From positions 1 to 64,000 of the forward strand of contig CAIRTK010000015.1 in the NCBI GenBank assembly GCA_903881475.1: DNA of 64,000 bases, given 5' to 3'. Origin of the DNA: an uncultured Opitutia bacterium (GTDB lineage Bacteria; Verrucomicrobiota; Verrucomicrobiia; Opitutales; Opitutaceae). This document shows, piece after piece, positions 1-64,000 of the stretch; position 1 is the stretch's first letter, and every line of letters starts with the position of its first letter. The translations under genes and the position numbers were made by a program. The notes beneath the pieces are model-generated. The model did no database searches. It saw only the letters and a program-made list of their open reading frames with translations, and was not told the DNA's origin.

Positions 1-6
1 AGCCGC

Positions 7-62
7 GTAGCGCAGGCATCCTGCCTGCTCCGGATCTGATGCAGGCAGGATGCCTGCGCTAC
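7..62. repeat. Perfect inverted repeat / hairpin (22-bp arms, 12-nt loop)
   Basis: gtagcgcaggcatcctgcctgc (7-28) is the exact reverse complement of gcaggcaggatgcctgcgctac (41-62). Confidence 0.9.
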
Positions 63-249
63 CTCAACCCCGGCTCATCCGGCTTGTCGGCCGTAGCCAT
101 GGCGAAAGCCGAAGGATTCGCGCTGCACTTCAATGCGGGGTGAGGGCACCCCGCCCACATTCGATCCCGCGAAGAGGCGCGGCCAGCAAACAGCCCGCCC
201 GCCCAGCGCGCTCTTGCCTGCCTCCTCCCGGACCCTACCTTGCCTGGTC

Positions 250-1044
250 ATGGCTGCGCCCTCACTCTACGAGCAACTCGTCGCGCTGGAAAGCAGCGGC
301 ACCGCCGTTGTGCTCGTGATCCTCGCCGACGCCCTCGGCAGCACGCCACAAGAGACGGGAGCCAAGATGCTCGTCACCCCGGCCGGCCTTTACGCAGGCA
401 CCGTCGGTGGCGGCAAGATCGAGGCCAAGGCGCTCGCGCTCGCGCAGGAGTTGCTCGCGGCCGGCGCGGCGGCGCCACGGTTCGTCACCTGGACGCTCAA
501 GGGCGATGTCGGCATGACCTGCGGCGGCTCCGTGAAGCTTTATTTCGAGCCGCATCCGGCCGGCGGCGACGGCGCGGCGTGGCCCATCTGGATTTTCGGC
601 GCCGGCCACGTGGTCCAGGCGCTGGTCCCCGTGCTGGCCCCGCTGGAGTGCCAGCTCACGGTAGTGGATCCCCGCCGCGAGTGGCTCGACCGGCTGCCGC
701 GCGCCGACCGCACCCGCTATCTTCAGTCCGACCAGCCCGAGTCGCTCGTGCCCCAGATTCCCGACCATGCGTTTGTGCTCTGCCTGACCAAGGGCCACGC
801 CACCGACCGGCCCGTGCTGCAGCGCGCGCTGGCCACGCGGAATTTTCCGTACGTCGGCGTGATCGGCAGCGACGCAAAGGCCGAGGTGCTCCGCCGCGAA
901 ATGATCGCGGACGGCTTGCCCGCGGAACGCGCCCGCCAGTTCCACTGCCCCATCGGCCTGCCCTTCGGCTCCAACCAGCCGCGCGAAATCGCCCTGAGCA
1001 TTGCGGCGCAACTGCTCACGGAGCGCGATCGGTTGAAACACTGA
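250..1044 (+). CDS. xdhC: XdhC/CoxI family xanthine dehydrogenase accessory protein
   Basis: MAAPSLYEQLVALESSGTAVVLVILADALGSTPQETGAKMLV...TVGGGKIEA...; adjacent to xanthine dehydrogenase; ATG at 250 in frame with the listed 133..1044 ORF. Confidence 0.85.
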   Translation: MAAPSLYEQLVALESSGTAVVLVILADALGSTPQETGAKMLVTPAGLYAGTVGGGKIEAKALALAQELLAAGAAAPRFVTWTLKGDVGMTCGGSVKLYFEPHPAGGDGAAWPIWIFGAGHVVQALVPVLAPLECQLTVVDPRREWLDRLPRADRTRYLQSDQPESLVPQIPDHAFVLCLTKGHATDRPVLQRALATRNFPYVGVIGSDAKAEVLRREMIADGLPAERARQFHCPIGLPFGSNQPREIALSIAAQLLTERDRLKH

Positions 1045-1051
1045 AGGCGGG

Positions 1052-1179
1052 TTTCACCACGAAATACACGAACGACACCAAAGGAATGCCCTTGGTCGGT
1101 GATAAATTGCTGAGGCACGCACCAAAGTCCGGATTTCCGACTTCAGCTTTTTGTGTGCTTCGTGTGTTTCGTGGTGAAA
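1052..1179. repeat. Dispersed hairpin repeat family B, copy 1
   Basis: tttcaccacgaaatacacgaa ... ttcgtgtgtttcgtggtgaaa; similar pairs at 8667-8742 and 16544-16672. Confidence 0.8.
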
Positions 1180-1182
1180 TTC

Positions 1183-4100
1183 CTACCCCTTCACCCTCGC
1201 CTCAATCGCCGTGAAGATCGCCTCGCCGGTCGCAGGCGACGCCAGCCGCACCTCGCCGCCGGCCGGACCGAACGCCGCCACCGCATCCCTGATCGCCTCG
1301 CGCACGGAGAACGCCAGCATCAGCGGCGGTTCGCCCACGGCCTTGCTGCCGTGGATCGTGTTCGCCTGTTTCGCGTTGGCCAGCAGCGTGACATTGAACT
1401 CCACCGGCGCATCGCTGAACGCCGGGATCTGGTACGTGCTCGCACTGTGCGTCAGCAGCCGGCCGGCCTTATCCCATTTCAATTCCTCGCGCGTCAGCCA
1501 GCCCAGCCCCTGCACGAAGCCGCCCTCGATCTGCCCGCGGTCCACGCTGGGATTCAGCGAGTCGCCCACGTCGTGCACGATGTCCACCCGCCGCACGCGG
1601 TGCATGCCGTTGAAGCCGTCCACCTCCACTTCGGCCACCGCCGCCCCACAGGCAAAGTAGTGAAAGGGATGCCCCGTGCTCGTGGTCCAGTCCCACTTGA
1701 TGCCGGGCGTCCGGTAATAGCCGGCGGCCGACAGGCTCACCCGCGTCAGGTGCGCGTGGCCGCAGACCTTGCCAAACGGCACCTTGTTATTCTGGTTTCC
1801 ACGCTCGCTGGCGCAGCCATGGACGAATTCGACGCGATCCGGCGCGATGCCGAGCAGTTCCCCGGCGACGCCCGCCAGCCGTTCCCGCAGCGTGACGCAC
1901 GCCGCGGCCACTGCCGCGCCATTGAGGTCCGCGCCCGATGACGCCGCTGTCGCCGAGGTGTTCGGCACCTTGTCGGTGCTCGTGGTCATCAGGCGGATAT
2001 TTTCCGCTGGCAAGCCCAGCTCGCGCATTACGACGCCCAGCATCTTGGTGTGCAGGCCCTGGCCCATCTCGGTGCCGCCATGGTTCACCTGCACGCTGCC
2101 GTCGGTGTAAATCACCACGTAGGCGCCGGCCTGGTTGTTCTGCGACAGCGTGAACGAAATGCCGAACTTTACCGGCGTGACCGCCAACCCGCGCTTCATG
2201 TGCGGATGCGTGCGGTTCCACGCCTCAACCTCGGCGCGGCGCTCGGCGAACTGTGCCTTTGCCAGGACCTGCCGCCAGATGTCCTGGATGCGATTGTCGC
2301 CGATGTCCTCGCGGTAGTGCGTCCGGTTGGTCTCGCCGGTGCCGTGGTAAAGGTTGCGCTCGCGGACCACCTCCGGCCGCAGGCCGAGCCGGCGCGCGAT
2401 GCGGTCCACAATTTCCTCGATCACGATCATGCCCTGCGGTCCGCCAAAGCCGCGGAACGCGGTGTGCGACGTCGCGTTGGTCTTCGCCACACGGCCGCTG
2501 ACGTGCACGGCCGGGATGTAGTAGGCATTGTCGAGGTGAAAGAGCGCGCGGTCGTTGATCGGGGTCGAGAGGTCCAGCGACCAGCCGCCGTCCGACACCA
2601 GCTCCGCCTGCAGCGCGAGCAACCGGCCCTCGCGGTCGTGGCCCACGGCGAACTTCGCCTGGAACGGATGCCGCTTGCCCGTCAGCTTCATGTCGAGGTC
2701 GCGGTCGAGCTGCACGTGTACCGGCCGGCCGGCCTTCACGGCCGCGAGCGCCACCAGCGCGGCGAAGGCGTTGCCCTGCGTCTCCTTGCCGCCGAAACCG
2801 CCGCCCATGCGGGGCGCCTGTACCACGACCTTGTGCCGCGGCCGGTGCAGCACCTCGGCTACGATCGCCTGGATTTCCGACGGATGCTGCGTGGAGGAAT
2901 TGACCGTAATCGTGCCATCCTCACCCGGCTCGGCCCAGGCCGCCTGCGTCTCCAGGTAGAAATGCTCCTGTCCGCCGTAGGCGAACTCACCCTGGATTTT
3001 CAGCGGGGCCGCCGCCAGCGCCGCCGCGCAATCGCCGCGGGTCAGGGTATGCGGCTCGGTGTGATAGCTGTCCTGCGCGATCGCCGCCGGCAAGCCGACG
3101 ATGGCCGGCAGCGGCTCGTAGTCCACCTCGACCAGGGCCGCGGCCGCGCGGCAGATGGCCGGCGTCTCGCCCACGACCCAGGCCACGATCTGCCCGTGAT
3201 AGGAAATTTCCTTGTCCGCCAGCAGCGGTTCGTCGTGCCGCACCGGGCCGGTGTTGTTCTCGCCGGGAATATCCTCCGCCAGCAGCACGCAGGCGACGCC
3301 CGCCAGCCGGCGCGCGGCCGTGGCGTCGCGCCGCAGGATCTTCGCCCGGGCATGCGGCGCACAAACCGGCCAGCATTCGAGCATCCGGCGGCGCAGCGCC
3401 GTGTCGTCCACGTACATCGCCCGGCCAGTCACATGCCCCACGGCACTCTCGTGCCCGAGGGCGCGTGAGGCGTCGGGCACGGACCATTTGTCATCGCGGG
3501 CAAACCCGAGATTGGCGTCCTGCGCCTCACTCTGCTCGCCCGACACAAATTTCTCCCAGAGGCTGACGACCAGACCACGCCGGTAGTCGGCGCCACCGCG
3601 CGCATCGTCGATGGGCTGGTATTCGTCGCGGAGAATCGCCGCCACCTCACCGGCCGCATCCGCCAATATCCGTCCCTCCAGCGCCGCCTCGGCTTGGCGC
3701 GCGCGGCCGGGCATCGCCGCCACGCCGCCATAGGCGATGCGCGCCCGGCGGACGATGCCGGCCGCATCCGTGTCCACGCAGAACGCGCCGGCCACGATGC
3801 TGATGTCGAGTTCCCGCCGCTTGGAGACCTTCAGAAAATCCGCCCGGCGCGTCAACTGGCCGTCGAAGCGCGGCACCACGACCTCGCGCATCACCTCGTC
3901 CGGCCGGAGCACCGTCTGACGGTAGCCCGTGAAAAAGTCCGCCAGGGGCACTGTGCGTTCGCCCGCGGCCGAGGCCAGCACCACGCTGGCGTCGAGCGTG
4001 AGCAGCACGGGCGCGCTGTCCCCGATCGGCGAGGCCGTCACCAGGTTGCCGCCCAGCGTGGCCCGGTTGCGGATCTGCCGCGCCGCGAAGACCCGCAGCA

Positions 4101-4959
4101 TCTTCGCCACCGCGGGAAATTCCCCGTCCAGCGCCTCCTCGATGCAGGTCAGCGTGGCCGCCGCCCCGAGGTGCCAGGCCGCATCGGTCTTGGCGATGCG
4201 GGTCAGCTCGGGCACGGCTTCGGTCGAGATCAGCCGGGGGAACGCCTTGAATTTCTTGTTCAGCTCCACGCCGATCTCGGTCGCGCCCGCCACCAGCCGC
4301 GCGTCGGGATGCGCCTGCTTCAGCGCCAATAAATCAGCCAGCGAGGTCGGGCGGAAGAAACGCTCCGTCCCCGCGGCGTAGGCCAGCGCCTCGGCCGGCG
4401 CGAGCGGTGACCCGAGCCGTTCCTTGAATTCGTCCGTGCCGACCACGGGCTGCGGCGCCAGCACGGCGGTCGCAGCGTCGCGGATCGCCCGGTAGCCGGT
4501 GCAGCGACAGAGATTGCCGCAAAGCTGGTCGCTGATCTGCCACGGCTCGCGGCAGCCGTCGCGGTAGTAGGCCTCGAAGAGCGAGACGACAAAGCCCGGC
4601 GTACAATAGCCACATTGCGAGCCGTAGTGGTCGACCATGCAGCTCTGCACGGGGTGCAGCTTGTCGCCGGCGGCCAGGCCCTCGACCGTCACGATCTCGC
4701 GGCCGGCGAACATCGGCACGAGCGCGATGCAGCTGTTGATGGTGCGGTAGGTCGTCTTGCCCGCCGCATCGCGATCCACCAGCGCCACCGAGCAGGCGCC
4801 GCAGTCGCCCTCGGCGCACCCCTGCTTGCTGCCGGTCAGCCCGTGGGTCCGGAGGTAGTCGAGCAGCGTGGTCGTCGGCGCCACCCCCGCCACGTTCACC
4901 GGCCGGCCGTTCAGCGTAAAGGTGAACTGGGTCGCAGGAGCTGCGTCAGAGGGCGGCAC
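1183..4959 (-). CDS. Xanthine dehydrogenase, single-chain fusion of 2Fe-2S, FAD and molybdopterin-binding domains
   Basis: CAEGDCGACSVAL, CGYCTPGFVVSL, CGNLCRCTGYRAI (2Fe-2S domains), ATLGGNLVTASPIGDSAPVLL (FAD), RMGGGFGGKETQ and GGTEMGQGLHTK (Moco) in one ORF. ORF extends to ATG 5013; GTG at 4959 gives less overlap with allE. Confidence 0.9.
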   Translation of the reverse strand: MPPSDAAPATQFTFTLNGRPVNVAGVAPTTTLLDYLRTHGLTGSKQGCAEGDCGACSVALVDRDAAGKTTYRTINSCIALVPMFAGREIVTVEGLAAGDKLHPVQSCMVDHYGSQCGYCTPGFVVSLFEAYYRDGCREPWQISDQLCGNLCRCTGYRAIRDAATAVLAPQPVVGTDEFKERLGSPLAPAEALAYAAGTERFFRPTSLADLLALKQAHPDARLVAGATEIGVELNKKFKAFPRLISTEAVPELTRIAKTDAAWHLGAAATLTCIEEALDGEFPAVAKMLRVFAARQIRNRATLGGNLVTASPIGDSAPVLLTLDASVVLASAAGERTVPLADFFTGYRQTVLRPDEVMREVVVPRFDGQLTRRADFLKVSKRRELDISIVAGAFCVDTDAAGIVRRARIAYGGVAAMPGRARQAEAALEGRILADAAGEVAAILRDEYQPIDDARGGADYRRGLVVSLWEKFVSGEQSEAQDANLGFARDDKWSVPDASRALGHESAVGHVTGRAMYVDDTALRRRMLECWPVCAPHARAKILRRDATAARRLAGVACVLLAEDIPGENNTGPVRHDEPLLADKEISYHGQIVAWVVGETPAICRAAAALVEVDYEPLPAIVGLPAAIAQDSYHTEPHTLTRGDCAAALAAAPLKIQGEFAYGGQEHFYLETQAAWAEPGEDGTITVNSSTQHPSEIQAIVAEVLHRPRHKVVVQAPRMGGGFGGKETQGNAFAALVALAAVKAGRPVHVQLDRDLDMKLTGKRHPFQAKFAVGHDREGRLLALQAELVSDGGWSLDLSTPINDRALFHLDNAYYIPAVHVSGRVAKTNATSHTAFRGFGGPQGMIVIEEIVDRIARRLGLRPEVVRERNLYHGTGETNRTHYREDIGDNRIQDIWRQVLAKAQFAERRAEVEAWNRTHPHMKRGLAVTPVKFGISFTLSQNNQAGAYVVIYTDGSVQVNHGGTEMGQGLHTKMLGVVMRELGLPAENIRLMTTSTDKVPNTSATAASSGADLNGAAVAAACVTLRERLAGVAGELLGIAPDRVEFVHGCASERGNQNNKVPFGKVCGHAHLTRVSLSAAGYYRTPGIKWDWTTSTGHPFHYFACGAAVAEVEVDGFNGMHRVRRVDIVHDVGDSLNPSVDRGQIEGGFVQGLGWLTREELKWDKAGRLLTHSASTYQIPAFSDAPVEFNVTLLANAKQANTIHGSKAVGEPPLMLAFSVREAIRDAVAAFGPAGGEVRLASPATGEAIFTAIEARVKG

Positions 4960-5689
4960 GGTTGACGTCTTTATAATAAAGATAGGAAGCAGGAGTCTTG
5001 CCCATCGCAACAAACCACTGCGGACAGAACGGCCCCATCCAGATCACGTCGCCCTGCTCGACCGGGTACCAGGAGTCCTCGAGCCGGTACACGCCCTGGC
5101 CGCCGAGCATGATGAGCCCGTGCTCCATCACATGGATCTCGACAAACGGCAGGTGGCCGCCGGGCTGGTAGGCGAACACGTTCACCGCCAGGTCGAAGGC
5201 CGGCGAATCCGGCAGGAGCACCTGCAGGTTTGCCGCCGGGTCGCCGAGGAACGGCGTGCCGGGCACGAGGGCGGAATCGGCAATGATCGCCGCCGGCGCG
5301 GGCGTGCCGGCGAGCGGCACGTATTTTTTCTGGAAAAGCGTCACCCGCGTGTCGGGCGCCACGTCGGTCAGGCTCCAGGCCGAACCGGCCGGGGCATAGA
5401 AATACCAGCCGGCGGACACCTTCCCCTTCTGCGCGCCGATGCTGACCGTGGCGGCACCGCCGTGAAGATAACCAAAGGTCTGGCCGGCACCGGCGGGCAG
5501 CACCGCCTGACCACCCGCCTGGAACGTCACGAGCAGCTGGGCGAACTTCGCGCCCATCGCCTCGTTGATCAGCACCACGGCAGTCGCGCCGGTGATGCCG
5601 GGCACGGCACTCCCGACGTGGTTGTGGGGCGTGAGCAGGGCGTGCCGGGCGGCAACGCGGGCGCGGGTGTGACCGAAGAGTTCAGGCAT
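4946..5689 (-). CDS. allE: (S)-ureidoglycine aminohydrolase (bicupin)
   Basis: MPELFGHTRARVAARHALLTPHNHVGSAVPG...FVEIHVMEHGLIMLGGQGVYRLEDSWYPVEQGDVIWMGPFCPQWF; flanked by allB. Confidence 0.88.
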   Translation of the reverse strand: MPELFGHTRARVAARHALLTPHNHVGSAVPGITGATAVVLINEAMGAKFAQLLVTFQAGGQAVLPAGAGQTFGYLHGGAATVSIGAQKGKVSAGWYFYAPAGSAWSLTDVAPDTRVTLFQKKYVPLAGTPAPAAIIADSALVPGTPFLGDPAANLQVLLPDSPAFDLAVNVFAYQPGGHLPFVEIHVMEHGLIMLGGQGVYRLEDSWYPVEQGDVIWMGPFCPQWFVAMGKTPASYLYYKDVNRAAL

Positions 5690-5694
5690 GGGAG

Positions 5695-7056
5695 TCAGGT
5701 TTGTGGCGGGATGAACCTACCCCGCGGCGCACCGGATGCAATCCGTCCTTCACTCCAAACGGTGCGGCCCCGCACCACGGTGCGCCGCACCTGCACCGTG
5801 GATTGCCGGCCATCGTAGGGCCCCTGGCGGTGGCGATAGAGCAGTTCGCCGTTCGTGAGGGCACGGGGCTGATTCAAGGCGACCAGGCTGAAATCCGCGT
5901 CATAGCCCTCGGCCAGCCAGCCCTTGCGCGCCAACTTGAACCGGCGGGCCACATTCGCCGCCAGCAGGCCGGCCAGCCGCGGGAGTGCGCCGGAATCGCG
6001 GGCGAGAGCCTCGCTGAGCAGCAGCGGAAACCCGTGCTGGCAACCCGAGATGCCGCCCCAGATCGCGAAGAAATCCGCCGCCGTTTTCATGCCGGGCGGA
6101 GCGGGCGAATGATCCGACCCGATCGTGTCGACGCCTCCGGAGTCCACTGCGCGCCACAGGCCGTGGCGGGCGGCGTCCGGACGCAGCGGCGGCGTGCACT
6201 TCGCCACCGCGCCCTGCCGGATCACGTCATTCTCCGTCAGCAGCAGGTAATGCGGGCAGGTTTCCGCGGTCACATTCACACCGCGTTTCTTTGCGTCAGC
6301 GATGAGCGCGAGGCCTTCCGGCGAACTCACATGAACCACATGCAGCGCACAGCCGGTCTCGCCCGCAATGTCGGTCGCCGTGCGGATGGCGGCGAGTTCG
6401 ACCCCGACCGGCCGTGTCGCCAGCCAGGAACGCGGATCCGTCGCGCCGCCCGCCCGCGCCGCGGCGGTGAGCTGCTGGGCCATGGCGTCGTCCTCGGCAT
6501 GCACGGCGACCAGCAGGCCCAGTTCGGCGGCGCGTTTCATCCCGGCCCGCAGCGTGGCCGCATCGGTCACGCCGGGAAACTCGTCGATGCCGCTCCCGCA
6601 CATGAAGGCCTTCAGGCCGATCGCCCCGGCGTCGCGCAATCCGGCGAGCTCGCCGAGATTGCCCGGGACGAGTCCGCCCCAGAGGGAAAAATCCAGCACC
6701 GACTTCTGCTCCGCCAGCCGGCGTTTCGCGGCGAAGCGCTCGGCGTCGATGACCGGCGGCGAGGAGTTGAGCGGCATGTCGCAGAACCACGCGCCGCCAC
6801 CCGCCGCCAGCGCGGCCGGCCCGCTCGCGAGGCCCTCCCACTCCGTCCGGCCCGGTTCGTTGAAATGCACGTGCGCATCCAGGATGCCGGGAAAAACGTG
6901 CAGGCCCGTCGCATCGATTTCCTCGGTGGCCGAGTCCGTGAGGGACGGAGCCCGCCGGACGATGACCCCGTCGGCGATGCCGAGATCCGCCCGGATCACA
7001 CCCTCGGGGGTGACCACCGCTCCGCCACGGATGACAAGGTCCAGCCGGTTAGTCAT
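5695..7056 (-). CDS. allB: Allantoinase
   Basis: GLHVFPGILDAHVHFNEPGRTEWEG, VTAETCPHYLLL, GSDHSPAPPGMK; cyclic amidohydrolase signatures. Confidence 0.92.
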   Translation of the reverse strand: MTNRLDLVIRGGAVVTPEGVIRADLGIADGVIVRRAPSLTDSATEEIDATGLHVFPGILDAHVHFNEPGRTEWEGLASGPAALAAGGGAWFCDMPLNSSPPVIDAERFAAKRRLAEQKSVLDFSLWGGLVPGNLGELAGLRDAGAIGLKAFMCGSGIDEFPGVTDAATLRAGMKRAAELGLLVAVHAEDDAMAQQLTAAARAGGATDPRSWLATRPVGVELAAIRTATDIAGETGCALHVVHVSSPEGLALIADAKKRGVNVTAETCPHYLLLTENDVIRQGAVAKCTPPLRPDAARHGLWRAVDSGGVDTIGSDHSPAPPGMKTAADFFAIWGGISGCQHGFPLLLSEALARDSGALPRLAGLLAANVARRFKLARKGWLAEGYDADFSLVALNQPRALTNGELLYRHRQGPYDGRQSTVQVRRTVVRGRTVWSEGRIASGAPRGRFIPPQT

Positions 7057-7068
7057 GGCATTTGGACA

Positions 7069-8307
7069 TCAGGGCTTTCCCGCCATGCCCGACAGAAAGT
7101 CATCCACCACCCGCAACGCGACCGCCAGGTCCTTGGGTGACGCATATTCATCGGGGTGGTGGCTCAACCCATCGCGGCAGCGGACGAACAGCAGCGCGAC
7201 CGGCGTCAGGGCGGCCACGATCACCGCGTCGTGGCCTGCGCCGCTGACCAGGGAAAGGCTCCGGCCTTGGACCGTCCGGATACTGCGCGCCAGCCGGGCA
7301 GTCAGGGCAGGCGAACAAGGCGTGGCCGCGTGCTGCATGGTGGGCTGCCACTCGCAGACCAGCCGGCGGCGCCGGGCGAGGCGCTGCGCGTGACGGACCA
7401 GCCCGGCGAGCGCGGCGCGGCAGGCGGCGTCGTTGGGATGCCGCACATCCAGCGACACGGTCACCTCGCCGGGAATGACATTCGCCGCGCCGCCGGGCAC
7501 ATGGATCGTCCCGACCGTGGCGACCAGCCCCGGGCGGGCCCGGGCATAGGACTCGGCGAAAAGCACGAACTCAGAGGCGCCCGCGAGCGCGTCGCGCCGC
7601 AGGTTCATCGGCGTCGTGCCCGCATGGCCGGCCTTGCCCCGGAAGGTCAGCCGGCCGCGCGTCTGGCTGGCAATCGCCGAGACGACCCCGACCGCGAGTT
7701 TCTTCGCCTCCAGCACCGGGCCCTGCTCGATGTGCACCTCCACGTAGCCCAGCAGTTCGCGGGGGCGGTGAGCCGCCTTGGGCAGCGCGTAGTGCCGGCC
7801 CGCGTGGGACTCGATCACTTCCCGCAGGGTATGATTGCGGGAATCCCGCAACTTCAGGTCCGCCACGCGCAACCGGCCCGTGTAGGCCTTGCTGCCGATG
7901 TAGGCGCCGGCAAAGCGCACGGCCTCCTCCTCGGAAAAGCCGATGACCTCGACATGGAAGGGCAGGCTTTCGCCGCGCTGCCGCAGGGCTGCCAGCGCTA
8001 CGATCGGCAGCAGCACGCCGAGCGCGCCGTCGAACCGGCCGGCATTGCGCACCGTGTCGAGGTGCGAGCCGAACAGCAGTGTCTTCGCGCCGGGCGTCGG
8101 CGATTCCAGCCGGCCGATGAGATTGCCCGTGTCGTCCTCGCGCACCGTGAGACCCGCTTCGCGCATCCAGTCGCCGACCAGCAGGTTCGCCCGCTCCATC
8201 GCCGGGGAAAGAAAGGTCCGCGTGAGCCGGCCCGGCTCGTCCGTCACCCGTCCGAGCTCGTCGAGCATCCGGACGAGCCGTTGTGCGTGGTCATCCATGG
8301 ATCGCAT
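7069..8307 (-). CDS. allC: Allantoate amidohydrolase (M20-type Zn amidase)
   Basis: FGSHLDTVRNAGRFDGALGVL, EEEAVRFAGAYIGSKAYTG, EVHIEQGPVLE, GKAGHAGTTPMNLRRDAL. Start at 8307 gives an ATGA overlap with uraH; the longer listed ORF is spurious upstream. Confidence 0.88.
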   Translation of the reverse strand: MRSMDDHAQRLVRMLDELGRVTDEPGRLTRTFLSPAMERANLLVGDWMREAGLTVREDDTGNLIGRLESPTPGAKTLLFGSHLDTVRNAGRFDGALGVLLPIVALAALRQRGESLPFHVEVIGFSEEEAVRFAGAYIGSKAYTGRLRVADLKLRDSRNHTLREVIESHAGRHYALPKAAHRPRELLGYVEVHIEQGPVLEAKKLAVGVVSAIASQTRGRLTFRGKAGHAGTTPMNLRRDALAGASEFVLFAESYARARPGLVATVGTIHVPGGAANVIPGEVTVSLDVRHPNDAACRAALAGLVRHAQRLARRRRLVCEWQPTMQHAATPCSPALTARLARSIRTVQGRSLSLVSGAGHDAVIVAALTPVALLFVRCRDGLSHHPDEYASPKDLAVALRVVDDFLSGMAGKP

Positions 8308-8651
8308 CAGCTCCCGCGGTAGGTCTGGTAGGCCCACGGCGTGACCAGCAGGGGCACGTGGTAGCCGGCGGAGGCGTCCGTGATCACAAAGGCGACGGGC
8401 ACGCGGTCGAGGAAGGGGCAGTCGACCTGGCGGGCGGAAAAATAATCGCGGACAAAGAACACCAGCTCGTAGCGCCCCGCCGCCATGGCCGCGGCGTCGA
8501 GCAGCGGCGCATCCGTCCGGCCGTCGCTGTTCGTCGTCACGGCCCTGACCAGGCGCGCGGCCGCGTCGTGCGACCAGAGTTCGACCTTCATCCCGGCGGC
8601 GGGACGGCCGGTGGTGAGATCGAGGACATGGGTGCTGAGTTTTCCGGGCAT
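8307..8651 (-). CDS. uraH: 5-hydroxyisourate hydrolase
   Basis: MPGKLSTHVLDLTTGRPAAGM...AGYHVPLLVTPWAYQTYRGS; C-terminal YRGS typical of the transthyretin-like family. Confidence 0.93.
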   Translation of the reverse strand: MPGKLSTHVLDLTTGRPAAGMKVELWSHDAAARLVRAVTTNSDGRTDAPLLDAAAMAAGRYELVFFVRDYFSARQVDCPFLDRVPVAFVITDASAGYHVPLLVTPWAYQTYRGS

Positions 8652-8666
8652 GGGAATGAGGAGTAG

Positions 8667-8742
8667 CCACCACGAAATACACGAAACGCACGAAATGGGG
8701 AGGGGTTTTCTTGTTTAGTGTACTTCGTGTGTTTCGTGGTGG
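8667..8742. repeat. Dispersed hairpin repeat family B, copy 2
   Basis: ccaccacgaaatacacgaa ... ttcgtgtgtttcgtggtgg. Confidence 0.8.
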
Positions 8743-8745
8743 AGA

Positions 8746-9252
8746 TCAGGTTTTAAGCAGGTCCTGCAGGCGGAGCTGGGCGATCTTGCCGATTTCAGCG
8801 AGGGCGGCCGCGTGTTCCGTGACCGCATCGTGCGGCAGGCGGGCGTGCATCGCGGCCAGGATGGCGGACTTGGCGTTCAGCCGGGCGCAGATGATGAAAG
8901 GGAAGCCGAACTTCGCCTTGTAGGCGTCGTTGAGCCGCGTGAACTCCGCCAGCTCCGCGTCGGTGAGCTGGTCGAGCCCGGCGCTGGCCTGCTCGCGGTT
9001 GGACTCCGCCGTGAGCTTTTTCTGCTGTGCCAGCCGGCCGGCAAGGTCGGGATGCGCGCGGATCAGCGCGAGCTGTCGCTCCGGCGCGGCCGCGAGCATC
9101 GTACCACACAGCCCGGCGTGCAGGTGCGCGGCGTCGCGGAACGGACGGCGCGGCCAGGTCTCCTCCGCGACCCACGGCGAGTGCTCGAACAAATGGCCGA
9201 GCGCGGCGGTGAAGGCTGCGCGGTCGGCGGTGTTCAGGTCAGCGAGGGTCAT
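8746..9252 (-). CDS. uraD: 2-oxo-4-hydroxy-4-carboxy-5-ureidoimidazoline decarboxylase
   Basis: ...LIRAHPDLAGRLAQQKKLTAESNREQASAGLDQL...LNDAYKAKFGFPFIICAR; OHCU decarboxylase motifs. Confidence 0.92.
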   Translation of the reverse strand: MTLADLNTADRAAFTAALGHLFEHSPWVAEETWPRRPFRDAAHLHAGLCGTMLAAAPERQLALIRAHPDLAGRLAQQKKLTAESNREQASAGLDQLTDAELAEFTRLNDAYKAKFGFPFIICARLNAKSAILAAMHARLPHDAVTEHAAALAEIGKIAQLRLQDLLKT

Positions 9253-9294
9253 GCGTGGCGTGCGTCGTCAGCCGCGAGAGGTTCCGTCCCAGGC

Positions 9295-9413
9295 TTGTCA
9301 TTCTGAGCGCAGCGAAGTCTAGCCGCTTGGGGCTGGTTTGACATCCAGTGAGACTTCGCCGCGCGCTTCGATTACGTCCAAATGGATTCTTCACTTCGTT
9401 CAGAATGACAAAC
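9295..9413. repeat. Imperfect inverted repeat of the cattctgagcg/cgttcagaatg type
   Basis: ttgtcattctgagcgcagcgaag ... cttcacttcgttcagaatgacaa. Confidence 0.7.
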
Positions 9414-9430
9414 AAAGAGGGCACATTTGC

Positions 9431-11023
9431 TCACGGTAGCAGTTCGTAGGCCGGAACCGAGAGGAACTCGTCGAATTCCTTGCTCTTGGACATCCGCATG
9501 AACAGCTCGATGGCCTCGGGGAAATGCCCGCTGTCGTAGCGTTCGGCGCCGTACTCGGCGCGAATCTTGGCGAGTTCGTCCGGGAGCAACTGGTCGTAGA
9601 GCGCGGCGGTCACGGGCCGGCCGTCGTCGAGCCTGGCGCCGAATTTGAGCCACTGCCATAGCTGGGAGCGCGAGATCTCGGCGGTCGCCAAGTCCTCCAT
9701 CAGGTGGTGGATCGGCTCGGCGCCGGAGCCGCCGAGCCAGGCCTCGAGGTAGCGGACGCCGACGTGCAGGTTCCAGCGCAGACCGGCCTCGGTGATCGGG
9801 CCGTGCAGCGGCGCGAGCAGGTCAGCGGCGGTGACTTTTCCGGGATGGATAACGCCCAGCTGGTTGGGTCCCTTCATGTGCCGGCCAAAGGCCTCGATCG
9901 CGGTCTGCACCAGGCCGGGATGGGCGACCCACGTGCCGTCGTGGCCGGCGCGGACCTCGCGCTCCTTGTCGGCGCGGACCTTGGCGAGGGCGGCGGCGTT
10001 GGCGGCGGGATCGTTGCGGATCGGGATCTGCGCGGCCATCCCGCCCATGGCGTAGGCGCCATGACGGTGGCAGACGTTGATGAGGTGGGTGACGTAGGCG
10101 CGGAGGAACGGCACGTCCATCGTGATGAGCGTGCGGTCCGGGAACATATAACCGGGGCGGTTGCGCAGCTTTTTCACCATGCTGAACATGTAGTCCCAGC
10201 GCCCGGCATTGAGGCCGGAGGCGTGCTCGCGCAGCTCATAGAGGATTTCCTCGGCCTCGAATGCACCGGTGATCGTCTCAATGAGCATGGTGGCGCGGAT
10301 GGTCCCGCGCGGCAGGCCGACCGCGGCCTGGGCGTGGACAAACACGTCGTTCCAGAGACGCGCCTCGAGATGGCTCTCCATCTTCGGCAGGTAGTAATAC
10401 GGGCCGGAGCCGCGCGCCACGAGCTCGCGGGCGTTGTGGAAAAAATGCAGGCCCCAGTCGAAGAGCGAGCCGGAGAGGCGCCGGCCGTCGAGCAGGACGT
10501 GCTTCTCCTCGAGGTGCCAGCCGCGGGGGCGGACGACCATGATGGCGGTCTTGTCCTTGAGGGCGTACGCCTTCCCCTCGGGACTCGTGAAGGTGATGGT
10601 GCGGCGGACGGCGTCGTAGAGGTTGATCTGACCCTCGATGACATTTTCCCAGACGGGCGAGTTGGCATCCTCGAAGTCGGCCATCCAGCACTGCGCCCCA
10701 GAGTTGAGGGCGTTGATCGCCATCTTGCGGTCCACCGGACCGGTGATCTCGGTGCGGCGGTCAAGGAGGTCGGGCGGAATGGGCGCCACCTGCCAGTCGC
10801 CACCACGGATCACGGCCGTCTCGGGTAAAAAGTCGGGTAGCTTCCCGGCATCGATCTCGTGCTGGCGCGTGACGCGGGCGGCGAGCAGCTCCAAGCGGCG
10901 CGGGCCGAATTTCCGGACCAGGTCCGCGACGAAGGCGCAGGCCTCCGGGGTAAGGGCACCGGCATAACGGTCGTTCATCGGGCCGCGGATCTCGAGGCCG
11001 CCAATCACAGGAAAGGAACTCAT
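9431..11023 (-). CDS. aceB: Malate synthase A
   Basis: NALNSGAQCWMADFEDANSPVWENVIEGQINLYDA, ATMLIETITGAFEAEEILYELREHASGLNAGRWDYMFS, GTWVAHPGLV. Confidence 0.93.
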   Translation of the reverse strand: MSSFPVIGGLEIRGPMNDRYAGALTPEACAFVADLVRKFGPRRLELLAARVTRQHEIDAGKLPDFLPETAVIRGGDWQVAPIPPDLLDRRTEITGPVDRKMAINALNSGAQCWMADFEDANSPVWENVIEGQINLYDAVRRTITFTSPEGKAYALKDKTAIMVVRPRGWHLEEKHVLLDGRRLSGSLFDWGLHFFHNARELVARGSGPYYYLPKMESHLEARLWNDVFVHAQAAVGLPRGTIRATMLIETITGAFEAEEILYELREHASGLNAGRWDYMFSMVKKLRNRPGYMFPDRTLITMDVPFLRAYVTHLINVCHRHGAYAMGGMAAQIPIRNDPAANAAALAKVRADKEREVRAGHDGTWVAHPGLVQTAIEAFGRHMKGPNQLGVIHPGKVTAADLLAPLHGPITEAGLRWNLHVGVRYLEAWLGGSGAEPIHHLMEDLATAEISRSQLWQWLKFGARLDDGRPVTAALYDQLLPDELAKIRAEYGAERYDSGHFPEAIELFMRMSKSKEFDEFLSVPAYELLP

Positions 11024-11082
11024 AGAGGTGGGCGCGGAATAAAGCGGTCGGCGCGGGATGTGTCACTTCGATAGTGCTGCAA

Positions 11083-11425
11083 GGCCCGGGCCAATCGCCG
11101 ATCCTTTTACGGGAGGGAACGGAGGAAACAGAGAGATCTGATTTACACCAAGACCGCAAAGAGCGCGAAGGATTCGGCCCAAGCCATTTGGCCACAAAAA
11201 GGCCCAAGGGCCACGAGACTCCGGCACGTATCTCCCGCGCGCCTATAGGCGCAACGGAGGCTCTTTCGTAGCCCCGGATTCCTTGCGCCTTTTGCGGCCA
11301 ACCCATCTTAGCGGCCTTGGCGATCTTCGTGTGAAAATGGTTGGGCAGAATTCAGGGCCCAACTCTCCTCCATTCCCTCCGTTTCCGCCTGTAAACCGGA
11401 TTGGTGATTGGGCCCCTGATCCGGG
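11083..11425. repeat. Long imperfect inverted repeat enclosing repeat A copy 1 (11189-11302)
   Basis: Outer arms ccaatcgccgatccttttacggg...ggaacggaggaaa and tccattccctccgtttccgcctgtaaaccggattggtgattgg; inner atttggccacaaaaaggcccaagg ... tctcccgcgcgcctataggcgcaac ... ccttgcgccttttgcggcca. Confidence 0.7.
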
Positions 11426-11524
11426 TCATCCGTGCAAGCCGTGGTTAAAAAACCCCACCCCCCGGCCAGATCGACATCATCTAGCTCGCAACCTGCTGTA
11501 GGAATCCCCTACTTCCACCGCCTC

Positions 11525-11995
11525 ATGAATCACGACACCTTCATGCATGCCGCCATCGGCCTCGCGAATGACGGCCTCAACGCCGGGCGCGGCGGCCCCT
11601 TTGGCTGCGTCGTGGTGCGGCGCGGCGAGATTGTCGGGCGCGGCAACAACCGCGTCACCTCCACCAACGACCCGACCGCCCACGCCGAGGTGACCGCCAT
11701 CCGCGACGCCTGCGCCAGGCTGAAGACGTTCCAGCTCACCGACTGCGAGCTCTACACCAGCTGCGAACCCTGCCCGATGTGCCTCTCCGCCATCTACTGG
11801 GCGCGCATCCCGACGGTGTACTATGGCAACACCCGGCAGGATGCCGCGGCGATCGGGTTCGACGACGACTTCATCTATCAGCAGGTGCCACTGCCGCCCG
11901 AGCAACGCACGATCCGGATGGAGCCGCTGCTCCGCGAAGAGGCCCTGGGCACCTTCCGCCGGTGGGCCGCGCTGGAAAACAAGGTCCGTTACTAA
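11525..11995 (+). CDS. guaD: Guanine deaminase (CMP/dCMP deaminase fold)
   Basis: MNHDTFMHAAIGLANDGLNAGRGGPFGCVVVR...PTAHAEVTAIRDAC...YTSCEPCPMCLSAIYWA; HAE and PCxxC zinc motifs. Confidence 0.88.
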   Translation: MNHDTFMHAAIGLANDGLNAGRGGPFGCVVVRRGEIVGRGNNRVTSTNDPTAHAEVTAIRDACARLKTFQLTDCELYTSCEPCPMCLSAIYWARIPTVYYGNTRQDAAAIGFDDDFIYQQVPLPPEQRTIRMEPLLREEALGTFRRWAALENKVRY

Positions 11996-12008
11996 CTCAA
12001 TTTCATTC

Positions 12009-13208
12009 ATGGACAGCTCCTGGCTCGATTTTCTCGGTCTCCTCGTCCGCTGGCTGCACGTCATCGCCGGCATCGCGTGGATCGGCTCCTCGTTTTATTT
12101 CATCTGGCTCGATCGCAGCCTTGAGCCGCCCACCCCGGACTCGGATGCCGCGCGCAAGGGCGTGGGCGGCGAGCTCTGGGCGGTGCACGGCGGCGGGTTC
12201 TACAATCCGCAGAAATACCTCGTGGCCCCGGCCGCGCTGCCGGAGAAGCTCCATTGGTTCAAGTGGGAGGCTTACACGACGTGGCTGAGCGGGAGCGCCC
12301 TCCTGATTCTCGTCTATTGGCTCAAGGCCGGGACGATGATGGTGGATCAAAACGTGGCGGTCATTTCCGCCGGCCAGGCCGTCGCCATCGGAGCCGGCGG
12401 GCTCGTGCTTTCATGGATCGTCTATGACCTCCTCTGTCGTTCACCGCTCGGCCGCAACGACGCCGCCCTGGGCGTCGTCGTCTTCGGGCTGCTGGTGCTT
12501 CTGGCCTGGGGCCTGACGCACTGGCTCGGCGGGCGCGCCGCCTACATCGAGACCGGCGCCTGCATCGGCACCATCATGGCGGCCAATGTCTTTTTCGTGA
12601 TCATCCCCGGCCAGAAGCGGATGGTTGCCGCCATGCGCGCCGGCCGGGCGCCTAACCCGCTCGACGGCGCCCGCGGCAAGCAGCGCAGCGTCCACAACAA
12701 CTACTTCACGCTGCCCGTCGTGTTCACGATGATCAGCAACCACTACTCCGCGACCTACAGCCACCCGTACAACTGGGCGGTGCTCGCGCTGATCGGCGCG
12801 GCGGCCGTGCTGATCCGGCATTTCTTCAATCTCCGGCACAAGGGCATCTATGCGTGGCAGTATCCGGCCGCGGGCGCCGTCCTGCTGGGCTTCACGGGAT
12901 GGTGGACGATGCCGCATCCCGTCCCGCTCCCGCCCGTGCACGGCGAAGTCAACTTTGCCCGCGTCCGCGGCATCATCGGCCAGCGCTGCGTGACCTGCCA
13001 CTCCCCCGCCCCGACCTTTGCCGGCATCACCGCGCCGCCGGCCGGCGTCCTGCTGCACACGCCGGAGAACATTCTCAATAATTCCCAGCGCCTCTACCAG
13101 CAGGTGGTCGTCACGCGCATCATGCCGCTCGGCAACGCCACGCAGATCACCGAGGAGGAACGCGCGGTCATCGCCGCGTGGATCAAGGCCGGCGCCAAGC
13201 CGGACTGA
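12009..13208 (+). CDS. puuD: PuuD-type membrane urate oxidase/hydroxylase with C-terminal cytochrome c domain
   Basis: MDSSWLDFLGLLVRWLHVIAGIAWIGSSFYFIWLDRSL... multiple TM segments; C-terminal GQRCVTCHSP heme motif. Confidence 0.88.
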   Translation: MDSSWLDFLGLLVRWLHVIAGIAWIGSSFYFIWLDRSLEPPTPDSDAARKGVGGELWAVHGGGFYNPQKYLVAPAALPEKLHWFKWEAYTTWLSGSALLILVYWLKAGTMMVDQNVAVISAGQAVAIGAGGLVLSWIVYDLLCRSPLGRNDAALGVVVFGLLVLLAWGLTHWLGGRAAYIETGACIGTIMAANVFFVIIPGQKRMVAAMRAGRAPNPLDGARGKQRSVHNNYFTLPVVFTMISNHYSATYSHPYNWAVLALIGAAAVLIRHFFNLRHKGIYAWQYPAAGAVLLGFTGWWTMPHPVPLPPVHGEVNFARVRGIIGQRCVTCHSPAPTFAGITAPPAGVLLHTPENILNNSQRLYQQVVVTRIMPLGNATQITEEERAVIAAWIKAGAKPD

Positions 13209-13214
13209 AGCAGG

Positions 13215-13332
13215 GTTGGCCACAAAAAGGCACAAGGGCGCCAAGGCTCCGGCTCGAATCTCCCGCGCGCCTATAGGCGTAATGAAGGCTGTTTCGCAGC
13301 CCCAGATCCCTTGTGCCTCTTTGCGGCCAACC
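13215..13332. repeat. Dispersed palindromic repeat family A, copy 2
   Basis: ttggccacaaaaaggcacaagggcgccaaggctccggctcgaatctcccgcgcgcctataggcgtaatgaag...cccttgtgcctctttgcggccaa. Confidence 0.85.
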
Positions 13333-13355
13333 GTCCGACTTCGCGGCCTTCGCGG

Positions 13356-14690
13356 TTAAAACAGCCGGGCGATCAGGGTGTGCGTCAGGTGCAGGCCGAA
13401 GATGATCGCGAGCACGTAGCCGATCGCCGGCACCTGGCGGGCGCGGCCCGTGACCAGGTTCAGCACCGCGTAGGCGATCAGTCCGAGGCCAATGCCTTCC
13501 GCGATGCTGAAACAGAGCGGGATGCCCGCAATGATCAGGAAGGCGGGCGCGGTCTCGGTGAAATCGTCGAGGTTCAGCTTGGCCACCGACTGGAACATGA
13601 AGATGCCCACCACCACGAGCGCCGGCGCCGTCGCCGTCGCCGGGATCGCGAGGATCACCGGGGTCAGGAACAGGGCCAGCAGGAACAGCGTCGCCGTGGC
13701 GGCGCCCGTCAGGCCGGTGCGGCCGCCGGCCTCGACGCCCGACGCCGACTCGATGTAGCTGACGACGGTCGACGTGCCGAACAGCGAGCTGAGGATGGCC
13801 GCGAGGGAGTCGGCCACCAGCGCGCGGCCGGCCTTGGGCAGCTTGCCCGACGCGTCGAGCAGGCCAGCACGTTCCGTGACCCCGATCAGCGTGCCGATGT
13901 TGTCGAACATATCGACCAGCAGCAGCGTGAGGATGATGGGCAGCGCCTTGCCGAAATCGTGCAGCAGCAGGTCGAAATTGAGCTGGAACATCGTCGGCGC
14001 GGGCGACGACGGCCACGAGAAAAGGGAGCCCGGCATCGTCGTGACGGTGCCGCCCTGGCCGTTGGAAACGACGAGGCCGATCAGCGTGACGGCCAGGATC
14101 GAAAGGATGATGGCCCCCGGAATCCGCCGGGCGACCAGGATGGCCGTGAGCAGGATGCCGCCGAAGCAGAGCAGCACGGAGGGCGTGCCAAAGTCGCCAT
14201 GGGTGACAAACGTAGCGGGGCTGGCGATGACGATGCCGCCGTTCTTCAGGCCGATGAAGGCGATGAACAGGCCGATGCCGCACGTGATGGCCAGCTTCAG
14301 CTGGTGCGGGATGGCCGCGATGATCTTCTCGCGCACGCCGGTCACGGACAGCAGCAGGAAGATGCAGCCGTTCACAAAGACGAGCCCAAGGGCGGACTGC
14401 CACGGCACGTGGAGCCCGATGCAGACCGTGAAGGCGAAATAGGCGTTGACCCCCATTCCGGGCGCGAGCGCGAGCGGGTAATTGGTCATGAACCCCATCA
14501 GCAGCGTGCTGACCGCGGCGGTGAGCGCCGTGACAGTGATGAGCGCTGCCTGAGGCATGCCGGCCGCCGCGAGAATGGCGGGGTTGACCGCCAGGATGTA
14601 GGCCATCGCGGCGAAGGTGGTCGCCCCGGCCTGCAGTTCGCGGCCGATCGTGGTGCCGTTCTCGGAGAGACGGTAGATTTTTTGCAGCAT
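13356..14690 (-). CDS. NCS2 family purine permease (AzgA-like)
   Basis: MLQKIYRLSENGTTIGRELQAGATTFAAMAYILAVNPAILAAAGMP...GMGVNAYFAFTVC... Confidence 0.88.
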   Translation of the reverse strand: MLQKIYRLSENGTTIGRELQAGATTFAAMAYILAVNPAILAAAGMPQAALITVTALTAAVSTLLMGFMTNYPLALAPGMGVNAYFAFTVCIGLHVPWQSALGLVFVNGCIFLLLSVTGVREKIIAAIPHQLKLAITCGIGLFIAFIGLKNGGIVIASPATFVTHGDFGTPSVLLCFGGILLTAILVARRIPGAIILSILAVTLIGLVVSNGQGGTVTTMPGSLFSWPSSPAPTMFQLNFDLLLHDFGKALPIILTLLLVDMFDNIGTLIGVTERAGLLDASGKLPKAGRALVADSLAAILSSLFGTSTVVSYIESASGVEAGGRTGLTGAATATLFLLALFLTPVILAIPATATAPALVVVGIFMFQSVAKLNLDDFTETAPAFLIIAGIPLCFSIAEGIGLGLIAYAVLNLVTGRARQVPAIGYVLAIIFGLHLTHTLIARLF

Positions 14691-14938
14691 GGAAAGTTTC
14701 AGGAAGACACGGACGGGAACGGTGGGAAATCAGCGCGAGGCAGACGGAGGCCTATGCCACCGAAGGGTATCTGAAGCACGCTTGGCGCCGAGAGCGAGCA
14801 GTCCCTGTGCCAAAGCAGCGGCCGTGGGGATCATTTGGAGCCGCAAAATTCCCGAACCACCCGAATTGGAATATGGAACTCAGGAATTCAGGAATCGATC
14901 AGGGCTAAGTATGGATTTGGGCGTAAAACCCCAGACCG

Positions 14939-15052
14939 GTTGGCCACGAAGAGGCACACGAGATCTGGGGCTGCGACCAAGACTCCATTGCGCCTATAGG
15001 CGCGCGGGAGATTCAAGCCGGAGCCTTGGTGCCCTTGTGCCTTTTTATGGCA
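14939..15052. repeat. Dispersed palindromic repeat family A, copy 3 (opposite orientation)
   Basis: ggttggccacgaagaggcaca...cattgcgcctataggcgcgcgggagattcaagccggagccttggtgcccttgtgccttttta. Confidence 0.8.
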
Positions 15053-15170
15053 AAGGGTTTGGTCCGAATCCTTCGAGCTCTTCGCGAGCTTCGTGGTAAA
15101 AAGGTTCGAGGGCTTCCATCATTGCGCTCGACGCCCGTGGCACATCCCGGTTCGGTCGCCGCGCCCGCCG

Positions 15171-16523
15171 ATGCCCAGTCTCCTGATCAAAAATGCCGAT
15201 GTGATCGTCACGATGGACGCGACCCGGCGCGAACTGCGCGGCGGCGCCCTTTACATCGAGGACCATCGCATCGCGGCCGTGGGCCCGGCCGCCGAACTGC
15301 CGGATCTTGCGGACGAAGTTTTGGATCTCCGCGGCCACGTCGTCGTGCCCGGGCTCATCAACACGCACCACCACATGTTCCAGAGCCTGACCCGCGCCCT
15401 GCCCGCGGCGCAGGACGCCGAGCTCTTCGCGTGGCTGCGGGCCCTGTATCCCGTCTGGGGCCGGCTCACGCCGGACATGATCCGGATCTCGGCCCTCACC
15501 GCCATGGCGGAGCTGATCCTCTCCGGTTGCACCACCTCAAGCGACCACCTCTACCTCTTTCCCAACGGCTCGCGGCTCGATGACACGCTGCAGGCCGCGG
15601 AGGAGATCGGGATGCGTTTCCATGCCACCCGCGGGAGCATGAGCGTGGGCGAGAGCCTCGGCGGATTGCCGCCCGACCACCTGGTCGAAAAGGAAAGCGC
15701 CATCCTCGCCGACACCGCCCGCGTCATCGAGCGCTTCCACGATCCCCGGCGCTTCGCGATGCGCCGCATTGCGGTGGCGCCCTGCTCGCCCTTTTCGGTC
15801 AGCCGCGACCTAATGAAGGAATCGGCCGCCCTGGCGCGCAGTCACGGGGTCCGCCTGCACACCCATCTCGCCGAGAATGAACACGACGTCGCCTACAGCC
15901 GGGAAAAGTTCCATCGGACGCCCGCCGAGTACGCCGAGGACCTCGGCTGGGTTGGCGCCGACGTCTGGCATGCCCATTGCGTGAAACTCGACGAACCCGG
16001 CATCCGCTGCTTCGCCGCCACAGGCACCGGGATCGCACACTGCCCCTGCTCCAACATGCGCCTGGGCTCGGGCATCGCGCCGGTGGCGCAGCTGTGCCGC
16101 GCCGGCGTGCCGGTCGGGCTCGGGGTGGACGGATCGGCGTCCAACGACGGCGCGCACCTGCTCGGCGAGGCCCGGCAGGCCATGCTGCTGCAACGCGCGG
16201 GTTTCGGGCCGGAGGCGCTGTCGGCCCGCGCCGCCCTGGAGATGGCCACGCTCGGCGGGGCGCGCGTGCTGGGCCGCGACGACATCGGGGCCCTCGCGCC
16301 GGGCATGGCGGCGGACTTCGCCGCGTTCGATTTGCGGACCATCGGCTACGCGGGGGCCCACCATGACCCGGTCGCCGCCCTGCTCTTTTGCACTCCAACC
16401 ACCGTCAATTGGAGCGCGATCAATGGACGCATCGTGGTGCGGGACGGCCACCTCGCCACCCTCGACCTGCCCGTCCTCCTCGAAAAACACCGCGCCTTCG
16501 CCCGCGCGTTGGCCACCCGCTAA
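15171..16523 (+). CDS. 8-oxoguanine deaminase / amidohydrolase (TrzN/AtzB-like)
   Basis: MPSLLIKNADVIVTMDATRRELRGG...VVVPGLINTHHHMFQSLTRALPAAQD...SGCTTSSDHLYLFP...GLGVDGSASND. Confidence 0.85.
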   Translation: MPSLLIKNADVIVTMDATRRELRGGALYIEDHRIAAVGPAAELPDLADEVLDLRGHVVVPGLINTHHHMFQSLTRALPAAQDAELFAWLRALYPVWGRLTPDMIRISALTAMAELILSGCTTSSDHLYLFPNGSRLDDTLQAAEEIGMRFHATRGSMSVGESLGGLPPDHLVEKESAILADTARVIERFHDPRRFAMRRIAVAPCSPFSVSRDLMKESAALARSHGVRLHTHLAENEHDVAYSREKFHRTPAEYAEDLGWVGADVWHAHCVKLDEPGIRCFAATGTGIAHCPCSNMRLGSGIAPVAQLCRAGVPVGLGVDGSASNDGAHLLGEARQAMLLQRAGFGPEALSARAALEMATLGGARVLGRDDIGALAPGMAADFAAFDLRTIGYAGAHHDPVAALLFCTPTTVNWSAINGRIVVRDGHLATLDLPVLLEKHRAFARALATR

Positions 16524-16543
16524 ACTATAACGGTTCAGAAGGA

Positions 16544-16672
16544 GTCACCACGAAACACACCAAATACACGAAAAACCGAAGCAGCGGAGAGGCCTACTAT
16601 TTAGTGAATAAGTAAATAGCCTGAGTTTTAGATAAGGCCTGAGTTTCGTGTGTTTTGTGTGTTTCGTGGTGA
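16544..16672. repeat. Dispersed hairpin repeat family B, copy 3
   Basis: gtcaccacgaaacacaccaaatacacgaa ... tttcgtgtgttttgtgtgtttcgtggtgac. Confidence 0.8.
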
Positions 16673-16689
16673 CCCCTCTAATCGCATGG

Positions 16690-18033
16690 TTATGGGTGAG
16701 CATGGTCCTCAGGTAGCGCACCGCCGGGCAGTAGCGTGTTCATCACGAGGGCGGCGATGCCCCCGGCCGACACGCCTGACTCCAAGAGCGTCCGCACGAG
16801 CGAGGGCAGGCCCTCGAGCCAGTGGGACTGCGTCGGCGCACCCAGCCCGATGCCCAGCGAGACGGCCACGATGAGCGAATTGCGATGGTCGAGGCCGGCG
16901 CTCAGGATGAGCCGCAGTCCCGCCACCGCCACCAGCCCGAACAGCAGCAGGGCCATTCCGCCCAGCACCGCCGGCGGCATCGCGGTCACCCAGCGCGCCA
17001 CCACCGGGAAAAGCCCGAGGATCGCCAGGATCGCGGCCATGATCTTGCCGATGTGGCGGCTCGCCACCCCGGTGATCTGGATCACGCCGTTGTTCTGGGC
17101 ATACGTGGTGCTGGGAAACGAACCGATCAACGCCGCCACGGCGCTCGTGACCGCATCGCCCAAAACCCCGCCGCGGATCCGGAGCCAGTGCGCCGGTCCC
17201 TTGGTGTCGAGGCCGGACAGCTGCGACGTCGCCGTGATGTCGCCCATCGCCTCGATGATCGAGACCACGTAAATGAACGCGAAAGGAATAAAGAATTCCG
17301 CCCGGAACGCCAGGTGATGCGGCAGCAACCGCGGCAGCATGATCCAGGAATCGGTGGGCGGGGGCGCATGCAGCCAGCCGGCCACGGCGCAGATCACATA
17401 GCCGGTGACCACGCCGACCAGGATGCTGATCATGCGGGTCCTGGGTTTGCCGAGCGCCTGGGCCGCGAGGACGGCCGCCATGACGGCCGCAGCCACGCAA
17501 CCGCCGGCCCAGACCGGCGCGCCCGGGCCGGCCGGCTCGACGATGCCGCGCATCGCCTCGGGGATGATCGAGAGCCCGATCAGCACAACGACGATGCCCG
17601 AGACCAGCGGCGTGAAGATCCGCCGGAATTTCGGCAGAAACGGGGCGAAGAGAAACTGGATCGGGACCGTCGCGAGGGACATGCCGAACATCAGCGGCAA
17701 GCCGCCCGCCTTGCCGCTGACAATCAGGGGCTGCAGGAAGGCGAAACTGGTGCCCGTCACGCTCAGCAGGCCCGAGCCAACCGGCCCAAGGCGCATGGAC
17801 TGGATCGCCGTGCCCAGCGCTGCCGCCAGCAGCGCCATGCTGACCAGATACGCGGTGTCGGCCGGGCTGAACCCGAGGATATTCGAGAGGATCAGCGCCG
17901 GCGTGATCACGCCGACCACCATCGCCGCCACCTGCTGCAAACTGACCAGCAGCGCCGTGCCGGCCGGCATCCGGTCGTCCACGCCGTACACCAGCGAGTG
18001 CGTGCGCCCAGTTGATCCGGAGGGTTCTTCCAT
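16690..18033 (-). CDS. NCS2 family xanthine/urate permease
   Basis: LVYGVDDRMPAGTALLVSLQQVAAMVVGVITPALILS...SFPSTTYAQNNGVIQITGVASRHIG; nucleobase:cation symporter-2 signature. Confidence 0.9.
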   Translation of the reverse strand: MEEPSGSTGRTHSLVYGVDDRMPAGTALLVSLQQVAAMVVGVITPALILSNILGFSPADTAYLVSMALLAAALGTAIQSMRLGPVGSGLLSVTGTSFAFLQPLIVSGKAGGLPLMFGMSLATVPIQFLFAPFLPKFRRIFTPLVSGIVVVLIGLSIIPEAMRGIVEPAGPGAPVWAGGCVAAAVMAAVLAAQALGKPRTRMISILVGVVTGYVICAVAGWLHAPPPTDSWIMLPRLLPHHLAFRAEFFIPFAFIYVVSIIEAMGDITATSQLSGLDTKGPAHWLRIRGGVLGDAVTSAVAALIGSFPSTTYAQNNGVIQITGVASRHIGKIMAAILAILGLFPVVARWVTAMPPAVLGGMALLLFGLVAVAGLRLILSAGLDHRNSLIVAVSLGIGLGAPTQSHWLEGLPSLVRTLLESGVSAGGIAALVMNTLLPGGALPEDHAHP

Positions 18034-18214
18034 CAGCCCAACCTAGCAAGACGCGGACCAAACCGGGCTCCAAAGTCAGCGCCCGGCATCACCCGGCAAA
18101 CACACGGGGAACCTGCCCAGTGCAAAACGATCCCGGGCCGGCGGGCCGGAGCAAGGCCGCGCGCCGGTGCCGGGGCGCGTCACCGCGCGCCCGGCCGGGG
18201 ACGCTGCACCGTCA

Positions 18215-18544
18215 CTATTTCTGCAGCGTGCGCACGTACGCGATCAGGGTCTTGATCTCGTCGTCCGTGAGCTTCTCCGCAAACGGCTTCATCAGCTGCT
18301 TGCCGGACTTGTCCTTGAGGCCGTTCTTGATGTCGGTGAAAGCCTGCGCGTCGGTGTAGGATTTCTGGTACGCCGCATCCGTAAAATCCTTGGCGTCGAG
18401 TTGCTTCCCGGCCTTGGTCTGGCCGGCGCCATCCTTGCCGTGGCAGGCGGCGCAATTTTTGGCGTAGGTCGCCGGGGCTTCCGCCGCGGAGGCGGACACC
18501 GTGGCGCCGACGAAGAGGGCGGCGATAAGCGGGGTGAGTTTCAT
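18215..18544 (-). CDS. Secreted monoheme c-type cytochrome
   Basis: Signal peptide MKLTPLIAALFVGATVSASAAEA, CAACHGKDGAGQTKAGKQLDAKDF, distal Met candidate KQLMKPF. Confidence 0.9.
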   Translation of the reverse strand: MKLTPLIAALFVGATVSASAAEAPATYAKNCAACHGKDGAGQTKAGKQLDAKDFTDAAYQKSYTDAQAFTDIKNGLKDKSGKQLMKPFAEKLTDDEIKTLIAYVRTLQK

Positions 18545-18622
18545 GGCAGTGGTGGGTTGGGAAATGACTGTGCTACAGCCGCCGATTCAATCCGGCCGCG
18601 CCGCCCTGTCGACGGGCAATGC

Positions 18623-18658
18623 TGCGCAGGGCTTGCAGAATTTTCCGCAAATCTTGCG
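18623..18658 (-). promoter_or_regulatory. Paired 21-bp-pitch direct repeat upstream of cytochrome c (18544)
   Basis: Minus strand: CGCAAGATTTGCGGA-AAATTC-TGCAAGCCCTGCGCA. Confidence 0.75.
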
Positions 18659-18779
18659 CCCGCTCCTGCGGTTCCACGACAAGATCCGCGCCGGTTTTTT
18701 CAAGCGGTGAGCAACATTGGAGCTTCGCCCCGCGCCCCGGCCGGCCATAATCCGCCGTATCCTCCACGCCTCCCCCTTC

Positions 18780-20072
18780 ATGCCCACCGACTGGAAATTC
18801 CGCGCCGTCTCCGCCGCCGAGGCCGTGTCCGCCGTGCGCAGCGGCACCAACGTCTTCATCCATGGCGCCTGCGCCACGCCCGCCCCGCTGCTCGAGGCGC
18901 TCTGCGCGCGGCACGACCTGGAGGGCGTCCGCCTTTACCACCTGCACACCGCCGGGGCCGCCCCGTTCGCCGCGAGCGGTCGGGAGCATGAGTTCCGCTC
19001 CGTCTCGCTCTTCACCGGCGCGCCGCTGCGCCAGGCGATCGCGGAGGACCGCGCCGACTTTGTCCCGATCTTCCTCTCCGACATCCCCGCCCTCTTCCTC
19101 GGCGGCAGCGTCCCGCTCGACGTGGCCCTGCTTCAGGTCTCGCCTCCCGACCGCCATGGCATGTGCTCGCTCGGCACGTCCTGCGACGCCGCCAAGGCCG
19201 CCGCCACGACCGCCCGCCTGGTCATCGCCGAGATCAACCCGCGGATGCCCCGCACCCACGGCAACAATGTCCTGCCCTTCGCCCGGATTGACGCCTTCAT
19301 CGCCACCGACCGGCCGCTGGTCGAGCACGCGACCGAGCCGGAGACCCCCGTCGAGGCGCGCATCGGTGAGCTCGTGGCCGCGCTCGTCGAGGACGGCTCC
19401 ACGCTCCAGCTCGGAATCGGCGGCATCCCCAACGCCGTCCTCGCCCGCCTCCAGGGCAAGCACGACCTCGGCATCCACACGGAGATGTTCTCCGACGGGG
19501 TCGTCGACCTCGTCGAGTCAGGCGCCGTCACCAACCGCCTGAAGAACGTCGCCGCCGGCCGCATCGTCACCAGTTTCATCAACGGCAGCCGGCGGCTGTT
19601 CGACTTCGTGGACGACAATCCGCTCGTCGCGTTTTACCCCTGCGACTGGACCAACGACACCTCGGTCATCCGCCGCAACCCGAAGGTGGTCGCCATCAAC
19701 TCGGCCATCCAGATCGACCTCACCGGCCAAGTCTGCGCCGACTCGATCGGGCATCGCATCTATTCCGGCATCGGCGGGCAGATGGACTTCATCCGCGGCG
19801 CGGCGCTGTCGCCGGGCGGCAAGCCCATCATCGCCCTGCCCTCCACCGCCGCCGGCGGCCGCGTCTCGCGCATCGTCCTGCAGCTGGCCGCCGGGGCGGG
19901 CGTCGTGACGACCCGCGGCCACGTGCACTGGGTCGTCACCGAATATGGCGCGGTGAACCTCCACGGGCGCACGCTGCGCGAGCGGGCCGCGGACCTCATT
20001 TCGATCGCGCATCCCGACTTCCGCGCCGAACTCGCGCATGACCTGCGCGCCATCCGGCCGGCGCCGGCCTGA
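18780..20072 (+). CDS. Acetyl-CoA hydrolase/transferase family (4-hydroxybutyrate CoA-transferase-like)
   Basis: LQLGIGGIPNAVLARLQGKHDLGIHTEMFSDGVVDLVESGAVTN...YSGIGGQMDFIRGA...VVTEYGAVNLHG. Confidence 0.9.
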   Translation: MPTDWKFRAVSAAEAVSAVRSGTNVFIHGACATPAPLLEALCARHDLEGVRLYHLHTAGAAPFAASGREHEFRSVSLFTGAPLRQAIAEDRADFVPIFLSDIPALFLGGSVPLDVALLQVSPPDRHGMCSLGTSCDAAKAAATTARLVIAEINPRMPRTHGNNVLPFARIDAFIATDRPLVEHATEPETPVEARIGELVAALVEDGSTLQLGIGGIPNAVLARLQGKHDLGIHTEMFSDGVVDLVESGAVTNRLKNVAAGRIVTSFINGSRRLFDFVDDNPLVAFYPCDWTNDTSVIRRNPKVVAINSAIQIDLTGQVCADSIGHRIYSGIGGQMDFIRGAALSPGGKPIIALPSTAAGGRVSRIVLQLAAGAGVVTTRGHVHWVVTEYGAVNLHGRTLRERAADLISIAHPDFRAELAHDLRAIRPAPA

Positions 20073-20094
20073 CGCCCCGGGGCGCCGGGCCCGC

Positions 20095-20130
20095 GGCAAA
20101 CCACAGTCATCTTTTGCCAAGAGATGAGGA
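20095..20130 (+). promoter_or_regulatory. Weaker 21-bp-pitch repeat pair upstream of the 20164 ORF
   Basis: GGCAAACCACAGTCA-TCTTTT-GCCAAGAGATGAGGA. Confidence 0.45.
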
Positions 20131-20163
20131 GCGGGCCGCCGCGGTTTGTGGAATCATGGGGGC

Positions 20164-20628
20164 GTGCAAAACGATTTACTGCAGGCTTTCGTGGCTTTGC
20201 GTCCGGTGATCCGGGCGAGCTGGGAAAAGTTGCTGCGGATGGAGCGGATCAATTCGCCGCTGGCCAATCCGGATACGCTGGTGCACCTGCTGGACACGAC
20301 GTTGGACGAGATTTTCCGGGACCTGCAGGCCTGGTCTCCCCGGCGGCATCCCACGCGGGCCGCCGACCCGCAATGCCCGTGCGGCCTCAATCCGCTGCTG
20401 GCCTACTTTACCGCCGGCCGGCAGGCGCTGCGCGAGGCCCTCGTCCTGGTGCAGGCCGCGACCCCCGACCTGGAGCCGGCGCGGAGAGACGAGGCGCTGG
20501 TCTGCCTGGAGCAGGTCTTCGGGCTCATCTCGCGGCGTGAAATCGCCTCCTTCTGCGCCATCTGCCAGATTCGGCCGGCGGGCAAGGCCCGCACCCCGGC
20601 CCGCCTGCACGTGGCGCTGGATATCTGA
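20164..20628 (+). CDS. Hypothetical protein with CPC and CAIC cysteine motifs
   Basis: VQNDLLQAFVALRPVIRASWEKLLRMERINSPLANPDTLVHLLDTTLDEIFRDL...DPQCPCGLNPLLAYF...FCAICQIRPAG. GTG start at 20164 proposed; listed ORF starts at 20146. Confidence 0.7.
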   Translation: MQNDLLQAFVALRPVIRASWEKLLRMERINSPLANPDTLVHLLDTTLDEIFRDLQAWSPRRHPTRAADPQCPCGLNPLLAYFTAGRQALREALVLVQAATPDLEPARRDEALVCLEQVFGLISRREIASFCAICQIRPAGKARTPARLHVALDI

Positions 20629-20660
20629 CCCGCGCCGGCCACACCGCCGTGCCGGGCGGT

Positions 20661-21581
20661 TTACGCGTGCACCTTGGGCGCAGCCGACGGATGCAGCTTG
20701 TCGCGGTACACCGACGGCGGCTCGCCCGCGATGCGCCGGAAGACCCGGTTGAACTGCGACAGCGACTGGAAGCCGGCCTCGTAGGCGGCCTCGCTCACGC
20801 GCTTGTTCGGGTTGAGCAGGAGGTTCTTCACCTTCTCCACCCGCACGCGGGCCACGTAGTCGGTAAAGGTCAGCCCCGTCGCCTTGCGGAAGCTCTTGCA
20901 GAAATAAAAGGCGCTCATGTTGACCGCGCGGGCGACGCCGGTGAGCGACATCTCCTCCGTATGGTGGTCGGCGATGAAGGCCCGCGCCCGGCTGATGGCC
21001 GGCGCCTCCTGCGTCTCCTCCTGCACCACGAGTTGGTTGCTGAGCGTGGAGAGATGCTGCGCGAAGATCGTCAGGAGCTGGAGAATCGAGTCGTACTGCT
21101 TCTTGGACACGACCCGGCTCTGGAAATAGGCCTCCTCGTATTTTTTCAGGTCCGTCTCCACGCCGTATTTCAGCAGGACCTGCGTGAGCTTGCTCATCTG
21201 GGTCGAGGTGGGCCGGTGCAGGAGGATCTGGCCGGTCTGCAGGAAGGCGACGAGGTTTTCCCCGACCCGCACGGGCACCGCGGAGTCGCACAGCCCGGCG
21301 AAGCACTTGAGCGTCTTCGGGGTCAGCCCGGCCGACTCCTCCACCTTTCGCTGCAGCTGCAGGCAGCCGGCGCAGGTGTGGTTCGTGCCGGACATCAGGG
21401 CGCAGAACGGATTCTGGTTCGGGTCGCGGGTGTGCGGCAGGTCGAAGGTCTCCCGCGCCCGGAGGCTCAGCGGCAGGCCCGTCGTTTCGCGGAACGCCTT
21501 CTCGTAGTCGCGGTAGATCTGCGACCGGCGAAGCTGGTCAACCAGCGGGCGCTTCGGGCTGGAGGCATCGGGAACGGGCAT
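20661..21581 (-). CDS. AraC family transcriptional regulator with N-terminal PocR-type sensory domain
   Basis: N-terminus NPFCALMSGTNHTCAGCLQLQ...LKCFAGLCDSAVPVRVGENLVAFLQTGQ (PocR-like); C-terminus SLTGVARAVNMSAFYFCKSFRKATGLTFTDYVARVRVEKVKNLLL...AYEAGFQSLSQFNRVFRRIAGEPPSVYR (AraC HTH). Confidence 0.88.
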   Translation of the reverse strand: MPVPDASSPKRPLVDQLRRSQIYRDYEKAFRETTGLPLSLRARETFDLPHTRDPNQNPFCALMSGTNHTCAGCLQLQRKVEESAGLTPKTLKCFAGLCDSAVPVRVGENLVAFLQTGQILLHRPTSTQMSKLTQVLLKYGVETDLKKYEEAYFQSRVVSKKQYDSILQLLTIFAQHLSTLSNQLVVQEETQEAPAISRARAFIADHHTEEMSLTGVARAVNMSAFYFCKSFRKATGLTFTDYVARVRVEKVKNLLLNPNKRVSEAAYEAGFQSLSQFNRVFRRIAGEPPSVYRDKLHPSAAPKVHA

Positions 21582-21633
21582 GCCTTTGGGTTAGGTCCCG
21601 CGGGTGCGCCGGGCAAGCGAACAAGGCCTTTAC

Positions 21634-21715
21634 GCCAATTTATGCGCAGCAGTCGGCAAGTCTTGCGCAAGAAGTGCGCGCCAAGATCTGCGGAGGGAAC
21701 GGCAAGAACCGAGAT
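21634..21715 (+). promoter_or_regulatory. Double set of 21-bp-pitch repeats between pocR/araC-like gene and hupE
   Basis: GCCAATTTATGCGCA-GCAGTC-GGCAAGTCTTGCGCA (21634-21669), then GCCAAGATCTGCGGA-GGGAAC-GGCAAGAACCGAGAT (21680-21715). Confidence 0.75.
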
Positions 21716-21767
21716 GCGCCGGCCCGCCTTTGCGACTATTCTAGGCGCAACCCCTTTAACCCACCCC

Positions 21768-22349
21768 ATGAAAACCAAGTCCGCCCCGCTTCTCACTGTC
21801 GTCCTCTTTTTCGCTGCCGCGTCAGCCGCGTTTGCCCACCCGGGACATTCCTCCGTCGATGGTATCGCGTCCGGTTTTGCCCACCCGCTTAGCGGCTGGG
21901 ATCACCTCCTCGCGATGATCGCTATCGGCCTATGGGCTGCCCAACTCGGTGGACGCGCCTGCTGGCGCGTGCCAGCGGCCTTTGTCAGCGTCATGGCGCT
22001 CGCCGCCGTGGGCGGACACTTCCTCGGCGTCATGCCGGGAGTGGATCAGGGCATCGCGGCCTCCGTGCTGGTGCTCGGGCTCCTGATCGCCTGCGCGGCC
22101 CGCCTGCCTTTGATGGCCAGCGTGGCGCTGATGGGGGTCTTCGGGATTTTCCACGGCGTGGCCCACGGGGCGGAAATGCCCGCGACCGCGGGCGGGCTCG
22201 CCTTCGGCGCCGGCTTCATCGCCGCCACGGTGCTGCTCCATGCGGCCGGGATCGGCCTCGGCCTCGCCGCCGCCCGCCTCTCGGAACGCGCCCCCCGCCT
22301 GCTCGGCTGGGGCATCGCTGCCGCCGGCGTGGCGCTCTTCGCGAGCTGA
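21768..22349 (+). CDS. hupE: HupE/UreJ family membrane protein
   Basis: Signal peptide then HPGHSSVDGIASGFAHPLSGWDHLLAMIAIGLWAAQLGG...GIFHGVAHGAEMP. Confidence 0.9.
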   Translation: MKTKSAPLLTVVLFFAAASAAFAHPGHSSVDGIASGFAHPLSGWDHLLAMIAIGLWAAQLGGRACWRVPAAFVSVMALAAVGGHFLGVMPGVDQGIAASVLVLGLLIACAARLPLMASVALMGVFGIFHGVAHGAEMPATAGGLAFGAGFIAATVLLHAAGIGLGLAAARLSERAPRLLGWGIAAAGVALFAS

Positions 22350-22378
22350 GCCGGAGTCAGGTTTCATTCAATCAGTTC

Positions 22379-22403
22379 AAGCAGGCCTAAAGGCCTGCTT
22401 TTT
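22379..22403 (+). terminator. Rho-independent terminator after hupE
   Basis: aagcaggcc-taaa-ggcctgctt followed by tttt. Confidence 0.85.
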
Positions 22404-22600
22404 TGCGTCGCGATAGATCGACCCGGCCCAAGATGCATACGCTGGGACACCGTGTGTGTGGATAGGTTAAATTCCCAAGGATCCGTTGGCACGGGGCACA
22501 CGAGAAAGGCCAGCTAGGCAGCGACCCAGCCTCAGCATGTTGAAGCGGCTCATACAAGTTTGGACGTGCCTCAAAAAATGAATAACGTGAGATAAACCGC

Positions 22601-23011
22601 ATGAAGTTCGCGATCAAAGCCGAGGTTGGCGATCCGGGCGCGGCGACGTTGTCATTCACCGCGCAGAAGACCATGTACGGCGGCAAGCACATCGCCGAGG
22701 GCGATACGGTGTTCGTCTTCGCGAGCGAGAATGAGGGCGGCCCCGGGCTCATCGCGCGCGGCGTCGTCACCTCCGCCCACGCGATCCCCAGGAAGCGAGA
22801 GATCGCCCGGCAAACGCCGCGCGTGAGCCTCGCCGTCCGGCGCACGGGGTCCGCGAAGCGGCGCCTGGGACGGAGCGAGCTCCGGTCTTTTTCCGACTGG
22901 GATGACGGCCGCCCCGAGACCGAGCTCAATTTCAAATTCTATCGCCAGGCCACAAACAAGGTTGCCGGCATCTCGGATGAAGCGGCGGCGTTCCTGCGCG
23001 GATTTTTTTGA
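22601..23011 (+). CDS. Hypothetical protein
   Basis: MKFAIKAEVGDPGAATLSFTAQKTMYGGKHIAEGDTVFVFASENEGGPGLIARGVVTS...; intact ORF with plausible codon use; family not recognised. Confidence 0.6.
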   Translation: MKFAIKAEVGDPGAATLSFTAQKTMYGGKHIAEGDTVFVFASENEGGPGLIARGVVTSAHAIPRKREIARQTPRVSLAVRRTGSAKRRLGRSELRSFSDWDDGRPETELNFKFYRQATNKVAGISDEAAAFLRGFF

Positions 23012-23076
23012 CGAACCACAATTTAATCGAAGCACCCGACAATTCGGTGTAGTTCGTATTGAAGCTTCGATCCAAA

Positions 23077-23523
23077 ATGAAAGCTGTGCTCATCGGAGTC
23101 ATCTACTGCGTCTGCATGGTTACCTGCACCCGCGCCCAGATTGATCGCTCATTGATCGGCCGCTACGCATCGACCGAAAGTTCCTATTCTCCGAAGTGGC
23201 TAGAACTCCTGCCCGATGGCAGGTTTGTGCTTACCTCGGGGTTTGATATCCCGGTGCCCGACGGAACCGGCAAATCTGGGAATCTAATCATTGAGGAGGG
23301 AAAATGGCGTCCCGATGGGAAACAAAGGCTGCTCCTCCTGGTTTCGAAGCGTAAACTGGTATCCTTGTATTTTGTGACGGTAATGTCCGATACGCCTCGT
23401 GGGCCCGGTCTCTTCTTCAGCTCAAATCGCGAAGAACCCGCCGATTGGCGGAGACTTGACCGCTTTCTTTCGAAGGAAAAGCCGAGCCAATCGCCATTGC
23501 CCACGCGACCAACGGCAGGCTGA
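23077..23523 (+). CDS. Hypothetical exported protein
   Basis: MKAVLIGVIYCVCMVTCTRAQIDRSLIGRYASTESSYSPKWLELLPDGRFVL... Confidence 0.5.
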   Translation: MKAVLIGVIYCVCMVTCTRAQIDRSLIGRYASTESSYSPKWLELLPDGRFVLTSGFDIPVPDGTGKSGNLIIEEGKWRPDGKQRLLLLVSKRKLVSLYFVTVMSDTPRGPGLFFSSNREEPADWRRLDRFLSKEKPSQSPLPTRPTAG

Positions 23524-23579
23524 CCATAACTCACAGCCGCGCCAGGAATTTAGCATCCGCAGCGAGACTTGGCGAACCC

Positions 23580-24119
23580 TCAGCCCAGCTCGGCCGCCAG
23601 GCGGGCGGCCAGCGCGTGCACCGAGTGCACGACTTCCGGGATCGTCGCCTCCACCTCGGGCGAGAGTTCCGTGCACATGGGGCGAACGGTCTCGACGGCG
23701 ATGGTGTAGAGGTGGATCTCCGGCAGCGTGCCGATCAGGGCCGCGGCCGCAAAGAGGTCCTTCAGCCCGAAGTCATGCGCGCTCAGGCCCCGCGGCAGGT
23801 CGAAGGTCCGCGCCGTCTTCCGGAACCGGTACGCCAGCGTGCCCGCCGCCGTGCCGTCGCGCGTCGCGTCGATCAGGATGACCGCCCGGCGGCCCTCGAA
23901 CTGGCCCAGCAGGTTCGCGCCGCCCGTGCCGCCGTCGAGCAGGTGGACGCCCGCGATCGGGGACTCGCCCTCGAGCCAGCGCAGCACGTGCACCCCCACG
24001 CCTTCGTCGCCCATCAGCAGGTTGCCCACGCCGAGGACGAGGATGTGGTCGCTGGGATTGACGGATGCGCAGGTCGCAAAACTTTCACCGACGAGCGTGG
24101 TGTCGATGAGGCTGATCAT
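23580..24119 (-). CDS. hyaD: HyaD/HupD-type hydrogenase maturation endopeptidase
   Basis: DHILVLGVGNLLMGDEGVGVHVLRWLE...LLDGGTGGANLLGQFEGRRAVILIDA; ATGA overlap with cytochrome b gene. Confidence 0.9.
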   Translation of the reverse strand: MISLIDTTLVGESFATCASVNPSDHILVLGVGNLLMGDEGVGVHVLRWLEGESPIAGVHLLDGGTGGANLLGQFEGRRAVILIDATRDGTAAGTLAYRFRKTARTFDLPRGLSAHDFGLKDLFAAAALIGTLPEIHLYTIAVETVRPMCTELSPEVEATIPEVVHSVHALAARLAAELG

Positions 24120-24880
24120 GGCCGGGTCGGATGGGTCTTGGTCCCGGGCACCGCGGGCGCCTTGCGGGCGGGCAGGCCGGAAATGCCGGTCGCATCCGGC
24201 GCGGCAACCGTCCGCTTCTCCATGAACTTCCAGCCGCCGATGATCGACGACAGCACGCCGTGGCCCTCGACATAGTCGTGGTAGACCACGAGGTAAACGT
24301 GGACGACGACAAACAGGATGAAGAGCCACATCGCGTCGTAGTGGAACAGCCGGAGGTTCTGCTCACTGCCGAACAGGGGCGTGACCCACGTGAAGAGCCG
24401 CGGGAACCAGGCCCGGCTGGTCGGGGCGTAGAGGGCGAAGCCCGACACGATCTGGAACACTGTCAGGAGCCCCGTGCCGGCGTAGGTGAAATACGCCACG
24501 GCATTGTGGCCGAGCGCATGCACCGGCTTGCTGCGCACCTGCAGGATATCGACCAGGAGCACATCCCGGCATTGGCGGATCTGCGCCATGGTCAGCGGCA
24601 GAAAATTCCGCCAGTTCGAATACTTGTTGCCGACGAAGGACCAGTAGATCCGCACCAGGAAGTTCGCCAGCAGGACGTAGCCCGCAGCGAAGTGGATGAA
24701 GCGGTTCGTGCCGAACCAGTAGCCCGACGAGGCCTCCCCGGCGTTGAGGAAGCCGGGAGGATGGGAGATCAGCCAGCCGGTGACACAGAGCACCGTGATG
24801 CAGAGCGCATTGATCTGGTGGAACAGGCGGACCGGCAGCTGCCAGACATAGACGCGTTGGTAGTCATGCGAGGCATTCAT
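24116..24880 (-). CDS. hyaC: Ni/Fe-hydrogenase b-type cytochrome subunit
   Basis: RVYVWQLPVRLFHQINALCITVLCVTGWLI...FHYDAMWLFILFVVVHVYLVVYHDYVEGHGVLSSIIGGWKF. Confidence 0.92.
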   Translation of the reverse strand: MNASHDYQRVYVWQLPVRLFHQINALCITVLCVTGWLISHPPGFLNAGEASSGYWFGTNRFIHFAAGYVLLANFLVRIYWSFVGNKYSNWRNFLPLTMAQIRQCRDVLLVDILQVRSKPVHALGHNAVAYFTYAGTGLLTVFQIVSGFALYAPTSRAWFPRLFTWVTPLFGSEQNLRLFHYDAMWLFILFVVVHVYLVVYHDYVEGHGVLSSIIGGWKFMEKRTVAAPDATGISGLPARKAPAVPGTKTHPTRP

Positions 24881-24897
24881 GGGAGGGACCTCCGGGT

Positions 24898-26616
<1,719 letters not shown>

Positions 26617-26628
26617 GGGGTGAAGGGG

Positions 26629-27789
26629 TCAGGAGTTGGGGTTGTTGCCACGGGAGGCCGCATCGGCCGCGTCGGCCTTCTCGGCGTTCTCGCCCGGTTG
26701 CTCGCCGATCTCGTGGCGCTTGCGGACATTGGTCATCACGGCGTGCGCCGCGACCCCGGCGGCCGCGACCCCGAGGGCCGCCACCCCGACCGTGTCGGCG
26801 GTCGCCTCGATGCCGAAACCCGGGAAGCTGGGCAGCCGCTGGTAGAAGGGGCCGTTGTCCCAGAAGTTCGACTCCGAGCAGCCGATGCAGGGATGGCCGG
26901 ACTGGATGGGAAAGCTGACGCCGCCGTTCCAGCGGATCGTGCCGCAGGAATTGTAGGTCGTGGGGCCCTTGCAGCCGACCTTGTAGAGGCAGTAGCCTTT
27001 CCGCGCATTTTCGTCGTCGAAGCTCTCGACGAAGAGGCCCGCGTCATAGTTGGGCCGGCGGTAGCACGTGTCGTGGACGCGGCGGGAATAAAAGGCCTTC
27101 GGGCGGCCGAGATTGTCGAGTTCCGGGATCGTGTCGAAGGTCAGCAGGTGCACGAGCACGCCGGCCATGACCTCCGCGATGGGCGGGCAGCCCTGAACGT
27201 TGATGATGGGCTTGCCGGCGATGATCTTCTTGATCGGCATGGCCTGCGTCGGGTTCGGTTTCGCGGCCTGCACGCAGCCGGAGCAGGCGCAGTTGCCCCA
27301 GGCGATGATCGCCTTGGCATGCTCCGCCACTTCCTCGGCGATGCCCTTGGCCGTCTTGCCGCCGATGCAGCAGTAAACGCCGTCCTCTGCGAGCGGTACG
27401 GAGCCTTCGATGCAGAGCAGGTACTCGCCCTTGTACTTCGCCATGGTGTCCTGCAGCGACTGCTCGGCCTGGTGGCCCGAGGCGGCCATGAGGGTCTCGG
27501 TGTAATCGAGCGAGATCTTGTCGAGGAGGATGTCGGCGACGATCGGGTGCGAGCTGCGCAGGAACGACTCGCTGCAGCAGGTGCACTCCTGAAAATGGAG
27601 CCAGATCACCGGGATCCGCTTCTTGGTCTCGAGGGCTTGGATCACCTGGGCGATGCCCGAGGCCTGGACGCCGATGCAGGCACCCATCCAGGCGCAAAAA
27701 CTGAGGAACTCGCGGCGGGACACCCCGCGGGCGATGATTTGGTCGTAGATCGTTTCTTCCTTCGGGAGGGTCTCTAGTTCGAGTGGCAT
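26629..27789 (-). CDS. hyaA: [NiFe] hydrogenase small subunit, Tat-exported, six-Cys proximal cluster
   Basis: [17 protein letters not shown] Tat motif; [45 protein letters not shown]-terminal TM-like helix. Confidence 0.95.
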
Positions 27790-27893
27790 TTTTTGGGGGC
27801 GGGCGCGGGTGAAATACCGGCGTGGGCGCATTGAAGGGTTGCAGGCGCGGGGTTCGGGGTTGTGTCACAGTACCCGATCCCGCCGGCCGCGGA

Positions 27894-27929
27894 TATGCGT
27901 GGCTTGGCAATTGCTGGTCGTATTTTGCG
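27894..27929 (-). promoter_or_regulatory. 21-bp-pitch repeat pair upstream of hyaA
   Basis: Minus strand: CGCAAAATACGACCA-GCAATT-GCCAAGCCACGCATA. Confidence 0.55.
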
Positions 27930-27983
27930 AATCGGGTGGCTGGCGCTGGACGCCGTGAATTGCACGCTGCATAGAGTGTTGTT

Positions 27984-28328
27984 ATGCACGAGGTCGGCAT
28001 CATGCAGTCGGCGCTGGACGCCATCCGGCAACAGGCCGTGAAACACGGCGCCACGCGCGTGTCTCGGATCGTCCTGCGCATCGGCACGCTCGCCGGCGTG
28101 GACCTCGACGCCCTGCGCTTCGCCTACGAGGCCCTGGCCCCGGGCGGCCCCGCCGACGGCGCCGTGTTGGAGATCGAGTCCGTGCCGGCCCGCGCCCGTT
28201 GCGCGTCCTGCCACGCGGAGTTCGGCGCCGGCCGCGGCTTCATCTTCCAGTGCCCGCACTGCGGCGACTACTCCGGCGACATCCGCGCCGGCCGCGAGCT
28301 CGGCATCGCCCGCCTCGAATTTCCCTGA
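27984..28328 (+). CDS. hypA: Hydrogenase nickel incorporation protein HypA
   Basis: MHEVGIMQSALDAIRQQAVKHG...CASCHAEFG...CPHCGDYSGDIRAGRELGIARLEF. Confidence 0.93.
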   Translation: MHEVGIMQSALDAIRQQAVKHGATRVSRIVLRIGTLAGVDLDALRFAYEALAPGGPADGAVLEIESVPARARCASCHAEFGAGRGFIFQCPHCGDYSGDIRAGRELGIARLEFP

Positions 28329-28334
28329 TCCTCC

Positions 28335-29150
28335 ATGAACTCCCTCGACCCCACCCCCACCCTCGCGGAGTCCTCCCCGGACTGCCGCATCCATGCGCTC
28401 ACCGGCGCCGCCACGGGCCTGTCCCGCGAGCTCTCCGCCCCGCTCTCCGCCGAGATCTCGGCCGCGCTCGCCGCCAGCCCCGGCGGCGAAATCGCCGTCC
28501 GGTCCGTCGACGTCAACATCCCGCTGCTCGAGAAGAACGACATCCTCGCCGAGCGGAACCGCGGCTACTTCCTCGGCCGCGGGCTCGCCGCGCTGAACCT
28601 CGTGTCGTCGCCCGGCGCCGGCAAGACCACCCTCCTCGAGCGCACACTCGACGAGTTCGGCCGGCGGACCCGGTGCGCCGTGCTCGTGGGCGACCTCGAG
28701 ACCGACAACGACGGGCAGCGCCTCAGCCGGCCGCATGCGCCCGTCGCCCAGATCACCACCGGCACCGTGTGCCACCTCGACGCCGGCATGATCGCGCGCG
28801 CCGCCCAGTCCATCGACCTCGACGGCGTCCGCGTGCTGTTCATCGAGAACGTGGGCAACCTCGTGTGCCCCGCCTCGTTCGACCTCGGCGAGCAGCGGCG
28901 CGTCGTGCTGCTCTCCACCACCGAGGGCGAGGACAAGCCCCTCAAGTATCCGCCCATCTTCAAGTCCGCCCACCTCGTCCTGCTGACCAAGGTGGACGTG
29001 GCGGACCTCCTCGGCTTCAAGCGCGAGCTCGCCGTGGAAAACATCCGCCGCGTCGCCCCGCAGGCGAAGATCATCCAGCTCTCCTCCCGCACCGGCGAGG
29101 GCCTGCCGGAGTGGTACGCCTACCTCGACGCGCTCGTCGCCCGCCGCTGA
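28335..29150 (+). CDS. hypB: Hydrogenase nickel incorporation GTPase HypB
   Basis: LNLVSSPGAGKTTLLERTL, VLVGDLETDNDGQRL, NVGNLVCPASFDLGE, LLTKVDVADLLGF. Confidence 0.95.
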   Translation: MNSLDPTPTLAESSPDCRIHALTGAATGLSRELSAPLSAEISAALAASPGGEIAVRSVDVNIPLLEKNDILAERNRGYFLGRGLAALNLVSSPGAGKTTLLERTLDEFGRRTRCAVLVGDLETDNDGQRLSRPHAPVAQITTGTVCHLDAGMIARAAQSIDLDGVRVLFIENVGNLVCPASFDLGEQRRVVLLSTTEGEDKPLKYPPIFKSAHLVLLTKVDVADLLGFKRELAVENIRRVAPQAKIIQLSSRTGEGLPEWYAYLDALVARR

Positions 29151-29169
29151 TCCGTCCGCCTTCCCTCCG

Positions 29170-31473
29170 ATGCCCTCCGCCCCGCCCGACACCGACGTGC
29201 TGCTCCGCGTCCGCGGCACCGTGCAGGGCGTGGGCTACCGGCCCTTCGTGCACCGCACCGCCACGGGGCTCGGGCTGAACGGCTGGGTGCGCAACGACGC
29301 CGAGGGCGTGCTGATCCGCGCCGCCGGCGATCCCCGCCGGGTCGCGGCGCTCGCCGAGGCCCTGGTGCACGCCGCGCCGCCCGCGGCGGAGGTCACCGCC
29401 CTGGATGAACGGGCGCCCCTTGCCGACGACGCCCCCGCGGGCACCGGCTTCGCCATCGCCCAGAGCGGCCCGGGCGGCGAGATCGCGACCGCCACGCCGC
29501 CCGACCTCGCCCTGTGCGCCGACTGCCGCCGCGAGTTGCTCGACCCCGCCGACCGGCGCCACCGCTATCCGTTCATCAACTGCACGCAGTGCGGCCCGCG
29601 CTATTCGCTCATCGAGCGCCTGCCCTACGACCGGCCGCACACCACCATGCGCGCCTTCCGGATGTGCCCGGACTGCCAGCGCGAATACGACGACCCCGCC
29701 AGCCGCCGCTTCCACGCCGAGCCGAACGCCTGCCCGGCCTGCGGCCCGCATCTCACGCTCACGGATGCCGGCGGCACCATCATCGGCGAGCGCGAGGACG
29801 CCCTCCGCACCACCCGCGTCCTGCTCCGGGCCGGAACCCTCTTCGCCGTCAAGGGTGTCGGCGGCTACCACCTGATGTGCGACGCGACGAACGAGCACGC
29901 CGTGGCCGCGCTGCGCCGCCGCAAGCACCGCGACGAGAAGCCGCTGGCCGTCATGTTCCGCGACCTCGCGCAGCTGCGGACGTTCGCCGACGTTTCGCCC
30001 GCTGCGGCTAACCTGCTCCTCTCGCCGGCCGCTCCCATCGTGCTGGTGCCGCGCCGCGCCGGCACCGCCCTGGCTCCCGGCATCGCCCCGGGCAACCCGT
30101 GGGTCGGCGCCCTGCTGCCCTCCGCGCCGCTGCACGTGCTGCTGCTGGAATCCCTCGACCGGCCCCTCGTCGCGACCAGCGCCAACCTTTCCGAGGAGCC
30201 CATCTGCACGGACGACACCGACGCCCGCCGGCGGCTCGCTGGCATCGCCGATCTGTTCCTCAGCCACAACCGGCCCATCGCCCGGCCCGTGGATGACTCG
30301 GTCATCCGGCTCACCGGCAACCACACGCCCATCCTCCTGCGCCGCGCGCGCGGCTATGCCCCGGCCCCGCTGGCCCTGCCCGGCCGGCTCTCCGCCCCGG
30401 TACTATGCGTCGGCGGCCAGATGAAGGCCACCGTGGCGGTCGCCACCGGCAACCAGGTCGTGCTGAGCCCCCACCTGGGCGACCTGGAAAACGTGGCGAC
30501 CCTCCGCGTGTTTGAGCAGACGATCGCCACCCTGGGCCAGCTCCAGGGCGCCCGGTTTTCGGCTGTCGTGCATGACCAGCATCCGGACTATTCATCAACC
30601 CGGTACGCGGCCCAGCTCGGCCTGCCGTGCATCGGCGTGCAGCATCACCTCGCCCATGTGCTCGCCTGCCTGCTCGAGCATGGCGAGCCGGCCAACGACG
30701 TGCTCGGCATCGCCTGGGATGGCACGGGCCATGGTCCGGACGGCACCGTCTGGGGCGGCGAATTCCTGCTCCTCCGGCACAATCAGGCCGAGCGCTTCGC
30801 CCGGCTGCGGCCGTTCCGGCTCGCGGGCAGCGCGGCGGCGGTCCGCGACGGCCGCCGGGTGGCGCTGGGCCTCGCCCATGAGATGGGCTCGCTGCGCGAA
30901 ATGGCGGCATATCTTCGTTTCTCCCACCGCGACACGGCGCTCCTCGGCGCGCTGCTCGAACAGCGCCTCAACTCTCCACTGTGCTCCAGCGCCGGCCGGC
31001 TGTTCGATGCGTTCGGCGCGCTGCTCAGCCTCGGGCAGCTCAACGCCTTCGAGGGCCAGCTGCCGCTCGCCGTCGAGGCGGCCGCGACCGCGGCGCCCCG
31101 CTCGGACCGCGCCCTCCCCTTTCCGGTCGTGCGCGCCGCCACGCCGGGCGCCCGGCTCGACATCGACTGGCGCCCCGCCGTCGAGCAGGTGCTGCGCCCG
31201 GGCCGCGATGCGGCCGACGACGCGGCCGCCCTGCACCGCGGCCTCGCCCGGGCGATGGTGGACGTGGCCCGGCAGGCCGGCGCCGGCACCGTCGTGCTCA
31301 CCGGCGGCTGCTTTCAGAACGCCCTGCTCCACTCCCTCTCCGCCGCGGCGCTCACCGCCGCCGGTTTCCGTGTGCTGTTCCACCAGCGCCTGTCCCCGAA
31401 CGACAACTCCATCGCCGCCGGCCAGGCCCTCGCCGCGCTCTGGCAGGTCACGTCCGTCACCCTCCCCGCATGA
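29170..31473 (+). CDS. hypF: Carbamoyltransferase HypF
   Basis: Acylphosphatase-like VRGTVQGVGYRPFVHR; zinc motifs CADCRRELLDP, CTQCGPRYS, CPDCQREYDDP, CPACGPH; C-terminal LTGGCFQN. Confidence 0.95.
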   Translation: MPSAPPDTDVLLRVRGTVQGVGYRPFVHRTATGLGLNGWVRNDAEGVLIRAAGDPRRVAALAEALVHAAPPAAEVTALDERAPLADDAPAGTGFAIAQSGPGGEIATATPPDLALCADCRRELLDPADRRHRYPFINCTQCGPRYSLIERLPYDRPHTTMRAFRMCPDCQREYDDPASRRFHAEPNACPACGPHLTLTDAGGTIIGEREDALRTTRVLLRAGTLFAVKGVGGYHLMCDATNEHAVAALRRRKHRDEKPLAVMFRDLAQLRTFADVSPAAANLLLSPAAPIVLVPRRAGTALAPGIAPGNPWVGALLPSAPLHVLLLESLDRPLVATSANLSEEPICTDDTDARRRLAGIADLFLSHNRPIARPVDDSVIRLTGNHTPILLRRARGYAPAPLALPGRLSAPVLCVGGQMKATVAVATGNQVVLSPHLGDLENVATLRVFEQTIATLGQLQGARFSAVVHDQHPDYSSTRYAAQLGLPCIGVQHHLAHVLACLLEHGEPANDVLGIAWDGTGHGPDGTVWGGEFLLLRHNQAERFARLRPFRLAGSAAAVRDGRRVALGLAHEMGSLREMAAYLRFSHRDTALLGALLEQRLNSPLCSSAGRLFDAFGALLSLGQLNAFEGQLPLAVEAAATAAPRSDRALPFPVVRAATPGARLDIDWRPAVEQVLRPGRDAADDAAALHRGLARAMVDVARQAGAGTVVLTGGCFQNALLHSLSAAALTAAGFRVLFHQRLSPNDNSIAAGQALAALWQVTSVTLPA

Positions 31474-31483
31474 ATCCGCCCTA

Positions 31484-31556
31484 TCGTTCGCTTTCTCGGT
31501 CTCCTAATCGTTCTCCTCTCTGAGCGGACCGAGAACGAGAAGGATTACGAGAACGA
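31484..31556. repeat. Imperfect inverted repeat between hypF and hypC
   Basis: tcgttcgctttctcggtctcctaatcgttctc / gagaacgagaaggattacgagaacgag. Confidence 0.5.
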
Positions 31557-31601
31557 GTCCATACCCCAACCGTCCTTTCCACCCCAAAACCCCTCCCTCC
31601 C

Positions 31602-31871
31602 ATGTGCCTCGCCGTTCCCGGCAAAGTCGTTGAAATCATCGGTGACGATCCCCTGCTCCGCTCCGCGAAGGTCAGCTTCGCCGGCGTCATCAAGCTCGTC
31701 AGCCTCACCTGCACGCCCGACGCCCGCCTCGGCGACTTCGTGCTCGTCCACGTCGGCGTCGCCATCAGCGTCATCGATGCCCAGGAGGCCGAGGAAACCT
31801 TCCGCTACCTCCGCGCGATGGGCGAACTCGACGGTCTCGACGCCGCGGTCGCCGCCGCCTCCCCGCCATGA
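31602..31871 (+). CDS. hypC: Hydrogenase maturation chaperone HypC
   Basis: [16 protein letters not shown]...[23 protein letters not shown]. Confidence 0.93.
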
Positions 31872-32980
31872 AATACGTCGACGAATACCGCAGTGCCGCC
31901 CTCGTCCACCAGCTGGCCGCCGCGATTGCGCGCACTGCGACGCGGCCGTGGACCCTGATGGAGATCTGTGGCGGGCAGACCCACGCCATCGTCAAGTTCG
32001 GCCTCGACGACCTGCTGCCCAAGACGATCACGCTGGTCCACGGCCCGGGCTGCCCGGTGTGCGTGACCAGCGCCGAGCTGATCGACCAGGCGGTCGCGCT
32101 CGCGCTGCACCACGGCGCGATCCTGTGCTCGTTCGGCGACATGCTGCGCGTGCCGGGCAACGGCATCGATCTCCTGACCGCCAAGGCCCGCGGCGCCGAC
32201 GTGCGCATCGTCTATTCCCCGCTGGACGCGGTCACGATCGCCCGGGAGAACCCCGCGAAGCCGGTAGTTTTCTTCGCCGTCGGTTTTGAGACCACCGCCC
32301 CGGCCAACGCCCTCGCGGTGCTCCGCGCCGAGCGCGAGCATGTCGTAAATTTCTCCATCCTGACCTCGCACGTCCTCGTGCCGCCCGCCATGCGCGCGAT
32401 CCTCGGCTCCCCGGAAAACCTCGTGCAGGGCTTCCTCGCCGCCGGCCACGTCTGCGCCATCATGGGCACCGGGGAATACGGCCCGATTGCCCGCGAGTTC
32501 GGGGCGCCGATCATCATCACGGGCTTCGAGCCGGTGGACATCATGGAAGGCATCCTCCTCTGCGTGCAGCAGCTCGAGGCCGGCCGCGCCGAGATCGCGA
32601 ACGCCTACACGCGCGCCGTGCGGCCCGAGGGTAACGCGAGTGCGCGGCGGCTCGTCGAGCAGGTCTTCGAGGTCTGCGACCGCGACTGGCGCGGCCTCGG
32701 GGTCATCCCCCAAAGCGGCCTGGCCGTGCGCCCGGCCTACGCGGCGTATGACGCGACCCGGCGCTTCCCGCTCGAAAGGACCACCGCGGCGGGCGCGACG
32801 GAATGCATCAGCGGCGCGATCATGCGCGGCGTGAAAAAGCCGCACGACTGCCCGGCCTTCGGCACGCGCTGCACGCCCGAACATCCGCTGGGTGCGCCCA
32901 TGGTCTCCAGCGAAGGCGCCTGCGCGGCCTATTACCGCTACCGGCACCGGCTCGGGGCGGCCGCCGTCCCTGCCGCCTGA
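31868..32980 (+). CDS. hypD: Hydrogenase maturation protein HypD
   Basis: [54 protein letters not shown] overlap with hypC. Confidence 0.95.
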
Positions 32981-33036
32981 AGACCGCGCCGCAGTCCACC
33001 ATCGGCCCGGCAGCTCGGTTTCGCCCTCCCGTTGGT

Positions 33037-33072
33037 GGCAATATCTGCGGACTGATAGCCAACGGAGGCTGA
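33037..33072 (+). promoter_or_regulatory. 21-bp-pitch repeat pair upstream of DoxX-DUF3419-UbiA cassette
   Basis: GGCAATATCTGCGGA-CTGATA-GCCAACGGAGGCTGA. Confidence 0.6.
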
Positions 33073-33156
33073 GACCGCGGGACCGCCGGGACGTATACTC
33101 GGATCACGCTGCACGGCCGGGCGCGATCGCGGCCCAACTTCAACCCAAGGTTTCCC

Positions 33157-33522
33157 ATGCCTCCGCTCCTCCTTCTCCGCGTGGCCGTCGCGCTCGTGTG
33201 GCTGTACGAGGGCCTGTGGTGCAAAATCCTCGGGCGCATGCCGCACCAGCAGTCGATCGTCGAATCCGTACCGGCGCTCAGCGGGCCGTTCGCGCGGTTC
33301 TTCCTCAGCTCCCTCGGCTACCTGGAGTGCGCCTTCGCCGTCTGGGTCCTCACCGGCCTGTGGCCGTGGTGGGCCGCGCTGGCCCAGACCGTCATTCTCG
33401 TGGCGATGAACAGCGTCGGACTCTCGTTCGCCCGCCAGCATATTCACGATCCCATCGGGATGGTCCTGAAAAACTTCGTCCTGATCCTGCTGCTGTGGGT
33501 GGCGGCGGGCTATCCCGCCTAG
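33157..33522 (+). CDS. DoxX-like small membrane protein
   Basis: MPPLLLLRVAVALVWLYEGLWCKILGRMPHQQSIVESVPAL...LGYLECAFAVWVLTGLWPWWAALAQTVILVAMN. Confidence 0.65.
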   Translation: MPPLLLLRVAVALVWLYEGLWCKILGRMPHQQSIVESVPALSGPFARFFLSSLGYLECAFAVWVLTGLWPWWAALAQTVILVAMNSVGLSFARQHIHDPIGMVLKNFVLILLLWVAAGYPA

Positions 33523-33533
33523 GAGGCACCATC

Positions 33534-34412
33534 ATGTCCGAGACCCATTGGCAGAGCGGACGGCTGGATGGGTTCCGTGGGCCGAAGGCCCTGCTGTTCG
33601 GCCGGGTCTATGAGGACTCCGCCATCGAGGCCGGGGTATTCCCGGCGGGCGGACGCATCGCCTGCATCGCCTCGGCCGGCTGCACCGCCCTCGATCTGTC
33701 CCACCAGCATGCAGTGACCGCCGTCGACCTCAACCCGGTGCAACTCGCCTACGCGCAACGCCGGGCCGCCGGTGCGCCGCCCGAGGAGGGCGTCGCGGAA
33801 CGCTGGATGGCCCGGGGCCGGCTCGGGTTGCGACTCGTGGGCTGGTCGCCGGAACGGCTGGAGACCTTTCTGGGGCTGGCCGACCCCGCCGCCCAGTCCG
33901 CCTTCTGGCGCGACCGCCTCGATACGCGCGGGTTTCGCCTGGTCGTGGACAACGTCCTGCGGCTCACTCTGCTGAGCGCCATCTATGCCGCCCCGCTGCT
34001 GCAGGTGCTGCCCGTTCCGTTCGGGCCGGTGCTGCGGTCCCGCCTACAACGCGGCTGGTCGCGGCACGCCAACCGCTCCAATCCCTACGCCCGGGCCCTG
34101 CTCCTCGGCGACCTGACCCCGCCGGGCCGGCCGGCCGGCTCGCCGATCCGGTTCGTCTGCTCCGACATGGCGGAGTTCCTAGAGTCCTGTCCGCCGGGGT
34201 CCTTCGACGGATTTTCGTTTTCCAACATTCTGGACGGGGCCGGGCCGGCCTACCGGGCCCGGCTCTTCCGGGCCGCGAGCCGCGCCGGGACCAAGGCCAG
34301 CATGATGGTCCACCGGAGTTTCGCGGAGCCCGACCCGGACATGAAATGGAACCTGGCGGCGAACGACCGCTCCCTCCTCTGGGGCGTGGTGTCCGTCGTG
34401 CCGCTCCACTGA
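33534..34412 (+). CDS. DUF3419/BtaA-like SAM-dependent transferase
   Basis: LLFGRVYEDSAIEAGVFPAGGRIACIASAGCTALDLSHQHAVTAVDLNPVQLAYAQRR...FDGFSFSNILDGAGPAYRARLFRAASRAG. Confidence 0.75.
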   Translation: MSETHWQSGRLDGFRGPKALLFGRVYEDSAIEAGVFPAGGRIACIASAGCTALDLSHQHAVTAVDLNPVQLAYAQRRAAGAPPEEGVAERWMARGRLGLRLVGWSPERLETFLGLADPAAQSAFWRDRLDTRGFRLVVDNVLRLTLLSAIYAAPLLQVLPVPFGPVLRSRLQRGWSRHANRSNPYARALLLGDLTPPGRPAGSPIRFVCSDMAEFLESCPPGSFDGFSFSNILDGAGPAYRARLFRAASRAGTKASMMVHRSFAEPDPDMKWNLAANDRSLLWGVVSVVPLH

Positions 34413-34416
34413 ACCG

Positions 34417-35334
34417 ATGAAAACCTCCCCCTACTGGCGCGGTGTCTGGCAGCTGGCGGATCCCCGGCTCACGCTGGCTTCGCTCAGCTCGCTGCTGATC
34501 GGCACCGCTGCCGCCGCGCGCGCCGGCCCGATCCGCGTCGGTTGGCTGGTGGCGACGGTCGCGGGTATCGTCGCGCTCGAGATCGCCAAGAACGCCTCCG
34601 GGGAGATCACGGACTTTGACTCGGGCGCCGACGGCGCCGTCACCGCCGACGACCGCAGTCCGTTCTCCGGCGGCCGCCGTGTGATCGTGGACGGACTGCT
34701 GACACGGACCGAAACGCGGACCATTGCCGCGATCACGTACGGACTCGGCATCGGAACGGGCCTCGTGATCGCCGGCTGGTGCGAACCGCGCATCCTGTGG
34801 ATCGGCGTGGCCGGCACGGCGCTCGCGTGGCTGTATGCCGGGTTTCCCTGCCGGCTGGCCTACCGCGGATTCGGCGAGCTGGCCGTGGCCATCGCCTATG
34901 GCCCGCTGATTTGCTCCGGCGCGTATCTGGTCCAGCGCCACACGCTGCCATCAGGAGTAATCCTGCTCTCCCTTCCGGTCGGGCTCCTGATCGCGGGCTT
35001 CCTCTGGATCAACGAATTTCCGGACTACAAGGCGGACCTCGCCGCCGGGAAACTCAACCTCGTGGCGCGGCTCGGCCGGCCGCGCGCGAGCCACTGGTTC
35101 GCGGCGATCATCTTCATCGCGTTCGCGATCCAGGTCCTGCTGCCGGCCTGCGCCTTTCCCCGCGGCGTCTGGTTCGGCTTGGTGGGTATTCCATTTGCCT
35201 GGGCCGCGGCCCGGCGGGCGATCCGGTCCCCGGATGCCACCGGCCGGATCATCCACGCGCAGCGCTGGACCTTGGAAAGTTTTGTCATCCTTTCCCTCGG
35301 AACCGCCGCCGGTCTGATGCTCACGCCCAGGTAG
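34417..35334 (+). CDS. UbiA-family prenyltransferase (MenA-like)
   Basis: Multi-TM; NASGEITDFDSGADGAVTADDRSPFSGGRRVIVDGLL...LWINEFPDYKADLAAGKLNLVARLG (Asp-rich motifs). Confidence 0.8.
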   Translation: MKTSPYWRGVWQLADPRLTLASLSSLLIGTAAAARAGPIRVGWLVATVAGIVALEIAKNASGEITDFDSGADGAVTADDRSPFSGGRRVIVDGLLTRTETRTIAAITYGLGIGTGLVIAGWCEPRILWIGVAGTALAWLYAGFPCRLAYRGFGELAVAIAYGPLICSGAYLVQRHTLPSGVILLSLPVGLLIAGFLWINEFPDYKADLAAGKLNLVARLGRPRASHWFAAIIFIAFAIQVLLPACAFPRGVWFGLVGIPFAWAAARRAIRSPDATGRIIHAQRWTLESFVILSLGTAAGLMLTPR

Positions 35335-35353
35335 CGTCAGCAATCACGGAGGA

Positions 35354-35467
35354 GTGGCCACCAAATGGCCCAAGGGCTCGGGGACTGCGAAGGAGCTACC
35401 ATTGCGCCTGTAGGCGCGCGGGAGATTCGAGCCGGAGCCTTGGAACCCTTGTGCCTTTTCATGGCCA
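35354..35467. repeat. Dispersed palindromic repeat family A, copy 4
   Basis: gtggccaccaaatggcccaaggg...accattgcgcctgtaggcgcgcgggagattcgagccggagccttggaacccttgtgccttttcatggccac. Confidence 0.85.
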
Positions 35468-35521
35468 CTCTCCGCTCCGGCTCGTGACTCAAACCACGTC
35501 AACTGTGTCAATGAAACTGCC

Positions 35522-36580
35522 CTAGCAGATCCGCGGCAGCTGCTCACCGCTGAGGCGGTCCACGATCCGCTCGGAGCCGATGATGCTCCGCAGCGTCACC
35601 TGCCCGGCCGGACCCGCGGACACCCGGCCGATGATCGCCGGCGCGCCACCCGGCGCCGTCCGCCGCAGGATGCGCAGCGCCCGCTCGGCCTGCGCCTCGG
35701 GCAGCAGGCACACGAACCGGCCCTCGTTGGCCACATAGTAGGGATCCAGCCCGAGAATCTCGCAGGCGCCCTGCACGATCTCGGACACCGGCACCTGCGC
35801 GCTGTCCATCGCGATGGCCACGCCGGCCGCCTCCGCGAGTTCCACCAGCGCCGTCGCCAGTCCCCCGCGGGTGAGGTCGCGCAGGCAATGGATTTCCAAG
35901 TCCGCGCCGAGGAGCGCCTGCACCGGCGCCACGAGCGGGGCGCAGTCGCTTTGGATTTCGCTCTCGAAACTGAGGCCCGCGCGCGTCGCCATGATGGCGA
36001 TGCCGTGCCGCCCGATGTCGCCGCTCAGGATGATGGCGTCGCCCGGCCGGATGCACGACGGCGCCACCGTCCGCGCCGTCTCGATCACGCCCACGCCGGC
36101 GGTGGTCACATAAAGCCCGTCACCCTTCCCGCGCTCCACCACCTTGGTGTCGCCGGTCACGATGCTCACGCCGGCGGCCCGCGCGGCGTCGCGCATTGAG
36201 GCCACCACGCGTTCCAGGGTCGCGATCGGCAGGCCCTCCTCGAGGATGAAGCCCGCGCTCAGCCACTGCGGCCGGGCGCCGCACATGCACAGGTCGTTGA
36301 CGGTGCCGTTGACGGCCAGGTGGCCGATGTCACCGCCGGGAAAAAACAGCGGGCTCACCACATGGCTGTCGGTGGTGAACGCCAGCCGCCCGCCCACCGC
36401 CGGCAACACCGCACCGTCATGCTGGGCGTCGAGCGCGGGATTGGCGAAGGCCGGCCGGAAAACCCGGTCGATCAGCTCCTGCGTCAGACGTCCGCCGCCG
36501 CCATGACCCATGGTGATCTCGGTCCGGTGCGGGAGCGGCACGGGACACTGGAGACCGGCAAGGGAGGTCGGGGCGGCCAT
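35522..36580 (-). CDS. hypE: Hydrogenase expression/formation protein HypE
   Basis: [20 protein letters not shown]...[39 protein letters not shown]...; C-terminal PRIC. Confidence 0.95.
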
Positions 36581-36591
36581 GGCGGGAAAGT

Positions 36592-38364
36592 TCAGGTGGC
36601 GGCGGCACGGAAGCTGCGCCAGCGGCCCGGCGGCAGCAGGGCCAGCGCAATGAGCGCGACCTGGACCAGGACGAAAGAGAGCAGCCCGTAGAACGCGGCG
36701 CTTGTGAAGCCGTAGCTGTGGAGGCCGACGCCCAGCATGTTGGTGCCGAACCAGCTCCAGGCCGTGACGATGTTGCCGAACACCGCGAGGGCCATCAGCC
36801 CGCGCTGGCGGACCAGCCCGCCCCAGCGGGCGTGGAGGATGACGGCATTCCAGATGACGATGATCAGCGCGCCGTTCTCCTTCGGATCCCACCCCCAGAA
36901 GCGGCCCCAGGACTGGTCGGCCCAGATGCCGCCGAGGACGGTGCCGACGAAGCTGAAGAAGGTCGCGAAGCAGACGATCCCGTAAACCATCCGGGCCAGC
37001 GAGTCCGCCGTGGCCGCATCGAGCGAGCGGGTGAGCACGCCGCGCAGGATGTAGATGATCGCCAGGAAGCCCGCGAGAAACGTGGAGGCGTAGCCGATGG
37101 TCACCGTGACCACATGCGTCGCCAGCCAGAAGTTCGAGTCGAGCACGGCCCGCATCATTTCGAGGGTGTCACCGCTGAGCGACAGATGGTGCGCGATCAC
37201 CAGCGTGCTGAAGCCGATGAGCGAGCCGGCCGCGCCCGCCACCGCGCGGCGGTCGAGCCGCTCCAGGATGAGGCAGAGTCCGACCGCGCCCCACCCGATG
37301 AACAGCGCCGAGGAATAAAGATTGGTCACGGGCGGGCGGCCTTCGAGCCACATGCGCGCCAGGATGCCGAGGGTCGTCAGCGCAAACGCCAGCTCCATCA
37401 GCCCGAGCGCCGTGCGCCCGAGAATGTCGGGCCATTTCAGCCACGAGACCACCGCGCAGAGAAACGCGACGACATACAGGACCAGGCTGGAATAAAACGG
37501 CTCAGCCCGGTTGAAGAGCGCCTCGAGCGCGCACTTGCGCATCACCGGGGCGAAGGAAGCCGTCAGGCTGGCGGCGTAATCGCGGACGACCGCATTGAAG
37601 GCCTCCGGATCGCCGGCCACCCAGGCCCGGCCCATCGCCGTATACTGCCGCACGGCCGGATCCACGCCGGCCCCGAGGGCCGCCGAGGCCAGCAGCGAGC
37701 GGCCCGCCGTCCGCCAGTCCGGCGTACCGGAAGCGGGTGGAACCACGCGCAGCACGCTGAACGAGTCCATGGTCTCGAAGACCGGGCGCGCGGCGGGCAG
37801 CTGCGCAGCCGACGCGAGCAGCGCGGGAAAATCGGGGCTGTCCGGCGCCTGCAGGCTGAACTTGAGGTGATCGTAAAGCAGCAGGTGTTCCCGCAGTTCC
37901 TCGACCGCGCGCTGGAACGTGGTGCGCTCCGCGGCTTCCACCGGCGCGGCCAGCTGCGCCTGGCGGTCCAGCTCGGCCAGCCCCGGCCGCAGCTGGGCAA
38001 AGGCAAACCGCACCCCGCCGTCCCCGTCGGCCGGCGAGAGGTTGAAGAGCGAAAGCACATCGGCGTTGTCGATGCGGATCATCCGGCAGGCGTCAGCCGT
38101 GGCCGGCTGGAAAAGCACGGTCAGCAGCCACTCGTGCGGCGTCAGCGAGCGGCCGTCCGGCGTGGCCACGCGCTGGCGGCCCTGCAGCAGGAGCAGCGTG
38201 TTGCGCGCGACGGAATCCATCGGCTTCAGGCGGCCGTCCGCGAGGACGGGCAGCCGGCCGAACGCCGCGAGGTCGAAGCCGCGCCGCCTCGGCTCGGGCC
38301 AGAGCGTGCAGGCGAGGCCGAGCAGCGCGAAAACGGCGACGATGGCGGGAAGTTTGGTCTTCAT
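36592..38364 (-). CDS. ccsA: Cytochrome c biogenesis protein CcsA/CcsB (ResC-like)
   Basis: [40 protein letters not shown] (WWD-type motif), multiple TM helices. Confidence 0.92.
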
Positions 38365-38365
38365 G

Positions 38366-39556
38366 TCAGGAGGCCTTCGGTTGCGCCGCAGCGGCGGTGG
38401 CGGTGGCGCGCCGGCGCGCAAACCCGAGGAGATGGATGAGGAACTGCACGGCAAGGCCGAGGGCGATCAGCCCGCAGGCGGCGTAGGGCACCGTCCAAGC
38501 CGGGTTGCGCACCACCTGAAGGACGGAGGTGCGGTCGTTGTTGTCGTAGCCGGCCTGGTAGAACGCGCGGCCCGCAAACCGCAGCGGGCTGTTCATGTAG
38601 ATGCGGACCTGCCGGTCCTCGCGGCCGTCGTCGCTGCGCAGCCGGATCGTGCTGGCAAAATCCTTTGGGATCGACGTGCCGGGATACACGTCGTGGGTGA
38701 ACTTCAGCAGCGTGATCGCCACCGGGAAATAGTCCCGCTTGGCCCGCAGGGAAACCTGCCACGTCCGGCCCTGGTAGGCGAAGGCCTGCGGCGACACCAG
38801 CAGGGACGAGACCAAGACCGTGCCGATCAACCCGTCGGTGCCCCGAATCTCGATGAAGGCGGTGGGCCAGTTGCTTTCGTTCGGCTTGTAGGTGACGGGA
38901 GCCGGCTGCACGGTGATCTCCGTGCCGTCGCCGAGGGTCGCGACCGGGGCCGGGGCATCCGTGGTCGCGTTGCGCATGCGGAGCATAGCGTTCGGATAAT
39001 AGGCCGTGGCCCGGAGCGTGAACGGCAGCCGCGGGTGCTGAATCTCCGCCCGTTCCTCGACCCAGACGGACGGGATGGCGACCACCTCGTCATAGCGCGG
39101 GTCCGTGGTGTCGGCGACGGCGAGTTCCGTCTCGCGGAAGCTCTCGGCATAATGCTTGGTCTGGCCCACATCGAGGCGCATCTGGCTGTCCCGCTGCCAC
39201 AGGCCCGACACGCCCTCGCCAATCAGCAGGAGGATGAGCCCGATGTGCGTGAGCCAGATGCCGCAGTTTTTCCAGGCGAGCCGGAAGCGCGTGCAGTGCG
39301 CCGCGAGGAGGTTGGCCAGCAGCACGCCGCCGAGCAGGTAACCGCCGGGAAACACCGGCACCGAGTACGGCGTGCCGGCGATGCGCGTGAGGACGAAGAA
39401 GGAGTGGAAATATTTTTCCTGCACGCCCCAGACCCCGAGGTGCACCTGGTCAAGCGTGGCGGCGAAGACCATCAGGATCGACAGCACGAGCAGGAAGACC
39501 GTGAGGCGGATCGAGGCCAGGGTGGCGAGCAGCGACTTGAAAAATGTCCGGGTCAT
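38366..39556 (-). CDS. resB: ResB-like cytochrome c biogenesis protein
   Basis: MTRTFFKSLLATLASIRLTVFLLVLSILMVFAATLDQVHLGVWGVQEKYFHSFFV...; immediately upstream of ccsA. Confidence 0.88.
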   Translation of the reverse strand: MTRTFFKSLLATLASIRLTVFLLVLSILMVFAATLDQVHLGVWGVQEKYFHSFFVLTRIAGTPYSVPVFPGGYLLGGVLLANLLAAHCTRFRLAWKNCGIWLTHIGLILLLIGEGVSGLWQRDSQMRLDVGQTKHYAESFRETELAVADTTDPRYDEVVAIPSVWVEERAEIQHPRLPFTLRATAYYPNAMLRMRNATTDAPAPVATLGDGTEITVQPAPVTYKPNESNWPTAFIEIRGTDGLIGTVLVSSLLVSPQAFAYQGRTWQVSLRAKRDYFPVAITLLKFTHDVYPGTSIPKDFASTIRLRSDDGREDRQVRIYMNSPLRFAGRAFYQAGYDNNDRTSVLQVVRNPAWTVPYAACGLIALGLAVQFLIHLLGFARRRATATAAAAQPKAS

Positions 39557-39560
39557 GGGT

Positions 39561-40665
39561 TCAGGGAGCCTCGACGGTTTGGAGGAAGGCCAGGAAGGCC
39601 GGCTTCGCGGCCGCCACGGCATCGCCGGGCCCGGTCAGCTTGAAGAACCACGTGCGCCCCCTGCCATGGCACGAGCGCCGCCACGATCCGCGGGCCGCCC
39701 GCCGCGGGTCCGGCGGCATCCGTCACGATGAAATGCAGCCCGTGCGCCGCCACGACGGGCGTGGTGATCCCCGCCAGCGCGGCGTCATCCACCGGGTCGA
39801 GGCCGACCTGGCCGCGCCAGCGGTTGACGTTCGCCAGCACGCCGCCGACATCGCCGGGAAACACCGTGATCGCAACCTCGGCCGCGCCGACGGCATAGCT
39901 GCCCTTGCGCATCGCGCTGGCGGCCTTGACCGACCAGCCGGCCGGCGCCTGCCAGCGCAGCACGGGGCCGTCCGCCACCGGCGGAATCGTCCCCGCCATG
40001 CCGGCGGGCGCGGCGGGTGGCGCCGCCGCTTCCACGGCACCGGCGGTCATGGTGACCGTCTGCAGGAAAGCGGTGAACACGTCGCGCTGCGCGGCGACGA
40101 GAGGCGCGGGGCCCATCAGCTTGAAAAACCAGACGCGCTCCGGGCTGCGCAACCAGGCACCGAGCAGGCGTACCGGGGCCTTGGCCTCGCCGGCCGTGCC
40201 AGTCAAATCCACGACGGCCATTGTCCCGGCGGGCGTCGCGAGGGACTGCACCTGCGCCGGAAGTTCGGCCGCCGTCACCGGGGCCAGCTGAAGCTGGCCG
40301 CGCCAGCGGTTGATGTTGGCGAGGTCATCGCCGCCCGACCCGGGAAAGGTGACAATGGAAACGTCCGCCTTGGCGCCGTCCGCACCCGGCACGAGAAAAC
40401 TGCCGGTCCGCAGTCCGTCGGCCTTCTGTGCCTGCCAGCCGGAGGGAGCCACCCAATGCAGGCCGGGGCGGGCCTGCGCCACGACCGGCGCCGGGGTGGC
40501 GGCCGGCGGGGGCGGCACGGCGGCATTGTCCGGGTCCTTGTCCACGCGATAGACCGCCATGCCGCGGTCCTTGCAGCCCGCCACGCCGGCGAGGCCGAGG
40601 AGCAGGAGGGTTTTGGCAAACCGGGACGGGTGGGAACCAAGGCGGGAACGGGCCGGAAAGGTCAT
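39561..40665 (-). pseudogene. Two-domain lipoprotein gene with probable 1-nt frameshift (or sequence error) near 39660
   Basis: Lipobox LLLGLAGVAGC. Two homologous ~140-aa domains. The frame as given ends ...PWQGAHVVLQADRARRCRGG; removing one base of the G5 run restores ...PWQGRTWFFKLTGPGDAVAAAKPAFLAFLQTVEAP*, matching domain 1 ...RVWFFKLMGPAPLVAAQRDVFTAFLQTVTM. Confidence 0.8.
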
Positions 40666-40698
40666 GGGCAGAGGATGGCGCATTTCGGCGCGGAATGC

Positions 40699-40734
40699 TC
40701 GGCAGCCGTTGCGATAGGGTGCGCAGATCTTGCC
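40699..40734 (-). promoter_or_regulatory. 21-bp-pitch repeat pair upstream of lipoprotein-resB-ccsA-hypE
   Basis: Minus strand: GGCAAGATCTGCGCA-CCCTAT-CGCAACGGCTGCCGA. Confidence 0.7.
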
Positions 40735-40740
40735 ATTTGG

Positions 40741-42138
40741 CTAGACCGCAGCGGCGTGGCGCTGGGTGGCCGGCGTGAGCGTGGCGTCAAAGCACGTGGC
40801 GATCACGCGGAGCAGCGGTCCCCCGGCCCGCGTGACCTGCAAGCCCTCCAGAGTGCACGCTACCAAGCCGTCCGCCTCGAAGGGCGCGAGGGCGCGGATC
40901 TCTGGCGCGTAGGTGGTGGCGACATCCACGCCGAGCTCGGCGCTGAGCGCGGCGTAATTGAGTTTCCGGTCGCACATCAGCCGCATGATGAGGGTGCGGC
41001 GGCGGCGGTCCTCGGCCGTCAGGACCAGCCCGCGCTCCACCGGCAGCCGGCCCGCGCGCACGGCCTCCTGCCACGCCGCGAGTTCCTTGTGATTCTGACG
41101 GTAGCTGTCGGCGGTCGAGGAGATCGACGACACGCCGAACCCGTACAGCGACGCCCCCGCGGCCGTGCTGTAACCCTGGAAATTGCGGTGCAGCGTGCCG
41201 GCGCGCTGGGCGAGCGCGAGTTCGTCATCCGGCCGGGCGAAATGGTCGAGGCCGATGTCAATGTAGCCCGCGGCGGTCAGCTTCGCGTGCGCGATGGCGA
41301 ACATCGCGAGCTTCTGCTCCGGTGTCGGGAGCTGGCCGCGGGTCTCGAAGATCTTCTGGGCGGGCCGCAGCCACGGGACATGCGCGTAGCTGAAGACCGA
41401 CAGGCGGTCGGGCGCCAGTTCGAGCACCTCGTCGATGGTCCGCCCGAAGCTCGCGGAGGTCTGCAGCGGGAGGCCATAGATCAGGTCGACATTGATCGAG
41501 GCGAAGCCCGCTTCGGTCAGCCATTTGAACGCCTGCGCGGTCAGCTCCGTGGGCTGCCAGCGGTGGATCGCCAGCTGCACGGCCGGGTTCGTGTCCTGTA
41601 CGCCGAGCGAGGCGCGGTTGGCGCCGATCAGGCGCAGCGCCTCGACCTGCTCCCGGGTCAGGCGCCGCGGATCGATCTCGACGCCGAACTCGCAGCGCGG
41701 GGCCAGGTGGAAGAGTTCGCGGATGCGCAGGCCCAGCCGCGCCAGTTCGGCGGGCTGCAGGAAGGTGGGCGTGCCCCCGCCGAAATGCACCTGCTGCACC
41801 GGCCGGCGCCGGTCGAGGCGGGCGGCCACCAGCTCCATCTCGCGCTCCAGGTCGTCCAGGTACTCGGTCGCCGCCCCGCGCTGGGTGGTGATGATCGTGT
41901 TGCAGCCGCAGTACCAGCAGAGCGACTCGCAGAACGGCAGGTGAAAATAGAGCGACAGCGGGCCGGCGCCGGGGGCGTTGTCCGCGGCGATCGCCTCATC
42001 CAGCGGCAGGCTCGCGAGGTCGGCCGTGAACTTGGTCGCCGGCGGATAGGAGGTGTAGCGCGGCGCGGCGGCGGAGTACTTCCGGATCAGGTCCAGGTCG
42101 AGGGCAGGGGCGGCGGCGGATTCGTTCGGCTGGATCAT
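40741..42138 (-). CDS. hemN: Oxygen-independent coproporphyrinogen III oxidase
   Basis: LYFHLPFCESLCWYCGCNTII (radical SAM CxxxCxxC), VHFGGGTPTFL, SYAHVPWLRPAQK. ATG at 42144 also possible. Confidence 0.93.
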   Translation of the reverse strand: MIQPNESAAAPALDLDLIRKYSAAAPRYTSYPPATKFTADLASLPLDEAIAADNAPGAGPLSLYFHLPFCESLCWYCGCNTIITTQRGAATEYLDDLEREMELVAARLDRRRPVQQVHFGGGTPTFLQPAELARLGLRIRELFHLAPRCEFGVEIDPRRLTREQVEALRLIGANRASLGVQDTNPAVQLAIHRWQPTELTAQAFKWLTEAGFASINVDLIYGLPLQTSASFGRTIDEVLELAPDRLSVFSYAHVPWLRPAQKIFETRGQLPTPEQKLAMFAIAHAKLTAAGYIDIGLDHFARPDDELALAQRAGTLHRNFQGYSTAAGASLYGFGVSSISSTADSYRQNHKELAAWQEAVRAGRLPVERGLVLTAEDRRRRTLIMRLMCDRKLNYAALSAELGVDVATTYAPEIRALAPFEADGLVACTLEGLQVTRAGGPLLRVIATCFDATLTPATQRHAAAV

Positions 42139-42185
42139 GGGCATGGTGGTCTGCGGCCATGGTCGCACGGAATCACCGCCCCGGC

Positions 42186-42221
42186 TCACCGCAGCTTGCC
42201 CAAGGCTACGCATATTTTGCG
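42186..42221 (-). promoter_or_regulatory. 21-bp-pitch repeat pair upstream of hemN
   Basis: Minus strand: CGCAAAATATGCGTA-GCCTTG-GGCAAGCTGCGGTGA. Confidence 0.55.
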
Positions 42222-42286
42222 GAGGCCGGCGGCCGCCTGGTCAAAACCGACCAAGCGGTCGCGCGGGCCCGCCGCCCGGCAGCAGG

Positions 42287-43783
42287 TCAATTGTCCTGAT
42301 TCTTGCCGTTGTGGCAGTCGTTGCAGAGGAGACCCATGCCGTCGATGTCGCTGGAGGGATGCTTGAAGAGCTGGCCCGCGGGGGCGACCTTGGTCAGCTC
42401 GGTGCCGCTGCCCTGCGCAAGGATGGTATGGCAGCTGTTGCAGTCGGTCGCGGGCAACTGCTTGCCCGCGCCGGCGACCGAGTGCTTGCCGTCGTGGCAG
42501 CGGAAGCAGCCCGCGGTGTCCAGGTGCCCGATGTTGTCGGGATACTTGCTCCAGTCGGCCTTCATCTCGGGAAAGAAATTGTCGCGGTAGATCGCCTGCA
42601 CGGTGGCCACCGTCGCGTCCAGCCCGGCCCGGCCCGCATACTGGCGGCGGAGCCCGGCGTCGATCGCCGCGACGGCCTCGGCCTGCGTGGCATACGGCTT
42701 GGTCAGCAGGTCGACCGCCGTGCGCTTGAGCGCCGGCGTCGCGGCATCGAGCCGCCCGAGGTAAAGCGCCTCGTCCACCGCGTCGTTCGGCGAGGTGTAG
42801 CGGTGCGCCGGGCGGTTGTGGCAGTCCATGCAGTCCATGCGGCGCACCTTCGCCGGGTCGGGCTCGCCCTTGAACTCGGCGGTGCGGTACACGGTGGCCG
42901 TGCCGTCCGCCTTCGTGATGCGGACCCAGGGAATGACCTGGCGCTGGGCGTCGGAGGCGAAGTACTCCACCTGGTTCGACACATTCATGTGCCAGTGGAT
43001 GCCGCCGACCGGGCCGTGGGCGGGGCTGCCGCCGCCGACGTTGATCAGCAGGCGGGCGGTGTAGGGCGTGTTCTTGTCGTCGGCGAGGTAGCGGTGGAAC
43101 GTCCGCTCGACGCTGCCGGAATATTTCTCGGCCCAGTGGCACTCCTCGCAGGTCTCCCGCGCGGGCCGCATGTTCTGCACCGGCGTGTGAATCGGGCGCT
43201 CATACTTGTTAAAGAGGATGCCGTAGAGCTGGCGGGTGCCGTTGACCTTGGCCTTGACGTAGGACGAGGCGCCCGAGCCGACGTGGCACTCGACGCACGC
43301 CACCTTGGCGTGGGCCGAGCGCTGGTAGGCGGTGAACTCCGGTCCCATCACGGCGTGGCAGACCTCGCCGCAGAACTGGTTCGACTCCGTATAGACGTAG
43401 GTCTGGTAGCTGCCCACCGCCGTCAGGAGCAGGAACGTCATCGATCCCGCGCTGAACCAGATCAGGATCGACCGGTCGCGGGGCCGCGAGAGGTCGATGG
43501 AAAGATGCGGCGAGGTGACCGCCCCGTCCCGGGCCATCGCCCGGCGGTGGTGCCACGCGCCCGCGCCCGCGAGCACCAGGCCCATGATGAGGAACCCCGG
43601 CGTGACCACATAACAGAGGATGCCGAAATAGGGATTCGTCGCGCCGCGCCCGAGCAGGTCGAGCGCGAAGAGAAAGATGAAGGCGAAGAGGCTGCTGCAG
43701 GCGAGGATCAGGCCGGCGAGGCTGATCCAATTGCGCCAGATCGAAGGGCGGAGCGGCGGGACATTGTCGGCGGGAGTGGTCAT
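42287..43783 (-). CDS. NapC/NirT-type inner-membrane multiheme cytochrome c (7 heme motifs)
   Basis: N-terminal TM segments; FCGEVCHAVMGPEFTAYQRSAHAKVACVECHVGSGASSYVKAKVNG..., then CEECH, CMDCH, CFRCH, CNSCH, CNDCH. Confidence 0.9.
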   Translation of the reverse strand: MTTPADNVPPLRPSIWRNWISLAGLILACSSLFAFIFLFALDLLGRGATNPYFGILCYVVTPGFLIMGLVLAGAGAWHHRRAMARDGAVTSPHLSIDLSRPRDRSILIWFSAGSMTFLLLTAVGSYQTYVYTESNQFCGEVCHAVMGPEFTAYQRSAHAKVACVECHVGSGASSYVKAKVNGTRQLYGILFNKYERPIHTPVQNMRPARETCEECHWAEKYSGSVERTFHRYLADDKNTPYTARLLINVGGGSPAHGPVGGIHWHMNVSNQVEYFASDAQRQVIPWVRITKADGTATVYRTAEFKGEPDPAKVRRMDCMDCHNRPAHRYTSPNDAVDEALYLGRLDAATPALKRTAVDLLTKPYATQAEAVAAIDAGLRRQYAGRAGLDATVATVQAIYRDNFFPEMKADWSKYPDNIGHLDTAGCFRCHDGKHSVAGAGKQLPATDCNSCHTILAQGSGTELTKVAPAGQLFKHPSSDIDGMGLLCNDCHNGKNQDN

Positions 43784-43832
43784 GGGAAAAACGGAGTTGC
43801 CCGCAGTGTACAGGAAAGCCTCCCCACCGGGC

Positions 43833-43868
43833 TGCGCACGGGTTGACGAATACTGCGCAGATCTTGAG
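43833..43868 (-). promoter_or_regulatory. 21-bp-pitch repeat pair facing the 7-heme cytochrome gene
   Basis: Minus strand: CTCAAGATCTGCGCA-GTATTC-GTCAACCCGTGCGCA. Confidence 0.7.
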
Positions 43869-43888
43869 CCGCGCCAGCAAACCCTCTC

Positions 43889-43924
43889 GCCAAGTCCTGC
43901 GCACAACTCGGCAAGGCATGCGCA
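43889..43924 (+). promoter_or_regulatory. 21-bp-pitch repeat pair facing the MtrA-like/porin operon
   Basis: GCCAAGTCCTGCGCA-CAACTC-GGCAAGGCATGCGCA. Confidence 0.8.
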
Positions 43925-44012
43925 GCCAAGCCGCTCCATATCAGGCATCCTGTGACCGATAAATCAGGAGGACCGTTCTCCCTCTCCCAACCAACCACCC
44001 GACCTTTCCGCC

Positions 44013-44813
44013 ATGAAATCCCATCCCCGCTGGTCCAAGACCACCCTACTCTTCGGCAGCACCGCCCTCTGGGGCCTGGTGCTCGTCGGCTGCGTGACCG
44101 TGAATCGCATCACGCTCGCGCCGCCGCGCATCGCCGGCGCCACCTTCGTCGGCTCCAAGGAGTGCGCCCAGTGCCATTCCGACCAGACCGACCACTTCGC
44201 CACCGCCACCCACGCCCGCCTGGCGCTCTCCGACTCCAAGGTCGGCGACACCGGCTGCGAGGCCTGCCATGGCCCGGGCAGCGCGCACGTCGAGTCCGGC
44301 GGCGCCCGCGGCACGATCGTCAATCCCAAGAAGTCGCCCGAGACCTGCTTCCAGTGCCATCTCGACAAGCGCGGCGAAATGAGCCTGCCCCACACCCATC
44401 CGGTGCTGGCCGGCAAGGTCAGCTGCGTGGACTGCCATGATGTGCATGCCGGCAAGGCGGTCCGCGGCGGCGGCGCCGCCCTGGCGGCCTCGACCGAGAC
44501 CTGCCTCCGGTGCCACACGCAGCAGGCCGGCCCCTTCGTCTATCCGCACGGCGCCATCCGCGAGGAAGGCTGCACCGCCTGCCACAACCCGCACGGCACC
44601 GTGAATGACAAGATGCTCGTCGCCCGTGACGCCAACCTGTGCCTGCGGTGCCATCTCGCCGATGTCACCCCCGGCTTCAACATCGGCGGCTACAAGAGCG
44701 GCGGCGCCCACGCCAATGCCATCGGCTCCCGTCTCTCGGAAGGCACCTGCTGGTCCGCCGGCTGCCACGAGGATGTCCACGGTTCCAATGTGAACGCTTC
44801 CCTCCGTCCCTAA
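44013..44813 (+). CDS. MtrA/DmsE-like octaheme cytochrome c, predicted lipoprotein
   Basis: Lipobox LVLVGC; CAQCH, CEACH, CFQCH, CVDCH, CLRCH, CTACH, CLRCH and non-canonical CWSAGCH. Confidence 0.9.
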   Translation: MKSHPRWSKTTLLFGSTALWGLVLVGCVTVNRITLAPPRIAGATFVGSKECAQCHSDQTDHFATATHARLALSDSKVGDTGCEACHGPGSAHVESGGARGTIVNPKKSPETCFQCHLDKRGEMSLPHTHPVLAGKVSCVDCHDVHAGKAVRGGGAALAASTETCLRCHTQQAGPFVYPHGAIREEGCTACHNPHGTVNDKMLVARDANLCLRCHLADVTPGFNIGGYKSGGAHANAIGSRLSEGTCWSAGCHEDVHGSNVNASLRP

Positions 44814-44832
44814 CCGCAAGGAAACCACTCCC

Positions 44833-47034
44833 ATGCATGCTTCCACCTTCTCCCTCCCGCGCCGCGCCGGCCTTCTTTGCGCCGGGGCGCTCCTCGCCCT
44901 CCCCGGGGTCCTGAAGGCCGCCGACGCCAACGCCGACGCCTTCCCGAACTTCGAGAGTTACATCAAGATCTCGGGCCAGGCGCCCATCATCACCGGTGAC
45001 AGCGCCGCCTTCGCCAACCGCACCGGCACGCCGACCTCCGGCGCCGCCGGCATCGAGGATCTCTATTACACCAAGGACGTGACCAAGGACACCACGCTGG
45101 TGATCAACGGCCGCGCCCTCGGTGGGACCGACGACTACCTCGCGAGCTTCAACTTCACGAAGAGCAATGTCGGCTCCGTCGAGGCGGGCTACAAGACGTT
45201 CCGCACCTTCTACGACGGCGTGGGCGGCTTCTTCCCGCTGGCCGACAAGTTCCAGCTCATGAGTCCCGAGCAGCTGCACGTGGACCGCGGCACTTTCTGG
45301 CTGACGGCGACCCTCGCGCTGCCCGACCGCCCGGTCTTCAAGCTCAGCTTCCGCGACGAGACCCGCAACGGCCAGAAGGACTCCACGGAGTGGGCCGCCA
45401 TCATCAATCCCAACGCGGTGATCGTGAACGGCGCCCTCGTGGGCACCGCCGTCCCGGCCAACACCCCCTTCGTCGCCCCCAATCTGCTGAACATCGACGA
45501 GCACCATCAGATCCTTGAGGGCAGCATGGTCGCGAACTTCGGCAAGACCACGGAGACCTTCAAGGTGACCGGGGACTGGGCCGACAATCAGGACGGCCGA
45601 TCCTACGTGAAGTATCCGGGCTCAACCGTGATCGTGGATCCCACCGTCACGGTGCTCGACGACCAGGAATTCTACAAATCCACGAGCTTCAAGCTGCTCA
45701 ACCAGACCGTGACCAAGTTCAACGAGGTCGTCGCCCTCGATGTCGGCCTTACCTATCAGCATGCCACGACCACCCTCGGTGGCAACTGGGTCACCCCGGC
45801 CTACAGCACCACGCTGAAAACGGTGTACTCCGCGGTCACCGCGGGCAGCATCTTTGGCGGCACCAAGCTGGATGACTATGTCGGCAACATCTTCCTGCGG
45901 CTTACGCCGGGCAAGAACTGGTCCGCCGACCTCGGCTTCCGCGACGAGTACAACGACACCACGAGCAAGGGCGGGTTTGTCACCACCAGCCTCGCCGCGG
46001 CGGCCACCAGCACCGCCAGCAGCAACTTCACCGTCGCGAACGACCTGACCTATTCGCACTACATCGACCACGTCGCCACGCCCGAGGTCACGGTGCAATA
46101 CCAGGGCTTCAACCAGGTCTCGCTGTATGCCACGTTCGACGACCGCATCAACCGGGGCACGCAGCACTGGGTCAATCCCTACGCTGCCAGCACCACCGCC
46201 GGCATCACCGGAGTGGTGACGACTGCCGGGGCCCCGATCGGATCGGTTTTCTATCAGGATGCCAACCAGGACAACGAGGACGCCAAGGTCGGCGCCATCT
46301 GGAACGCCTCCAAGGAGTTCACATTCCGCGCCGAGGTCTTCCGCAAGGACCACCAGAATCGCTTCATCGGCGCCAACGATTACATCGGCACGGGAAGTTA
46401 CGGCGCGCTCTACGCCACCGGTTACACCTTCACCGGCGTCAAGCTCACCGTCGCCTACCGGCCGATTCCGGAGCTGGCGTTCACCACGCGCTACCAGCCG
46501 CAGAGCGGCAACATGTCCGTCCTCGCCAATGCCGTCACGGGCGGCTCGGGCAACGAGGCCACCTCCGGCCGCGCCAAGACCCAGCTGATCAGCGAGACCG
46601 TGGACTGGAATCCCACGACCCGGGTCTATGTGCAGGGCAACGTCAACCTGAACTACAACTACATCCAGACCGCGTATCCGGCCGTGGTGGTTTCCACCAC
46701 GACGAACATTCCCACGCCGATCCAGAACTCCAACAACAACTACGTCACCGCCAGCGCGCTCTTCGGCTTCGTGCTCGACCCGCGGACGGATGCGCAGCTG
46801 CAGGGCTTCTGGACGAAGGCCGACAACTACAACCCGCAGATCGCGGCCGGCGGCCAGCCCTATGGCGCCAGCTTCGACGAGCGGAGTGTGGTGGCCGGGG
46901 TGAAGTACAAGTTCTCCGACCGCGTCCTGGGCGAAGCCAAGGGCGGCTATCTGCAACGGACCGACGCCACCACGGGCAACTTCACGAACTACCGCGGCCC
47001 GCTCTTCTATGTCTCGCTGACCTGCGCGCTCTGA
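44833..47034 (+). CDS. MtrB/PioB-like outer-membrane beta-barrel of a porin-cytochrome conduit
   Basis: 733 aa, signal peptide, alternating beta-strand pattern, aromatic C-terminus region (GPLFYVSLTCAL), directly downstream of the octaheme lipoprotein gene. Confidence 0.75.
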   Translation: MHASTFSLPRRAGLLCAGALLALPGVLKAADANADAFPNFESYIKISGQAPIITGDSAAFANRTGTPTSGAAGIEDLYYTKDVTKDTTLVINGRALGGTDDYLASFNFTKSNVGSVEAGYKTFRTFYDGVGGFFPLADKFQLMSPEQLHVDRGTFWLTATLALPDRPVFKLSFRDETRNGQKDSTEWAAIINPNAVIVNGALVGTAVPANTPFVAPNLLNIDEHHQILEGSMVANFGKTTETFKVTGDWADNQDGRSYVKYPGSTVIVDPTVTVLDDQEFYKSTSFKLLNQTVTKFNEVVALDVGLTYQHATTTLGGNWVTPAYSTTLKTVYSAVTAGSIFGGTKLDDYVGNIFLRLTPGKNWSADLGFRDEYNDTTSKGGFVTTSLAAAATSTASSNFTVANDLTYSHYIDHVATPEVTVQYQGFNQVSLYATFDDRINRGTQHWVNPYAASTTAGITGVVTTAGAPIGSVFYQDANQDNEDAKVGAIWNASKEFTFRAEVFRKDHQNRFIGANDYIGTGSYGALYATGYTFTGVKLTVAYRPIPELAFTTRYQPQSGNMSVLANAVTGGSGNEATSGRAKTQLISETVDWNPTTRVYVQGNVNLNYNYIQTAYPAVVVSTTTNIPTPIQNSNNNYVTASALFGFVLDPRTDAQLQGFWTKADNYNPQIAAGGQPYGASFDERSVVAGVKYKFSDRVLGEAKGGYLQRTDATTGNFTNYRGPLFYVSLTCAL

Positions 47035-47054
47035 CCTCTCCGGCGTGCCGCCGT

Positions 47055-47078
47055 GATCCCGGGCTTCGGCCCGGGATC
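47055..47078. terminator. Perfect hairpin after the porin gene (UUCG tetraloop, no T-tract)
   Basis: gatcccgggc-ttcg-gcccgggatc. Confidence 0.55.
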
Positions 47079-47231
47079 CACGACCGGGGACGGCCCGCCC
47101 GATTCCGACAGCTATCCGACCACCCGGTCAGACCGTTACCCCAGCTCCACCCCACCCGCTCCACTGAAGCAGCTAGGTCCCTGATCTGGCTGGCTTCGTG
47201 AGGGCACCGATTTCAGCAGTCATGCCGGCCG

Positions 47232-48878
47232 ATGAATGCCAGCCATCCGAGCACCTCGGAAAACGATGCGGTTCGCCGACTCGCCCGGCTTGAGGCGCGG
47301 GTCGCACAGCTTGAGGCCCGCGCCGGCCTGCCCGCCGACACGGAACCGACGGCGACTTCCCGTGCCGTCGCCGAGCCGCCGTCCAGTGTGCCTAGCGGGG
47401 ACGATCTTGAGTTGAAGGTTGGCCAGGACTGGTTCGCCCGGATCGGCATCGGTGTGCTCGCCCTGGGGGCCGGCTTCACCCTGTCCCTGCCCTATGCCAG
47501 CCTGCCCGCTGCCCTCCCCTCGCTGACCGGCCTGGGACTTGCGGCCGGACTCTTCGCCGTGGCCTGGGGATGGCGGGACTCGTTCGAACTCGTCGCCTCC
47601 TATCTTCGCGGGGTGGCGATGGCCCTGCTTTATTTCGCCATCCTGCGCCTGTATTTCTTCAGTCCGCGGCCCTTGCTTACCACCGGCACGTTTGCCGGCC
47701 AGGCCGTGCTCGTCTTCGCGGTCGCCATCAACCTGATCATCGCGTGGCGGCGCCGGTCGCCGTGGCTGCTCGCGCTGGCCTTGCTCACGGGCTGCCTCAC
47801 GGCAATCGCCGTCGGGAGCACAGGATTTGTGCTGCCGGTCCTCGGGTTGCTGTCGGCGCTGGTGGTGGCTTTCAGTGCGCGGGGTGGCTGGCCGGCCCTC
47901 TGGCTCGCCTTCATGCCGGTCCTGTACGCAACTTACCTGGCTTGGGCGCTGAACGATCCGCTGCTCGGCCGGCCTTTGCAGTTCATCCCCGCCCCGGCCG
48001 GCCCCGCCTGCGTGCTGCTGATGGCCGCGGTCCTCGCCTCCGGCCCCCTGTGGTGGCGCAGCCCCGCGGCGGACGAAGGCGGCGGCCCGGCCGGCGCCCT
48101 CTTGAACTGCGCGCTGGGCTACGGGGTCTTCCTGATTCATACGCTCGGCGGGCCCGGCAGCGGTTTCGCCACCGCCCACCTGGCCGCGGCGATGGTCCTG
48201 TTCGGCCTCGCGGTGCTGTTCCGGCTGCGCGCACCCGGCCGGGTCGCGCCTTTCCTCTATGCCATGACGGGCAACCTGGCGCTCAGCGTGGCCATCCTCA
48301 AGCTCTCGACCGTGCCGGACGTCTTCGTCTGGCTTTCGCTGCAGAGCGTGCTCGTGGTCGCTGCGGCGACCTGGTTCCGCTCGCGTTTCATGGTCGTGGC
48401 CAACTTTCTCATCTTCGCCCTCATCGTGGTCGGCTACGTCGTGATGGCGGCGCGGGAGTCCGGCATCAGCCTCGGCTTCGGCATCGTCGCACTCGGGAGC
48501 GCCCGCATCCTGCACTGGCAGAAAGACCGCCTGGAGCTGAGGACGGAACTGATGCGGAACGCCTACCTGCTCGGCGCCTTCGTCGTGTTTCCGTACGCGC
48601 TCCTTCACCTCGTGCCGCCCGGCGGGGTCGGCTTTGCCTGGGTGGGCCTCGCGCTGTTCTACTACCTCATGAACCTGATCGTCCGGAGCCCCAAGTTCCG
48701 CTGGATGGGCCATGCCACGCTGCTGCTCACGACCGGCTACCTGCTCATGGTCGGCACCAGCCGCCTCGAGCCGGTTTACCGCGTGCTGTCCTTCCTCGTG
48801 CTCGGCACGGTTCTCCTGGGGGTGTCACTGCTCTTCACGCGGCTCCACCGGCGCCCGCGGTCAGCCCCCGGGTCCTGA
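47232..48878 (+). CDS. DUF2339-like polytopic membrane protein
   Basis: N-terminal coiled coil RLARLEARVAQLEARAGL, then LELKVGQDWFARIGIGVLALGAGFTLSLPYA and many TM helices. Confidence 0.75.
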   Translation: MNASHPSTSENDAVRRLARLEARVAQLEARAGLPADTEPTATSRAVAEPPSSVPSGDDLELKVGQDWFARIGIGVLALGAGFTLSLPYASLPAALPSLTGLGLAAGLFAVAWGWRDSFELVASYLRGVAMALLYFAILRLYFFSPRPLLTTGTFAGQAVLVFAVAINLIIAWRRRSPWLLALALLTGCLTAIAVGSTGFVLPVLGLLSALVVAFSARGGWPALWLAFMPVLYATYLAWALNDPLLGRPLQFIPAPAGPACVLLMAAVLASGPLWWRSPAADEGGGPAGALLNCALGYGVFLIHTLGGPGSGFATAHLAAAMVLFGLAVLFRLRAPGRVAPFLYAMTGNLALSVAILKLSTVPDVFVWLSLQSVLVVAAATWFRSRFMVVANFLIFALIVVGYVVMAARESGISLGFGIVALGSARILHWQKDRLELRTELMRNAYLLGAFVVFPYALLHLVPPGGVGFAWVGLALFYYLMNLIVRSPKFRWMGHATLLLTTGYLLMVGTSRLEPVYRVLSFLVLGTVLLGVSLLFTRLHRRPRSAPGS

Positions 48879-48913
48879 GGGCCGGCTTGCAGCCGGCCTC
48901 GATCCAGCGCAGC

Positions 48914-49420
48914 TCACCCGCCGCTACAACCGCCGCCTCCGCAGGTGCAGCCGCTGTTGTCCTCGGGCGCTGGCGGTGTGTCCTCGGTGCCCAATTGGCC
49001 CGCAAGCTCACACAGCTGGTCATAATATTCGTCCCGGGTCAGTCCCAGGGCGCCCGCCCCGAAGGTCTCGGCGTCGCCCGCCGAGGCAAACCCGCCATAG
49101 TTCAGCGCCACGAGCTGGTAGAGCACCAGGGCGGGAACGCGGTCGAGCTGCGTCTCGAAAACCGGGTGCACGTACATCGTGAAGCCGTCCTCCGGCTGCT
49201 CCGTCTTGGGCATGGGATGAGCGAACTCGCCGGGCAGCAGGGGCGTAGCGTCGAACACGATCTCGCACGGATAGCGCACGTAGGCGCGGTCCGCCAGCAG
49301 CCGCGGCAGGTCCTCCCAGCCGAGCACCGGGCCGTATTTCAGGTAAATCTCGACGCCCTTGGCCTCAACGTGCCCGGTGAGCGACTGCCTGGCATCATCC
49401 GCGGTGAGTTGCTTCGACAT
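48914..49420 (-). CDS. Hypothetical protein with Cys/Gly-rich C-terminus
   Basis: MSKQLTADDARQSLTGHVEAKGVEIYLKYGPVLGWEDLPRLLADRAYVRYPCEIVFD...DNSGCTCGGGGCSGG; 3' end of the NrfD/FeS operon. Confidence 0.8.
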   Translation of the reverse strand: MSKQLTADDARQSLTGHVEAKGVEIYLKYGPVLGWEDLPRLLADRAYVRYPCEIVFDATPLLPGEFAHPMPKTEQPEDGFTMYVHPVFETQLDRVPALVLYQLVALNYGGFASAGDAETFGAGALGLTRDEYYDQLCELAGQLGTEDTPPAPEDNSGCTCGGGGCSGG

Positions 49421-49426
49421 GGCGGA

Positions 49427-50707
49427 TCAGTGGGGACTCGCCCCGGACACCGGCGCCTCGGGTTCGTCGCCCTGGATTTCCGGCTGGCCTTCGTTCGACT
49501 GGGCGATGCGGCCCTGCAGGATCGGCACGGACATCCGCAGGAAGAGGGTATAGCAAAGCAGCCCGAACGCCCAGATGCCCAGGCAGACGAGGGTCTCGTT
49601 GAGGGAGGGCACATACTCGACGATCGCGCCGAGCGGCGTGGGAATGAATCCCGGGATGACCAGGCCCATCCCCTTCTCGATCCAAATGCCCACGATGCTC
49701 AGCACGCACGCGACATCGAGCCAGCGGAGGCTCCGGCTGACGGGCATCACCAAGATGACCATCGCGATGAGATTGAAGGTGATGGCGGTCCAGATCCACG
49801 GCACGAGGGCGTGATAGCCGTGCAGGCCGACAAACAGGTAGCGCGCCGACACCCCGTGGGTCGTGCCGGAGTAGAACTCCTTGAACACCTCGCAGACGAG
49901 GAGGAACACATTGATGATCATCGAGACCTGGACGATGCTGCGCAGGGTGAGCAGCGCCTTGTCAGTGATCCGGTAATGCGTGAAGTGGCGGATGATCTGC
50001 AGCGCGAGAATGATGATCGCCGGACCGGCGGTGAACGCCGAGGCGAGGAACCGCGGGCCGACGATCGAGGCGTTCCAGAAAGGCCGCCCGCCCAAACCAA
50101 CATAAAGGAAGGCGGTCACGGTGTGGATCGAGACGGCCCAGATGATGGCCGTGAAAACAAAGGGAATGTAGAACCATTTGCCGGGTTTCCGGTTCTGGTA
50201 GCGGCAATACAACAGATAGCCGCAGATGTGGACGTTCAGGAGCAGGTAGCCGTTCAGCACGATGACGTCCCAGCTGAGCATGGACCGCGGGAAGTTCAGC
50301 TGGCCCACCCCCGGGATCAGGTGCCAGAAGCGGTCGGGCCGGCCGAGATCCACCGTCACAAACGCGAGGCACATGATAATGGCGGCGACCGCCAGCAATT
50401 CGCCGAAGATGACGAGATCATGCAGCTCCTCGTTGTCGTAGATGTACACGGGAATGACCATCATGACCGCCGCGGCGGCGACGCCGACGAGGAAGGTGAA
50501 GTTGGCAATGTAGACGCCCCAGGAAACCTCGTCGCTCATGCCGGTGACGATGAGGCCGTGGACCAGCTGCTTGGCGTAGGCGTTGAGCCCGAGCAGGCTG
50601 ATGACCGTCAGCGCGCCCATCCAGGCATAGTAGCGCCAGTCGCCGACAAACGCGATGCGGGCGCAGCGCTGGAGGAACACGAGGTAATTGCGGGCCGCGA
50701 TGATCAT
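49427..50707 (-). CDS. NrfD/PsrC/HybB-like polytopic quinone-interacting membrane subunit
   Basis: MSDEVSWGVYIANFTFLVGVAAAAVMMVIPVYIYDNEELHDLVIFGELLAVAAIIMCLAFVTVDLGRPDRFWHLIPG. Confidence 0.9.
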   Translation of the reverse strand: MIIAARNYLVFLQRCARIAFVGDWRYYAWMGALTVISLLGLNAYAKQLVHGLIVTGMSDEVSWGVYIANFTFLVGVAAAAVMMVIPVYIYDNEELHDLVIFGELLAVAAIIMCLAFVTVDLGRPDRFWHLIPGVGQLNFPRSMLSWDVIVLNGYLLLNVHICGYLLYCRYQNRKPGKWFYIPFVFTAIIWAVSIHTVTAFLYVGLGGRPFWNASIVGPRFLASAFTAGPAIIILALQIIRHFTHYRITDKALLTLRSIVQVSMIINVFLLVCEVFKEFYSGTTHGVSARYLFVGLHGYHALVPWIWTAITFNLIAMVILVMPVSRSLRWLDVACVLSIVGIWIEKGMGLVIPGFIPTPLGAIVEYVPSLNETLVCLGIWAFGLLCYTLFLRMSVPILQGRIAQSNEGQPEIQGDEPEAPVSGASPH

Positions 50708-51648
50708 TTGTCGAAGTAGTAGAAGAAGCGCGGCGAGGTGCCCATTTCCTCCTTGAGTTGGATGAAGACGCGTTTCTCGCGCAGAATGTAGGAAACCTCG
50801 CTCTCGGGATCCAGGATGTTGCCGAACTTGCGGGCGCCGACGGGACAGACCTCGAGGCAGGCCGGATAGCGGCCGGCGCGCGTGCGCTGGATGCAGAAGT
50901 GGCACTTCTCCATCACGCCCTGCTTCCGCGGCCGGTTGCCGAGGTAGGACATGTTGGGGTTGAGGCGCTCCTTCGGGATCTCGGGCTTCGTGAAATTAAA
51001 GCGCCGCGCCCAGTAGGGGCAGGCCGCCTCGCAGTAGCGGCAGCCGATGCACCAGTCGTAGTCGATGACCGTGATGCCGTCCTTTTCCTGCCACGTGGCG
51101 TTGACCGGGCAGACCTTCACGCACGGCGGGTTGTGGCACTGCTGACATTGCACCGGCATGTAGAAAAATCCTTTCTCCGGCACCTGCTTGGCGTCGTAGG
51201 TGTGGTCGCCCTTCTCGACGTCCATCGAGCCGTGCGGCATCTTCAGCACGCGGATATACTGGATCTCCGGGTTGCGCGACTGGTTGTTCTCGGCGACGCA
51301 CGCATGGACGCACTTCCGGCAGCCGATGCAGCGGGTGAGATTGAGGCAGTAAACAAACTCGACGCCGTCCATCGGCTTGAGGTCGCGGACATGCGGCCGG
51401 ATGCCGTATTCCTTCTGCACCTCGCCCTCAATCCGCGCGATGACCTTCGCCATGTCATCGGGCGTCAGCTCCTTGTAGTACTTCTGGAGAAATTGCTCGG
51501 TGGAGGTGTAGTCGCCCATTTCGCGCAGGGGCGCGAGGCTCGCAGCGAGGGCGGTAAGCCCGCCGAACGCGGCACAGCCGCGGAGAAAACTGCGGCGCGA
51601 AAAGGCCGCGTCGGAGGTTTGGTCAGGCGGTGGAGTGAGCGTGGGCAT
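50704..51648 (-). CDS. Tat-exported 4x[4Fe-4S] ferredoxin subunit (HybA/DsrO/NrfC-like)
   Basis: SRRSFLRGCAAFGGLTALA; CIGCRKCVHAC, CQQCHNPPCVKVCP, CIGCRYCEAACP, CHFCIQRTRAGRYPACLEVCP. Confidence 0.93.
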   Translation of the reverse strand: MPTLTPPPDQTSDAAFSRRSFLRGCAAFGGLTALAASLAPLREMGDYTSTEQFLQKYYKELTPDDMAKVIARIEGEVQKEYGIRPHVRDLKPMDGVEFVYCLNLTRCIGCRKCVHACVAENNQSRNPEIQYIRVLKMPHGSMDVEKGDHTYDAKQVPEKGFFYMPVQCQQCHNPPCVKVCPVNATWQEKDGITVIDYDWCIGCRYCEAACPYWARRFNFTKPEIPKERLNPNMSYLGNRPRKQGVMEKCHFCIQRTRAGRYPACLEVCPVGARKFGNILDPESEVSYILREKRVFIQLKEEMGTSPRFFYYFDK

Positions 51649-51649
51649 G

Positions 51650-52297
51650 TCAGGGGGTGGTTTCAACCGGCGGAGGTGAACCCACGGGACCGTGCAGGGA
51701 GTGCGGGCCGGGCGCGGGCTCGCGCGTGGGGATGCGCGGCGCATGCGGGTTGTGGCAGTTGGCGCAGCTCAGGCGCTGCATGGCCCCGAGGTTACGGTCC
51801 CAATAGCCGCTGGTGCGGCCGTGCGCGCCGGCCTCCCAGTCGCGCAGGTTCGGGCCGTGGCAGCTCCCGCACAGCTGCGGGATGTTGTCGAACCCTACCT
51901 CGCGGCCGTCGCGCACCTGCAACGTCAGCAGGTTCTGCTCGTTGTGACAGTTGTAGCAGAGGTTGTTCCGGTCATGGGCGCCGTGGCCCATCACGATATC
52001 CGAGTGCTCCTTCGGGATGATGATCTTGTGGTTCAGGTCGTAGCGGATCGGCGGCGGCTTGTTCTTCTCATGGCAGCCGTAGCAGTCGTAGTCCGAGAGG
52101 TCCTGGTTGGTCCTGACCAAGTCGGCATAGGTCTGGCGCCAAGGCGCCGTCGAGAGGAACTTCGGGTCCACCAACGGTATGACCTGGCGCGGGACCGGAC
52201 GCCCTCCCGCACTGACGAGGAAAAAGGCCCCTAAGCCGAGGAAGACCACGGTGAGCACCGCAAGCCACGCATTGGTGCTGGCGTTTCGATTTAGCAT
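51650..52297 (-). CDS. Membrane-anchored tetraheme c-type cytochrome
   Basis: N-terminal TM anchor; CYGCH, CYNCH, CGSCH, CANCH. Confidence 0.9.
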   Translation of the reverse strand: MLNRNASTNAWLAVLTVVFLGLGAFFLVSAGGRPVPRQVIPLVDPKFLSTAPWRQTYADLVRTNQDLSDYDCYGCHEKNKPPPIRYDLNHKIIIPKEHSDIVMGHGAHDRNNLCYNCHNEQNLLTLQVRDGREVGFDNIPQLCGSCHGPNLRDWEAGAHGRTSGYWDRNLGAMQRLSCANCHNPHAPRIPTREPAPGPHSLHGPVGSPPPVETTP

Positions 52298-52331
52298 CGG
52301 AAAATAGATGCGGTCCGCGCCGGCGGGCCGG

Positions 52332-52661
52332 TTACGGCTTCAGGGAGCGGACGAACGGGACAAGCGCCTTGATGTCGTCGTCGGACAGGCCCTCGATCGC
52401 CTTCATGGTGGTTTTGCCGCTGGCGTCGGTCCGCCCGAGCTTCACCGCCTTGAACACGTCGTCGTCGGTGAACTTGGCCTGAACCTTCGGATCGCTCAGG
52501 TCGAGGATGCCCAGCTTGTGACCCATCTTGGTGTCGCCCTTGCCATCCGGACCGTGGCATTTGGCGCAGGACTGTTTCCAGCTTGCGGCGGCGTCGGCGC
52601 CGTGCAGGGAAAGTGCGGTGGTGGCGGCAGCGAGAAGAAGGAGGCGGGGAATCGTTTTCAT
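52332..52661 (-). CDS. Secreted monoheme c-type cytochrome
   Basis: Signal peptide; CAKCHGPDGKGDTKMGHKLGILDL; paralogous in layout to the 18215..18544 cytochrome. Confidence 0.92.
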   Translation of the reverse strand: MKTIPRLLLLAAATTALSLHGADAAASWKQSCAKCHGPDGKGDTKMGHKLGILDLSDPKVQAKFTDDDVFKAVKLGRTDASGKTTMKAIEGLSDDDIKALVPFVRSLKP

Positions 52662-52746
52662 GAGGCTAATTGCGTGGGCTGGCAGAAGGTTTGGGGTTGG
52701 AAGACTCGGTAACGAACTGAGTATCGCCGAACCGGCTTCACGCCGC

Positions 52747-52782
52747 TCGTCCTATCTTGGCCGGCATGCCGCATTTATTGCT
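52747..52782 (-). promoter_or_regulatory. 21-bp-pitch repeat pair upstream of the cytochrome/FeS/NrfD operon
   Basis: Minus strand: AGCAATAAATGCGGC-ATGCCG-GCCAAGATAGGACGA. Confidence 0.5.
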
Positions 52783-52832
52783 TAACGCGCCACGGTGATT
52801 GGCGGGGCCTACATTTCCCCCTCCTCCTGGAA

Positions 52833-52868
52833 AACAAAATGTGCGCATCCCTGAGCTAAATGCGCGCA
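52833..52868 (+). promoter_or_regulatory. 21-bp-pitch repeat pair upstream of hemG/hemY
   Basis: AACAAAATGTGCGCA-TCCCTG-AGCTAAATGCGCGCA. Confidence 0.55.
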
Positions 52869-52901
52869 GCTGTCACCGGTGGTCCGGTGTAGGGTCAACC
52901 T

Positions 52902-54305
52902 GTGAATCCCACCATCACCCCGGTTCCGCCGTCTCCGCCTTCGCGCCCTGTCGCCGTCATCGGCGGCGGGATCACCGGGCTGTGCGCCGCGTGGCACCTC
53001 CGGCAGCGAGGCGTGCCGGTGGTGGTGTTCGAGGCCCGGGGAAATCCCGGCGGCGTCACGGACTCGGTGCGCGAGGGCGACTGGCTGCTCGAAACCGGGC
53101 CCAACACCCTGTTCGAGAACTCGCCCGAGGTCACCGCGTTGCTCGCCGGCCTCGGTCTGTACGACCGCCGGCGGGAGGCCGCGCCCGACGCCAACAAGCG
53201 GTATGTCGTGCGCCGGGGCAAGCTGGTCGCGCTCCCCGGCTCGGCGCTGAGCTTTTTCACCAGCCGGCTCCTGTCGTGGCGCGCCAAGCTTGGCGTGCTG
53301 TTGGAGCCGTTCCGCCGCCGCGGGCCGGCCGGCCGCGAGGAATCCGTGGCGGAATTTGTCACCCGCCGGCTGGGGCCCGAGTTTCTCGACTACATCGTCA
53401 ATCCGTTTGTCGCGGGCATCTATGCGGGCGACCCGGCGTCGCTCTCGGTGAGCCAGGCCTTCCCTAAGCTCGCCGCGCTCGAGCGCGAGCACCGCTCGCT
53501 GATCCTCGGCGGACTGAAGCGCCGCAACGCGAGCGCGGGACCCCGGGGCAGCATGATCTCGTTTCCCGACGGGCTGGCGGAGCTCCCCCGCGCGCTGGCC
53601 CGGTCCCTCGGCGACGACCTCCGGCTGAACCAGCCCGTCCGCTATGTGCGCCGTGACGGCCCGCACTGGCGGCTCGGCTACCTTGCGGGCGAGCGCATCG
53701 CGGAGGAAGAGTTTTCCGCCGTGGTCTGCGCCCTCTCGCCCGACGCCCTCGCCCGCCTTGTGTTGGAGAACGTGCCGGAGGCCGCCGGGCTGGCCGTCCT
53801 GCGCGAGATTCCCCAGCCGCCGGTGGCCTCCGTCTTCATGGGCTTCCGCCGCGAGGATGTGGGCCATCCGCTGGACGGCTTCGGCGTGCTAACCCCGGCC
53901 GTGGAGCAACGCCGGATCCTTGGCACGCTGTTTTCCAGCACGCTCTTTCCCGGTCGCGCTCCGGCCGGGCACGTGGCGCTGACCACCTTCGTCGGCGGGG
54001 TCCGCCAGCCGGAGCTCGCCCGCGCGGACGACGCTGCGCTGCTGGAGTCCGTGCAGAGCGAACTCGCGTTTCTGCTCGGGGTGCGGGGCCAGCCGGTCAT
54101 CACGCGGGTCCAGCGCTGGCCGCGCGCGATCGCGCAATACGAGGTCGGCTTCCAGCGGTTCAAAGACGCGTGCGCCGCCGTTGAGGCCGCTTCGCCCGGG
54201 CTGTTCCTCGGCGGCACCTGCCGCGATGGCGTCTCCCTCTCGCACTGCATCGGCGCCGGCAAGCGGCTGGCCGAGGCCGTCGTGACGGCGCAAATCGCCG
54301 CCTGA
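52902..54305 (+). CDS. hemG: Protoporphyrinogen oxidase
   Basis: PVAVIGGGITGLCAAWHLRQRGVPVVVFEARGNPGGVTDSVREGDWLLETGPNTLFE; HemY-type FAD oxidase. HemG/HemY naming varies. Confidence 0.9.
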   Translation: MNPTITPVPPSPPSRPVAVIGGGITGLCAAWHLRQRGVPVVVFEARGNPGGVTDSVREGDWLLETGPNTLFENSPEVTALLAGLGLYDRRREAAPDANKRYVVRRGKLVALPGSALSFFTSRLLSWRAKLGVLLEPFRRRGPAGREESVAEFVTRRLGPEFLDYIVNPFVAGIYAGDPASLSVSQAFPKLAALEREHRSLILGGLKRRNASAGPRGSMISFPDGLAELPRALARSLGDDLRLNQPVRYVRRDGPHWRLGYLAGERIAEEEFSAVVCALSPDALARLVLENVPEAAGLAVLREIPQPPVASVFMGFRREDVGHPLDGFGVLTPAVEQRRILGTLFSSTLFPGRAPAGHVALTTFVGGVRQPELARADDAALLESVQSELAFLLGVRGQPVITRVQRWPRAIAQYEVGFQRFKDACAAVEAASPGLFLGGTCRDGVSLSHCIGAGKRLAEAVVTAQIAA

Positions 54306-54333
54306 GCTCCAGATAGCGGTACCTTTTGGTAGC

Positions 54334-54444
54334 GGTACAGTTTGTCATTGCGAGGAGCCCGCGAAGCGGGCGACGAAGCAATCTAGCTAGCTAGATCGCC
54401 GCGCCCGGCTGCGCCGGGCTCGCAATGGCAAGGCAAACTGTACC
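54334..54444. repeat. Inverted repeat of the cattgcgaggagc type
   Basis: ggtacagtttgtcattgcgaggagccc ... gggctcgcaatggcaaggcaaactgtacc. Confidence 0.8.
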
Positions 54445-54566
54445 ACCACCTACCATTTTGACCGCTTCGCAGGTTGCGCGCTCGCGCGCAACGCGGCGCG
54501 ACCATCGCGCCACCTCCATGAAGACTTAAACGGTGCCAGGCCGGGTGGCGCCCAGGTGCCGGTTAC

Positions 54567-55685
54567 TCAGACCGCGAGGCCGACCCCGTTGCCGCCGGCA
54601 TACAGCCCGAATGACGGCTCGGGCGTGGCCTCGGTCGCCGCCGCGGATACCGGGCGGTTCAAGAGGGCGTCAACCTGCAGCCAAAGGGCCCCAGCCCGCT
54701 GGACGAGGATCTCCTGGCATTTCACGATTTCCGACTGCCGGGCCTGGCGGTTTTCCGCCGCGATCCGGGCGAGGTCGTCGAGGTTAGACATGAAGACATT
54801 CTCCAGACCGGCGACGCCGGCCTCGATATCGCGCGGCATCGCCACGTCGATCAACAGGAGCGGGCGGCCCCGCCGCGACTGCATGGCCGCCTGCACCATG
54901 GCCGTGGACACCACCGTGCCCGGAGCCGAGGTGGAGCACACCACCACGTCAAAATCGCCCAGGTTTGCGAGCGCCTGCTCGAAGGGCAGCGCCGTTGCAC
55001 CCAACTCGGCCGCAACTTCCTCGGCATGGCCGAGCCGCCGGCTGGCCACGGTCATCGACCCGGGGTTGCGGCTGCGGAAGGCGCGGCCGCTCTTCAGCCC
55101 GATCTCGCCGGCGCCGAGCAGCAGCACCCTCGCCTCCTTCAGCTGGCCGAAGACCGCCACGGCGTTGTCCACCGCCACGTTGGCCACACTCACGAGCCCG
55201 GAGGTGATCGCCGTGTGGGTGCGCACGTGCTTCGCAGCCTGGAACGCCTTTTGGAACACCCGGTTCAGCACCGGGCCGGCATCGCCGCGGGTTTGCGCCG
55301 TGAGGAGGGCCTTCTTCACCTGGCCGAAAATCTCGTTCTCCCCGATCATCTGCGAATCCAGCCCGCTGGAGACCTCGAACAGGTGCTGGATCACCCCATC
55401 GTCGGTCCGCTCCAGCCGCACCGGCTCAAACTCGCCGAGCGCAAAGCCCTGCTGTTCGCAAAAGGCCGCGGCCACCCGGGATCGCAGTGTCGCATCCTCC
55501 GCCACGCCATAGATCTCCATGCGGTTGCATGTGTTCAGCAGGACGAATTCGTTCAGACCCGGCATCGCCGCCAGCTGGCGGGCCAACGCCGCTTCGCCCT
55601 CGGCCGTGAGGGCCAGGCGCTCCCGCAGGCCGAGCGGGGCGGTGCGATGCGTGGCTCCGACGAGAAAGAGTTTCCCGGTGTTCAT
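54567..55685 (-). CDS. hemA: Glutamyl-tRNA reductase
   Basis: LVGATHRTAPLGLRERLALT, LNTCNRMEIYGVA, EVSSGLDSQMIGENEIFGQVKKA, LLLGAGEIGLKSGRAF. Confidence 0.95.
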   Translation of the reverse strand: MNTGKLFLVGATHRTAPLGLRERLALTAEGEAALARQLAAMPGLNEFVLLNTCNRMEIYGVAEDATLRSRVAAAFCEQQGFALGEFEPVRLERTDDGVIQHLFEVSSGLDSQMIGENEIFGQVKKALLTAQTRGDAGPVLNRVFQKAFQAAKHVRTHTAITSGLVSVANVAVDNAVAVFGQLKEARVLLLGAGEIGLKSGRAFRSRNPGSMTVASRRLGHAEEVAAELGATALPFEQALANLGDFDVVVCSTSAPGTVVSTAMVQAAMQSRRGRPLLLIDVAMPRDIEAGVAGLENVFMSNLDDLARIAAENRQARQSEIVKCQEILVQRAGALWLQVDALLNRPVSAAATEATPEPSFGLYAGGNGVGLAV

Positions 55686-55744
55686 AATGGCGCGGATGGA
55701 AGGAGGAGGACGCGGTCAGTTTCGCAGAGATGCCGCCGACCGTC

Positions 55745-55780
55745 TGCGCAACCCTTGCCAAGCACTCCGCAATTCTTGCG
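55745..55780 (-). promoter_or_regulatory. 21-bp-pitch repeat pair upstream of hemA
   Basis: Minus strand: CGCAAGAATTGCGGA-GTGCTT-GGCAAGGGTTGCGCA. Confidence 0.75.
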
Positions 55781-55890
55781 GGCCTCCCCGGAGCAGCCTG
55801 GAGCGTTGTAGACGAGGCATTCCTTTGCTCGGTGTGACTGCTGTGCCCGCGGGAGGCATCACGACCAAAGACTTTGGCTCTAGGTCCCAG

Positions 55891-56391
55891 TCAGGCCTCG
55901 GAAGTGAAAATGAGCTCCCAATAACCGACGTCGATCCACTTTCCGAACTTCCATCCGACCTGCTCGAAATGGGCCACTTTCTTGAAAGCGAGACTCTCAT
56001 GAAGCTTTTGACTGGGCATATTCGGTAGCGCAATGCCGCCAATGACGCCGTGCATCCCTGCCTGGCGCAAATCGCGGAGCAGATGCTCGTATAGCTTTCA
56101 GCCGATGCCGCGACCGATTTTGTCCTGCCGCAGATAGACCGTGCTTTCCGCCGAGTAACGGTAGGCACAGCGACTCTTCCATTTGCTGGCATATGCGTAA
56201 CCGGCCAATTCGCCCCGTTCGTCCCACACCAGCCAGGGGAATATTGCGATAGTTTCAGATATTCGTGCCGCCATCTCAGCTTCAGCGACTGCCTCCTCCT
56301 CAAACGTGACACTCGTATTGAGTACGTAGTAGTTGCAGATTCCGCAGATCGCAGCGGCATCAGAGGGAGTGGCTAGACGGATCATAGACAC
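55891..56391 (-). pseudogene. GNAT acetyltransferase (phosphinothricin acetyltransferase-like) interrupted by an in-frame TGA
   Basis: MSMIRLATPSDAAAICGICNYYVLNTSVTFEEE...RQDKIGRGIG*KLYEHLLRDLRQAGMHGVIGGIALPNMPSQKLHESLAFKKVAHFEQVGWKFGKWIDVGYWELIFTSEA; TGA at 56098-56100, same frame continues to 55891. Confidence 0.85.
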
Positions 56392-56445
56392 GCCGAGACG
56401 TTCAGTAAACCGTGCTCTGCGTCGGTTCCGGTGAGTAGATGGGTG

Positions 56446-56883
56446 TCATTTGTTTCTCGGCTTCAAAGATGAAGTATATCCAGTGCCCTGCCAAAACTCA
56501 TCGGGCATTTCTAAGGTGGGTTTTCCGATCCATCCGCGCTGGACCTCAATGTAATACTTCGTCCGCTCAGCATTTGGGTAATAGGCGACAACGGACAACG
56601 GGAGCTGATCCCACTGTCCCGCAAATTTAATATCCCGCAAAGTATCCGGGTACTTCCCATATCGCACCTTATGAAGCTCAATCAGAGCGACTGCAGTTTT
56701 AAGATGCTGATCTCCGAAGATATTATCCGGCCCTTTCGTAATCCCGGAAGCGATTATGGAATGAATCAGAGAGTAGCCGGCGAGGAGAAGGATTAGGACG
56801 GCGCCAAAAATGAGGCCACCAACGAGCAGCCTCCGACGACGCTTCCTAGGGGCTGGTTGCAGAATTGGCGGCGCTTCATTCAT
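56446..56883 (-). CDS. Hypothetical membrane-anchored protein
   Basis: KRRRRLLVGGLIFGAVLILLLAGYSLIHSIIASG TM anchor; ...VALIELHKVRYGKYPDTLRDIKFAGQWDQLPLSVVAYYPN. Confidence 0.6.
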   Translation of the reverse strand: MNEAPPILQPAPRKRRRRLLVGGLIFGAVLILLLAGYSLIHSIIASGITKGPDNIFGDQHLKTAVALIELHKVRYGKYPDTLRDIKFAGQWDQLPLSVVAYYPNAERTKYYIEVQRGWIGKPTLEMPDEFWQGTGYTSSLKPRNK

Positions 56884-57149
56884 ACTATTTGCCGAGAGTA
56901 CCTAATGTTGAATGAACCGACACTCTGTCGGTTCAACCGAATTTCCAACGCGTGGCCTGGGTTGAGTTGCGGGAAAACGACCCCTCTTAAGACAAGGATC
57001 GAGGATTCGGCGAGCTTGTCGTAAATGAACACTCAACACTCGACTCGGCGGCGGCGAGCATGATGCGGCAGACCAACAGCCACATCACGCAAGCATAGCG
57101 AGACAGGCCGCTTCACTTCCTTTTGAGAGGCCCAACGATCACGGAGCAT

Positions 57150-57265
57150 GGCCACAAAAAGGCGCAAGGGTTCCGGAGCTGCGTCAAAGACTTCATTGCG
57201 CCTATAGGCGCGCGGGAGATTCGATTCGGAGCCTTTTGAGCACCCTTGTGCCTCTTTGTGGCCAC
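57150..57265. repeat. Dispersed palindromic repeat family A, copy 5
   Basis: ggccacaaaaaggcgcaaggg...cattgcgcctataggcgcgcgggagattcgattcggagcc...cccttgtgcctctttgtggccac. Confidence 0.85.
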
Positions 57266-57290
57266 CCTCCCCGATTTCGCGTGAAACACC

Positions 57291-57683
57291 CTACACTGCC
57301 GGCTCCCGGAACTGAATCACGTTGCCTTCCGGATCGCAGCCATCGCAGGCCCGGAAGCCGCGCGCCACGAATTCCTTCTGCTTCGGATTCAGCTCGCCAC
57401 CCAGCGCCGCCACCTCCGCCCTCACCCGCGCGATGCTGGCGACGGCAAAGACCAGCTTGACCGCCGTGTTCGCGCGCCACTGCGGGGGCGAACTGAGCTT
57501 AATCGCCCGGGCGACGCTCGCCGGCAAGCCGTGGAGCACCAGGTGCTGGCTCGGAGACTCCAGGACGATGAGCTTGGGCTCGGTGAGCACAATGGTGAGA
57601 CCCGCCACGCCCGCATAGAACTTCGCGAGCCGGGGAAGGTCCTTGGCAAAAATCACGGCCCCGGACTTGGGTAGCGTTGGCAT
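57291..57683 (-). CDS. VOC family (glyoxalase/bleomycin-resistance-like) protein
   Basis: AVIFAKDLPRLAKFYAGVAGLTIVLTEPKLIVLE...CDGCDPEGNVIQFREPA. Confidence 0.85.
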   Translation of the reverse strand: MPTLPKSGAVIFAKDLPRLAKFYAGVAGLTIVLTEPKLIVLESPSQHLVLHGLPASVARAIKLSSPPQWRANTAVKLVFAVASIARVRAEVAALGGELNPKQKEFVARGFRACDGCDPEGNVIQFREPAV

Positions 57684-57792
57684 GCCCGGTGAGATAGATG
57701 GCCGGCCTGATCGGCTCAAGGGGCTTTCTCCCGCACGCTGCGTTTGCAGACTCGCAAATTTTGCGGGGTTTCATCTGCTCTCCTTCCTCCTT

Positions 57793-60000
57793 ATGTCGCG
57801 CTTCACCCTTCCGCTCGGCCTCCTCGCCGCCCTCCTGCCCGTCTCCCTCTCCGCCGCGGCGCCCCAGGCCGCCGTGCCGCACGTCGATTTCGGCTACGCC
57901 TTCGGCTTTCCGCACCGGCTCACCGTCGCCCCACCCGACAGCGGCGACAAGACCCTCGTGGACTGCGACCCCGGCCAGGTCACCCTTTCCTGGAGCTACG
58001 ACAACCTGCTCAGCTTCCCCGTGGCCAATTTTTTCGGCCCAACCACCCAGTGGAAGGTCGTGCTGCAGCCGGAGGTTGACGGCCAGCGGCTCACCCAGTC
58101 CACCTGGCACCGCTCGGAGGGCTGGCTGCCCGTCCTGACCTCGGAGTTCACCGGCTCACCGGTACATGCCGTCCTCGAAGTCTCGGGCGGCGTGCGCGCC
58201 GCCATTGTCCGCGTCCAGTTCACCAACACCGATCCCGCCCATGCCCACGCCGCGGGCGTCAACTGCTCCGTCCCCGGCAACTGGCGCGGCGTGAATCCCG
58301 CCGGCGTCGACGCCGGCCTGCCGGCCAACGCCCGCGACGCCCTCGTCGCCGGCTGGAAGGCCCGCGCCGACCGCGTGATCCTCGCCAGTGTCGGCGGCGA
58401 GGACTACAAGCTCACGCCCAATACCCTCCACCCCGTCCTGCAGCTCGCCCCCGGCGAGACCAAGACCCTGTGGATCATCCGGCCCTACCGCGTGTACGAA
58501 TCCATGCTGCCCGAGTTGCGCCAGCGCGACTGGGCGCGGGAGTTCGCCGACAGCAAGGAAACCTGGCGCACGCTGATCGGCCGCACCGCGCGCCTCGCGC
58601 TCCCGGATGATGGCGTGCGCAACGCCTACTACGCCGGCCTCGCCGACATCTTCATCATGCGCGAGCCCGTCCCCGGCGACTACCTCGGTACGCTGCCCGG
58701 CACCGAGGTTTACCGCGGGGCCAACCCCATCGAGGCCGCGATCGCCTGCATCTGCCTTGACCAGGCCGGCCTGCCGGTCGAGGCCCTCGACGGCTACCGG
58801 CTCTCGCTCGACATGCAGAACTTCGACGGCTGCTGGGCGGGCTCCACAAGCTGGGACCGGACCGGCTGGATGGCCGCCGGATTCAAGGCGTGGTTTGTCA
58901 TGGAGCACTACCGGATGACCCGCGACCGCGGGTTCCTGACCGACATCTTCCCGCGGATGATCGCGAGCAGCCGCTGGCAGGAGCGCGCGCGCGAACGCAC
59001 CCGCGTGCTGGTCAACGGGCAGAAGCCGCTCAACTACGGCCTCCTCCCTCCCGGTATGGGCGATGCCGGATTGAAGAACGACGACAGCCTCTACGGGGTC
59101 TTCATTCCGCATAACGGCTGGGCCGTTTATGCCGACCAGCAGACCGTGCTGGCCGCCGAGGCGCTGGGCCTCACCGCGGAAACCGCCGAGCTGCAGCGTG
59201 ATTATGACGCTGCGCGCACCGACCTGCTCGACACCGTCCGCCGCGGCGCCATTGCGGAAAATGGCTACCGCTGGATCCCCGGTGTCGCCGGCAAGACGAG
59301 CGGCAGCCGCTGGGGCGCCCTGAACTTCGCCTTTCCGTTCCGGCTGCTGCCGCCCGATGACGAGCTGATCACCGGCACCATCCGGAAGATGGAAACCAAG
59401 ATGAGCCCCGGCGGCCTGCCGATCCACACCGGCTGGATGGAAAACGGCATGTGGGTCGCCATCGCCCTCGACAATCTTGCCGAAGCCCATCTCCTCCGCG
59501 GCGACGGCGACGCGTCGGCCAAATATCTCTACGCCACGCTGAATCACGGCACCCCGCTCTACTCGTGGTGCGAGGAGCGCGGCCCCGAGCCCGGCGCCTC
59601 CCAGACCTCCGGCGACCGTCAGCACCTCTGGACCCCGGTCGCCGTCGTCCGCCTGCTGCGCGACAGCCTGGTGTTTGAAGACGGCACCACGCTCCACCTC
59701 GCCCGCGGCGCGGACCGCTCCTGGCTGGCCCGCGGCCCCGTTGGCGGCACCGGCTTCCGCAGCCATTTCGGGCCGGTGTCCTATCAATTGACGGACGACG
59801 CGCCCGCCCATCAGGTCCACGGCCAGGTCACGCTGACCGCCGGCCGCCAGCCGGACACGCTGCAGGTCCACGTGCGCCTGCCGAACGGGGAAAAGGTGAC
59901 CGCCGTGGATGACCCGGCCGCGCGCATCCTCGCCGATGGCGAAACCGTGGAGTGGACGCATCCGGCCGCGGAGTTCCATTTCACGGCGACCGTGCGCTAA
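57793..60000 (+). CDS. Exported protein with (alpha/alpha)6-barrel glycosidase-like region
   Basis: Signal peptide LLAALLPVSLSAAAPQA; DGCWAGSTSWDRTGWMAAGFKAWFVMEHYRMTRDRGFLTDIFPRMIASSRW...GLLPPGMGDAGLKNDDSLYG. Confidence 0.75.
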   Translation: MSRFTLPLGLLAALLPVSLSAAAPQAAVPHVDFGYAFGFPHRLTVAPPDSGDKTLVDCDPGQVTLSWSYDNLLSFPVANFFGPTTQWKVVLQPEVDGQRLTQSTWHRSEGWLPVLTSEFTGSPVHAVLEVSGGVRAAIVRVQFTNTDPAHAHAAGVNCSVPGNWRGVNPAGVDAGLPANARDALVAGWKARADRVILASVGGEDYKLTPNTLHPVLQLAPGETKTLWIIRPYRVYESMLPELRQRDWAREFADSKETWRTLIGRTARLALPDDGVRNAYYAGLADIFIMREPVPGDYLGTLPGTEVYRGANPIEAAIACICLDQAGLPVEALDGYRLSLDMQNFDGCWAGSTSWDRTGWMAAGFKAWFVMEHYRMTRDRGFLTDIFPRMIASSRWQERARERTRVLVNGQKPLNYGLLPPGMGDAGLKNDDSLYGVFIPHNGWAVYADQQTVLAAEALGLTAETAELQRDYDAARTDLLDTVRRGAIAENGYRWIPGVAGKTSGSRWGALNFAFPFRLLPPDDELITGTIRKMETKMSPGGLPIHTGWMENGMWVAIALDNLAEAHLLRGDGDASAKYLYATLNHGTPLYSWCEERGPEPGASQTSGDRQHLWTPVAVVRLLRDSLVFEDGTTLHLARGADRSWLARGPVGGTGFRSHFGPVSYQLTDDAPAHQVHGQVTLTAGRQPDTLQVHVRLPNGEKVTAVDDPAARILADGETVEWTHPAAEFHFTATVR

Positions 60001-60020
60001 GCCGGTCACCCGCGATCCGG

Positions 60021-60047
60021 GTAGGGCGGTTCTTTGACCCGCCCTAC
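60021..60047. repeat. Short hairpin gtagggcgg ... ccgccctac
   Basis: 9-bp complementary arms directly after the glycosidase-like gene. Confidence 0.6.
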
Positions 60048-60368
60048 TCCGGAATGATTGACCACAAGTGCCCTATTTAGGCGCGCCCTATCCTCCACGT
60101 GTAGGACTTTCATGGCTGGCGTTTAAGGGTGGGGACTTCGCCCGGATCTTTCGGGCAGCACCTCGAAAGGGATTAAGCAACGACAGCTTAGAAATATTCG
60201 CATATTACTAACGATTTAGCAAACTACCGGGAATCCGGTAGCGGCAGGGCCTTTCACCGGCCGCTGGATGCACGGCGGAAAATCCGCCAAGGATTCGGCC
60301 CGGCCGTCTTCATCCGGGCCGACCGGATCCGTCCAGCTGCACCGCGGCCGGCCCGCGCCTGCCTGCGG

Positions 60369-61256
60369 CTAAACCGATTGCAGGAAATCCCGCGAGGCGA
60401 GAAATCCGCGCCGCTCGCCCTCGATCGTGCCGTTGTAGTTCACGTCCTCCAGTTCGATCGAGACATGGCCGCCAAAACCGGCCGACTTGAGGACACTGAA
60501 GATTTTCGTCCACGGCGCCTGGCCCGCCCCCGGAATGGTGTAGCGCCAGAAATAGCCGCCCCACGGCAGTCCTTCGGCGAACACCCCGGCTTGCTCGGTG
60601 CCGATATTGTAGAGCCGCTCCGGGTCGATGAAGGTGTCCTTGCCGTGCACATGCACGACGTGCGGGGCGAACTCCTGCACAAACCGCACCGGGTCGATGC
60701 CCATGCGGATCAAGTGCGAAGGGTCGTAGTTGATCCCGTAGTGCGGCGAATTCATCTCCTTCAGGAACGCGCGGTAGGACTCGGGATTGCAGCACTGCGC
60801 ATTGCACCCCGGCCAGCCCTCGACCGAGAGCTTTGTCCCGGTTTCCTTCAGCACGTCGCGCAGCTGCCCGTAGGTCTCGACCATGTGGCCGAACGTCACC
60901 TTGCGCGCGAGTTTCTCATCCTCGGCCAGCATGACCACGAAGAACAGCTTCACGCCCTTGGCCGCGGCCGCGCGGATCGCGGCCTGCGCCACGGCCACGG
61001 CGGACTTCCGGTGCGCCGCGTCGGCGGACAGCATGCCCTGCCACTCGGCGCCGAGCAGGTCCATCGTGCCGATGGCGAGCCCCGCCTTTTGCCATTCCGG
61101 GACCGTCTCCAGCTGATTGGAGTACACATCCACGCAGCCGAAGCCGTGGGCCTTGATCCAGGCCGCGGTCTCGGCGGCCGGGGCCTTGGCAAAATCGCCG
61201 GTGAGGCGGAGGCCGATGGGGAATCCACCGGTGCGAGTCAGGGCGGGAGTGCTCAT
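60369..61256 (-). CDS. Sugar phosphate isomerase/epimerase (xylose-isomerase-like TIM barrel)
   Basis: MSTPALTRTGGFPIGLRLTGDFAKAPAAETAAWIKAHGFGCVDVYS...YGINYDPSHLIRMGIDP...VSIELED. Confidence 0.85.
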   Translation of the reverse strand: MSTPALTRTGGFPIGLRLTGDFAKAPAAETAAWIKAHGFGCVDVYSNQLETVPEWQKAGLAIGTMDLLGAEWQGMLSADAAHRKSAVAVAQAAIRAAAAKGVKLFFVVMLAEDEKLARKVTFGHMVETYGQLRDVLKETGTKLSVEGWPGCNAQCCNPESYRAFLKEMNSPHYGINYDPSHLIRMGIDPVRFVQEFAPHVVHVHGKDTFIDPERLYNIGTEQAGVFAEGLPWGGYFWRYTIPGAGQAPWTKIFSVLKSAGFGGHVSIELEDVNYNGTIEGERRGFLASRDFLQSV

Positions 61257-62098
61257 GGGAGTTTTGAAAAGACGGTTTGCATGGCGTCGAACATCCGCTT
61301 GGCCGCGACGGCCGGTGGCAGCGCCCAAAGCTCGTCGTTGAACATCTCGATGGCGTAGCTGCCGCGGTAGCCGAGCTTCTCAAAGCGGCCGAACAGCTCG
61401 ACGAGGTCGTAGGCGCTCCTGGGATCGCCGGGCAGCAGGCGCGCGGTGTTGCAGTCGGTCGTCTCCGCCGGCGTCGCGGGCATGTTGTCCACGTGCACGT
61501 GCTTGATCCACTTTGCGGTCTCCGCGGTGATGTGCTCGGTCTTCGAGGGCGTGGAGTGGAAGTGCGCGGGGTCGAAGAGCACGCCGACGTTGGCCGCGCC
61601 GGACAGCTTCGCGATTTCCACCGTGGCGAGGAAGGTCTTCACCATGCCCCAGTTGAACTCGATCGCCATGGTGATGTTGTACGGCCTGACCGCGTCGCCC
61701 ACCGCGCGCGCGGCCTCGGCCATGCGCTCGATCACGTTGGGCACCTCCTTGGCGCCGGGCCAGTTGATGTAGTCGGTGCCGACCACCATCATCGTGCCGC
61801 CGAGGGCGGCGATGAGCTCTGCGTTCTGGACGTGCTCGTCCCGGCTCTTCGCGATCTCGGCCGGCGTGCCGAGCCCGACGAGGTTCTGGTTGAATCCCCC
61901 GGACACGCTCAGGCCGTACCCGTTGATGATCGCGCGCGCCTGGGCGACGGACAGGCTCCGCTTCTTGAGCTCGTCGCGGATCTGGTTGAGCGGCGTTTCG
62001 ATGGTGCGGAAGCCGGCCTGGGCGCACGCCGCGGCAACCTCCTCCAGGTTGGTGAATTTGAGCGAGACCGTGTTAAGGCCGAGACGGTTGATATTCAT
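61253..62098 (-). CDS. Sugar phosphate isomerase/epimerase (xylose-isomerase-like TIM barrel)
   Basis: MNINRLGLNTVSLKFTNLEEVAAACAQAGFRTIETPLNQI...VGVLFDPAHFHSTPSKTEH...GSYAIEMFNDELW; ATGA overlap with the downstream gene. Confidence 0.85.
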   Translation of the reverse strand: MNINRLGLNTVSLKFTNLEEVAAACAQAGFRTIETPLNQIRDELKKRSLSVAQARAIINGYGLSVSGGFNQNLVGLGTPAEIAKSRDEHVQNAELIAALGGTMMVVGTDYINWPGAKEVPNVIERMAEAARAVGDAVRPYNITMAIEFNWGMVKTFLATVEIAKLSGAANVGVLFDPAHFHSTPSKTEHITAETAKWIKHVHVDNMPATPAETTDCNTARLLPGDPRSAYDLVELFGRFEKLGYRGSYAIEMFNDELWALPPAVAAKRMFDAMQTVFSKLP

Positions 62099-62131
62099 GG
62101 AAAGTGGGATTTTGGGAAAATGAGGAAATCA

Positions 62132-62193
62132 GGAACTCAGGAATTGGTTGCCCGGGAAAAATCCGCCGGATTGTTCCAGTTTTCCTGAGTTCC
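62132..62193. repeat. Inverted repeat between isomerase and oxidoreductase genes
   Basis: ggaactcaggaa (62132-62143) / ttcctgagttcc (62182-62193). Confidence 0.65.
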
Positions 62194-62203
62194 ACATTAC
62201 AAA

Positions 62204-63277
62204 TCAGAAACTCAGCTTGATCCCCGCACCCTTCTGCTGGAGGCGGAGGAAGTCACGGGCGATCGCGAGATCCTTCGTCGCGTCCACCGCGGTGCAGAGC
62301 GGCGTGCTTTCGCCCTGGACGGCGCGGATGAAGTTCGCGGCCTGCGAGCGCATGGCGTGCCACGGCGCAAAGACGGGTTCGATCGACTTCGGCGTTTCGG
62401 TCCCGCCGAGATCCTCGAAGATCTGTAGCTTGCCGGGCCGGTCGATCACCATCGGCGCCGGCAGGTCGAGCTTGAGGTAGCCCTTGTCAAAGCCGACCAG
62501 GGCCGACTCCTGCCAGTCCTGGGTCGTGTGGTACGGCGCCATCTCGAGGATGCCCGACACGCCGCTCTCCGAGCGGATGCCCATGTATTGGCCGTTCTCG
62601 TCGGCCACGGTGACCTTGAAATCCTCGCCGAGCAGGTAGCGCAGGAGGTTGATCTGGTGGATGTAGAAATTCGTCAGCTCGAAATTCCGCTTCGCGCCCT
62701 CCTCGTCAAAGCCCGCCGGCGGCGCGTCGGCCTTCATGTCCGGGTATTTCTCATCCGTGACGATGCGGGTCGAGAAGCCCTCGGCGTCCCACTTGCCGGG
62801 CGGCATGGTGACGCGGATGTAGCGCAGCTTGCCGAATTTCCCGGACGCCTTCCACTCGCGGATTTTTTCGGCCGCGGCGACGGACGCAAGGTCGCTGCGC
62901 TTGTGATAGGCGACGTAGATCGGCGCCTGGTGCCGCTTGGAGAGCGCCGTGAGGTTTTCCGCGATCTCCACGCTGTGCGCGAGGGGCTTCTCGATCATGA
63001 TCGGCTTGCCCGCCGCGATCACCGCCGGCAGCAGGCCGCCGTGGAACCAGAAACACTGGATCGCGACAAATGCGTCCACCTTCGCCTTGGCGATCAGTTC
63101 CGCGTCGGTGGCGTACACCTCGGGGATGTTCCAGTGCTTCGCAACCTGCGCCGCGAGCTGGGGCCGCAATTCCGCCATCGCGACCACCTCGCAGTTGGGC
63201 AGGGTCGCATAATTGCGCAGGTGCGCCATCTGACCCATGTTGCCGGTGCCGATGAAACCGAGTCTGATTTTTTTCAT
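62204..63277 (-). CDS. Gfo/Idh/MocA family oxidoreductase
   Basis: KIRLGFIGTGNMGQMAHLRNYATLPNCEVVAMAELRPQLA...GKPIMIEKPLAHSVE. Confidence 0.93.
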   Translation of the reverse strand: MKKIRLGFIGTGNMGQMAHLRNYATLPNCEVVAMAELRPQLAAQVAKHWNIPEVYATDAELIAKAKVDAFVAIQCFWFHGGLLPAVIAAGKPIMIEKPLAHSVEIAENLTALSKRHQAPIYVAYHKRSDLASVAAAEKIREWKASGKFGKLRYIRVTMPPGKWDAEGFSTRIVTDEKYPDMKADAPPAGFDEEGAKRNFELTNFYIHQINLLRYLLGEDFKVTVADENGQYMGIRSESGVSGILEMAPYHTTQDWQESALVGFDKGYLKLDLPAPMVIDRPGKLQIFEDLGGTETPKSIEPVFAPWHAMRSQAANFIRAVQGESTPLCTAVDATKDLAIARDFLRLQQKGAGIKLSF

Positions 63278-63611
63278 TGGGGAAATTGACCGTCAACCGC
63301 CCGCCCGTCCGTCATTCGCTGAGGACACCCCTGCCTTCCGCCCAGGGCAGAATTCGAAGCAACGCTTCATGGAACAGGGGAGGAGGTGGAGCATAGTGAG
63401 GAGGGCTTCGCGCACCATGGTCGCAGGACCGGTACGTCCACCCCTCCCGGGGTCGAAAGCAAGAGCGCGGCACAATGGGCCGAATCCGCCCGCGCCGCCA
63501 AGAACTGTTTTGGAATTTTGCGTCATGGCCGAAGAAAATTCAGCAGCAAGGCAGGGCGCCGGCCCGGGATTGCCTGCCCCTCCCCCGCCCTCCAGCGTTC
63601 CGCCCACGCTT

Positions 63612-64000
63612 ATGTCCACCTTCCTCTCCGACCGCCGTGCCCGGGTCGCCTCTGCCCTCAATCTCGGCGACGCCCTCCTGCTGGTGGGCGCCGGCGAACC
63701 CATTCCGCTGCCCGAGCGCACCGACCAGACGTACCCTTTCCGCGCCGACGCCGAGTATTTCTACCTCGCCGTCCAGGAATGCCCGGGCGGGGTCGTCGCC
63801 TTTGACCCGCGGGACGGCGAGCGCGAAGGCTGGGTGTCCTTCGTGCCCGATGTCACGGAGGGCGAGCGGATCTGGGAGGGACGCCAGCAACCGCCCGGAG
63901 TATCCCTCGCCACGCTCAAGCCCTGGCTGGCAGCCCGGCGCGGGCGGCCCATCGCCGCGCTCGGCGCGCCCTTGCCAGACGTGCAACCCGACGCCGGGCA
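63612..64000 (+). CDS. Aminopeptidase P family (N-terminal part, truncated by window end)
   Basis: MSTFLSDRRARVASALNLGDALLLVGAGEPIPLPERTDQTYPFRADAEYFYLAVQECPGGVVAFDPRDGEREGWVSFVPDVTEGERIWEG... Confidence 0.75.
   Translation, partial: MSTFLSDRRARVASALNLGDALLLVGAGEPIPLPERTDQTYPFRADAEYFYLAVQECPGGVVAFDPRDGEREGWVSFVPDVTEGERIWEGRQQPPGVSLATLKPWLAARRGRPIAALGAPLPDVQPDAG

Follow-up and report, generated by a model that had tools for sequence, protein, structure and literature searches.

In Escherichia coli and similar bacteria, the low-oxygen respiration programme is run by FNR, and the regulons of FNR, ANR and FixK include the cbb3 oxidase, hemN, hemA, usp, nitroreductase, hydrogenase and c-type cytochromes. 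Among AraC-family proteins, AraC at araI, RhaS and MelR are class II activators, in which the promoter-proximal half-site is located at -35. PocR of Salmonella, an AraC-type activator of pdu/cob, senses the small alcohol 1,2-propanediol through its PocR domain (PMC11264322). In Opitutus terrae and other Verrucomicrobia, clusters encoding a porin and multihaem cytochromes have been proposed to function in extracellular electron transfer (He et al. 2017, PMC5615132); a search of the article by terms returned no transcriptional regulator. Here we describe a PocR-AraC regulator encoded in a window of 64,000 nucleotides (the whole stretch of DNA analysed) from an uncultured Opitutia bacterium. Sequence comparisons suggest, with good confidence, that in Opitutales and related Verrucomicrobiota it is dedicated to the activation of micro-oxic and anaerobic respiration, filling the role of FNR, ANR and FixK.

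The regulator gene (20661..21581, minus strand) encodes a protein of 306 aa that was characterized by Pfam matches and cysteine conservation. A PocR domain (PF10114) covers residues 27-181 (E=1.7e-23, 83.6 bits against a cut-off of 23.9), and the C-terminus matches HTH_18 at residues 217-294 (E=1.6e-24) and HTH_AraC (E=8e-16). The AraC-type double helix-turn-helix spans approximately residues 195-297, the C-terminal arrangement of about 100 aa that places a protein in the AraC/XylS family. Neither the cNMP-binding-like domain nor the Crp-type HTH of FNR/Crp proteins was found, as the Pfam matches are to PocR and AraC only. The layout of a PocR sensory domain followed by an AraC-type HTH is that of Salmonella PocR, and the protein scores 92.2 bits against the equivalog model for that propanediol regulator (NF047788), far below its cut-off of 500. 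A fold search with the predicted structure, in which confidence in the PocR domain is only moderate, returned AraC DNA-binding domains as the top matches and full-length AraC proteins weakly; no Fe–S proteins were among the best matches. An earlier sequence-only reading had recognized a PocR-domain AraC protein in this region and no other transcription factor in the window. Pfam bears out both domains, and the second point holds for the roughly 35 window proteins scanned, none of which is another transcription factor. The end coordinate given in that reading, 21715, takes in an array of boxes upstream of the gene, which itself ends at 21581.

This array lies between the regulator gene and the divergent gene hupE (HupE/UreJ; 21768..22349, plus strand; PF04955, E=4.9e-54). 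Its four boxes start at 21634, 21655, 21680 and 21701, with pitches of 21, 25 and 21, just as first reported, and they resolve into two 36-bp tandem dimers on the plus strand. In each dimer, the 15-bp half-site GSCAAGnnnTGCGCA is arranged as a direct repeat with a pitch of 21 bp. Dimer 1 (21634..21669; GCCAATTTATGCGCA-GCAGTC-GGCAAGTCTTGCGCA) is strong and distal at the hupE promoter; it has a single mismatch in 24 scored positions, an own-genome E of 4.8e-6 and a weight-matrix score of 43.3, and is among the strongest sites of the genome. Dimer 2 (21680..21715; GCCAAGATCTGCGGA-GGGAAC-GGCAAGAACCGAGAT) is weak and promoter-proximal, with five mismatches, since TGCGC is missing in register from its second half; dimer 1 lies 46 bp upstream of it. 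Calling the array the densest in the window is fair, though the region 43833-43924 likewise holds two dimers, in that case divergent.

The dimeric site recurs in the window far beyond expectation. Six dimers with at most 4 of 24 mismatches were observed against 0.0 expected from Markov shuffles, and 13 with at most 6 mismatches against 0.47 expected; a 36-bp weight matrix found 13 sites scoring at least 15, and the reversed matrix found none. For de novo motif discovery we took 31 non-redundant intergenic regions of 230 bp from relatives, picked solely by their position beside orf160, a gene that adjoins the regulator. A Gibbs sampler returned the same dimer (CAAGATATGCrCAG.syTsGsCAA..C.TGCGGAGC) with 34.0 bits of information, compared with 12.1-13.6 bits in twelve shuffled sets. 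These regions contain the site in 25 of 31 cases, in both orientations in 21 of 31, and the reversed matrix found none. In 76 named loci, 34 same-strand half-site pairs occur at a pitch of 21 bp and no more than 4 at any other pitch. In the 700 bp preceding ccoNO, a small conserved coding-like stretch misled a de novo search, and the orf160-side region was used in its place.

The site also stands at a fixed distance from a promoter element. Across 196 distinct aligned sites, a -10-like hexamer TANNNT starts exactly 21 bp past the site in 85, and every other offset accounts for 8 sites or fewer; upstream offsets average 0.8. In the same alignment, A at position 22 and T at position 26 each occur in 82% of sites. 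A fixed distance to the -10 places the promoter-proximal half-site next to the -35 region or overlapping it, and favours activation over repression. We trained a 64-bp model of site plus promoter on relatives only, with the window excluded. In the window this model found 13 sites scoring at least 14, 12 of them at least 20, and 20 column-permuted controls gave none. In approximately 700 kb of the genome outside the window it found six sites scoring at least 20, all on contigs C9 and C79, which had been included in the scan owing to earlier site matches there. We regard the motif and its promoter geometry as real with near certainty. The arrangement resembles that at araI and the RhaS and MelR promoters, with two direct half-sites 21 bp apart and the proximal half at -35; it differs in that the predicted regulon here is larger, at a dozen promoters, and in having a PocR sensory domain in place of a cupin-like arm. 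The regulator would bind the 36-bp site, with its two 15-bp half-sites, directly as a dimer and recruit RNA polymerase.

At hupE, a -10-like hexamer (TATTCT, 21737..21742, plus strand) starts exactly 21 bp after dimer 2. Both dimers are retained in close relatives (L066-L068), with the second copy at the same spacing. On this reading, the weak but correctly spaced dimer 2 would activate hupE, probably loaded with help from the strong dimer 1. The sequence-only reading had instead interpreted the four-box array (21634-21715) as a sign that the regulator controls its own gene, an idea encouraged by the location of the array in the pocR-hupE intergenic region, where the pocR start codon is 53 bp away. 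Both dimers face hupE, however, and the -10 at +21 is that of hupE. A site occurs within 300 bp upstream of the regulator gene in only 6 of 74 orthologues, in every case directed away from the regulator. We therefore consider autoregulation improbable, and on this survey of upstream sites we rejected it as the main role of the array.

Several other genes of the window have a site in front of them, and most of these are genes for electron transfer or haem synthesis. The site upstream of the hydS/hydL [NiFe]-hydrogenase operon (27894..27929, minus strand; model score 35.0) has TACTGT at +21. Three haem genes follow the same pattern: hemN, encoding an oxygen-independent coproporphyrinogen III oxidase with a likely start near 42144 (site 42186..42221, minus strand, GACCAT at +21); hemY, encoding protoporphyrinogen oxidase (52902, plus strand; site 52833..52868, plus strand, TAGGGT at +21); and hemA, encoding glutamyl-tRNA reductase (54567-55685; site 55745..55780, minus strand, GAAACT at +21), whose site is the best in the window (47.3). 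A perfect dimer (43889..43924, plus strand, CATCCT at +21) precedes genes for a DmsE-type multihaem cytochrome (44013-44813) and a porin-like ORF (44833-47034), and a site on the opposite strand (43833..43868, TACACT at +22) precedes a NapC/NrfH-type multihaem cytochrome gene. Upstream of a set of genes for a cytochrome c, a tetrahaem cytochrome and a DsrO-DsrP-like complex (52661 downward) is a weak site (52747..52782, minus strand) with GATACT at +21. The tetrahaem cytochrome and the DsrO- and DsrP-like subunits are encoded at 48914-52297 (minus strand), with DsrP above its curated cut-off; such membrane electron-transfer complexes are known from sulfate reducers, and sulfate reduction is not established for this organism. 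A dimer with no -10 at +21 is found upstream of a monohaem cytochrome c gene (site 18623..18658 and gene 18215-18544, both minus strand).

Sites also precede less well characterized genes. One (40699..40734, minus strand, CATCCT at +21) precedes ORF 39553-40683 together with resB/ccsB, genes for cytochrome c assembly. The conserved product of this ORF (minus strand) has no Pfam match and is possibly a lipoprotein; its gene is linked to those for ResB/CcsB and carries the site both here and in relatives. Another (33037..33072, plus strand, TATACT at +21) is upstream of an ORF at 33157. The site in front of orf160 (20095..20130, plus strand; model score 24.1) is accompanied by AATCAT, and the orf160 promoter carries a site in relatives as well. 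The orf160 protein (20146-20628, plus strand) has no Pfam or NCBIfam match and adjoins the regulator in most relatives, and its cysteines C77, C79, C137 and C140 are 98% conserved in 48 homologues. It is likely a redox-related member of the regulon. The region 133-18033 encodes purine breakdown (XdhC, OHCU decarboxylase, 8-oxoguanine deaminase and xanthine permease) together with malate synthase, and no sites scoring at least 15 were found in it.

Elsewhere in this genome, site-bearing promoters on C9 belong to the cbb3 oxidase operon and to usp-nitroreductase, and one on C79 belongs to a flavodoxin-fold quinone-reductase-like gene. The cbb3 operon retains its site even though it is on another contig than the regulator. 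Sites are found in relatives, too, at promoters of hydS/hypA, the conduit genes, napC/cytochrome c, hemN, hemY, usp-nitroreductase and cco, and the hydrogenase promoter site was also detected in the relatives L201 and L230. On C79 there is a paralogue of the PocR-AraC regulator with 60% identity (3801-4778, plus strand, of L158, G000:C79:1-12000), and three site-promoters occur within the same 12 kb (2699+, 8796+ and 10724-).

A single site could thus switch on the cbb3 oxidase, hydrogenase and hupE, hemA, hemN and hemY, the c-type cytochromes, the NapC-type cytochrome, the porin-cytochrome conduit and usp/nitroreductase. In this genome and in relatives alike, the predicted targets form a micro-oxic or anaerobic respiration regulon, under a protein that would work like FNR and is not FNR. 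That the regulon serves low-oxygen respiration is, in our judgement from these predicted targets, highly probable, and they lend support to the earlier description of the protein as a master regulator. The target set, the class II promoter placement and the presence of four conserved cysteines (as in FNR) are shared with the FNR, ANR and FixK systems, whereas the protein families are unrelated and the cysteine spacing differs. The FNR site, TTGAT-N4-ATCAA, likewise has no relation to the direct repeat of GSCAAGnnnTGCGCA.

Gene order ties the regulator to the cbb3-type cytochrome c oxidase. The common order in relatives is the regulator gene, a convergent orf160, a shared intergenic region and then ccoNO. 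Of 75 named family loci, many of them incomplete, 42 have the regulator at most 2.6 kb from ccoNO, and in 13 of 20 orthologues at the order level (45-54% identity) the distance is at most 1.2 kb. In six loci of another family (34-41% identity), the gene order differs and the regulator homologue adjoins ccoI, in most cases accompanied by ccoG.

Site and regulator also go together across genomes. Among 272 genomes of the order, 63 encode the regulator and 21 have a strong site (at most 3 mismatches), and 20 of those 21 also have the regulator (p=2.4e-13); in 61 genomes of the family scanned with a profile model, sites were found in 36 of the 40 that encode an orthologue of at least 60% identity, against 6 of the 21 that do not (p=1.7e-6), although both p-values overstate the case because the genomes are treated as independent. 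The reversed pattern gave two sites in total in the 272 genomes, and the order sample included seven same-family genomes that lack the regulator, all of them free of sites. Four orthologue-bearing genomes of the family have no detectable sites. The reverse situation, a motif in a genome without an ortholog, had been proposed as grounds for withdrawing the assignment of the motif to this protein, and it is confined to a few exceptions: G027 at the order level, G284, G291, G292, G272 and G035 in the family, and G303, which has one marginal site and only a paralogue-like copy of the regulator. The assignment is otherwise strongly supported by this co-occurrence, by the linkage to the cbb3 operon and by the de novo rediscovery of the motif, all of which are sequence comparisons. 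In G291, which is 98% complete, three sites are present and the orthologue was not found, suggesting an assembly gap or another protein that uses the site.

These exceptions bear on whether the motif might belong to a different, co-inherited factor such as a PocR paralogue, with the linkage reflecting shared regulation or neighbourhood and not binding. Paralogues exist in many genomes, and here the C79 copy sits amid its three site-promoters and may share the site; a few genomes also carry sites without the main orthologue. Yet family genomes whose only copies are paralogue-like (37-55% identity; G274, G279, G283, G290, G293 and G299) lack sites, G303 with its single marginal one being the exception. 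A direct repeat with a 21-bp pitch is, moreover, the footprint expected of an AraC-type dimer, and the site is found at the regulator-cbb3 locus itself in many genera. We judge a separate factor to be very unlikely, and binding of the site by this regulator family to be very probable from the sequence patterns.

What the regulator senses is a less certain matter. Four cysteines of the PocR domain (C60, C70, C73 and C93; spacing C-x9-C-x2-C-x19-C) are invariant in 77 of 77 aligned homologues, and the homologues encoded next to cco in the other family retain all four. In a respiratory regulator, such a conserved set of four within the sensory domain suggests that oxygen or redox state is sensed through a metal or an Fe–S cluster. 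C60, C73 and C93 are usually kept in distant PocR domains, so four cysteines need not mean oxygen sensing; C70 is the addition relative to most distant PocR domains sampled. We somewhat favour oxygen or redox state as the signal, and consider an Fe–S or metal site in the PocR domain an evenly balanced proposition.

The same regulator could act as an activator at the same sites in response to a small organic ligand held by the PocR domain, such as a short-chain alcohol or acid produced by fermentation, in which case the respiration genes would follow substrate and not oxygen or redox state. There is precedent in the response of Salmonella PocR to 1,2-propanediol through this domain (PMC11264322), and in many loci the regulator has a CoA-transferase gene as neighbour, which bears the site in L204 and L237. 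The predicted targets, however, are respiration and haem genes and include no catabolic pathway, whereas those of Salmonella PocR concern propanediol use, and the fourth cysteine, C70, is characteristic of this clade. The residues R51 and D64 for 1,2-propanediol in Salmonella PocR do not appear to be kept here. A small-ligand signal is therefore possible but rather unlikely. The reading that we prefer, with somewhat less certainty for its parts on sensing, is that the four cysteines may hold a metal or Fe–S cluster that reports oxygen or redox state.

The PocR and AraC domains, class II activation and the Verrucomicrobia conduit are known already; what would be new is an AraC-family activator in the role of FNR or FixK. 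A literature search, which covered few subscription journals, found no paper tying a PocR-AraC protein or this site to respiration or oxygen, and no known PocR, AraC or Verrucomicrobia oxygen regulator. The multihaem cytochrome and porin-like ORF (44013-47034) are the same kind of genes as in the described Verrucomicrobia clusters (PMC5615132), and differ in that the conduit here is under the same site as the cbb3 oxidase, haem and hydrogenase genes. The full proposal, that Opitutales have an independent substitute for FNR in which a four-cysteine metal or Fe–S PocR domain joined to AraC commands the cbb3 oxidase, haem synthesis, hydrogenase and an electron-export conduit, seems to us to stand about equal chances of being right or wrong. 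If true, a widespread environmental phylum with few genetic tools would gain a respiratory regulon whose site, geometry and regulator are legible from sequence. One switch would then serve the cbb3 oxidase, haem synthesis, hydrogenase and the electron-export conduit proposed for Verrucomicrobia, with consequences for the question of when these bacteria use iron or humic matter for respiration in anoxic soils and lakes. It would also mean that the PocR domain, known for small-alcohol sensing, can fill the role of FNR, possibly with an Fe–S cluster.

No Crp/Fnr-type HTH was found in this genome at E≤1e-8, and 32 of 61 family genomes have one, so that both systems coexist in part of the family and the regulator does not depend on FNR. 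In one relative, a Crp/Fnr-type HTH protein (G080:C34:43110-43313) adjoins the regulator (44603), which suggests that some relatives keep both systems at one locus.
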